Part shown: one piece after another, positions 1-36,464 of the stretch
How positions within the stretch are numbered: the stretch's first letter is position 1
How the letters are laid out: every line of letters starts with the position of its first letter
NCBI GenBank assembly: GCA_024693715.1
Contig: JAILKS010000023.1
Location: forward strand, 1 to 36,464
Source: Treponema sp.
GTDB taxonomy: Bacteria; Spirochaetota; Spirochaetia; Treponematales; Treponemataceae
Direction of reading: 5' to 3'
DNA: 36,464 bases
Program-made: the position numbers and the translations under genes
The notes under the pieces: model-generated
Databases searched by the model: none
What the model was told of the DNA's origin: nothing
Seen by the model: only the letters and a program-made list of their open reading frames with translations

Positions 1-1242
1 GTAATTGTCATCTTTTTAGACAGAGCAATTTCTTCTTTCTATCCATATATAATTGAACAATTTCCAGAGCTCGAAAAATCTTTCTCTGGTTTTACATATT
101 ATCCAAATACTTTAAGCACAGGTATATACACTTCTTTTGGTTATCCTAGTATGGTTGGAGGGTATGAATATACTCAACAAAATATTAATAAACGTCCGGA
201 TGAATTACTAAAAGATAAACATAATGAAGCAATGTTAGTTATGCCTACCCTTTTTGCAGATGGCGGTTATGATGTAACTTTTGTAAATCCATCCTATGCA
301 AATTATAAATATTCTAAGACAGCTTCATTTTTTGATGATTATCCTTATATCAACGGTATTGATACAAAAGGCACTCTTTCTAAAATCTACATGAAAGAAA
401 AAAATATTGATTATAACAACATAATGGATTCCATTTGTAAAAAACAAATTGTTAACTTTGTTGTTATAGAAGGCATGTATCCTTTATTACGAGATATTTT
501 TCAAAAAACTGTAAGAGATGATTCTGTTGATAAAAGTGCTTTTGTTGATAATTTCTCTGATTTATATTATTTAAAAGAGCTTTCTGAATTTAATAATGAA
601 AATCCGACATTCACTTTTATTGGAAATGAAACGACACATGAACCGACAAGTCTTGAAGCTCCCGCTTATGAAATACCCGGAGTATTTAAAACCGGTTCAA
701 CAGGTCCATACAAAGCATTAAATTCAAAGGATGGAATGGAATATCAGGTAAATGCAGGCGCAATTGTTCAGCTTGGAAAATATTTTGATTATCTGCAGGA
801 AATTGGTGTTTACGATAACAGCAGAATTATTGTTGTCTCTGATCATGGATATTTTGATTTTATTTCTACATTCAGTAATTTCCGTAATCCAACAATTCCA
901 GCAAGCTTTAATCCTTTGCTTCTTGTAAAAGATTTTAATGAACAAGGTAAAATTAAAACTGATTATCAATTAATGACAAATGCAGATACACTTTTTCTTG
1001 CAAAACAAGATCTTAATCTTTCTAATGTAAATCCATTTACACAAAAGGAATTTACAACCGAAAAAGATCCTGTTTATGTATGGGGAGCAAATAATGGGGA
1101 ATCAAGTGTAGCTAACATCAAAAATAAAACTCAATTTACACTGACTACAGGATACAAAGTTAAAGATAATCTTTTCGAACCAAAAAACTGGGAAGAAATT
1201 ACCTATAAAGAATATTTAAAAGAAACTCAAGGAGATAAATAA
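1..1242 (+). CDS. LTA-synthase/sulfatase-like phosphatase-superfamily protein, 5' partial
   Basis: The reading frame is open from the first base of the window, so the annotated Met at 151 is internal and the true start and any membrane domain lie upstream. The visible ~413 residues are the extracytoplasmic catalytic part of an alkaline-phosphatase/sulfatase-fold enzyme. It has a NETTHEP segment near 618-660, typical of the substrate pocket of this group, and an SDHG metal-binding motif near 838-850, followed by a region that in family members holds further metal ligands. Known relatives include lipoteichoic acid synthase and phosphoethanolamine or phosphoglycerol transferases, so a transfer of a glycerophosphate-like group on the outer face of the membrane is plausible. 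It overlaps the next gene, a CDP-glycerol glycerophosphotransferase homologue, by one base (stop TAA, start ATG), which supports a shared operon and a teichoic-acid-like role. The exact substrate cannot be told. Confidence 0.8.
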   Translation, partial: VIVIFLDRAISSFYPYIIEQFPELEKSFSGFTYYPNTLSTGIYTSFGYPSMVGGYEYTQQNINKRPDELLKDKHNEAMLVMPTLFADGGYDVTFVNPSYANYKYSKTASFFDDYPYINGIDTKGTLSKIYMKEKNIDYNNIMDSICKKQIVNFVVIEGMYPLLRDIFQKTVRDDSVDKSAFVDNFSDLYYLKELSEFNNENPTFTFIGNETTHEPTSLEAPAYEIPGVFKTGSTGPYKALNSKDGMEYQVNAGAIVQLGKYFDYLQEIGVYDNSRIIVVSDHGYFDFISTFSNFRNPTIPASFNPLLLVKDFNEQGKIKTDYQLMTNADTLFLAKQDLNLSNVNPFTQKEFTTEKDPVYVWGANNGESSVANIKNKTQFTLTTGYKVKDNLFEPKNWEEITYKEYLKETQGDK

Positions 1243-2486
1243 TGAATACATTTCTTTACATTGATCCCGGCACGGGTTCAATGCTTTTTTCTATTATTAT
1301 TGCAGCCGTTGCAACTATTTCGTTTGGAGCAAGAGCACTTTGGATAAAGCTTAGAGTTGTTTTTTCCGGTAAAAAAGCGGGTGAAATTAAAACTGATGCA
1401 GATAAAAAACCTTATATAATTTATAATGAAGGTAATCAATACTGGAATGTATTTAAGCCTGTATGTGATGAATTTGAAAAACGAAAGCTTGAGCTAATTT
1501 ATTACACATCCTCTAAAACTGATCCTGTTTTTGAACAGAATTATGAATATGTAAAGCCTGCCTTTATCGGTGAAGGAAACTCTGCGTTTGCAAAGCTTAA
1601 TATGATTAGTGCAGACTTTGTTCTTATGACAACACCGGGGCTTCACGTTTATCAGCTTAAAAGAAGTAAACGTGTAAAGCATTATTCTCATGTTCTTCAT
1701 ATGCCTAATGATGCAACAACTTATAGACTTTTTGGTCTGGACTTTTTTGATTCTGTTCTTTTGACAGGTGATTATCAGAAAGAAGATATTCAATTCCTTG
1801 AAGCTCAGCGGGGTATTAATCCAAAAGAACTGGTTACAGTAGGTTGTACTTACCTTGATGTTTATAAAGAAAACATTGCAAAGATTCCGAATGAAGAAAA
1901 TCATCCGTTTACAGTTCTTGTTTCGCCAAGCTGGGGCGACGTTGGTATTTTAAAAAAGTATGGTGAAAAGCTGCTTGATCCTCTTTCACAGACTTGCTGG
2001 AGAATTATTATACGCCCTCATCCACAGTCAAAAAAATCAGAAGCAGATATGCTTGCAAAACTCGAAGAACGCTATAAGGATAATAAGAATATTGAATGGG
2101 ATTACGAGCGTCAGAATATATTCAGTCTTAAAAAAGCAGATGTTATGATTTCTGATTTCTCCGGTATTATTTTTGATTATACCTTCCTTTGCGATAAGCC
2201 TGTTATGTATGTAAAATCAAATATGGATTTGCGTCCTTATGATGCATACGATCTTGGCGAAAAAGAATTGTGGCAGTATTCTGCATTAAAGACATTTGGA
2301 ACTGAACTTCAGGAAGAACAGTTTGCAAACATCAAAGAAGTAATTCAATCTATGAGCGATTCAAAAGAGCTTGAAGCAGCACGTCACGAAGCAAAAGCAA
2401 CTGCCTGGATGCATGAAGGTCAGGCCGGTAAAAACATTGCAGATTATATGATTGCAACTGTAGAAAAGCTTAATAAGGCTGAATAG
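1242..2486 (+). CDS. CDP-glycerol glycerophosphotransferase-like protein (TagB/TagF family)
   Basis: The 414-residue protein begins with a short segment containing DPGTGSML and one membrane helix (about residues 10-35). A cytosolic GT-B-like domain follows. The hallmark segments of the CDP-glycerol glycerophosphotransferase family are visible: RPHPQS around residue 256, and MISDFSGIIFDY near residue 302 followed by KPVMYV. Family members transfer glycerol phosphate (or ribitol phosphate) from a CDP donor to a growing polymer at the membrane. It overlaps the upstream LTA-synthase-like gene by one base and is 9 bases from the downstream LicC-like gene, so the three are probably cotranscribed. 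True teichoic acids are not expected in a spirochete, so the acceptor is more likely a glycolipid or surface glycan; that is inference. Confidence 0.8.
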   Translation: MNTFLYIDPGTGSMLFSIIIAAVATISFGARALWIKLRVVFSGKKAGEIKTDADKKPYIIYNEGNQYWNVFKPVCDEFEKRKLELIYYTSSKTDPVFEQNYEYVKPAFIGEGNSAFAKLNMISADFVLMTTPGLHVYQLKRSKRVKHYSHVLHMPNDATTYRLFGLDFFDSVLLTGDYQKEDIQFLEAQRGINPKELVTVGCTYLDVYKENIAKIPNEENHPFTVLVSPSWGDVGILKKYGEKLLDPLSQTCWRIIIRPHPQSKKSEADMLAKLEERYKDNKNIEWDYERQNIFSLKKADVMISDFSGIIFDYTFLCDKPVMYVKSNMDLRPYDAYDLGEKELWQYSALKTFGTELQEEQFANIKEVIQSMSDSKELEAARHEAKATAWMHEGQAGKNIADYMIATVEKLNKAE

Positions 2487-2495
2487 GAATTATAT

Positions 2496-3386
2496 ATGCT
2501 TACAGAAAAACAGTTTGATGTACTTTCTCTCATGGCCGAAAATCAGGATAAAAAAATCTCACAAAGAGAAATGTCTAAATCAACCGGTTATTCTTTAGGA
2601 ACAATTAATTCCATCATCACAAATCTTGAAGAGCTTGGTTTCATTGCAGATAAAAAACTTCTTCCAAAAGCAATAGATGAGCTCGAGGCTTATCGTGTAA
2701 AACGTATGATTTTTGTTGCAGCTGGGGTAGGGGTAAGAATGCTGCCAATCACTCTTAATACTCCAAAGCCTCTTGTTCGAATTAAAGGCGTAAGAATTAT
2801 TGATACAATGATAGATGCCGCCATCGAAGCCGGTATAGAAGAAATCTATATTGTCCGAGGCTACCTTTCTGAACAGTTTGATCAGCTTTTGTATAAGTAT
2901 CCTTTTATAAAGTTTATTGAAAATCCTGAATATAACGAAGGAAACAACATCTGCTCTCTTCTTTATGCGGCAGACCTGCTGGAAAATTCTTATATCTGTG
3001 AGGCAGACATTTTCTTAAAAAATAAATCTCTCATTCGTAAATATCAATATAAGTCTAACTATTGCGGCATTAAATGTGAACAGACAGATGACTGGTGTCT
3101 TTCTGAAGCTAAAGGAATAATAACAGGCGTTACTGTCGGCGGTACAAACGGCTACAGAATGCTTGGAATAAGTTACTGGAATAAAAAAGACGGTACTAAG
3201 CTTGCAGAATGCATTAAGAAAGCTTATAAAATGCCTGGCGGTAAAGAACGCTACTGGGATTCTGTTCCGCTTACATTATTTTCAGATGAATTTGAACTTA
3301 CAATCCGTAAATGCGAATTCAGTGATTTTGAAGAAATTGATACCCTTTCTGAACTTAAAAAAGTCGATAGTGTTTATAATTTATAA
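2496..3386 (+). CDS. licC: Winged-helix/LicC-type cytidylyltransferase fusion
   Basis: The 296-residue protein has two parts. Residues 1-65 form a MarR/ArsR-like winged helix (ISQREMSKSTGYSLGTIN is the recognition helix region). Residues 70-296 are a nucleotidyltransferase resembling LicC, the CTP:phosphocholine cytidylyltransferase. The glycine-rich nucleotide loop AAGVGVRMLPIT and the PKPL lysine follow directly, then EADIFL (metal site region), TDDW, GISYW and RYWDS, all typical of LicC or the related PntC domain that activates 2-aminoethylphosphonate. The expected reaction is CTP plus phosphocholine (or an aminophosphonate) to the CDP/CMP-linked head group and pyrophosphate. It follows the CDP-glycerol enzyme by 9 bases. 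HTH-NTase fusions of this kind are known in firmicutes. The choice between phosphocholine and aminoethylphosphonate is open. Confidence 0.75.
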   Translation: MLTEKQFDVLSLMAENQDKKISQREMSKSTGYSLGTINSIITNLEELGFIADKKLLPKAIDELEAYRVKRMIFVAAGVGVRMLPITLNTPKPLVRIKGVRIIDTMIDAAIEAGIEEIYIVRGYLSEQFDQLLYKYPFIKFIENPEYNEGNNICSLLYAADLLENSYICEADIFLKNKSLIRKYQYKSNYCGIKCEQTDDWCLSEAKGIITGVTVGGTNGYRMLGISYWNKKDGTKLAECIKKAYKMPGGKERYWDSVPLTLFSDEFELTIRKCEFSDFEEIDTLSELKKVDSVYNL

Positions 3387-4142
3387 TAATGAATACAAAT
3401 ATTCATTCTCTTTAATTCTCGGGTAGATTTTATTCAACGCTCTGTCCAGCATTGCTTCATCGTCAATTTCTGTCCAGGCATAATATTCAATCTTGCGAAC
3501 ATAAACAGGCTCATTACCGGAAGTAGAAATACGTTTAAGGGCACCTTCATAATCAAGCTTTGCAAGACGTTCTCTGTTCTGGTCATAATAGGCGCACATT
3601 TTAGAAAGTGCATTTTTAGAAACCTTAGTAATTCCTACAAGTTCACCGGCAGGGTCTGGTATTATTGTTTTATCCTTGCTTACCTCTGTAAGGCGGTTTT
3701 TATCATCTGCGCCAAGATAAACTTCATCATGGCTGTTAGACTTTCCGGAAGCAAGAATTACGTTATCGCGTTCATCTGCATTTAAAACCTTAAGGCCTAT
3801 TTTGTCGTAAATTAAATCGCTTTCCAGAAGAAGGCATGTATCGTCAATGAATGGAGCGCAAACTTCAAGAGTACCCATGCTGCTTGTGTTCATATAATTA
3901 TCGTTTCTGACAGTTTTTATCTGAGGATATTTTTTTGCAAGGTTATCGTACCATTCAGAACAGTGGCCGGTTCCAATAATTATTTTTTCAATCCCGGCTT
4001 CAATGAGCTTTTGTACAGATAATTCCACCATTGGAATCCCTTCAATTTCTATAAAACCCTTTGGCATTTCTGTGGTACGTCCGCCAAAGCGAGAACCAAG
4101 TCCACCTGCCATAATAACTGCCTGTTTAATCATATTTAACAT
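3381..4142 (-). CDS. Nucleotidyltransferase of the sugar/choline/aminophosphonate cytidylyltransferase type
   Basis: The 253-residue protein opens with the nucleotide-binding signature MAGGLGSRFGGRTTEMPKGF. The G-rich loop and PKG lysine are clear. LLESDLIYD near residue 105 supplies an acidic metal-site residue, and YAWTEIDDEAMLDRA near residue 222 a conserved C-terminal motif. The fold is that of nucleoside triphosphate transferases, and this subtype is often found in phosphocholine or phosphonate surface-decoration clusters, so a CTP-dependent head-group activation is likely. The substrate is not proved. A second Met nine bases further in (start at 4133) is an equally good start, because no ribosome binding site precedes either; an A/T-rich -10-like TATAAA sits just before the first Met. 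It ends tail to tail with licC, overlapping by six bases, and is divergent from the ABC transporter. Confidence 0.7.
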   Translation of the reverse strand: MLNMIKQAVIMAGGLGSRFGGRTTEMPKGFIEIEGIPMVELSVQKLIEAGIEKIIIGTGHCSEWYDNLAKKYPQIKTVRNDNYMNTSSMGTLEVCAPFIDDTCLLLESDLIYDKIGLKVLNADERDNVILASGKSNSHDEVYLGADDKNRLTEVSKDKTIIPDPAGELVGITKVSKNALSKMCAYYDQNRERLAKLDYEGALKRISTSGNEPVYVRKIEYYAWTEIDDEAMLDRALNKIYPRIKENEYLYSLL

Positions 4143-4190
4143 TTTATAGTTATTTTTTCATAAAGTAAATATAAAAATCACGGAATTTTG

Positions 4191-4290
4191 TTCACTTTTA
4201 GTTGTTCAGCATTAGTTTTTGAACATTATTGATTGATTTTTTCACTTATATGTTCTAAAATTGTATATGAAGTGTGATTTTTTGAACATT
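4191..4290. repeat. Imperfect direct repeats in the divergent promoter region (possible operator)
   Basis: Between the divergent nucleotidyltransferase and ABC transporter genes the sequence TTTTTGAACATT occurs twice (4216-4227 and 4279-4290), and TTCACTT occurs before each copy (4191 and 4241). Further GTTC/GAAC cores lie between them. The second copy ends 12 bases before the ABC-transporter start codon, overlapping the region just upstream of its ribosome binding site. This looks like a duplicated binding site for a regulator or an old tandem duplication; no regulator can be named. Confidence 0.45.
4233..4261 (+). promoter_or_regulatory. Candidate promoter of the ABC transporter operon
   Basis: TTGATT at 4233-4238 and TAAAAT at 4256-4261 are 17 bases apart and lie about 40 bases upstream of the ABC ATPase start codon. 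The match is moderate in a very AT-rich region, so the call is tentative. The two TTTTTGAACATT copies flank it. Confidence 0.35.
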
Positions 4291-4302
4291 TAGGAGTGAT
4301 AA

Positions 4303-5052
4303 ATGCTTGAAATTAAAAATATTGTTAAAGCTTATAACGACGTAACAATCCTTAATGACATTTCTTTATCAATTAATAATTCAGAGATTGTTTCAATTTT
4401 AGGACCTTCAGGCAGCGGTAAAACTACTCTTCTTAATATAATTCTTGGAATTACAAATCCGGATTCAGGAAACATTATTTTTGATGATAATGATATTACA
4501 AAGACTCCGATGGAAAACCGCGGATTTAATATTGTTTTTCAGGACTATGCACTTTTTCCAAATCTTAACGCATATAAAAATATTACATACGGTTTAAGAA
4601 ACAAAGCAAATATTTCTACACAGGAAGAAGTAGATACACTTATTGATCTTCTTGAGCTTCGTGAACATCTTGATAAAAAAATTGATAATCTTTCCGGCGG
4701 TCAAAAGCAGCGTGTTGCACTTGCAAGAACTCTTGTAATGAAGCCGAAAATCCTTTTGCTTGACGAACCTCTTTCGGCGCTTGATGGTGTAATTAAGGAA
4801 TCTATCAAACAGAAAATTGTAACAGTTGCAAAAGAGTTTAAGCTTACAACTATTATTGTAACTCATGATCCGGAAGAAGCACTTACAATCAGTGACAGAG
4901 TAATTATTCTTAACAAAGGAAAAATCGAACAGTTTGATACACCGGACAATATTATTAATAATCCGCAAAGTGATTTTGTAAAAGATTTTATAATCCAGCA
5001 GCTTGCCATTAAAAAGAATAATATCTTTAAATTATTCGGCGGGGAGAAATAA
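4303..5052 (+). CDS. ABC transporter ATP-binding protein (iron/aminophosphonate importer type)
   Basis: The 249-residue protein is a complete nucleotide-binding subunit. It shows Walker A GPSGSGKTT (residues 34-42), a Q-loop at VFQDY, the signature LSGGQKQR, Walker B ILLLDEP followed by the D-loop SALD, and the switch histidine in VTHD. It drives import by hydrolysing ATP on the inner face of the membrane. It lacks the C-terminal TOBE extension common in the larger (about 350-residue) FbpC/PotA-type ATPases. The start has an AGGAG ribosome binding site. The permease gene begins three bases after its stop codon, and the binding protein follows, so all three subunits of one importer are present in order. 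Confidence 0.93.
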   Translation: MLEIKNIVKAYNDVTILNDISLSINNSEIVSILGPSGSGKTTLLNIILGITNPDSGNIIFDDNDITKTPMENRGFNIVFQDYALFPNLNAYKNITYGLRNKANISTQEEVDTLIDLLELREHLDKKIDNLSGGQKQRVALARTLVMKPKILLLDEPLSALDGVIKESIKQKIVTVAKEFKLTTIIVTHDPEEALTISDRVIILNKGKIEQFDTPDNIINNPQSDFVKDFIIQQLAIKKNNIFKLFGGEK

Positions 5053-5055
5053 CTG

Positions 5056-6687
5056 ATGTTCAGTAGAATCAAAAACAAACAGATAAATACTGTATTTACT
5101 GTCGTATTATTGTTCTTTCTTCTTTTTACGATTTATCCGCTTTTAATTCTTTTTAAGAATGCTTTTACACAAGGAGCAGGCTCTAACGCTGTTTTTTCTT
5201 TCATAAACTTTAAGAATGTTTTTGTAAAAGGAAAATTCCTGCAGGCCTTCTGGAACAGTACAAAGGTCAGTTTTATAAGTGCAGTCATTACAACAATCCT
5301 TGCATTTATTCTGGCGTATACAGAAAATTTTACAAACATTTCCGTAAGACTTAAAAAGCTTTTAAGAACCCTTGCTGTTTTTCCTATGCTGCTTCCTACA
5401 ATTACATACGGTTTTGCAGTAATTTATTCTTTCGGTAAAAACGGCCTGATAACAAGATTATTTGGTTTTCAGTTGTTTGATTTTTACGGCTTTAACGGTC
5501 TTATTTTTTGTTATGTAATTTATACCCTGCCAATCTCATTTACACTTATACGAAACACAATGTCTTATATAGACAAGCGCTTTTTAATTGTCTGTCGTGT
5601 AATGGGAGATTCTTCCATAAAGAGCTTTTATACTGCAATTTTGCAGCCACTTTCAGGTACTCTTGCTGTATCTTTAGTACAAAGCTTTTTCCTTTCATTT
5701 ACAGACTTTGGTATTCCGGCATCTATCGGTGGAAGATACACAGTAATTGCAGAGCTTCTTTATAACACAATGCTCGGAAGTCTTCCGGATTTTCATCAGG
5801 GTTCTGTAATTGCATTGTTCATGCTGCTTCCTTCAGTTTTAAGTATTCTTTTATTAAATTATCTTCAGCGCTTTAATGTAAGATATAATAAAATATCTAA
5901 GATTGATTTACAGAAAAATGCATTACGCGATGTAATCTGGACAATTGTTTCTTTCTTTATTATCATCTGCATCCTCAGTGTATTTGTAATTGTTTTTGTT
6001 GCTCCGTTTGTAACTGAATGGCCTTATAACATGGGCTTTACCTTTAAGAATGTTCAGAATGTTTTTGCAGATAAGTCTCTTACAAGAGTATTCTCAAATT
6101 CTCTTGTTGCCGCTTTCTTTACTGCAACCTTTGGTACAGGCTTTGTTTATATTGCAGCCCTTGCAAGCGCAAGAAGTAAGCTTCATCCTTTTTTTTCAAA
6201 GGTAATTGCTTCTATGGCTCAAATTTCAAATGCTCTGCCTGGAATGGTTTTAGGTATTGCATTTTTGCTTGCCTTTAAGAAGACACCTCTTCATAACACA
6301 ATGGCAATAATCATTCTTTGTAATCTTGTCCATTTCTTTGCAACTCCATTCTTAATGATGAAGGGTGCTTTGGATAAAATGAATGATTCGTGGGAAAATA
6401 CAGCGCTTTTACTTGGAGATAACTGGATTAAAACAGTTGTAAGAATCATTACTCCAAATGCAATTGTAAGTCTTCTGGAAGTATTTGTTTATCTTTTTAT
6501 CAACGGACTTGTAACTGTAAGTGCAATAATTTTCCTTTGCGGGGCACGTACAATGGTTATTACAACAAAGATTCAGGAGCTTCAGCATTTTGCAAAGTTC
6601 AATGAAATCTTTATTCTTTCAATTTTGATTTTTATAACAAACCTCATAATGAAGACAATTAAAGGTATTGTTAATAAAAATAGATAA
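5056..6687 (+). CDS. ABC transporter permease, two fused MetI-like domains
   Basis: This 543-residue integral membrane protein is made of two successive permease domains, each of about six helices, giving roughly twelve membrane segments. Each half has a degenerate EAA loop that docks on the ATPase: one around residues 180-200 (VMGDSS then PLSG) and one around 455-475 (LLGDNW then TPNA). Fused permeases of this length are typical of iron(III) transporters (FbpB/AfuB) and of putative 2-aminoethylphosphonate transporters. The neighbouring cytidylyltransferases favour an organophosphorus ligand, but the sequence of the permease alone cannot decide it. It sits between the ATPase and the binding-protein genes in a compact operon. 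Confidence 0.9.
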   Translation: MFSRIKNKQINTVFTVVLLFFLLFTIYPLLILFKNAFTQGAGSNAVFSFINFKNVFVKGKFLQAFWNSTKVSFISAVITTILAFILAYTENFTNISVRLKKLLRTLAVFPMLLPTITYGFAVIYSFGKNGLITRLFGFQLFDFYGFNGLIFCYVIYTLPISFTLIRNTMSYIDKRFLIVCRVMGDSSIKSFYTAILQPLSGTLAVSLVQSFFLSFTDFGIPASIGGRYTVIAELLYNTMLGSLPDFHQGSVIALFMLLPSVLSILLLNYLQRFNVRYNKISKIDLQKNALRDVIWTIVSFFIIICILSVFVIVFVAPFVTEWPYNMGFTFKNVQNVFADKSLTRVFSNSLVAAFFTATFGTGFVYIAALASARSKLHPFFSKVIASMAQISNALPGMVLGIAFLLAFKKTPLHNTMAIIILCNLVHFFATPFLMMKGALDKMNDSWENTALLLGDNWIKTVVRIITPNAIVSLLEVFVYLFINGLVTVSAIIFLCGARTMVITTKIQELQHFAKFNEIFILSILIFITNLIMKTIKGIVNKNR

Positions 6688-6716
6688 GTTAATAAATATA
6701 TAGGAGAAATCTGAAA

Positions 6717-7703
6717 ATGAAAAAAATCTTTTCTTTAATGAGTCTTTCACTTTGTTTAGTGCTTGCGCTTTGTGCATTTGCAGGCTGTTCGAAAAAAACA
6801 AATGCTGAACGAACTGTAATCATTTATTCTAATGCCGATGATGAAGCTGTTGTCGCTATAAAAAAAGCACTTGATGCAAACGGATATGAAGGAAAATATA
6901 TTTTCCAGTCTTTTGGTACAAGTGAATTGGGCGGCAAACTTTTTGCCGAAGGTTCTGATATAGAAGCTGATCTTATTACAATGAGTTCTTTTTATATTGA
7001 AAGTGCACAGGCAATGAACAATATGTTCAAAAAACTTGAATTTTCTACAAATCAGGTTATTAAAACACCAGATTATTATACACCGCTTCTTGCAATTCAG
7101 GGTACGGTAATTGTAAACACAAAACTTCTTTCTGAAAACGGACTTAATAAGCCGCAAAGCATTAAAGATATTGGAAATGCTGAATACAAGGATTTAGTGA
7201 GTGTTGTTGATCCGATGGGAAGTACAACTGCATGGCTTATGGTTCAGGCTTTAATTGAAGAATATGGTGAAAGTGGAACAGAAGATATTCTTAAAGCAAT
7301 TTATAATAATGCTGGTCCTCATCTGGAACTTAGTGGTTCCGGTCCTATCAAGAAGATTCGCAGCGGTGAAGTTGCAGTCGGCTTTGGTCTGCGTCATCAG
7401 GCTGTGAGAGATAAAAAAAGCGGACTTCCTATTGATTACGTAGATCCGACAGAAGGAAACTTTGCTCTTACAGAATCTGTAGCAGTTATAAATAAAAAGA
7501 ACTATAATCCTCTTGCAATGGAAATTGCGGAATGCATCATCAAGAATGCCCGTGCAGATATTATAAAGGATTATCCGGTTGTTCTTTACGAGGGTGAAAC
7601 TGTAGATGCCGAAAACATTGCAGGTAACAGCAAAACTTTCAGTCAGACACTTACAACAGAACTTTTAAGGGAACATCAGGAACTTAGTGAAAGTTGCAAA
7701 TAA
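6717..7703 (+). CDS. ABC transporter substrate-binding lipoprotein (iron/2-aminoethylphosphonate type)
   Basis: The 328-residue protein has a lipoprotein signal: a basic start, a hydrophobic stretch and the lipobox FAGC with Cys24 as the lipid anchor. The mature part has the layout of class II periplasmic binding proteins for iron(III) and 2-aminoethylphosphonate. It begins with VIIYSNADDE, has a hinge-region segment TVIVNTKLL, and a late SGSGPIKKIRSGEVAVGFG segment followed by YVDPTEGNFA. It should capture the ligand in the periplasm and hand it to the fused permease. A ribosome binding site AGGAG precedes the start. A preference for aminophosphonate over iron is inferred from the adjacent nucleotidyltransferases and not shown by individual residues. 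Confidence 0.85.
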   Translation: MKKIFSLMSLSLCLVLALCAFAGCSKKTNAERTVIIYSNADDEAVVAIKKALDANGYEGKYIFQSFGTSELGGKLFAEGSDIEADLITMSSFYIESAQAMNNMFKKLEFSTNQVIKTPDYYTPLLAIQGTVIVNTKLLSENGLNKPQSIKDIGNAEYKDLVSVVDPMGSTTAWLMVQALIEEYGESGTEDILKAIYNNAGPHLELSGSGPIKKIRSGEVAVGFGLRHQAVRDKKSGLPIDYVDPTEGNFALTESVAVINKKNYNPLAMEIAECIIKNARADIIKDYPVVLYEGETVDAENIAGNSKTFSQTLTTELLREHQELSESCK

Positions 7704-7723
7704 TTATGTAATTCTGATATAAT
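7694..7723 (+). promoter_or_regulatory. Promoter upstream of the DUF4422-glf pair
   Basis: TTGCAA (7694-7699) and an extended -10 box TGA-TATAAT (-10 at 7718-7723) are separated by 18 bases. The -35 box overlaps the last codons of the binding-protein gene. The DUF4422 gene starts 25 bases after the -10, behind a GGAAG ribosome binding site, so this pair may be transcribed separately from the importer. Confidence 0.5.
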
Positions 7724-7747
7724 TATATTCATATCGGAAGTATAGGT

Positions 7748-8536
7748 ATGAATATAATTATTTTTGTAGCTGCCCATAAAAAATATCAGATGCCCCAGGA
7801 TTCAATTTACACTCCGCTTCATGTAGGGGCACAGGGGAAAGAGCAGATTCCAGGCTTTACTCCTGACAATACCGGAGACAATATTTCTTCTAAAAATCCA
7901 TATTATTGTGAGCTTACAGGACTTTACTGGGCATGGAAAAATTCAAAAGCAGATTATATCGGGCTATGTCATTACAGACGTTATTTTTCTGCAGCAAAGC
8001 ATATTCCTAAAACGGAAGAGGAAAAGTTCAAGGTTGTATTAAACAGCGGACAGGCAGAAAAGCTTCTTTCAACCGCCGATGTAATTCTTCCTAAAAAACG
8101 CAATTATTTTATAGAAACAATCTACAACCATTATAAACATACAATGTATATTGAACCTCTGGATATTACCGAACAAATAATTAAAGAAAAATATCCTGAA
8201 TATGTTTACGAATTTGAGCAGCTTAAGCATACTACAAAAATGCATGCCTTTAATATGTTCATAATGAAAAAAGAACTGCTCGACCGATATTGTACCTGGC
8301 TTTTTGATATTCTTGGTGAGGTAGAAAAACAGGTTGATACTTCTCAATATTCTGATTTTCATAAACGGTTTTTTGGGCGCATCAGCGAACGACTTTTAGA
8401 TGTATGGATTAAAACAAATAAAATACAATATGCAGAAATCCCGGTTATTGATATGCAGAATATAAACTGGGCAAATAAAATTAAATCATTTCTTGTTGCA
8501 AAATTCACGGGAAAACGTTACGAAAAAAGCTTTTAG
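7748..8536 (+). CDS. DUF4422 glycosyltransferase-like capsular/exopolysaccharide protein
   Basis: The 262-residue protein matches the DUF4422 family from start to end. The N-terminal AAHKKYQMP, the segment LTGLYWAWKN and GLCHYRRYF near residues 78-86 are characteristic, and the length is typical. Members lie in capsule, O-antigen and exopolysaccharide clusters and are regarded as glycosyltransferases acting at the cytoplasmic face; the donor is unknown. It is 8 bases upstream of glf, the UDP-galactofuranose supplier, so a role as a galactofuranosyl transferase or a partner of one is a reasonable guess. No signal peptide or membrane helix is seen. Confidence 0.85.
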   Translation: MNIIIFVAAHKKYQMPQDSIYTPLHVGAQGKEQIPGFTPDNTGDNISSKNPYYCELTGLYWAWKNSKADYIGLCHYRRYFSAAKHIPKTEEEKFKVVLNSGQAEKLLSTADVILPKKRNYFIETIYNHYKHTMYIEPLDITEQIIKEKYPEYVYEFEQLKHTTKMHAFNMFIMKKELLDRYCTWLFDILGEVEKQVDTSQYSDFHKRFFGRISERLLDVWIKTNKIQYAEIPVIDMQNINWANKIKSFLVAKFTGKRYEKSF

Positions 8537-8544
8537 GAAAAAAT

Positions 8545-9642
8545 ATGAAATATGATTATCTTATAGTAGGAGCAGGTTTATTTGGAGCGGTGTTTGCGCA
8601 TGAAGCATCACAGAAAGGAAAAAAATGTCTTGTGATAGATAAGCGTCCTCATATTGCCGGAAATATTTATACAGAAAACATTGAAGGAATTAATGTTCAT
8701 AAATACGGTGCTCACATTTTTCATACAAGCGACAAGCAGATCTGGGATTATATAAATCAGTTTGCTGATTTTAACCGTTACACAAACAGTCCGGTTGCAC
8801 GTTATAAAAACGAAGTATATAACCTGCCGTTTAACATGAATACTTTTAACAAGCTTTGGGGAGTTTTTACACCAGAGGAAGCAAAAGCAAAAATTGCTGA
8901 AGAGCTTTCTGATGTAAAAATTGATGAACCCAAGAATCTTGAAGAACAGGCAATCAAGCTTGTCGGAAAAACGATATACGAAAAACTTGTTAAAGGTTAT
9001 ACGGAAAAACAATGGGGCATGAAAGCAGATCAGCTTCCTCCTTTTATTATAAAAAGACTTCCTGTCCGTTTTACCTATGATAATAATTATTTTAATGATT
9101 CATATCAGGGCATCCCGATTGGCGGTTATACACAAATCATCGAAAAAATGCTTGCATACTGTGATGTAAAATTAAACTGTGATTTTTTTGAAAAACGTAG
9201 TGAACTTGAAGGTCTTGCACAAAAAATAATTTTTACAGGTCCAATCGACAAATATTATGATTATAAATTCGGTGAGCTCGAATACCGTTCAGTGCGTTTT
9301 GAAACAGAAGTGTTAGATACGGATAACTATCAGGGAAATGCAGTTGTAAATTATACAGAATATGAAGTTCCTTATACCCGTATTATTGAACATAAGCATT
9401 TTGAATTTGGAAATCAGCCAAAAACTGTAATAAGCCGTGAATATTCAGATAAGTGGACAACAGAAAAAGAGCCTTACTATCCTATCAATAATGAACGAAA
9501 CAACAGCCTTTATCAAAAATATGAAGAGCTTGCCTCAAAGGAAAAAAACATTATTTTTGGCGGCAGACTTGGACAATACAAGTATTATGATATGCATGTT
9601 GTAATTGCCGAAGCCTTAAAGCTTTGTGCTAAAGAATTATAA
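8545..9642 (+). CDS. glf: UDP-galactopyranose mutase
   Basis: The 365-residue flavoenzyme interconverts UDP-galactopyranose and UDP-galactofuranose in the cytosol. It has the FAD-binding VGAGLFGAVFAHE loop at residues 7-19, an acidic end of the second strand (VIDKRPHIAGN), the diagnostic YGAHIFHTS near residue 54, the active-site region TEKQWG near residue 152, and a C-terminal FGGRLGQYKYYDMH motif that contacts FAD. Length and motif order agree with bacterial Glf. Its presence indicates that galactofuranose is part of a surface glycan here. It is the last gene of the surface block and lies immediately downstream of the DUF4422 gene. Confidence 0.97.
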   Translation: MKYDYLIVGAGLFGAVFAHEASQKGKKCLVIDKRPHIAGNIYTENIEGINVHKYGAHIFHTSDKQIWDYINQFADFNRYTNSPVARYKNEVYNLPFNMNTFNKLWGVFTPEEAKAKIAEELSDVKIDEPKNLEEQAIKLVGKTIYEKLVKGYTEKQWGMKADQLPPFIIKRLPVRFTYDNNYFNDSYQGIPIGGYTQIIEKMLAYCDVKLNCDFFEKRSELEGLAQKIIFTGPIDKYYDYKFGELEYRSVRFETEVLDTDNYQGNAVVNYTEYEVPYTRIIEHKHFEFGNQPKTVISREYSDKWTTEKEPYYPINNERNNSLYQKYEELASKEKNIIFGGRLGQYKYYDMHVVIAEALKLCAKEL

Positions 9643-9660
9643 GTAAAATCAGAAACTAAC

Positions 9661-9689
9661 TAGACAAAATCGCTTATTTTTATTAATAT
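9661..9689 (+). promoter_or_regulatory. Candidate secG promoter
   Basis: TAGACA (9661-9666) and TAATAT (9684-9689) have a 17-base spacer and lie about 40 bases before the secG start. The stretch is AT-rich and other -10-like hexamers (for example around 9690) are possible. Confidence 0.4.
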
Positions 9690-9730
9690 ATTATACACTT
9701 TACTAGAATAATAAATAAATGGAGAAAAAT

Positions 9731-10156
9731 ATGGGTGTAATTGCTAAAGTACTTTTAGTAGTTTTTATTATTGTTTGTGTTCTTCTTGTTCTTTTAGTTG
9801 CCATTCAGGATGATGGTGAAAATGGAATGGGTGGTCTTTTAGGCGGTCGTGGAACTGCTGCATTTGGTTCTCATTCTGCAAGTGTTTTGACTAAAACAAC
9901 TTTTGTGCTTGTCGTATTATTTTTTGGTTTAGCAGTTAGTCTTGCTGTTATAAATAAACAGAATGTAAATATTAATATTGATTCAGATACTACTACAGAG
10001 GAACCTGCTGATACTCAGACTCAGGACCAGTGGTGGGAAGAAAAAACTGGAGAAGTTAATCAGGCTGTACAGACTTTTGATAATGAAACAACTACTGCCG
10101 TAGATGCTCTTAATGCACTGGCAGAAACAGTAGAAAATACACAGGACGCTGAATAA
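9731..10156 (+). CDS. secG: Protein translocase subunit SecG
   Basis: SecG assists SecYEG-mediated protein export in the inner membrane. The 141-residue protein has a first helix at about residues 4-23, a cytoplasmic loop with the glycine-rich LLGGRGTAAFGS motif diagnostic for SecG, and a second helix at about 52-73. A long acidic, Thr/Glu-rich tail (residues 80-141) extends beyond the usual 75-110 residues of SecG. I chose the ATG at 9731 because GGAG lies seven bases upstream; an in-frame ATG at 9719 would place the binding site inside the gene. A strong terminator follows. SecG next to V-ATPase genes is, as I recall, also the order in Treponema pallidum. Confidence 0.93.
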   Translation: MGVIAKVLLVVFIIVCVLLVLLVAIQDDGENGMGGLLGGRGTAAFGSHSASVLTKTTFVLVVLFFGLAVSLAVINKQNVNINIDSDTTTEEPADTQTQDQWWEEKTGEVNQAVQTFDNETTTAVDALNALAETVENTQDAE

Positions 10157-10179
10157 TAATATTTCAGACCTTGTAACAG

Positions 10180-10208
10180 ACCGGTTCTTTTTGAACCGGT
10201 TTTTTTTG
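10180..10208 (+). terminator. Rho-independent terminator after secG
   Basis: An 8-bp perfect stem, ACCGGTTC (10180-10187) with GAACCGGT (10193-10200), and a TTTTT loop is followed by a run of T. It separates secG transcription from the V-ATPase operon. Confidence 0.92.
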
Positions 10209-10241
10209 CTTTTTTTTAATGATTAATAATTCATTAAGTGG

Positions 10242-10252
10242 TAAAATATAAT
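10242..10252 (+). promoter_or_regulatory. Possible -10 region of the V-ATPase operon, very close to the start codon
   Basis: Overlapping TAAAAT (10242-10247, preceded by TGG as in an extended -10) and TATAAT (10247-10252) end only a few bases before the ATG at 10254. No Shine-Dalgarno sequence precedes that ATG. If the first hexamer is used, transcription would begin at about the start codon, giving a leaderless message. No good -35 is seen. Confidence 0.35.
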
Positions 10253-10253
10253 T

Positions 10254-10565
10254 ATGTTGGAAGTTGATGAAAGGTTTAATCCTATTGAGCATATAAGACA
10301 GGTAGAAAAGGATTCCCTTGTTATTATAGAAAATGCAAAGGCAGAAGCAGAGAAAAAACTTTCTAAAGCACGTGCTGCTTGTGATGAAAAATTCAAAGCA
10401 TATTATAATCAGGCGGCAGAAAAGCTTCACGAGGAGTTTTTACAAAAAAATGCAGATGCTTTGAAGGCGCATAAAAAGCAACTGGAAGAATATAAAGAAT
10501 CTTTATTGCAGAAATCCCGGAACAGTCAGGAATTTGATTCATTTTTAACTAAATCTTTGTTTTAG
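10254..10565 (+). CDS. V-type ATPase peripheral-stalk subunit (G/H-like)
   Basis: The 103-residue protein is almost wholly charged helix (about residues 10-90, rich in Ala, Glu, Lys and Gln), as expected for the coiled-coil G/H subunit that pairs with subunit E in the peripheral stalk. It opens the V-ATPase operon, which is where many bacterial V-ATPase clusters place this subunit, and the C-subunit gene follows after 26 bases. Sequence identity in this family is low, so the assignment rests on position, size and coiled-coil character. No ribosome binding site is seen before the start. Confidence 0.65.
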   Translation: MLEVDERFNPIEHIRQVEKDSLVIIENAKAEAEKKLSKARAACDEKFKAYYNQAAEKLHEEFLQKNADALKAHKKQLEEYKESLLQKSRNSQEFDSFLTKSLF

Positions 10566-10591
10566 TTCACAGGTTGTAGAGAGGATTAAAA

Positions 10592-11581
10592 ATGGATAGT
10601 TCAAGTGCAATTTTATTCAATTATTCTAAAGCATCAGGCCTTCTGGGAAAAGCATTTATCGGTAAACGAACAGGCCTTCTTTTTGAAAAAAAATCTCTTT
10701 CTGAATTATGGACTTTGTTGTTTAAATCTCAATCACCTGTAGTTTCTGAACGCTTTCTTGCACAGCAGATTGAACTGGAAGCGCAAAAGCGTTTTATAAA
10801 TCAATATATTGGTTTTTTACGAAAGTGGGATAATCCTCCTGAAATTCTTGTAGATCAGCTTAAGCTTGTTCAGCTTAGAAATATAAAGCTCATTTATTCT
10901 GCGCTAAGTAAAAAGGAAGAAGAACTTCCGTACATTGTAGATCTTGCTGAATTTTCATCGCTTGATGTTTCTGCCTGGCCGAATCTTGAATTGATAACGA
11001 AAAATTCAGAATTCAGCTGGTGCAGGGAAGTTGCAGATATTCATAATCAGCGTAAAATTGAATATAAGATGGATCTTCAGTTTCTTCAAAGCTGGTGGAA
11101 TCAGATTCAGAAATATCATGGTGAAGAAAAATCTGTTCAGAGAAAATTTTTTATTGAAGAATTTTCGTTAAAAAACATCATCTGGGCGTTACGGCTTTCG
11201 GTTTATTATGATTATCCGAAAGATGAGATAATCAAAAATCTTCTTTATGTTACAGAACGTGCAGATTTAAAGGATCCTGTTGCTGCTCCTGTTTTTGAGA
11301 TTCTTGACAAACGGATTGATAAATGGAGTGACTGGGAAAAGTGGAAATATGCAGGATATCTTAATCAGCCGCAAAAGGATGGTTCCTGGAAAATAGATCC
11401 TGTGTGGTTTGAAAAACAATATTCCATTGTAAAAGAAAGACATGCGTTAAGAATTTTTCATGAACAGTCAATGTCGAATGCTGCTTTTGTAGCATGGTTT
11501 AAAATAAAAAGTTTTGAATTAAACTGTATACGAAGAGCTGTTGAAAGTATAAGATTAGGTGTAGCAAATGAAATTAGTTGA
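10592..11581 (+). CDS. atpC: V-type ATP synthase/ATPase subunit C (V0D/AC39 family)
   Basis: The 329-residue, all-helical, Trp-rich soluble protein fits subunit C, the socket between the central rotor shaft (D/F) and the membrane K ring. Features are the N-terminal YSKASGLLGKAF, the middle LQSWWNQIQ and the FSLKNIIWALRLSVYY segment, with the repeated helical triplets of the family. GAGAGGAT precedes the ATG. It overlaps the start of subunit I by 14 bases. It lies before I and K, whereas in Enterococcus and Thermus the C gene lies after K and E, so the operon order differs from the textbook one. Confidence 0.85.
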   Translation: MDSSSAILFNYSKASGLLGKAFIGKRTGLLFEKKSLSELWTLLFKSQSPVVSERFLAQQIELEAQKRFINQYIGFLRKWDNPPEILVDQLKLVQLRNIKLIYSALSKKEEELPYIVDLAEFSSLDVSAWPNLELITKNSEFSWCREVADIHNQRKIEYKMDLQFLQSWWNQIQKYHGEEKSVQRKFFIEEFSLKNIIWALRLSVYYDYPKDEIIKNLLYVTERADLKDPVAAPVFEILDKRIDKWSDWEKWKYAGYLNQPQKDGSWKIDPVWFEKQYSIVKERHALRIFHEQSMSNAAFVAWFKIKSFELNCIRRAVESIRLGVANEIS

Positions 11582-12938
11582 ACTTCTGGTATTAAAACAG
11601 GATATTGACCGCGTTTTAAAATACATCGGCGATAAAGGATGCTTTCAGTTTTATTCTAAGCTTCCTGATTCTATCGAAGATGATAGTCTTGAGAATTTGT
11701 CTGATGAGGAACTGATTGCACAAAAAATTGAAAAGATTAAAAGTTCACTGGAATGTACAGAATATGTTTACAGAATCCTTTTATGGATACCAAAGGATAT
11801 TTGTGATTCTTCTTCTGAAGAGATGAGTGCTATAACCGAAAACAGAATCGCTGTCCGTGTTTTTGAACCTTTTGAAATTCCGGATGTAATCAATGGAAAA
11901 GAAAAAGTTCCGGTAAAAATTCATCATAATAAATTTGTAAGAAGCTTTGAACGGATGGTCTTCAGCTTTGGTTCTCCTCTTTATGGCACGGTAGATCCGA
12001 CTCCTTTTGTTGCAGTATTTTTTACACTTCTTTTTGGAATGATGTTTGGTGACTTGGGGCAGGGACTTGTTTTTCTGCTGATTGGAATCCTTATGTCAAA
12101 GAAAGTTATTAAAGCAGGCGGATGGAATAAATTTTCTGCAATTTTTATTGCAATCGGAATCAGTTCATCATTAATGGGACTTTTGACCGGAGAATTTTTT
12201 TCTAACGAAACTCTGCTTGAACCTTTTGCAAAATGGGTAACAGGATTTTTCGGTAAACCTCACGCTCCGATTTTAAAAGTTATGTATACTCCCGGTGGTT
12301 CACTAAAAGCGATGTTCGGACTTTTCGGGGTAGCAGTTGCATTTGGTTTTATAATCAATTCAATTGGTTTTATAATTAACATCATAAATAATTTCCGTCT
12401 TCGAAAGATTGATAAAGCCTTGTTCGGTAAGAATGGACTTTCTGGCGCAGTTTTCTTCTGGTATGTGATTGCGCTTGTCCTTCGTATTGTAATTTTTAAA
12501 CATACTCCCAGAATTTATGATTTTATTATTCTTGGAGTTTCTTTATTTTTTGCCGCTTTTGCAGAGCCCTTTGAAAATCTTATCAATAAAAAGCATCCTG
12601 TTTTAGAAAATGGCTTTGGAACATATTTAATTTCAAGTGTTGTTGAAGTAATTGAAGTTTTTTCCGGGATGCTTTCAAATACGATAAGCTTTGTCCGTGT
12701 CGGAGCTTTTGCGCTTTCGCATGCAGTCCTTGATTATATGATTGTAATCCTTACAGAACTTGTCGGCGGAGAGCTTACAATACCGGGTATATTAATTCTT
12801 ATTCTTGGAAATGCAATTATTATTCTTCTGGAAGGAATGATAGTTGCAATTCAGTCAATAAGATTACAATATTATGAATTCTTTTCTAAATTTTTCAATG
12901 AGACTGGAAAGGAATTCAAGCCATATAAATGGAGGTAA
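11568..12938 (+). CDS. atpI: V-type ATP synthase/ATPase subunit I (membrane stator), short form
   Basis: Subunit I holds the two ion half-channels and anchors the peripheral stalks. The C-terminal membrane domain (about residues 145-456) is intact: the signature SPLYGTVDPTPFVAVFFTLL leads into GMMFGDLGQG, and a helix with FVRVGAFALSHA near residue 370 carries the essential arginine region. The protein has only 456 residues, against about 600-660 in other bacteria. The N-terminal cytoplasmic domain is about 130 residues instead of about 330, with the starting alpha/beta lobe and the closing segment (ILLWIPKD, then VPVKIHHNKF) joined directly. The long coiled-coil arm between them is missing. 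The coding frame is uninterrupted. Confidence 0.93.
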   Translation: MKLVELLVLKQDIDRVLKYIGDKGCFQFYSKLPDSIEDDSLENLSDEELIAQKIEKIKSSLECTEYVYRILLWIPKDICDSSSEEMSAITENRIAVRVFEPFEIPDVINGKEKVPVKIHHNKFVRSFERMVFSFGSPLYGTVDPTPFVAVFFTLLFGMMFGDLGQGLVFLLIGILMSKKVIKAGGWNKFSAIFIAIGISSSLMGLLTGEFFSNETLLEPFAKWVTGFFGKPHAPILKVMYTPGGSLKAMFGLFGVAVAFGFIINSIGFIINIINNFRLRKIDKALFGKNGLSGAVFFWYVIALVLRIVIFKHTPRIYDFIILGVSLFFAAFAEPFENLINKKHPVLENGFGTYLISSVVEVIEVFSGMLSNTISFVRVGAFALSHAVLDYMIVILTELVGGELTIPGILILILGNAIIILLEGMIVAIQSIRLQYYEFFSKFFNETGKEFKPYKWR

Positions 12939-12942
12939 TGAG

Positions 12943-13254
12943 ATGAAAAGAATTTTAAGTATTCTTGCATTTTTATTTTTATGCGGATTTTCATTGTTCG
13001 CTCAGGAGGCTGCTGAATCGGTAAAGGCAACTGGTGCCGATGTAATGTCTGCAGTAAAATATCTTTCTGCTGCAATTGCTGTCGGACTTGCGTGTCTTGC
13101 AGGTGGAATTGCAGTTGGAAAAATCGGTGCTGCTGCAATGGGAGCAATGAGCGAAAATCCGGAGCTTTCAAGTAAAGGTATCCCTTATGTAGGACTTGCA
13201 GAAGGTATATGTCTGTGGGGTGCTCTTATCGCCGTTTTAATTTTGGTTTTGTAG
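12943..13254 (+). CDS. atpK: V-type ATPase proteolipid subunit K with signal sequence
   Basis: This is the rotor-ring subunit that carries H+ or Na+ across the inner membrane. The 103-residue product begins with a cleavable-looking signal (residues 1-20, ending LFAQ). Two helices follow: AVGLACLAGGIAVGKIG (about 44-68) and VGLAEGICLWGALIAV (about 82-103), with Glu87 as the ion-binding carboxylate in the second. Two-helix, signal-bearing proteolipids occur in Thermus and some archaeal ATPases; the Enterococcus type has four helices. I chose the ATG at 12943, which has GGAGGT upstream; the in-frame ATG at 12874 would lie inside subunit I. Ion specificity cannot be told from what I see. Confidence 0.93.
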   Translation: MKRILSILAFLFLCGFSLFAQEAAESVKATGADVMSAVKYLSAAIAVGLACLAGGIAVGKIGAAAMGAMSENPELSSKGIPYVGLAEGICLWGALIAVLILVL

Positions 13255-13255
13255 T

Positions 13256-13579
13256 ATGGATTTTTACACGATAGGTAGTCGTGAAATTGTTCTTGCTTTT
13301 AAATTAACCGGCATAGATGGAACTGTTGCAGAAACAAGGGATGAAGTTTTAGAAGCGTTCAATAGTTTTACAAAGCGTTCCGATTTGCAGGATGAACAGA
13401 AACCTCGCATTTTGATTTTAACGGAAGATGCGGCCGCCTTAATTGAAAAGGAAGAATATGAATGGCAGAAGACAGGAAAATATCCTCTTGTGGTAGAGGT
13501 CCCGGGATTAAAGGGGCATGCAGAAGGCAGAAAATCTTTGTCTGAAGCAATCCGTCAGGCTGTAGGAATAAGTGTTTAG
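13256..13579 (+). CDS. atpF: V-type ATPase subunit F
   Basis: The 107-residue protein is the small central-rotor subunit that binds D. It has the alternating beta-alpha pattern of the family: YTIGSREIVLAFKLTGIDG at the start, ILILTEDAA near residues 58-66 and the KYPLVVEVPG motif near residues 79-88. The start codon is directly after the K stop codon. It precedes E and the catalytic subunits. Confidence 0.9.
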   Translation: MDFYTIGSREIVLAFKLTGIDGTVAETRDEVLEAFNSFTKRSDLQDEQKPRILILTEDAAALIEKEEYEWQKTGKYPLVVEVPGLKGHAEGRKSLSEAIRQAVGISV

Positions 13580-13581
13580 AT

Positions 13582-14223
13582 ATGAAAGAGATTCGTTCAA
13601 TACAGATAATTGATGATGAAATAAAACAGCAGGCTCAAAAAGAAGCGCAGAAAATTCTGGAACAGGCAGATTTACAGAGCAGGGAAATTTCTGAATCTTA
13701 CAGTGTAAAGCTTGAAGAGGCGCTCAAAGAAAAAAAAGATTATTACAATCATAAAGCAGCTGTTTATCAGAATAATCTAGATGCAAAAATCCCTCTGGAA
13801 AAGAAACGCTTCAACGCTTTGTTTATAAAAAATAGTCTTGTAGATGAAATCAATGATTTTTTAGAATCGATGACAGAAGAAAAGAGACTTCAGATTGTAA
13901 TAAAGTCATTGAATGCTAAAAAGGAAATTTTTTCCGATAGGGAACTTAATGTGTTTGTATATGGCTTTGATGAGGGACTTGTTCTTAATGAATTAAAAAA
14001 GCTTTTTCAGAAGCAGATTGTTTCCTGTACAAAGGTTTTATTTAATCAGAAGCTTTATGAACAGGATATAGGGTTGAAGTTTAACGAGGGATTTATAATT
14101 GAAACGACAGATACACTTATTCTTGGACGGTTTACACTTTGTGAAATAATTCAAAATCTTATTGATAAAAAAGCATATAAGCTTTCAGAGATTTTGTTTG
14201 GAGAAGGAGCCTTCGATGCTTAA
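13582..14223 (+). CDS. atpE: V-type ATPase subunit E (peripheral stalk)
   Basis: The 213-residue protein starts with a long charged helix (residues 10-85, e.g. [13 protein letters not shown]) that would form the stalk coiled coil with the G/H subunit, followed by a mixed alpha/beta globular C-terminal part (residues 95-213). This is the E-subunit layout. It starts two bases after subunit F and overlaps the A-subunit gene by eight bases. E subunits are poorly conserved; the assignment draws on architecture and position. Confidence 0.8.
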
Positions 14224-15970
14224 AGGAATAATTACAAGAATTTCAGGACCTATTGTTTATGCTCAGGGACTCGATGGCGCCGGCCTTTATGATGTAGTTG
14301 ATGTCGGTAATAAAAAACTGATCGGTGAAATTGTAAGGCAGAATTCAAATCATTGTACGATTCAGGTTTATGAAGATGATACAGGTATGAAAATTAATGA
14401 AGAGGTCGTATGTCAGAGTCGTCCGCTTTCCCTTCATCTTGGACCTGGACTTGTTGGTAATATTTATGATGGAATTCAGCGTCCTTTACAGAAAATGTAT
14501 GAAGCTTCCGGAGCTTTTTTGCTTCCTGGTGAGAGAGCAGAACCTCTTGATTTAAATAAAAAATGGCACTTTGAAGCATCAGCTGAAATAAACGAAAACT
14601 CAGAAATAAAATGTGGAATGATTATCGGAACTGTAAAAGAAACTGAATCAATAACTCAGAAAATAATGGTTCCTCCGTTAATAAAAGGTAAGAAGCTGAA
14701 GCTTTTTAAAGGAAGCGGTGAATATACAGTAGATGAAGTTATCGCTGTGACAGAGCTTGATGAAGAAATAAAGCTTGCACATTACTGGCCTGTAAGAAAG
14801 CCTCGTCCGTATTTACAAAAGCTTTCTGTTTCACAACCGTTGATTACCGGTCAGCGGGTTATAGATGTATTTTTCCCTTTGAGTAAGGGTGGAACTGCCG
14901 CAATCCCAGGAGGCTTTGGAACCGGAAAGACAATGACACAGCATGCGATTGCAAAATGGTGTGATGCTGATTTGATTGTATATATTGGCTGCGGAGAACG
15001 TGGAAATGAAATGACAGATGTTCTTACAGAATTTCCGAATTTAATTGACCCGAGAACAAATCGGTCAATTATGGAAAGAACAATTTTAATTGCAAATACT
15101 TCCAATATGCCGGTTGCTGCCCGTGAAGTTTCACTTTATTCAGGAATTACACTTGCAGAATACTTCCGTGACATGGGAATGACAGTTGCAATTATGGCAG
15201 ATTCTACTTCACGCTGGGCAGAAGCATTGCGTGAACTTTCAGGACGCATGGAAGAAATGCCTGCAGAAGAAGGATTCCCAGCTTATCTTCCGACAAGACT
15301 TGCATCATTTTACGAAAGAGCGGGCCGTGTAACTAATCTGAATGAAACGGAAGGTTCTGTAAGTATTATTGGTGCTGTTTCTCCTCCGGGCGGTGATTTT
15401 TCGGAGCCGGTTACTCAGCATACAAAACGTTTTATCCGTTGTTTCTGGGCACTCGATCGTGAACTGGCAAACGCAAGGCATTATCCTGCAATCGGATGGA
15501 TAGAATCTTATTCGGAATATGCAGATGAAGTAAAGGAATGGTGGGAAACAAAAAATCCTATGTGGTCAAAACTTCGTCAGCGTGCACTTGATTTATTAAA
15601 AGAAGATGAAAAGCTTCAGCAGATTGCAAGACTGATTGGTTCAGACGCTTTGCCTGCTCCTCAAAGACTTTTGTTAAAGTCAGCAGAAATGATTAAAAAC
15701 GGTTTCTTGCAGCAGAATGCTTTTGACGATATAGACAAATACTGCTCAATTGAAAAACAGATTTTGATTCTTCAACTGATAATGGAATATTTTGACCGGG
15801 CAAGTGCTCTTGTAAAAAGAGGAATGCTTTTATCAAAAGTAACCGGTTTAAGTGTCTGTGATGAAATCATAAAAATCAAGATGCAGTATGGAAATGATGA
15901 AATTGATAAAATTCACCAGGTTGCCGTCAGACTGGACGAACAGCTTTCTGAATTGGAGAGGTCTGAATGA
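14216..15970 (+). CDS. atpA: V-type ATP synthase/ATPase catalytic subunit A
   Basis: The catalytic subunit of the V1 hexamer, 584 residues. The N-terminal beta barrel starts [15 protein letters not shown]. The P-loop GGFGTGKT lies at about residue 232, the catalytic-glutamate segment CGERGNEM near residue 261, and the Walker B region [17 protein letters not shown] near residue 322; the A-subunit-specific bulge region lies between barrel and P-loop. The chosen ATG at 14216 has GGAGAAGGAG upstream; an in-frame ATG at 14162 lies inside subunit E. The stop overlaps the B-subunit start by four bases (ATGA), typical of translational coupling between A and B. Confidence 0.97.
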
Positions 15971-17337
15971 ATGCAATAGAATATAAAGGCTTGACTTCTG
16001 TAGATGGACCGATTGTCGTTTTGAAAAGAACAGAGACTGTTTTTTACGGAGAAACTGTAAGTGTAAGGGACAGAAACGGTGATAAAAGAATCGGTCGTGT
16101 TGTAGATATAAATGAAGAAGCAGTTATAGTACAGATTTTCGGTGATACGACAGGACTAGATTTAGATGAAACACGTTATGAATTTCTTGATAAGCCTCTG
16201 GAGCTGAAGGTTGGTGAAGATTTACTTGGAAGAATTTTTAACGGATTAGGTCAACCTGTCGATGGATTTCCACCGATTGTTTCTTCAAAAAGAGTTAATG
16301 TTAATGGCAATCCGATTAATCCTTTTGCGAGAGTTTATCCTCGTGATTTTATTCAGACAGGTATTTCTGCAATAGACGGAATGAATTCTCTGGTTCGTGG
16401 TCAAAAGCTTCCGATTTTTTCAGGGAACGGACTTCCGCACAATAAACTTGCTGCACAGATAATTCGTCAGGCAAAGCTTATTAACAGTGATGAAAAATTT
16501 GTTATGGTTTTTGCGGGCATGGGAATAAAATATGATGTTGCAAAATTCTTTTCTGATTCTTTCGAGGAATCGGGAGTTCTTTCAAATGTTGTAATGTTCC
16601 AGTCTCTCGCCGATGCACCAAGTATTGAAAGAATAATTACACCTCGTTGTGCCCTTGCCGCTGCAGAATATTTAGCGTTTGAAAAAGGAATGCATGTTCT
16701 TGTCGTAATGACAGATATGACTAATTATTGTGAGGCTTTACGTGAGATTTCTACGACACGTGGAGAGGTTCCGGGACGTAAAGGTTATCCGGGATATCTT
16801 TATTCAGATCTTGCAGAGCTTTATGAACGGGCAGGTCGAATTAAGGGAAGCAATGGTTCCATAACTCAAATCCCTATTCTTTCCATGCCAAATGATGATA
16901 TATCTCATCCTATACCTGATTTGACCGGCTACATTACCGAAGGTCAGATTGTTTTAGACAGGGAGCTTTATCAAAAGGGATTGTATCCTCCGGTTTCAGG
17001 TTTACCAAGTTTAAGCCGTTTAATGAAAGATGGAATAGGAGAGGGAATGACACGCGAAGATCATGCAAGTTTGTCAAGCCAGTTATTTGCATCGTATTCA
17101 AAAGTAAAAACCATCAGAAATCTTGCAGCGATTATCGGTGAGGAAGAGCTTTCAGAGCTTGATGTTCAGTATCTTTCGTTTGGTGAAAAATTTGAGCAGG
17201 AATTTTTAAATCAGGATGAAAACGAAAATAGAAGCATTGAACAGACTCTTGATATCGGCTGGAAAATTTTACGTGAGCTTCCTGTAAGTGAACTTACAAG
17301 AATAAAATCAGAACTTATTGAAAAATATCTTAAGTAA
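15967..17337 (+). CDS. atpB: V-type ATP synthase/ATPase subunit B
   Basis: The regulatory, nucleotide-binding but non-catalytic partner of A, 456 residues, close to the usual 460. It starts with the [13 protein letters not shown] barrel. There is no canonical P-loop; the equivalent region reads [14 protein letters not shown], as is normal for [18 protein letters not shown] near residues 257-273 and [19 protein letters not shown] near 278-296 are family signatures. The four-base overlap with A suggests coupled translation. Confidence 0.97.
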
Positions 17338-17347
17338 CGGGAATTAA

Positions 17348-17968
17348 ATGGCAAAGTTAAATATTGCACCGACAAAATCAAATCTTCTTCTCATGAAAGA
17401 ACAGCTTGCAGTTTCGACAAATGGCTATGAATTGCTTGAAGAAAAACGGGAGATTCTTGTTGATGAACTGATGAAGCTTGTTGAACAGGTAAAAGATCTT
17501 GAATCAGAAATGGATGAGGTTATAAACGAAGCGTATCCGGCTTTTAAAGAGATGCTTTTAAGTGAGGGTGCAGATCAGATTGAACGAATTGCCCATGGAA
17601 TAAAATATGATTTTGATATAAAAGAAAAAGTAGTAAATGTCGCAGGAATTCAGTTTCAGACGGTTGATGTTACTATCCCCGAGAAAGAAGTTTTTCATTC
17701 ATTTATGGGAACTTATGCAAATACAGATGCAACTATCGTAAAATTTTTTGAACTTCTTTCCATCCTTTCAAAAATGGCAGAAATCAGGACAATTGTGTGG
17801 CGGCTTGCACTTGAAGTTAAAAAAACACAGCGTCGTGTAAATGCACTTGATAAGATGATTATTCCTCAGACCGTTCAGACAGCAAAGTATATTGAAGGAA
17901 TTCTGGAAGAAAGGGAAAGGGAAAATATTTTTGTTCTGAAGACACTTAAAAAAAATCAGAAAAAATAA
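17348..17968 (+). CDS. atpD: V-type ATPase subunit D (central shaft)
   Basis: The 206-residue protein forms the antiparallel coiled-coil rotor axle. The N-terminal APTKSNLLLMKEQL and a C-terminal RRVNALDKMIIP signature are characteristic; both ends are helical and the middle (about residues 80-115) is a short beta region. It follows B by 10 bases and is the last ATPase subunit. Length and motif positions match the family. Confidence 0.95.
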   Translation: MAKLNIAPTKSNLLLMKEQLAVSTNGYELLEEKREILVDELMKLVEQVKDLESEMDEVINEAYPAFKEMLLSEGADQIERIAHGIKYDFDIKEKVVNVAGIQFQTVDVTIPEKEVFHSFMGTYANTDATIVKFFELLSILSKMAEIRTIVWRLALEVKKTQRRVNALDKMIIPQTVQTAKYIEGILEERERENIFVLKTLKKNQKK

Positions 17969-17985
17969 TATTATAAAATCTACGT

Positions 17986-18735
17986 ATGAAAGATTTTTAT
18001 AAAATTCTTGGGGTGAGACAGGATGCAACCCTTGCTGAAATAAAACGGGCATATCGTGAAAAGGCAAAGAACCTGCACCCGGATTTAACAGGTGATGTTT
18101 CCAGAAGAGATGAATTTGACGAGGTTGTAAAAGCCTACAGAGTTCTTTCTGATTTAAGGCAGCGTTCTATTTTTGATGAATCTTTTTTTGTAAAGATGCA
18201 TGTAAAAAAGACGCAGACAGATTCCTTTGATTATTATAAATGGCTTTCTGAAAGAGATGACGATGAAAGCCGCGCAAAATTTATTTTTTTTACATTGATG
18301 CATCAGAAGGAAGACGAAGCAGTTGCCGAATTTAAAAGGATGCAGACAACTCGTGCAGATTTTTCATTGAAAAATTATTTTACACGAGAAGATTTTATGG
18401 ATTATGGTTATATCCTTGCAGAAGAACTTGTAATCCGCGGTGAATATTACGATGCATTTCTTCTTTTAGAACAGATTATAAAGATGGAATACAGCTATTC
18501 ATATTTTTATATTTTCTTTCCGGAAGTTTTAGATTTTACGATGAATATTTTAAAAAGAAATATTGACGGTGTAATAAATGATGAACTTGCACTTGATGTT
18601 TACGAGCGTGCACTTGATCTTAATCTTGGTAAAGCAAACGACAGATTTTTCCTTAAAAAAATGGCAGAAGAATATCACCGCATAGGAGATGAAGCGACTT
18701 CTGAATTTTGTTTTGCACAGAGTGAAAAATTATAA
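17986..18735 (+). CDS. J-domain (DnaJ-like) protein with helical C-terminal region
   Basis: Residues 3-65 are a J domain with the HPD tripeptide at residues 31-33, which stimulates the ATPase of DnaK. There is no Gly/Phe linker, zinc finger or DnaJ C-terminal domain, so it is a type III J protein. The remainder (about 75-249) is predicted helical with pairs resembling tetratricopeptide units (e.g. AFLLLEQIIKME, LALDVYERALDL), suggesting a client-binding platform. It begins 17 bases after atpD, behind a -10-like TATAAAAT and without an evident ribosome binding site. Possible clients are the V-ATPase subunits encoded just upstream, but nothing in the sequence proves it. Confidence 0.85.
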   Translation: MKDFYKILGVRQDATLAEIKRAYREKAKNLHPDLTGDVSRRDEFDEVVKAYRVLSDLRQRSIFDESFFVKMHVKKTQTDSFDYYKWLSERDDDESRAKFIFFTLMHQKEDEAVAEFKRMQTTRADFSLKNYFTREDFMDYGYILAEELVIRGEYYDAFLLLEQIIKMEYSYSYFYIFFPEVLDFTMNILKRNIDGVINDELALDVYERALDLNLGKANDRFFLKKMAEEYHRIGDEATSEFCFAQSEKL

Positions 18736-18757
18736 TTAAAAAAAAATCCCGATTATA

Positions 18758-18786
18758 CTGTCAAAGAATAATATTTGTGATATAAT
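18758..18786 (+). promoter_or_regulatory. Promoter of map
   Basis: CTGTCA (18758-18763) and a perfect TATAAT (18781-18786) are 17 bases apart, with TGA before the -10 (extended -10). The map start lies 24 bases beyond the -10, behind an AGAGG ribosome binding site. Confidence 0.6.
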
Positions 18787-18810
18787 GAATCAGTATTTTA
18801 GAGGCATAAA

Positions 18811-19569
18811 ATGATTCGTCTTAAGAATGAAGAGCAGATTAATGGTATACGAAAATGCTGTCATATTACTGCAGATATGTTTAATGAAATCCTTCCTAAA
18901 ATTCATGCCGGAATGAGCACTTTCGAAATAGATAAGCTTTTTGAAAAATATATAACAGGTCATGGGGGAACTCCTGCCTGGTGGCGTGAAGATTTCCCTG
19001 GTTCTGTTTGTATCAGTGTAAATGATGAAGTAATTCATGGTGTACCGTCAAAGCATCGCATAATTAAAAATGGTGATTTAGTAAGTCTTGATGTAGGAAT
19101 AGATCTTGACGGATATATAAGTGATACGACACATTCAATCTTAATCGGAAACGTAAAGCCTGAGGTAAAAAAGCTTAAGCAGGTAACCGAGGAATGCCTC
19201 AAAGCCGGAATAGCGGCGTGTAAGGTCGGAAACAGAATCAGTGATATTGCAAATGCAGTTTTTGAAATTGCAGACAGGAATGGTTTTGGTGTTGTTGAAG
19301 ATTATTGTGGACATGGAGTTGGTCTTGATGTTCATGAAGATCCTAGTGTTCCGAATTGTCCGTTCAGAGGCGCTAATCCTCGTATAAAAGCAGGAATGGT
19401 ACTCGCTATTGAACCGATGATAAATCTTGGAACAGGTGATGTAGAACTTCTTGATGATGGGTGGACAGTTGTTACTGCTGATGGAGAAGTAAGCTGTCAC
19501 GAAGAACATACTGTTGCAGTTTTTGAAGATCATACAGAAGTGCTCACAGATTTGAATTACAGTAAATAA
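18811..19569 (+). CDS. map: Methionine aminopeptidase, type I
   Basis: Removes the initiator methionine from nascent proteins. The 252-residue protein has the pita-bread fold signature residues: His76 in VIHGVP, metal ligands Asp94 (SLDVGI) and Asp105 (SDTTHS), a further ligand His in YCGHGVGLDVHEDP, Glu in AIEPMI and the last Glu in EEHTVAVFED. The N-terminal region ends at the common GGTPAWW segment, and no zinc-finger or SH3-binding extension is present. It sits in front of htrA, an order I recall from Treponema pallidum. Confidence 0.97.
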   Translation: MIRLKNEEQINGIRKCCHITADMFNEILPKIHAGMSTFEIDKLFEKYITGHGGTPAWWREDFPGSVCISVNDEVIHGVPSKHRIIKNGDLVSLDVGIDLDGYISDTTHSILIGNVKPEVKKLKQVTEECLKAGIAACKVGNRISDIANAVFEIADRNGFGVVEDYCGHGVGLDVHEDPSVPNCPFRGANPRIKAGMVLAIEPMINLGTGDVELLDDGWTVVTADGEVSCHEEHTVAVFEDHTEVLTDLNYSK

Positions 19570-19592
19570 ATTTGAAAAATCTCATTTTTTTG

Positions 19593-19621
19593 TTACCTTT
19601 TCGACAAAATTTAGTTATATT
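19593..19621 (+). promoter_or_regulatory. Candidate htrA promoter
   Basis: TTACCT (19593-19598) and TATATT (19616-19621) are 17 bases apart, about 40 bases before the htrA ATG. An AGGAG ribosome binding site lies near 19645. The hexamers are imperfect. Confidence 0.4.
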
Positions 19622-19659
19622 TTTAAAGAACACAATTAAAAATCAGGAGTGTATATAAA

Positions 19660-21180
19660 ATGAAAAAGTGGACTAAACGAATCATTTATGCGACTAGTGT
19701 TTTTGTTTTTGCTTTTGCATTAGTTTTCTTTTCATGTGGAAAAGCAAAGGTTCAGGGTTCTGCACAGACAACTTTCGAAGGAACAGCCGACACTGCTTAT
19801 GCAGAGACTCCAGTTAAATCTAATATATCACCACAGCAGGCGCTGAGCATTATAGAGGCTCTTCAAGTTTCTTTCCGTAATATTTCAGATACTATGCTTC
19901 CGGCTGTTGTCGAAGTCGACGTAACAGAAACAAAGACTGTATCAAATGCTCCGTCTTTCGGTTTTGGCTGGCCATTCGACGAATTGTTTGGTAATGGTAA
20001 AAATGAAGATGGTGAAGGAAAATCACGGGAATATGAATCAAAAGGTCTCGGTTCTGGTGTAATTGTCAGAAGAACAGGAAATACAATTTATGTTCTTACA
20101 AATAATCACGTTGCAGGAAGTGCTTCAAAAATAAGTGTAAAATTGAACGATGGCCGTGATTTTGAAGCTAGACTTGTAGGTGCTGATGAAAGAATGGACA
20201 TTGCGCTTATTTCTTTCAGTTCTTCAGATAAATCGATTCCGGTTGCAAAACTTGGTGATTCGGATGAAGTAAAACCAGGTGATATCTGTCTTGCCTTTGG
20301 TGCCCCATTAGGATACAGTCAGTCAGTTACACAGGGAATTGTAAGTGCAACAAGACGAAACGAAAGTCAGATGTCATCAATAAGTGATTTTATTCAGACA
20401 GATGCTGCCATCAACCAGGGAAACAGTGGTGGTCCTCTTGTAAATATTTATGGTGAAGTAATTGGAATTAATACATGGATTGCATCATCTTCCGGAGGAT
20501 CTCAGGGACTTGGATTTGCAATTCCTATTAATAATATCAAAAAATCAATAGATTCATTTATTGATAAGGGTAAGGTCGTTTACGGATGGCTTGGAGTTTC
20601 TCTTCTTGAAGTTGACAAGGATTATAAGAAGGAACTTGGTGTTAACGGTATAGACGGTGCTTTTGCATGTGAGGTATTTATTGATTCTCCGGCATTTAAG
20701 GCAGGAATCAAGCCTGGTGATTATATAGTTGAGTTGAACGGAAAGAAGGTTAAGACTGTTAATCAGCTTGTACGTGATGTAGGATATCTTGAAGCCGGAA
20801 CAACTTCTACTTTGACTGTGATACGAGGCGGTAAACGATTATCTCCTGTTTCTGTAAAGATAGAAGAACGTGCAAAGGATGTAGACAGTAAGAATAATAA
20901 GCTTTATCCTGGCTTTATTGCACAACCGCTTACAGATTCAATTATAAAAGAACTTAAAATTGAAGGAAAGATTGAAGGTGTTGTAGTAGCAAACGTTGAG
21001 GCAAAATCACCGGCTGCTTCACTCAGACTTTCTAACGGCGATGTTATTACTGCAGTAAACGGTAAAAAGATTACAAACATTCAGGAATTCTACAATGAGC
21101 TTGCAGCAGCAGGAAAGAGTGTTAATTTTGATCTTTATACAGAAGGTGGAACTATTACTACAGGGACATATAAATTTTAA
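19660..21180 (+). CDS. htrA: HtrA/DegP-type periplasmic serine protease, probable lipoprotein
   Basis: The 506-residue protein degrades or refolds damaged envelope proteins. Residues 1-27 form a signal that ends in FFSCG, a plausible spirochetal lipobox, so it may be lipid-anchored whereas DegP is soluble. The trypsin-like domain (about 60-300) has the catalytic triad in TNNHVAGS, ERMDIALIS and GNSGGPL. Two PDZ domains follow: one near 305-395 (starting GWLGVSLL) and one near 415-505. A glycine-rich linker (FGFGWPFDELFGNG) corresponds to the LA loop of the family. It has a typical length and its own terminator. Cell-surface or heat-shock roles cannot be read from the sequence. Confidence 0.95.
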   Translation: MKKWTKRIIYATSVFVFAFALVFFSCGKAKVQGSAQTTFEGTADTAYAETPVKSNISPQQALSIIEALQVSFRNISDTMLPAVVEVDVTETKTVSNAPSFGFGWPFDELFGNGKNEDGEGKSREYESKGLGSGVIVRRTGNTIYVLTNNHVAGSASKISVKLNDGRDFEARLVGADERMDIALISFSSSDKSIPVAKLGDSDEVKPGDICLAFGAPLGYSQSVTQGIVSATRRNESQMSSISDFIQTDAAINQGNSGGPLVNIYGEVIGINTWIASSSGGSQGLGFAIPINNIKKSIDSFIDKGKVVYGWLGVSLLEVDKDYKKELGVNGIDGAFACEVFIDSPAFKAGIKPGDYIVELNGKKVKTVNQLVRDVGYLEAGTTSTLTVIRGGKRLSPVSVKIEERAKDVDSKNNKLYPGFIAQPLTDSIIKELKIEGKIEGVVVANVEAKSPAASLRLSNGDVITAVNGKKITNIQEFYNELAAAGKSVNFDLYTEGGTITTGTYKF

Positions 21181-21207
21181 GAAGTTATATAGTTACTGTT
21201 AAACAAG

Positions 21208-21237
21208 AAAGGCGTTTACTTTAAGTAAACGCCTTTT
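21208..21237. terminator. Bidirectional terminator between htrA and a convergent lipoprotein gene
   Basis: A 12-bp palindromic stem, AGGCGTTTACTT pairing with AAGTAAACGCCT, is followed by T5 on the plus strand and by T-rich sequence on the minus strand. It lies between two convergent stop codons and can serve both. Confidence 0.92.
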
Positions 21238-21268
21238 TATATTTTATTATCTGACTGTTTTTTTAGAT

Positions 21269-22135
21269 TTATTTTGCGTTTGCATCATCCATTGTATCTT
21301 CCGGGAGTTCGCTTTCATCGATTGGTGTATAAATTGTATCATTTGAATAAAGAGCAGGACTACCGAATTTGAAACCATCAGGGTAATTATCACCCTTTGG
21401 AGCATAAAGAATTCTTGCAGCGGCAAAATAAGTTTTTCCTGCAGAAAGCAAAGAATTCATCTTTCGTTTTGAAAGACTGAAATATGCAGATTTGGCAATG
21501 ATGTCATATCCGTCCATCAATTCCTTGAAGAGCGTACTGTCACTTGCTGGTTTTCTAATCTGTGCAACTAATGTTGAATCAGAAGGCTTTGCCTTGAAGT
21601 GAAGTCCTGAATAAATCTGCAGGGTAAACTGTGCATCAGAAGGAACCTTTTTAAGAATAGATGTGAAATCAGATTTTGTAGTTTCGAATTTAATAAGTCT
21701 TTCGTTTCCTTTTGCAATTAAAATGATATCTGCGTCATTAAATTTTTTTGATTCTTTAATATCTGCCGCTACATCACCTGTTACAGTAAAGGTAACATAT
21801 TCTTCTGAATAATTCTTACCGTTTATTTGTGCACATAAAGTATATTCCTTGTCTTTTTCGGCGAATGGCCACACAAAAGTTACAGGAGAAGTTGTCATAG
21901 GACTGTGTGCAAGCGCTCCTGATTCCATGTCGATTACATCAATATAATCGATCTCTTCATTTGCTTCTTTTTTCAAAGTGATTCTTACAGTGCTTTTTGT
22001 CTGATCAACTGTAATGTGTTTTTCTGACACAGAAGATGTAACTTCTTCATTAACATCAGTAGATTCACAAGCGGAAAAGATGAAAGCTCCACAAAGGATT
22101 AAGGAAGCTGTCAAAAGTTTATTAATTTTCTTCAT
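21269..22135 (-). CDS. Lipoprotein of unknown function
   Basis: The 288-residue product has a lipoprotein signal (MKKINKLLTASLILCGAF, lipobox FSACE with Cys at about residue 23). The N-terminal half of the mature part looks like beta-sandwich sequence (IYVDQ/YTLCAQINGKNY-type strands), possibly a fibronectin III or Ig-like domain. The C-terminal half contains mixed helix and strand (AKSAYFSLSKRKMNSLLSAGKTYFAAARI). I do not recognise a family. It is transcribed alone on the minus strand, convergent with htrA and divergent from the interrupted PPC-like gene. Confidence 0.75.
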   Translation of the reverse strand: MKKINKLLTASLILCGAFIFSACESTDVNEEVTSSVSEKHITVDQTKSTVRITLKKEANEEIDYIDVIDMESGALAHSPMTTSPVTFVWPFAEKDKEYTLCAQINGKNYSEEYVTFTVTGDVAADIKESKKFNDADIILIAKGNERLIKFETTKSDFTSILKKVPSDAQFTLQIYSGLHFKAKPSDSTLVAQIRKPASDSTLFKELMDGYDIIAKSAYFSLSKRKMNSLLSAGKTYFAAARILYAPKGDNYPDGFKFGSPALYSNDTIYTPIDESELPEDTMDDANAK

Positions 22136-22235
22136 TATAAAACCTCGTTAGTTACGTTTAATCTTATCTATAATAATAACCTTGATTTTAAGAAGTGACA
22201 AGAGATTTTTTTATTTGAAATTTGTAAAAAAAAGA

Positions 22236-22263
22236 TTGAAATATGAATATTTAGTTTTATAAT
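22236..22263 (+). promoter_or_regulatory. Promoter of the interrupted PPC-like lipoprotein gene
   Basis: TTGAAA (22236-22241) and a perfect TATAAT (22258-22263) are separated by 16 bases. Transcription would start near 22270, which rules out an upstream TTG at 22263 as the start codon and supports the ATG at 22302. Confidence 0.6.
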
Positions 22264-22301
22264 TGAAATTATCAAATATCTTTGTAATGAGGTTTACGGG
22301 A

Positions 22302-24146
22302 ATGAAAAGAATTGCTGAAATTATGATTATTATGTTTGTTCTTGCGGGAATGGTTTTTACTGGTTGTAAACAAAATGCAACTGCTCCAAAGGAAAAAGAA
22401 AAGCCTTTACCGGAAGGAGTCGATGGAAGATTAAAGGTTAATGATTTTTACAGTTTAAATTTTGATGAATAATTGTCACTAACTTTTACAGAAGAAAAAC
22501 AGTCCTTTATATATGAAATTGAATTAAAAAATCCTGGGGATGCTTATATTCTTTTAAATACAGATATGAATGAAGAAACAAGGCAATCGTATACAAAAAA
22601 AATGGGAACACGTTGTGACAGTAAATTTATTTTAACAGATTCAGAAGGAAATGCAGTAACTGTTAAAGAGCAGGATGGAAATCAATGTGAAGATGGAATA
22701 ATAGATGATAAGGCTTTTTCATTTATTTGTCCGGAAGAAAAAGGAACATATTATCTTGAAATAATTCCATATAATCATGGAGATATAGGACATGTTGCAG
22801 TATATTTGTATCATGGAAATATGATAACAGATTTTACTTTTGATGTTGATAATGTAACAGTCGGTGCCGGTAAAACAGTTAATGTTCCTTTTACTTATAC
22901 ATCTGAAACTTCAGATAAACCTTATGGTTTTTATTTTATTATAACTTCTAGTGGCAGTTATAATTATGAAAATGATTATTGTATTACATCCTATAAGGTA
23001 AATAAAGATGGTACAGGCTATGTAACTGTTCATGGACTTTTTCCTGGTGACGGAAGGTTTTATGTACGAGAGATCGTTTCTGGAAAACTAAAAGAATATA
23101 GAGTAACGGTAAATGTAGATGTTTCGTCCTCTTATGAAACAATAGCTTGTGGAACAGATTTAACTCCTTCTGAAAATGATTTAACAGTTATTAATTTTGC
23201 AGGTAAAAATCAGGCTAAAATGTTTGAATTGAATCTTACGAAGGATGTAAGTTACATGATAGAAACTTATAAGGATTCAGACTGTTATTATTTTATGTAC
23301 AATTCAGCAGGAGAAATGCTTTCTAAAACACATAGCGAAAATCTTTTTTATACACCAGATATTTCAGGTAAGTATTATTTTTTAATAAAACATAAAGAAA
23401 CAAATCTGGATGAAACTGAAAAGATTTATTTTTGTTCAGTTGGATCTATATCATCAATGCAGTTTGTAAACAGTCAGGAAACTCTTACTGTAGGTGTATC
23501 TAAAACTTTAACGGTAACCTACACAGGAACTTCTGCTGTTCCTCTAGTGTTTATAATTGAAAATGAACTCAGTCATGTATGTTTTGATAATATTACCGAT
23601 AACGGAGACGGCATAATTTCTCTTACAGTTATTCCTCTTGCCCCTTTTGATTCTGAATTTTATCTTATAGAAAAGGTTTCCGGTTTGAAGGCAAATTGTA
23701 AGATAAAAGCAAATTTTAATTCTTCTGATGCTATTGTTCTTCCATCTGATAAAATTGGAACTCAGTCAAGTGTTAATACAGATGATTATATAAGGACAAA
23801 TTTAAGCAGAAAACAGGCTGTTTATTATAAGCTCGAGCTTGATGCAAATAACGAATATCACTTTGAAGTTTTTGACAATTGTGCTTACAATCGGATATTC
23901 AGTAATATTCCAGAGGGTTTTTCGCTTGGGGATGCTATGTATTCTTTATTTGATGCTAATGGTCAGCCTGTTAATGTAACATCTGTTACTGGTACAGAGT
24001 ATTTTCAATTTGATGGTGGTCAACAGGAATACGATGTTAAATTTATGCCTTCTGTTTCAGGAATATATTATTTATTTTTGCGGCTTTATGATCCTATAAA
24101 TGGTTCTGAAGGAGACGTATACTTCCATATCTACAAACCGAATTAG
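22302..24146 (+). pseudogene. Lipoprotein with PPC-like beta-sandwich repeats, interrupted by one in-frame TAA
   Basis: A lipoprotein signal (MKRIAEIMIIMFVLAGMVF with lipobox FTGC) leads into about 45 more residues, then a TAA at 22470-22472. The same frame continues without another stop for 557 codons to 24146. The downstream part starts at TTG, with no ribosome binding site and no start of its own, and would lack a signal. It contains two related beta-rich units (about 22500-23150 and 23160-23730), each a pre-peptidase-C-terminal-like sandwich followed by an Ig-like segment (VTVGAGKTVNVPFTY; LTVGVSKTLTVTY), and a final third PPC-like unit. The simplest reading is a surface lipoprotein gene broken by a single nonsense mutation. 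Programmed read-through or a sequencing error are alternatives. Confidence 0.75.
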
Positions 24147-24207
24147 TAAGTATTATTAGGCTGATACTAGAATCTTTTTTTACTTTGTGATAATATACAA
24201 TCTCAGT

Positions 24208-24282
24208 ATGAATACTGATGTTTGTTTAGAAGTTTTTATTCTCAAGGTAAAAAAAGCATTTCATACTATTTTTATTTTGTGA
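24208..24282 (+). other. Possible 24-codon leader ORF upstream of carB
   Basis: An ATG at 24208 opens a 24-codon frame ending TGA at 24280-24282, seven bases before a terminator-like stem. An extended -10 (TGA-TAATAT, 24191-24196) lies just before it. No ribosome binding site is seen. It may be chance, or a leader peptide in an attenuator. Confidence 0.2.
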
Positions 24283-24289
24283 TTTCTAG

Positions 24290-24325
24290 GGCGAAATTCT
24301 TGTTTAAGGGTTTCGCCTTTTTTTT
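24290..24325 (+). terminator. Terminator or attenuator before carB
   Basis: GGCGAAA (24290-24296) pairs with TTTCGCC (24311-24317) and is followed by eight T. It is 143 bases after the interrupted lipoprotein gene and only 31 bases before the carB start, with a -10-like box upstream of it. It may end the upstream transcript or act as a regulated attenuator of carB. Confidence 0.75.
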
Positions 24326-24355
24326 ATGTTAATTATTATAGGAGATATATAAATT

Positions 24356-27300
24356 ATGAAGAGAAGGGACATTAATAAAGTACTTATAATTGGTTCAGGT
24401 CCTATTGTTATTGGACAGGCTTGTGAGTTTGACTATTCGGGAACTCAGGCTTGTAAGGCTCTTCGTGAGCTTGGATATAAGATTGTTCTTGTAAACTCAA
24501 ACCCGGCAACTATTATGACTGACCCGGTTATGGCAGATGCAACTTATATTGAACCGCTTAATGTTGAACGATTGAGTCAGATTATCGAAAAGGAACGCCC
24601 TGATGCACTTCTTCCAAACCTTGGAGGACAGACTGGTCTTAATATGGCTATGGAATTAAACAAGACAGGCGTTCTTGATAAATATGGTGTTCAGGTTATC
24701 GGTGTAAATCTTGATGCCATTGAACGTGGTGAAGACCGTGAAATCTTTAAAGAGACTATGAAGAATCTTGGAATTGATACTCCACGTTCTGATATCTGTC
24801 ACACTGTAGAAGGGGCCGAAAAAATTGCAGAAGAAATCGGTTATCCTATTGTTGTACGCCCTGCTTACACTATGGGTGGTGCCGGTGGTGGTTTCTGTTA
24901 CAACGTAGAAGAACTCCGCACTATTGTTTCTAACGGTCTTGATCTTTCTCTTACTCATCAATGTTTAATAGAGGAAAGCATTCTTGGATGGGAAGAGCTT
25001 GAATACGAAGTTGTACGCGATTCTAAAAATCAGATGGTTGCAATCTGTTCTATCGAAAATATTGATGCAGTTGGTGTTCACACAGGTGACTCTTTCTGTG
25101 CCGCTCCATTTATGACTATCGATAAGGAACTTGATAAGCGCCTCCAGCAGATGGCATTTAAGATTGTAGAAAGCATTGGTGTAATCGGTGGAACTAACGT
25201 TCAGTTTGCTCACAATCCAAAAACTGGTCGTGTTGTAATCATCGAAATTAACCCTCGTACTTCGCGCTCTTCTGCTCTTGCTTCTAAGGCAACAGGTTTC
25301 CCAATCGCGCTCATTTCTGCAAAGCTTGCATCAGGACTTACACTCGATGAAATTCCATACTGGCGTGACGGAACTCTTGATAAATATACACTCGGTGGCG
25401 CTCCTGATGGGGACTACGTTGTATTAAAATTTGCACGCTGGGCATTTGAAAAATTCCGCGGTGCAAAAGATGAACTTGGAACTTCTATGAAAGCCGTTGG
25501 TGAAGTTATGGCCATCGGTAAAACATATAAAGAAACTTTCCAGAAGGCAATCCGAGGACTTGAAAACGGACGCTCAGGTCTTGGTTTTGCAAAAGACTTT
25601 AATAAAAAATCAGCAGAAGAACTCTGCGAAATGCTTAAGGTTCAGTCGAGCGAACGCTACTTCCAGTTGTATGAAGCAATCCGTAAGGGTGTTCCACTTT
25701 CTAAACTTTCAGAAATAACTTACGTAAAAGAATTCTTCCTTCAGCAGATGAAAGAACTTGTTGACCTTGAAGAAGAACTTCTTAAAACTCCTGGACGTGT
25801 TCCTACTGATGATTTACTTATCAAGGCAAAGAAAGACGGCTTCAGCGATAAATATCTTTCTAAGATTCTTAAGGTTTCAGAAAAAGATATCCGCACACGC
25901 CGTAACGAACTTGGAATTAAAGAAGCATGGCTTCGCGTTCCGGTTAGCGGTGTAGAAAATGCATGCTACTATTATTCAACTTATAACGCAGAAAAAGATA
26001 CATCTGTTGCAACAGACAACAAGAAGAAAATCATGATTCTTGGTGGTGGTCCAAACAGAATTGGTCAGGGTATTGAGTTTGACTACTGCTGCTGCCATGC
26101 GGCTATGCAGCTTAAAGAAATGGGATACGAAACAATCATCGTAAACTGTAACCCGGAAACTGTATCAACTGACTATGACACATCGGACAAGCTTTACTTT
26201 GAACCTGTTACTACAGAAGACGTTCTTCAGATTTACGAAAAAGAAAAACCAGCCGGAGTTATCGTTCAGTTTGGTGGACAGACTCCGCTTAACATTGCAC
26301 GCGAACTTCAGGAAAACGGCGTAAATATTCTTGGTACTTCAATCGATTCAATCGACATTGCAGAAGACCGCGACCTCTTCCGCCACATGATGGAAAAATT
26401 AAACATCCCTATGCCGGAAAGCGGAATGGCTGTAGACTTTGATGAAGCAAAAGCAATTGCAGATAAAATTGGATATCCGATTATGATTCGACCTTCTTTC
26501 GTTCTTGGCGGACGCGGAATGGAAGTAATCTACGACGAAAAAACTTTGCGTGAATATGTAGAAAAAGCTGTTGGTGTTACACCGGATCGTCCACTTTTGA
26601 TTGACCGCTTCTTAAAGAATGCGCTTGAATGTGAATCTGATGCACTTGCAGACAGTGAGCACGTTTATATTCCTGCAATCATGGAACACGTTGAGCTTGC
26701 CGGAATTCACTCAGGTGACTCTGCGTGTGTAATTCCACCTGTATCTATTCCACAGAACTGTCAGGAAACAATTAAAGAATATACAAAGAAGATTGCAGAA
26801 GCACTCCACGTATGTGGTTTGATGAACATGCAGTACGCAATCGAAGACGGCAAGGTTTATGTAATCGAAGCAAATCCACGTGCAAGCCGTACAGTTCCGC
26901 TTGTATCAAAAGTTTGTGATACACAGATGGCTCGTCTTGCAACACGCATGATGCTCGGTGAATCATTAAAATCACTCGGACTTAAAGATAAAAAGATTCC
27001 ATACTTTGGAGCAAAAGAAGCAGTTCTTCCTTGGGCACGTTTCCCAGGTGTTGACCCGATCCTTGGACCAGAAATGCGTTCAACCGGTGAAGTACTCGGA
27101 CTTGCCGAAGATTTCCCTCTTGCTTATTACAAAGCACAGGAAGCTGCCGGAGATGAACTTCCACACGCACCTGCAGCATGGGAAAACAAAAAGGTTTTGA
27201 TTTCTTTGAGCAACAAGGAAAATTTAAAAGACCAGGTAATCACAGTTGGAAAAACTTTGAAAGACCTTGGCTTTACTCTGGTAGGAACTCAGGGAACTGC

Positions 27301-27607
27301 TGATTTCTATAACTCAAACGGAATCAAGTGCGAAGTTGTAAATAAAATCGGTGCCGGCCGCCCGGATGTAGTCGACATGATTATGAATAAGGATGTAGGT
27401 CTTGTAATCAACACACCAAAACCAAAACGCAACTACGCAGAAGACCGTAAGACAATCCGTAAAGCTTGCCTTAAATACAAGGTTCCATATATCACAACCT
27501 TAGCCGGAGCATTAGCAGCCGTAAAAGGAATTGCCGCAGTAAAGAACGGTAACGGTGGCGAAGGCGGAGTTAAGAGTTTGCAGGAGTACCATTCATTGAT
27601 TAAATAA
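24356..27607 (+). CDS. carB: Carbamoyl phosphate synthase large subunit
   Basis: The 1083-residue protein makes carbamoyl phosphate from bicarbonate, ammonia and two ATP for pyrimidine and arginine synthesis. The internal duplication is clear: the first half starts VLIIGSGPIVIGQACEFDYSG and the second IMILGGGPNRIGQGIEFDY (about residue 560). Each half has its own ATP-grasp metal-site segment (VIIEINPRTSRSSALASKATG and VYVIEANPRASRTVPLVSKV). A C-terminal MGS-like allosteric domain (about 950-1060; VGTQGTADFY) follows. It is close to the 1073 residues of E. coli. An AGGAG ribosome binding site lies eleven bases before the ATG. No carA is seen in the window, so the small subunit must lie elsewhere. 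Confidence 0.98.
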   Translation: MKRRDINKVLIIGSGPIVIGQACEFDYSGTQACKALRELGYKIVLVNSNPATIMTDPVMADATYIEPLNVERLSQIIEKERPDALLPNLGGQTGLNMAMELNKTGVLDKYGVQVIGVNLDAIERGEDREIFKETMKNLGIDTPRSDICHTVEGAEKIAEEIGYPIVVRPAYTMGGAGGGFCYNVEELRTIVSNGLDLSLTHQCLIEESILGWEELEYEVVRDSKNQMVAICSIENIDAVGVHTGDSFCAAPFMTIDKELDKRLQQMAFKIVESIGVIGGTNVQFAHNPKTGRVVIIEINPRTSRSSALASKATGFPIALISAKLASGLTLDEIPYWRDGTLDKYTLGGAPDGDYVVLKFARWAFEKFRGAKDELGTSMKAVGEVMAIGKTYKETFQKAIRGLENGRSGLGFAKDFNKKSAEELCEMLKVQSSERYFQLYEAIRKGVPLSKLSEITYVKEFFLQQMKELVDLEEELLKTPGRVPTDDLLIKAKKDGFSDKYLSKILKVSEKDIRTRRNELGIKEAWLRVPVSGVENACYYYSTYNAEKDTSVATDNKKKIMILGGGPNRIGQGIEFDYCCCHAAMQLKEMGYETIIVNCNPETVSTDYDTSDKLYFEPVTTEDVLQIYEKEKPAGVIVQFGGQTPLNIARELQENGVNILGTSIDSIDIAEDRDLFRHMMEKLNIPMPESGMAVDFDEAKAIADKIGYPIMIRPSFVLGGRGMEVIYDEKTLREYVEKAVGVTPDRPLLIDRFLKNALECESDALADSEHVYIPAIMEHVELAGIHSGDSACVIPPVSIPQNCQETIKEYTKKIAEALHVCGLMNMQYAIEDGKVYVIEANPRASRTVPLVSKVCDTQMARLATRMMLGESLKSLGLKDKKIPYFGAKEAVLPWARFPGVDPILGPEMRSTGEVLGLAEDFPLAYYKAQEAAGDELPHAPAAWENKKVLISLSNKENLKDQVITVGKTLKDLGFTLVGTQGTADFYNSNGIKCEVVNKIGAGRPDVVDMIMNKDVGLVINTPKPKRNYAEDRKTIRKACLKYKVPYITTLAGALAAVKGIAAVKNGNGGEGGVKSLQEYHSLIK

Positions 27608-27610
27608 AAG

Positions 27611-27679
27611 TACGTCATGCCGAACTTGTTTCGGCATCTCACTTATATAGACCCTGAAACAAGTTCAGGGTGTGACGTA
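27611..27679. repeat. Palindromic intergenic repeat, copy 1
   Basis: TACGTCA (27611-27617) pairs with TGACGTA (27673-27679) and encloses two hairpins: ATGCCGAA/TTCGGCAT (27617-27637) and ACCCTGAA/TTCAGGGT (27651-27671). The loops and flanks GAACTTGTTTC and GAAACAAGTTC are mutually complementary, so one long hairpin is also possible. A shorter related copy lies at 29430. It resembles the dispersed GTCAT...ATCTC palindromes found between genes in many bacteria. Confidence 0.8.
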
Positions 27680-27682
27680 AGA

Positions 27683-27714
27683 ACGCCAGTTCCAGTTGGG
27701 GCTGGCGTTTTTTT
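27683..27714 (+). terminator. Terminator downstream of carB and the repeat
   Basis: ACGCCAG (27683-27689) pairs with CTGGCGT (27702-27708) and is followed by a run of seven T. The loop GTTCCAGTTGGGG resembles that of the terminator at 29466. Confidence 0.85.
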
Positions 27715-27751
27715 ATGGCTTTTCAACAATAAACATGTTATTATATAAAAT

Positions 27752-27955
27752 ATGTCAGAGCTTTCTTTTAAAACTTATTGTATAGAAAACTATGCAGAAT
27801 ATAAAAATGCCTCATCCTCTTCAGTTTTTGAAAAATTCTTAAAATCAAAACTCTTGCAGCATCTCAAAACAGATTACGAAGATTTGCATGGTATGGGAAA
27901 AGAATATCTGATGGATTATTTTGATAAATGGTTTGGGGAGAAAAAAGTTAAATGA
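27752..27955 (+). CDS. DUF3791 small protein (toxin-antitoxin-like module)
   Basis: The 67-residue protein matches the DUF3791 pattern, including YCIENYAEY near the start and YEDLHGMGKEYLMDY in the second half (the LH-x-G-x-Y motif). DUF3791 genes typically precede a DUF3990 gene, as here, with a four-base ATGA overlap. The pair looks like an antitoxin or partner with an ADP-ribosyltransferase-fold protein, but the biological role is not established to my knowledge. The start follows a TATAAA hexamer directly and has no ribosome binding site. Confidence 0.65.
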   Translation: MSELSFKTYCIENYAEYKNASSSSVFEKFLKSKLLQHLKTDYEDLHGMGKEYLMDYFDKWFGEKKVK

Positions 27956-28245
27956 TTTTATATCATGGTTCTTATACAAGTATTGAGACTCCCCAGATAA
28001 TTACTCAAGAAAAAGGCCGTGATTTTGGATTTGGTTTTTATACAACATCAATAAAAGAGCAGGCAGAGCGATGGGCAATCCGGACAGCCAGACTGCGTTC
28101 AAGACAAACAGATAAAGAAGAATCTGCGATAGTAAATGTTTATAATTTCGATGGAAAATTTGCAGAAAAACTAAAAACAAAAGTATTTCCTGAAGCAGAT
28201 AAAGAGAACTATACTGTAAAAAATGTTCTTTGGAGTGATTTCTAA
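27952..28245 (+). CDS. DUF3990 (ADP-ribosyltransferase-like) protein, C-terminally short
   Basis: The 97-residue protein begins with MILYHGSY and continues with DFGFGFYTT. These are the two N-terminal signatures of DUF3990, a family in the ADP-ribosyltransferase clan; the histidine in YHGS and the tyrosine in FYTT would contact NAD. As I know the family, about 60 more residues follow, containing a W-x-x-F, an NR and a late QxSF-like segment that would carry the third catalytic position. Here the protein ends after NVLWSDF. It probably lacks activity or is a remnant. It overlaps the DUF3791 gene by four bases and the next gene by one. Confidence 0.6.
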   Translation: MILYHGSYTSIETPQIITQEKGRDFGFGFYTTSIKEQAERWAIRTARLRSRQTDKEESAIVNVYNFDGKFAEKLKTKVFPEADKENYTVKNVLWSDF

Positions 28246-28445
28246 TGGCAGATACACATCATCTTGTAAAAACCATTTTAATTCCTCAAGTTGCAGAACT
28301 TTTAATGAAAAACAAAGGTCTTTCCGAAGACGAAGCCTTAAAAACAATTTACGAATCTCCTGTTGCAAAACTCCTGGAAGATGATTCTATGGGATTGTAC
28401 GGTCAGAGTGCTTTGTATTTATATGGGTTGATTGTGGAGGAGTAA
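28245..28445 (+). CDS. Small protein of the DUF3791/DUF3990 locus, unknown family
   Basis: The 66-residue protein is probably helical and acidic at the end, with LLEDDSMGLYGQSALYLYGLIVEE in the C-terminal third (written here in part: GLYGQSALYLYGL). Similar short proteins sit beside DUF3990 genes. The start overlaps the previous stop by one base (TAATG), so it is cotranslated. I do not assign a function beyond membership of the cassette. Confidence 0.55.
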   Translation: MADTHHLVKTILIPQVAELLMKNKGLSEDEALKTIYESPVAKLLEDDSMGLYGQSALYLYGLIVEE

Positions 28446-28525
28446 ATAAATTATGATTAATACAATCGCACAATCCTGTGTTTCTATAAATAAAAACTCG
28501 CCAATCAATTTATCTCGTAACCAAG

Positions 28526-28565
28526 TCCATTCGCATCATTTTTGTAGAATGGATTTTATTTTTTA
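28526..28565 (+). terminator. Terminator after the DUF3791/DUF3990 trio
   Basis: TCCATTC (28526-28532) pairs with GAATGGA (28547-28553), extendable by three more pairs, followed by a T-rich tract (28554-28565). It lies 80 bases after the last small gene and before the next lipoprotein gene. Confidence 0.6.
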
Positions 28566-28591
28566 AATTCATTCAAACGGAGGAAAATAGA

Positions 28592-29407
28592 ATGAAAAAA
28601 CTATTTATAGGTTTATTTACAGTAATGCTTGCTGTAAGTTTTATTGCCTGTAATCCATCAAGTGGAAATCAGAATCCGACACCAACTTACATTGGAACAA
28701 AAGCTCCGACAGAGGCTAAGGCTGTAGGCGATATTGTATTTACAGACGGAAGTGCAACTGCTTATACAACAGAGCTCACTCTTACAGATGCACAAAAGGC
28801 AGCAGCTATAGCAGTAATCTATAAGGTAGATGGAACAAAGCCTTACGGAGTAGGGCTCGTTCATAATAGAGACGGTCTTGCATGGTGTTCAAATTCTGCA
28901 AGTGCATACAACCAAAATATCTCTGATATTCAGTGTGAGCCGGATGACGGAGGAAGCGCGGGCAATTACACCTTTGCAAACGCGACCGATAAAGATGGAA
29001 GCAACAATTTGGAACAAATTAAGTCATACCTCATTTCTATGGCTTGGAACTTTATTACTGATGATACTACTGGAGAAGGAGCTGCAGACAGATATCCAGC
29101 TTTCTATTTTGCAAAGAATTATAAAGATCAAACAAATTCCCATGTAAACGGTACAGACTATGAAGATGGATGGTATCTTCCAACTCTTGCAGAACTTTTT
29201 GATGTCTGGAAAGAAAGGGAAACAGTAGATGCAGTAAGTACATTATGTGGTGGTTCTGAGTTTGATGATAGTGAGTACTGGTCGTCGTCCCAGGACGCTT
29301 CAACTAATAGTTTTGCTTATAGACTCGATTTTGACAGTGGTGAATATTACTGCGTTAACAAAAAAAACGACGAAGATTATGTCTGCTGCATCCGCGCTTT
29401 CAACTAG
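28592..29407 (+). CDS. DUF1566/Lcl-type lipoprotein, candidate diversified surface protein
   Basis: The 271-residue product has a lipoprotein signal (MKKLFIGLFTVMLAVSF, lipobox FIACN with Cys20). A Pro/Thr-rich spacer follows. The C-terminal half fits the DUF1566 (Lcl C-terminal) C-type-lectin-like fold: DGWYLPTLAEL near residue 190, then EYWSSSQD, and a final CCIRAFN where family members have VRAVRAF. GGAGG precedes the ATG. The last 37 codons (29294-29404) end in C or T in 31 cases, and the preceding serine codons TCG TCG TCC are unlike those used elsewhere in the gene. This is a pattern expected of a diversity-generating retroelement variable region, though no reverse transcriptase is in the window. 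Confidence 0.8.
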   Translation: MKKLFIGLFTVMLAVSFIACNPSSGNQNPTPTYIGTKAPTEAKAVGDIVFTDGSATAYTTELTLTDAQKAAAIAVIYKVDGTKPYGVGLVHNRDGLAWCSNSASAYNQNISDIQCEPDDGGSAGNYTFANATDKDGSNNLEQIKSYLISMAWNFITDDTTGEGAADRYPAFYFAKNYKDQTNSHVNGTDYEDGWYLPTLAELFDVWKERETVDAVSTLCGGSEFDDSEYWSSSQDASTNSFAYRLDFDSGEYYCVNKKNDEDYVCCIRAFN

Positions 29408-29429
29408 CCGAAGTTCCACACAAAATATG

Positions 29430-29457
29430 TCATCCTTGGGCTTGACCCGGGGATCTC
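29430..29457. repeat. Palindromic intergenic repeat, copy 2 (short)
   Basis: GTCATCC...GGATCTC with the hairpin ATCCTTGGG/CCCGGGGAT around a CTTGA loop (29432-29454). It shares the GTCAT start, CTTG core and ATCTC end with the first hairpin of the copy at 27611. Confidence 0.7.
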
Positions 29458-29465
29458 TTTCAAAA

Positions 29466-29497
29466 ACGCCGGTTCCAATCAGAGCAGGCGTTTTTTT
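29466..29497. terminator. Terminator shared by the DUF1566 and ORF6N genes
   Basis: ACGCC (29466-29470) pairs with GGCGT (29487-29491); seven T follow on the plus strand, and five T follow on the minus strand. The minus-strand ORF6N gene ends inside it (stop at 29496). The loop GGTTCCAATC resembles the terminator at 27683. Confidence 0.75.
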
Positions 29498-30395
29498 ATA
29501 TATTCATCAAAATCATTGGAATAAAACTAGAATCAAACACCGTAAAACCAAAACATTTCTTCCCCAAATCTTTTAAGGAAGCGCCTATATGATAAATCGT
29601 TGTCTTATCAATAATCAAAAATCTATCGTGAGTTTTTGTTGTATGAGACATAGTAAGGGTAGGGTACTGGGCATTGAAGGTTTGAATATCTTGTGCTGTA
29701 AGTTTTGTCTTGGGGTCGGTGTAAATCGTCACATTAACACCTTTTTTCTTTTTCGCAAGACGCTGCAGAATTGATAAATCTACATAATTGTCTATGAGGA
29801 TTATTTCCTTCTTTGCGGCAGCCAGAAAGCTTTCGAACTTGGCGTATGCGTCGAAAATCTGGCCCTGGAAGAAAATGCCTTGAGTTTCTTTGATATTGTA
29901 TTTGTCCATGAGAGAAAAAAGTTCTTTTATCTTTTTATCCGTTTCCTTGTGATGTAAATCAGATTTTAAAAGGTGATTTTTTATATTATCCAGTTCTGCA
30001 AAAATATGAGAATTATTTTGAATAAAATGTTTCATCTCTTTGAAGGTTCGGATAAGCATTTTACTTTGTGTGACAGCCAGATTGCCTTTTAGAACGGTCA
30101 TAAGCATGTAGATTCCCTGTTCGGTGAAGGCGTAAGGAAGTTTTCTCGTTCCACCCCAACTTGATGTCGAAATTTTCGACATCAAGTTTAAGCTTTCAAA
30201 TTCTTCTTTTGTGAGTTGAAATCTAAAATCCTCATCAAAACGTTCGCTATTATTCTTTACTTGTTCATTAAAGCGACGTGTTTCATATCCATAAATTTCA
30301 GCTAAATCAAAATCCAGCATCACCTGCTGCCAACGAATAACGTGAATCTTTGTCCGAATAGAGTTTTCTTCAAGAATTGAAATTTCATTTTCCAT
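29496..30395 (-). CDS. ORF6N-domain protein with PLD-like C-terminal tail
   Basis: The 299-residue protein has an N-terminal ORF6N DNA-binding domain (about residues 15-115): VMLDFDLAEIYG, RFDEDFRFQLT and LPYAFTEQGIYML are the family marks. A helical linker follows (about 120-165). The C-terminal part (about 170-290) resembles a phospholipase-D-like half domain, IILIDNYVDLSIL then HDRFLIID and IYHIGASLKDLGKK, where the HxKxxxxD motif is HDRFLIID (Lys replaced by Arg). ORF6N proteins come from phage and are spread in bacterial genomes as transcriptional or antirepressor-like proteins. GAGGAT precedes the start on the minus strand. It is a single gene next to the repeat-framed accessory block. 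Confidence 0.85.
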   Translation of the reverse strand: MENEISILEENSIRTKIHVIRWQQVMLDFDLAEIYGYETRRFNEQVKNNSERFDEDFRFQLTKEEFESLNLMSKISTSSWGGTRKLPYAFTEQGIYMLMTVLKGNLAVTQSKMLIRTFKEMKHFIQNNSHIFAELDNIKNHLLKSDLHHKETDKKIKELFSLMDKYNIKETQGIFFQGQIFDAYAKFESFLAAAKKEIILIDNYVDLSILQRLAKKKKGVNVTIYTDPKTKLTAQDIQTFNAQYPTLTMSHTTKTHDRFLIIDKTTIYHIGASLKDLGKKCFGFTVFDSSFIPMILMNI

Positions 30396-30613
30396 ACCAC
30401 ATCCTCAAGAGTTTTTTAGGTTTTCAGCGCCTGTCCAACCCCGGGCCTGAATTATGGTAAAGAAAAATAAAAGATATTAGAAAGGGCTGTGCCCCCGAGA
30501 ATTATAACCACACATACTAACAAATGGGGATAAGTTGTTGGAAATGACCTTCTGTGCGGTGGCTTTACATATTTAATATAATAATTATTTAAAATAAAGA
30601 CAATTATAATTCA

Positions 30614-30641
30614 TTGTAAATCTCCAAAATCATGTTATGAT
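30614..30641 (+). promoter_or_regulatory. Promoter of the GNAT-AmmeMemoRadiSam operon
   Basis: TTGTAA (30614-30619) and TATGAT (30636-30641) are 16 bases apart, about 40 bases upstream of the GNAT start, which has GAGGAGG as ribosome binding site. The rest of the 288-base gap from 30396 holds only AT-rich sequence and a short GC-rich patch near 30445, with no gene seen. Confidence 0.5.
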
Positions 30642-30683
30642 AGAAAAGACGTTGCGAAGATTTTTGAGAGGAGGCGTCGATGA

Positions 30684-31109
30684 ATGGAATACGAAGTTAC
30701 TGATTATATTACGCCGGAAGAATATATGGAGATGCGAAGGCTTGTGGAGTGGTCGGAGTTTCCGATGGAGCAGGCGGTGGAAGGGATAAAGCATTCGGCG
30801 TATCTTTGTGTTTTTAGGAAAGAAGGGAAGGTGATTGCGCTGGCTCGAGTGATTACTGACTTTGGATATGTTGTTTACATTGCTGATGTTATTGTTCGGT
30901 CGGATTATCAGGGGCAGGGGCTTGGTCGTCAACTTATGAATAATATTATGGATTATATAAAAGGGCAGCTCAAGCCCGGTTACAAAAAAATGGTTAGCCT
31001 GATGGCGGCGCAGGGCAAGGAAGAGTTTTATAAAAAGTTTGGATTTGTTACTCGCCCGAATGATATGTATGGCTGCGGAATGTGTCAGTGGATTATGGCT
31101 GAAGAATAA
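30684..31109 (+). CDS. GNAT-family N-acetyltransferase
   Basis: The 141-residue protein has a GNAT fold: ALARVITDFGYVVYIADVIV strands around residues 50-72 and the acetyl-CoA pyrophosphate loop YQGQGLGRQLM near residues 75-85 (Q-x-x-G-x-G). FYKKFGFV, near residue 117, is the typical closing motif. The acceptor is unknown. It is 12 bases upstream of the AmmeMemoRadiSam B/A gene, so the two may be coexpressed; the link in function is inference. Confidence 0.9.
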   Translation: MEYEVTDYITPEEYMEMRRLVEWSEFPMEQAVEGIKHSAYLCVFRKEGKVIALARVITDFGYVVYIADVIVRSDYQGQGLGRQLMNNIMDYIKGQLKPGYKKMVSLMAAQGKEEFYKKFGFVTRPNDMYGCGMCQWIMAEE

Positions 31110-31121
31110 TGTGGAGGGCTT

Positions 31122-32507
31122 ATGCCGATTATTGCTGCGTTTATGGTGCCGCATCCCCCGATGATTGTACCTGAAGTTGGACGCGGAAGTGAAAAACAGG
31201 TTGCAAAAACTATAGCTTCTTACGAAAAAGTTGCCGGTGAAATTGCTGCTCGTAAGCCTGATACTATCATTATTTCAAGTCCGCACAGTGTGATGTATTC
31301 TGATTATTTTCATCTTTCTCCGGGCTCTGGTGCTCACGGTTCCTTTGCTGAATTTGGTGCGCCTGGTGTGAAGTTTGAAGTTGAATATGATGAGAAGCTT
31401 GTAAATCTTATTGAAGCTAAAGCTCAAGGTTTGCATTTTCCGGCTGGCACACTTGGAGAAAAAAATCCGGCTCTTGATCACGGTACTATGGTTCCTCTCT
31501 GGTTTATCCTTAAAAGATATAAAGATTTTAAACTTGTTCGTACGGGGCTTTCCGGCTATGACCTTTTAAAGCATTATGAATACGGGATGATGATTAAAGA
31601 TGCAGTTGAAGAGCTTGGCCGCAGAGTTGTTTATGTTGCAAGCGGGGACTTATCTCATAAGCTTCAGGATTATGGGCCATATGGTTTTGCAAAAGAAGGG
31701 CCTGAGTATGATAAGCGCATAATGGATGTATGCTCTGGTGCGCGATTTGGAGAGCTTTTTGATTTTGATGAAAACTTTTGCGAAAAGGCTGCAGAGTGCG
31801 GGCATAAATCCTTTGTGATTATGGCAGGTGCTTTAGACGGCAAGGCTGTGGAGGCTGAGCAGTATTCTCACGAAGATGTAACCGGGGTTGGATACGGAAT
31901 CTGTTCTTTTATTCCAAAGTCACAGGATGAAAAAAGACATTTTCTTAAAGCAAGGCTTCAAATTGTACAGGATGAAATTGAGCAAAAGCGTTTTAATTCG
32001 GATGAGTATGTAAACCTTGCAAGGGCGTCTGCAGAATATTTTGTAACAAACGGAAAAGTTATGCCCGTACCGGATTGGGTTTCCCAGGAGCTTTTACATA
32101 AAACAGCGGGTGCTTTTGTTTCGGTTCATAAGTTTGGTGCTCTTCGTGGCTGCATCGGAACCATCGCTTCTACTCAAAAAAATCTTGCCCTTGAAATAAT
32201 TGAGAATGCTGTGAGTGCAGTTTCAAAGGACCCTCGCTTTAGTCCGGTAACGCAGGATGAATTAAAATATCTTGATATAAATGTTGATGTTCTGGGCGAG
32301 GCTGAAAAAATAAAATCACCTTCTGAGCTTGATGTAAAAAAATACGGAGTGATTGTTCAAAGCGGATATAAACGGGGGCTTCTTCTCCCGGACCTTGACG
32401 GCGTAGACACAGTTGAACAGCAGATTGATATTGCAAGAAGAAAGGGTGGTATTGCTCCGGGCGAAAAGATTGATTTATTCCGTTTTGAAGTTGTGCGTCA
32501 TTATTAA
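31122..32507 (+). CDS. AmmeMemoRadiSam system fused protein B/A (LigB-like domain + AMMECR1 domain)
   Basis: The 461-residue protein joins two domains. Residues 1-265 are a class III extradiol-dioxygenase-like (LigB/MEMO-type) domain. Possible metal-binding histidines are in VPHPPM (His11), SSPHS (His55), DHGTMVP and SGDLSHK. Residues 280-461 are an AMMECR1 domain, with the signature GALRGCIGTI and SPVTQDEL, and KRGLLLPDLDGVDT near the end. Together with the radical SAM gene that follows by 14 bases they form the AmmeMemoRadiSam system, found across archaea and bacteria, whose biochemical role I do not know to be settled. GGAGG precedes the ATG. Confidence 0.95.
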   Translation: MPIIAAFMVPHPPMIVPEVGRGSEKQVAKTIASYEKVAGEIAARKPDTIIISSPHSVMYSDYFHLSPGSGAHGSFAEFGAPGVKFEVEYDEKLVNLIEAKAQGLHFPAGTLGEKNPALDHGTMVPLWFILKRYKDFKLVRTGLSGYDLLKHYEYGMMIKDAVEELGRRVVYVASGDLSHKLQDYGPYGFAKEGPEYDKRIMDVCSGARFGELFDFDENFCEKAAECGHKSFVIMAGALDGKAVEAEQYSHEDVTGVGYGICSFIPKSQDEKRHFLKARLQIVQDEIEQKRFNSDEYVNLARASAEYFVTNGKVMPVPDWVSQELLHKTAGAFVSVHKFGALRGCIGTIASTQKNLALEIIENAVSAVSKDPRFSPVTQDELKYLDINVDVLGEAEKIKSPSELDVKKYGVIVQSGYKRGLLLPDLDGVDTVEQQIDIARRKGGIAPGEKIDLFRFEVVRHY

Positions 32508-32521
32508 GCGGAGGGGCGGGT

Positions 32522-33370
32522 ATGGCAGTTTGTGATGTATGCTTCAGGCAGTGCAATATAAAAGAAGGACAGACAGGTTTTTGCGGGGCGAGAACCTGTC
32601 GCGATGGTCAGATTATTGCTGAAAATTACGGCAGGCTCACTTCTCTTGCTCTGGACCCCATAGAAAAAAAGCCTCTAAAAATGTTTTTCCCAGGCAGTAT
32701 GATTTTATCACTGGGCTCTTACGGCTGTAATTTACGCTGTCCCTTCTGTCAGAACTCAAGCATCTCGTGGTCTAAAAAAGCGTTCGACTATAAAGACAAG
32801 GCTGATTATTATTCTCCCAAGGAGATTGTAAACACAGCACTAAAGCTCCGTCCTCAGGGAAACATAGGCCTTGCCTTTACTTACAACGAGCCTCTCATCG
32901 GTTATGAATTTATTCGAGACACAGCAAAGCTTTCAAAACAAAACGGCCTTAAAAATGTTTTAGTAACAAACGGAACAGCCACTCTCAAAGTTCTTAAAGA
33001 AATCTCTCCATACATTGATGCAATGAACGTCGACCTCAAAGCCTTTACAAATGATTTTTACAAAGACTTCCTCCAGGGCGATTTTAAAATGGTAAAAGAT
33101 TTTATCACCCAAGCCGTCCAGACCTGCCACGTTGAACTCACAACCCTGATTATCCCAGGCCAAAACGACACCCCGGAAGAAATGCGTGAATTATCCACTT
33201 GGGTTTCAACTCTCCAAACGAAATCCAACAAAAAAATCCCCCTTCACATCACAAGATTTTTCCCGGCATTTAATTATACAACCAGCGAACCAACACCGGT
33301 TAGTACAATTATGACTTTAGTTGAAGTTGCTAAGGAAAAACTGGAATATGTTTTTGCGGGGAATGTGTAA
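32522..33370 (+). CDS. amrS: AmmeMemoRadiSam system radical SAM enzyme, short C-terminus
   Basis: The 282-residue protein carries the radical SAM motif CNLRCPFC with Cys69, Cys73 and Cys76, which bind a [4Fe-4S] cluster and S-adenosylmethionine. It also has an N-terminal Cys-rich segment (Cys4, Cys7, Cys11, Cys21 with GQTGFCGAR) typical of the AmrS family (related to pyruvate formate-lyase activating enzymes). The TIM-barrel strands LVTNGTATL, DAMNVDLKAF and LTTLIIPGQND are visible. It ends at YVFAGNV, whereas relatives usually continue with ENTYCPxCG and a further 30-40 residues carrying a CxxC pair. No continuation is seen in other frames. The start overlaps no other gene and follows GGAGGGGC. 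Confidence 0.93.
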   Translation: MAVCDVCFRQCNIKEGQTGFCGARTCRDGQIIAENYGRLTSLALDPIEKKPLKMFFPGSMILSLGSYGCNLRCPFCQNSSISWSKKAFDYKDKADYYSPKEIVNTALKLRPQGNIGLAFTYNEPLIGYEFIRDTAKLSKQNGLKNVLVTNGTATLKVLKEISPYIDAMNVDLKAFTNDFYKDFLQGDFKMVKDFITQAVQTCHVELTTLIIPGQNDTPEEMRELSTWVSTLQTKSNKKIPLHITRFFPAFNYTTSEPTPVSTIMTLVEVAKEKLEYVFAGNV

Positions 33371-33387
33371 TTGCTTTTTTTGATAAT

Positions 33388-33416
33388 TTGACATAATTAT
33401 AAATCTTTAATAAAAT
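33388..33416 (+). promoter_or_regulatory. Strong sigma-70-type promoter
   Basis: A perfect TTGACA (33388-33393) and TAAAAT (33411-33416) with a 17-base spacer. Transcription should begin near 33423, so the in-frame ATG at 33420 is not the start of the next gene. Confidence 0.78.
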
Positions 33417-33461
33417 TACATGATCATCAGTCAGATGATAAAAAAATATGGGAGTAATAAA

Positions 33462-33992
33462 ATGAAAAAGTTATTTTTATCAGTATCTTTGTGTTTGTTT
33501 TGTTTTGGAGCACTTTTTGCAGGTGGACTTGAAAACAAAAATGCAATCGGAGTTTATGTAGTTGGTGCAGAAAGACCAATCTGTGGAATTCAATATGAAC
33601 GTCGTTTTAATGATTTCATAGGAATGAAATTCGGTACCTTTGCTTTTTATAATAAGGATAGCGAAGAAAATCCTTTTGATTTGAGCTTTACGTTAGAAAC
33701 AGATTTTACCCTTTTCCAGAGTGAATGGAAGGACAAAATAGCATCAAGACTTTTTGTTTTCTGTATGGTTGGTTATGAAACATTTTATGGACGTGAGATT
33801 GTTTATGATAATGGTCCACAAATAAAATCAGAAAAATTCCATAATAATGCAATTGTAAATGCCGGATTTGGTTTTGATTTTATTTTCTTTGGTCATCTTT
33901 CAGTTCCTATTCAATTTGGTTTTATGGGATACTTTCCTGATGATGCCTCTGTAGGTTTTAGCGGGGGAATTGCCTTACGTTACAGCTGGTAA
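33462..33992 (+). CDS. Outer-membrane-like beta-barrel protein of unknown function
   Basis: The 176-residue product has a signal peptide (MKKLFLSVSLCLFCFGALF, cleavage near AGG) and is rich in alternating hydrophobic strands with aromatic residues. It ends GIALRYSW; a final aromatic residue is typical of outer membrane beta barrels. The ATG at 33462 has GGAG seven bases upstream; the longer frame from 33420 would begin before the likely transcription start. No family is recognised. The Nudix gene follows after 11 bases. Confidence 0.7.
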   Translation: MKKLFLSVSLCLFCFGALFAGGLENKNAIGVYVVGAERPICGIQYERRFNDFIGMKFGTFAFYNKDSEENPFDLSFTLETDFTLFQSEWKDKIASRLFVFCMVGYETFYGREIVYDNGPQIKSEKFHNNAIVNAGFGFDFIFFGHLSVPIQFGFMGYFPDDASVGFSGGIALRYSW

Positions 33993-34003
33993 GATAAATA
34001 GAA

Positions 34004-34543
34004 ATGGAAAATAAAGTAGATTTGTCCGATTTAAAATGCAGTTATCCTGACTGCTGCTTTATGGTGGCTAAAAATTGGTTTCGTTACAGAGCCGGTGCCT
34101 TGATAGTAGAAGACGGAAAACTTCTTGTGATTAAGACAAAAAGTGTTCCGTACTATTATACTATTGGCGGTGGTGTTCATATGGGTGAAAGCGCAGAACA
34201 GTGTGTTCTTCGTGAGGTTCTGGAAGAAACCGGTGTCCCATATGAAATAGATCATCTTGCAGTAATCTGTGAGAATTTTTTTATCGGATCAGAAGATATA
34301 ATCAAGGATTATACCTGCCATGTAATTGAATTTTACTTCCTGATGAAACCACGCGGTATTCATAATATTACTGCAGAAAGCTATGGCTGGAATAAAGACC
34401 GCGAAGAAGTATCATGGATTTCTCTGGAAGAACTTTCTAAAACAGATTTACGGCCAGGATTTCTTCGCAACCGCATGCCTGAAATATTGAATTCAAACAC
34501 TCTTATTCATATCGTAAACGATGACAGAAAAAAGGATAAATAA
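34004..34543 (+). CDS. Nudix hydrolase
   Basis: The 179-residue protein carries a full Nudix box, GGGVHMGESAEQCVLREVLEETGV (given in part: GVHMGES, then REVLEETGV), near residues 56-79. Its glutamates bind Mg2+ for hydrolysis of a nucleoside-diphosphate-linked substrate. The N-terminal YRAGALIVEDGKLLVI strand precedes it. The substrate is unknown. No clear ribosome binding site is seen; it probably shares the transcript of the outer-membrane-like gene. Confidence 0.93.
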   Translation: MENKVDLSDLKCSYPDCCFMVAKNWFRYRAGALIVEDGKLLVIKTKSVPYYYTIGGGVHMGESAEQCVLREVLEETGVPYEIDHLAVICENFFIGSEDIIKDYTCHVIEFYFLMKPRGIHNITAESYGWNKDREEVSWISLEELSKTDLRPGFLRNRMPEILNSNTLIHIVNDDRKKDK

Positions 34544-34616
34544 TCAGCATTTATTTTATTGAGCAGAAAATCTTTTAAGCTTACGCTCAGCTATGAAAAA
34601 CTCGTCATATTTCAAA

Positions 34617-34645
34617 TTGATTCCGCTTTGAGTCTGAATTATACT
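34617..34645 (+). promoter_or_regulatory. Promoter of the MerR-like gene
   Basis: TTGATT (34617-34622) and TATACT (34640-34645) are 17 bases apart, about 60 bases before the ATG at 34705. Confidence 0.7.
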
Positions 34646-34704
34646 GATAACTGTTCCGGGACAAAAAAATGCGCTCAATGTTATATGAGCAAAGGAGAAT
34701 CAAT

Positions 34705-35139
34705 ATGACAAAAAATTATTATAACATTAATGAACTGGCTGTAATTTCAGGTTTCACAACTCGTTCTCTCAGAAACTTTATTTCGATGGGACATCTTAAG
34801 GGTGAAAAAATTGATGGAATCTGGCAGTTTACACCTGAAGAAATAGACGCGTTTCTTTCAAATCCAAATGTTGTTCCCGGTATAAAATCAAAGGCAAATG
34901 CTGTTGTTTATGATTTTATGGCAGATACAGAAAAGAAAACAAATAAAATCTGTTCAATTCTGGATTTTGTAATGAAAGATGATGAATCGGCTGAACTTTC
35001 CGAATACTTTTGCAACGTGATGAACAATTGTGCGGATGCAGTTTTAAAATATGAAAAGCATGGGAAAAACACCCGCATTATCATTTCCGGACCTGAAGAT
35101 TTTGTTATGGATTCGATAAACGGATGGTATAAAAAATAA
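34705..35139 (+). CDS. Helix-turn-helix (MerR/excisionase-like) protein
   Basis: The 144-residue protein has an N-terminal MerR-like helix-turn-helix: YNINELAVISGFTTRSLRNFISMG, cited in part (ELAVISGFTTRSLRN), about residues 5-30, with a wing region ending in WQFTPEEIDAFLSNP. The remaining 85 residues are of no recognised family and may be a ligand-binding or dimer region. Start chosen at the ATG with AAAGGAG upstream; an in-frame ATG at 34669 lies only about 23 bases after the -10 and lacks a site. It is a likely transcription regulator of unknown target. Confidence 0.8.
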   Translation: MTKNYYNINELAVISGFTTRSLRNFISMGHLKGEKIDGIWQFTPEEIDAFLSNPNVVPGIKSKANAVVYDFMADTEKKTNKICSILDFVMKDDESAELSEYFCNVMNNCADAVLKYEKHGKNTRIIISGPEDFVMDSINGWYKK

Positions 35140-35200
35140 AATCTTCAGGTAAAAAAAAGCAGAGACTTATGAAGCGGTCTTTCTTGCAGGCAGTTTTTTG

Positions 35201-35695
35201 TTACCAGTTTTTTACAAGAAGACCGTCTCCGTCTTTTGCGGTTCCTGCTGCAATTATTATCCATTCAACAAGTGCCCAGATTGCTACAGCCATTACTAAA
35301 ATTATGAACGGAAATACTGTACCCATTAATAAAAATGCGGCACGTTCAGATGCTGCGGGATTATTAACGTATGTGTTGCTTATTGTTAGTACTGTTCTGA
35401 GGAATCCTGCAATATAAATGACCCAGGCTATAATACAAAGTGAAAGCTGAGCTATAGCGCGTCCATAACGCTTTAAATAAAAGTTATGAATTCCTAACGA
35501 TCCTACGAATATTCCAAGAAGCACTGCTGCAAGACGGCTTTTCTTTGAGATTTCTTCAGATTCAGGAGCTGATGTCTGAGTCTGTGTTCCAACCGAAAGT
35601 GTTTCCTGACCTTTTAGCTGTTCAATCTTTTCTCCGCAGAACTGACAGAATGCTGCTCCTTCGGTAACTTCTTTTCCACATTTTGTGCAAAACAT
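35201..35695 (-). CDS. Zinc-ribbon and TM2-domain membrane protein
   Basis: The 164-residue protein begins with a zinc ribbon: CTKCGKE and CQFCGEK, two CxxC pairs 12 residues apart. A Ser/Thr-rich linker and a TM2-type membrane region follow, with helices at about 55-75, 80-100 and 120-145; GSLGIHNFYLKRYGRA is the TM2 signature between the first two. The function is unknown; such proteins are common in host-associated bacteria. AAGGAGG precedes the start. It converges on the MerR-like gene. Confidence 0.9.
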   Translation of the reverse strand: MFCTKCGKEVTEGAAFCQFCGEKIEQLKGQETLSVGTQTQTSAPESEEISKKSRLAAVLLGIFVGSLGIHNFYLKRYGRAIAQLSLCIIAWVIYIAGFLRTVLTISNTYVNNPAASERAAFLLMGTVFPFIILVMAVAIWALVEWIIIAAGTAKDGDGLLVKNW

Positions 35696-35755
35696 TTTAT
35701 TCCTCCTTTACAAAAATAATGTCAATAATTCTTAACAATTTTCAATATAACATTT

Positions 35756-36334
35756 TTATTGCAAATAGAAAAGATAAAGGGCCCCGCGACTGGTTTTCTG
35801 CCGGTCCGGAGCCCCTTGTTTTTTAGCGCTGTCTTTGTCTGACATGGGAACATTGGTTTCTTTGTGAAAGTCGCAGGTCATTTCAAAAAGCTCATCAAGG
35901 TCTTCTTCCCGGCACTGATGTAAGTGACCGTCAATGCTTGTGGCAGAGGCAGGTTGCAGCGGCTTTGGATTATCATAAGCAAACATATTTTTTTTGATTG
36001 AAAGCTTTGGGAGGTGCGGGGAGGCAGAACTTTTCTCTGCTGTTTTCTTGATAAAAAATTCTGCCAGCTCATATTTCATGTTTATGCCATGCTTTCCATC
36101 CAGAAAACCGTGCTCGTCAGAAAGCTTATATGCATTCTCCATTTCTTCAGAAGTTGCATCATCAGCTGTCCAAATCCAAACAGGGAACGGACTCTGTGAA
36201 TAACAGATAATAAGACGCTTGTGGTCGCTTAAAAGAAGCTCGCAGTTTTGCGCCATAATTCGTGTCAGTACAAAAAAAGTATACTTATCAGCCTCTAAGA
36301 TTTTATAATCTCGTTCATCAACAAAATTATCCAT
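35756..36334 (-). pseudogene. GNAT-type acetyltransferase, C-terminally truncated
   Basis: The 192-residue frame matches the N-terminal two thirds of a family of two-part GNAT proteins: LLSDHKRLIICYS, VWIWTADDATSEEMENAY, MKYELAEFF, and then a GNAT start CREEDLDELFEMTCDFHKETNVPM. The rest of the GNAT domain, with its acetyl-CoA loop, is missing. The last about 20 codons are GC-rich and hairpin-forming (35779-35815) and do not resemble the family. Only 60 bases separate it from the next gene, so the missing part cannot be recovered in another frame. GGAGGACTGTT precedes the start on the minus strand. It is likely a truncated gene. Confidence 0.6.
35779..35815. repeat. GC-rich imperfect hairpin in the truncated GNAT gene
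   Basis: A 15-base arm (35779-35793) pairs imperfectly with 35801-35815 around a TTTTCTG loop, giving about 11 of 15 matches including a G-T pair. Its GC content is far above the surroundings. It may be a remnant of an inserted repeat or a terminator for the minus-strand gene. Confidence 0.5.
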
Positions 36335-36349
36335 AACAGTCCTCCTTTT

Positions 36350-36464
36350 CTATTCCCTGCGCTGCCTTGTAACCTCGTACATCATAATTGATGCAGCACA
36401 ACCTACATTAAAGGAAGTTGCATAGGATTTTTCATCCATTGGAATTGTACAAAGAACATCGCAG
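36350..36464 (-). CDS. SpoU/TrmH-family RNA methyltransferase, 3' end only
   Basis: Only the last 37 codons are in the window, open to the right edge on the minus strand. They contain a form of SpoU motif 3: IPMDEKSYATSFNVGCAASIMMYE, cited in part (CTIPM, then SFNVGCAASIMMYEVTRQR), where family members have IPM...SLNVSVAAAILLYE...RQR. The enzyme methylates a ribose of rRNA or tRNA through a trefoil knot. It lies 15 bases upstream of the truncated GNAT gene, in the same direction, so the two may share a transcript. Confidence 0.8.
   Translation of the reverse strand, partial: CDVLCTIPMDEKSYATSFNVGCAASIMMYEVTRQRRE

Follow-up and report, generated by a model that had tools for sequence, protein, structure and literature searches.

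The window analysed here is the whole stretch of 36,464 nt from Treponema sp. (GCA_024693715.1, contig JAILKS010000023.1, forward strand 1-36,464), which belongs to a draft genome with 93.25% completeness and 4.97% contamination. The original prediction had placed a complete ABC importer (ATPase, fused permease of 543 aa and binding lipoprotein) at 4303-7703, divergent from a nucleotidyltransferase at 3381-4142 on the minus strand, with a LicC-like fusion at 2496-3386 beyond it, and all of these open reading frames were confirmed. The features of the locus (AEP, 2-aminoethylphosphonate) are as follows:

151..1242, +, sulfatase / LTA-synthase-like protein, 3' part (PF00884), whose start lies before the window
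1242..2486, +, glycerophosphotransferase-like protein (PF04464), candidate transferase
2496..3386, +, HTH-LicC fusion (LicCf), 296 aa (PF13412 + PF00483 + PF12804), candidate regulator or regulator-enzyme of phosphonate genes
3381..4142, -, stand-alone PntC domain, 253 aa, predicted AEP cytidylyltransferase without the fused transaminase of its relatives
4189..4225, no strand, operator-like site TGTTCA-N25-TGAACA, shared motif
4251..4288, no strand, second operator-like site TGTTCT-N26-TGAACA, shared motif
4303..5052, +, ABC ATPase, PhnT2-like by NCBIfam profile (PhnT2 model of 353 positions), 249 aa
5056..6687, +, fused permease, PhnU2-like by NCBIfam profile, 543 aa
6717..7703, +, binding lipoprotein, phnS2-like by NCBIfam profile, 328 aa, with AfuA-type phosphate-site residues S169, T171, S206 and G207
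7748..8536, +, DUF4422 protein (PF14393), glycan-cluster neighbour
8545..9642, +, UDP-galactopyranose mutase, above the TIGR00031 cut-off

The identical gene order was found in the sister genome G034 (about 96% complete), where the proteins of eight genes compared were 84-94% identical to those of the window (83% in the case of the glycerophosphotransferase-like protein), so the arrangement is not due to chance. The glycerophosphotransferase-like gene was present in 21 of the 28 PntC loci inspected, two of which (L016 and L017) are one region of a single MAG counted twice, and the sulfatase / LTA-synthase-like protein of locus L004 was 915 aa long. At locus L005, ppm-ppd-pntC/aept was flanked by the same kinds of neighbours as the window locus.

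The best solved match of the nucleotidyltransferase at 3381-4142 was 6pd1, the PntC of Treponema denticola (293.6 bits, E 1e-86), followed by LicC 1jyk with 43 bits; for LicCf the best was LicC 1jyk (109.2 bits), with 6pd1 second (41.8). Thus the two nucleotidyltransferases matched PntC and LicC ahead of sugar-phosphate enzymes; had both matched the latter best, this would have spoken against the original prediction. The catalytic residues R15, K25 and K153 and the AEP-contact residues E104 and E196 published for PntC (PMC6697681) correspond to R18, K28, K156, E107 and E199 of the window protein, so that five of five were kept, and they were conserved in the sister PntC and in 25/25 of the fused PntC rows compared as well. 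Both stand-alone proteins also retained 112 of the 115 columns that are invariant among the fused PntCs. Between window and sister, PntC had a dN of 0.039 (the lowest among the eight genes) and a dS of 1.12, and by this dN/dS it is under purifying selection. We predict from the conserved residues that the stand-alone protein is an AEP-type PntC (CMP-AEP synthetase) domain. In the PntC tree the stand-alone pair sat on a long stem of 0.56 changes per column, which could mean a changed substrate and counts against the AEP reading. The tree was built from 40 motif-caught PntC starts (L004-L031 and L126-L154) plus ten proteins that are necessarily short because the search for them limits length, and it held 37 rows (27 Treponema, 10 others) once identical ones were removed. 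Short PntC frames were seen at contig ends in G016 and G023, and that of G076 was 472 aa.

Elsewhere in Treponema, PntC usually carries a fused AEP transaminase (AEPT) and lies beside PEP mutase (Ppm) and phosphonopyruvate decarboxylase (Ppd). Profile search of the window assembly found no Ppm and no Ppd above cut-off, and no AEPT/PhnW-like protein was found in the window genome or in the sister, which had no Ppm match either. The window genome did give three Ppd matches under the cut-off, the best with E 1.2e-9, but these were dismissed, as such matches likewise appeared in 13/14 controls, and a search for remnants of ppm, ppd or aept within the window gave none (best E 0.31). PntC without Ppm in G024, G037 and G099 was also set aside, a contig end lying just upstream. 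Without Ppm or a transaminase in the window genome and its sister, the cell would have to obtain AEP by import. No PhnJ was found in any of the 10 genomes searched, among them the window genome, and none of 12 genomes, the window genome included, had PhnX above cut-off; the sub-cut-off TIGR01422 matches in 12/12 of them also occurred in all 14 controls and were read as superfamily background. The lack of phosphonate-degrading genes noted for the window therefore extends across the assembled genome for AEPT/PhnW-like proteins, PhnJ and PhnX over cut-off, and AEP as food was rejected as unlikely.

The importer had been called aminophosphonate-type, and its best profile matches were of that type. 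The best NCBIfam models were TIGR03265 PhnT2 for the ATPase (296.2 bits, cut-off 457.7), TIGR03262 PhnU2 for the permease (325.7 bits, cut-off 593.25) and TIGR03261 phnS2 for the binding protein (100.3 bits, cut-off 392.75; the sole NCBIfam family listed at 1e-5), but all three proteins lay under the equivalog cut-offs, which counts against the AEP reading. The binding protein is of the PF13343 type and has a lipobox-like FAGC with Cys24, as read by eye. Sequence search of solved structures put the phosphate-compound binders 8x1a, 4r72 and 6wce ahead of an iron binder, whereas fold scores tied the two kinds. For the iron ligands of FbpA, which we take to be His9, Glu57 and the Tyr195-Tyr196 pair, alignment to 1xvx placed Asp41 and Ser90 of the binding protein at the first two positions; the alignment stops before the tyrosines, and no Tyr-Tyr was seen by eye in residues 195-235. 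An iron-type binding protein, which would have undermined the original prediction, was thus not what we found, and iron import was rejected on the two missing ligands, although the fold scores do not separate iron from phosphate binders. The phosphate-site residues of AfuA-type proteins were kept, but H205, D206 and E229, essential in AfuA (PMC4546632), correspond to H227, Q228 and L251, so sugar-phosphate import was also rejected for its incomplete triad.

Among 146 Treponema genomes the importer was present in 12. PntC occurred in 11/12 importer genomes versus 37/134 without the importer, and the importer in 8/15 LicCf genomes versus 4/131 without LicCf, where the Fisher tests ignore relatedness. 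Ppm was also found in 8/12 importer genomes, which means that the importer is not merely a substitute for synthesis. LicCf genomes had PntC in 13/15 cases and Ppm in 11/15. Importer and LicCf stood in one row in G056, G065, G085 and G136, and a distant importer did so in G108, G142 and G138; LicCf could therefore be the importer's real partner, which counts against the pairing of AEP import with PntC. In G108 and in G142 the row containing ppm was headed by another, distant importer of this type, which favours the AEP reading. LicCf lay beside ppm with no importer match in G007, G053 and G063, and in G081 the importer was divergent from ppm with no LicCf at that place.

The sites between PntC and the importer in the window belong to a TGTTCA-N25-TGAACA-type motif first seen in six LicCf-positive loci and afterwards tested. 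It was found upstream of the pnt operons in 11/11 genomes with LicCf versus 1/35 without, although the sites are near-copies within G065/G085 and within G108/G142, which leaves fewer independent cases. This count came from the 49 genomes with a Ppm match, leaving out G002, G017 and G055 (cut genes); in the LicCf-negative set about 1 kb or up to about 2.3 kb upstream of ppm was covered, contig ends leaving less sequence in G101, G016 and G137, and in this set ppm was often behind another gene. Perfect sites with a gap of 23-26 were found among the 28 longer loci in L004, L007, L012, L013, L014 and L021, of which L007 belongs to G011, where LicCf was not found, and the L012 site is far from ppm. 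A promoter scan around the sites showed no excess over shuffles. Because the motif tracks LicCf-bearing genomes, LicCf is likely a regulator or regulator-enzyme of phosphonate genes rather than a choline enzyme. By counting along the alignment, Glu169 of LicCf stands at the position of the Spn-LicC pocket residue Asp105, a Glu as in PntC, and Asp255 at that of the second pocket residue, Asp192. LicD was absent from 4/9 genomes tested, and the choline kinase family PF01633 was found in 0/9, though this model may miss the LicA kinase.

Taken together, we think it fairly probable that the locus is an import-and-activate cassette for AEP, carried by a Treponema whose assembly yielded no genes for making this compound. 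With the AEP-activating enzyme kept beside a divergent importer and synthesis genes lacking, AEP is likely taken from the surroundings. It would be captured by the binding lipoprotein, imported via the PhnT2/PhnU2-like ATPase and permease, joined to CMP by the stand-alone PntC, as its conserved residues predict, and passed onto a surface polymer by LicD or the glycerophosphotransferase-like enzyme with the neighbouring glycan genes, while LicCf likely binds the TGTTCA-N25-TGAACA sites and may tune expression to AEP supply, as the distribution of the sites suggests. Since most relatives have the same PntC fused to a transaminase beside ppm and ppd, the lineage likely kept activation and swapped synthesis for import. 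The original prediction, that a zwitterionic head group is imported for surface decoration and not as phosphorus source, is supported by the absent synthesis and degradation genes, by an AEP-type PntC under purifying selection, by importer-PntC co-occurrence and by the shared operator-like sites; the head group is now specified as AEP, the cargo itself being inferred, and the LicC-like fusion appears more likely to be a regulator or regulator-enzyme.

The importer might instead bring phosphocholine or another phosphorylated amine, with LicCf making the CDP head group and PntC a second enzyme supplied otherwise. LicC as the best solved match of LicCf, the rows shared by importer or distant importer and LicCf, and their co-occurrence across genomes agree with this, but we consider it rather unlikely: LicCf has the PntC-like Glu, its genomes mostly carry PntC and Ppm, each gene can stand by ppm without the other, no PF01633 kinase was found within the reach of that model, and PntC would be left without a substrate. 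We give still less weight to a stand-alone PntC that has switched to a substrate made by the cell itself, for example phosphoethanolamine, with the importer serving something else. The long stem would fit, and phosphoethanolamine, which is near AEP in size, was not reported for PntC in the part of PMC6697681 considered here; against this stand the AEP-contact Glu residues, the retained invariant columns and an intergenic region whose sites are common to importer and PntC.

It is about as improbable that Ppm, Ppd and AEPT exist and are missing from both drafts, so that the importer only supplements synthesis. Incomplete assemblies and Ppm in most importer genomes allow for this, but relatives carry the three genes in a cluster with PntC, two independent assemblies show an intact cluster that lacks them, and the PntC gene itself has no AEPT part, although elsewhere one polypeptide contains both. 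A cargo of iron, sugar phosphate or pyridoxal phosphate is very improbable given the replaced FbpA and AfuA positions, the lack of a Tyr-Tyr pair by eye in residues 195-235 and the near-constant presence of PntC with the importer.

Returning to the AEP cassette, a bolder version is possible but doubtful: that this Treponema lineage gave up C-P bond making and became an obligate AEP scavenger, coating itself via a dedicated importer and stand-alone PntC with AEP from neighbours, for which rumen ciliates and Treponema that make AEP are candidates. In this version a former cytidylyltransferase, now acting as a transcription factor, would sense AEP at the TGTTCA-N25-TGAACA operators. If the lineage imports AEP for its surface, ppm counts would understate phosphonate-decorated bacteria, and AEP could pass between gut microbes. 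With its operator-like motif, the fusion of HTH and cytidylyltransferase is a candidate regulator of surface phosphonates that can be tested. In NadR-type regulators an HTH is joined to a nucleotidyltransferase and could read the pathway state; LicCf has the same combination with other domains, and its regulation is inferred only.

No description of AEP import for surface use was found among the literature matches listed (titles and abstract openings). The locus resembles the Pnt (phosphonyl tailoring) pathway with Tde-PntC in its PntC domain, catalytic and AEP-contact residues and glycan-transferase neighbours (PMC6697681, a text without the words "transporter", "uptake" and "exogenous"), but differs in that no Ppm, Ppd or AEPT was found, in its unfused PntC and in the adjoining importer and operator-like sites. 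As in the Lic phosphocholine pathway of choline import, kinase, LicC and LicD (PMC6697681), a head group would be imported, CTP-activated and moved to a glycan, and LicD lies near the window cluster; however, AEP would need no kinase, PF01633 was not found, and transport here would rely on an ABC system with a binding protein instead of a choline permease. Among solved binding proteins, AfuA and P5PA come nearest in both sequence and fold and share the phosphate-site Ser/Thr/Gly (PMC4546632, PMC8427247), but identity is about 18-20% and the sugar triad is incomplete in the window protein. The AEP importers AepXVW, AepSTU and PhnSTUV, which support growth with AEP as the source of P or N (PMC8316502), share the PF13343 binding-protein type and the phnS2/PhnT2/PhnU2 models, whereas the window genome had no degradation genes in the searches made and its profile scores lie below cut-off. 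Surface-phosphonate clusters have been recognised by ppm (PMC6697681) and AEP importers described as feeding growth (PMC8316502); here AEP is likely imported and would go to the surface.

The window corresponds to contig C62 in a draft genome of 2.63 Mb, and gene calls and family matches confirmed that it carries the predicted importer, a divergent nucleotidyltransferase and a LicC-like fusion, in the following order:

1-1242: sulfatase/LTA-synthase-like gene, truncated at the window start
next: glycerophosphotransferase-like gene (PF04464)
2496-3386, plus strand: HTH-LicC fusion (LicCf)
3381-4142, minus strand: nucleotidyltransferase
4189-4225: operator-like site TGTTCA-N25-TGAACA, between nucleotidyltransferase and importer
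4251-4288: operator-like site TGTTCT-N26-TGAACA, in the same gap
4303-7703, plus strand: ABC importer
then: DUF4422 gene and UDP-galactopyranose mutase gene (glf)

The following operon (10592-18735) resembled a V/A-type ATPase set by eye.

By sequence, the nucleotidyltransferase is a PntC domain, a predicted cytidylyltransferase for 2-aminoethylphosphonate (AEP). Its best solved match was Treponema denticola PntC (6pd1, E 1.2e-86), with LicC far lower. According to PMC6697681, Ala substitution of PntC R15, K25 or K153 leaves <10% activity, and E104 and E196 are positioned at the AEP amine; these residues and Asp106 were identical in the window, in a sister genome (G034) and in 25/25 fused relatives. 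Of the 115 columns invariant among the 25 aligned fused proteins, 112 were kept in both stand-alone enzymes. The sister locus shares the window's gene order and its PntC is 94% identical, and the substitution pattern between the two (dN 0.039, dS 1.12) suggests that the stand-alone PntC is likely in use. The sister differs in two small ORFs (L004, 3394-4257) that separate its binding-protein and DUF4422 genes and are absent from the window. Among 28 public loci, the frame holding the PntC domain was long (533-663 aa) in 27, one of them (L030) interrupted by a contig end, and 250 aa in the sister alone. In the tree, the stand-alone pair was nested within a 27-row Treponema set (100/97; stem 0.56), with less certain inner forks around it (81/97, 87/87).

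The PEP mutase (Ppm) motif EDKxxxxxNS was present in an ORF of 24 of the 28 PntC loci, and the other four were the sister locus and three with PntC ≤1.3 kb from a contig end. Among 146 Treponema genomes, 48 had PntC, 49 had a Ppm match (46 of these over cut-off) and 43 had both, and the five with PntC and no Ppm match were the window genome, the sister and three whose contig ends just upstream of PntC. Genome-wide search of the window genome found no Ppm, no AEP transaminase (AEPT) and no phosphonopyruvate decarboxylase (Ppd) over cut-off; the sister genome had no Ppm match and no AEPT, and its locus contained no Ppd. A relative (L005) holds ppm-ppd-pntC/aept between a sulfatase-like gene and DUF4422-glf, the interval that LicCf, PntC and the importer occupy in the window, and the direction of change was likely loss of AEP synthesis.

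Profile search gave the importer the AEP-type models PhnT2, PhnU2 and phnS2 as best matches, in line with the original prediction, but each scored below its cut-off, so membership of PhnS2/T2/U2 was not assigned. An iron importer was a competing possibility. The structure model of the binding protein (mean pLDDT 91.5) matched AfuA, VcA0625, FbpA and P5PA alike, and at the positions of the FbpA iron ligands His9 and Glu57 it has Asp41 and Ser90, which argues against the iron type. The AfuA phosphate-site residues S148, G149, T150 and G185, as named in PMC4546632 and PMC8427247, aligned with S169, T170, T171 and G207, and the neighbouring AfuA S184 with S206. Across 59 rows, S206 and G207 were invariant and S169 and T171 ≥90% conserved. 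At the positions of the AfuA sugar triad, the window's protein has H227, Q228 and L251. From these residues, the ligand would be a phosphate or phosphonate compound.

Taking a binding-protein match with E ≤1e-30 as presence, the importer was found in 12 of the 146 genomes, and PntC in 11/12 of these vs 37/134 of those lacking it (one-sided Fisher test 1.9e-5, which ignores relatedness). Since 8/12 importer genomes also had a Ppm match (p 0.015), the importer is not restricted to genomes lacking synthesis. It adjoined PntC in the window and sister genomes, lay beside the ppm operon in five (G056, G065, G081, G085, G136; the G085 set broken by a contig break) and at a distance in G055 and G135; the contigs that carry it in G092, G099 and G115 are short and have no pnt genes. 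In G081 it was directly divergent from ppm, with LicCf on a different contig. In one relative (L014, 798-1625; L078), an ORF resembling by eye a pyridoxal kinase separates the permease gene from that of the binding protein. A second importer set of this type, distant in sequence (27-45% identity), also had phnS2, PhnT2 and PhnU2 as best models, below cut-off, in the two loci scanned (L117, L123). In G108 and G142 this set heads a single row that continues with LicCf-Ppm-Ppd-PntC/AEPT, and it accompanied LicCf in G138, where the locus (L117, 155-4471) held no ppm and the genome gave no PntC or AEPT match, a possible third arrangement.

LicCf (≥49% identity) occurred in 15/146 genomes, 13 of them with PntC and 11 with Ppm. 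Its Glu169 stands at the Asp105 position of Spn-LicC, where PntC likewise has Glu; this Glu was found in 15/15 aligned LicCf-type rows and three more distant ones (L102-L104), with Asp in five short LicC rows and Cys in six long rows (658-689 aa). Asp171 and Asp255 were kept. The sister keeps the GXG(T/S)R motif, but the window copy carries Val80 in place of its Ser/Thr (2733-2741), and catalysis by that copy may be weakened. LicCf may be a regulator, a second AEP enzyme, or both.

For the operator-like sites, a perfect N25 site was expected in 0.0002 of trials under a Markov model of the PntC-importer intergenic stretch. A single site is weak evidence, because 16/100 whole-window shuffles contained one with one mismatch allowed, and recurrence across loci carries the case. 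In 21 chosen loci (343 kb), 18 perfect box pairs were spaced by 8-45, and in 11 of them the gap was exactly 25; by coordinates, each of these 11 precedes pnt, importer or LicCf genes. Among genomes with Ppm and LicCf, 8/11 had a perfect site (gap 23-25) no more than about 1.1 kb ahead of ppm; the G007 site carries a single mismatch, and in G108 and G142 a perfect site precedes the transporter-LicCf-ppm row. LicCf-negative ppm loci had it in 1/35 examined (p 5e-6 for 8/11 and 9e-10 for 11/11, with longer stretches read in the positive set). Outside the motif-discovery loci, 7/7 further LicCf-positive ppm genomes carried the site. The sole exception to the rule was G011, with a perfect N25 site upstream of ppm (L188, 586) and no LicCf found. 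The simplest reading would be that the LicCf HTH binds the site. Within the window genome, TGTTCA-N24..26-TGAACA occurred at three places, one with N25, and the looser TGTTCN form gave 5 forward and 14 reverse matches vs 4 and 4 in the control; the other two places (C47:17540, C66:1202) are possible further regulon members.

As for a transferase, another contig of this genome, C19, terminates by eye in the apparent first part of the sulfatase-like gene. It encodes LicD together with an IspD-like cytidylyltransferase, an epimerase/dehydratase, a further PF04464 protein, a capsule-synthesis protein and a GT8. Since the sulfatase-like gene is divided over the two contigs (window 1-1242; L166 1-873), C19 probably sits directly upstream of the window. 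In the sister, the contig with the locus itself includes two LicD genes further upstream, of which one shares 81% identity with the C19 gene. Because LicD was not found in 4/9 genomes tested, the PF04464 protein adjoining PntC is an equal candidate.

AEP was reported in rumen protozoa in 1959 (reference 1 of PMC6697681) and is present in bacteria and feed as well, according to a review (PMC4659874); the sister MAG carries the label water buffalo omasum. The use of AEP as food was weighed too. No AEPT/PhnW-like protein was found in the genomes searched; PhnJ was not found in 10 genomes, nor was PhnX over cut-off in 12, each set including the window genome and sister. For these families, the noted lack of catabolic genes is upheld, which argues against food. 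Our best reading, which we consider fairly probable, is that the locus is an import-fed branch of the phosphonyl tailoring pathway. It differs from a Pnt biosynthesis cluster, which has Ppm; Ppm was searched for and not found, so filing it there was rejected. An import-fed AEP branch would work like the Lic pathway, in which choline is salvaged.
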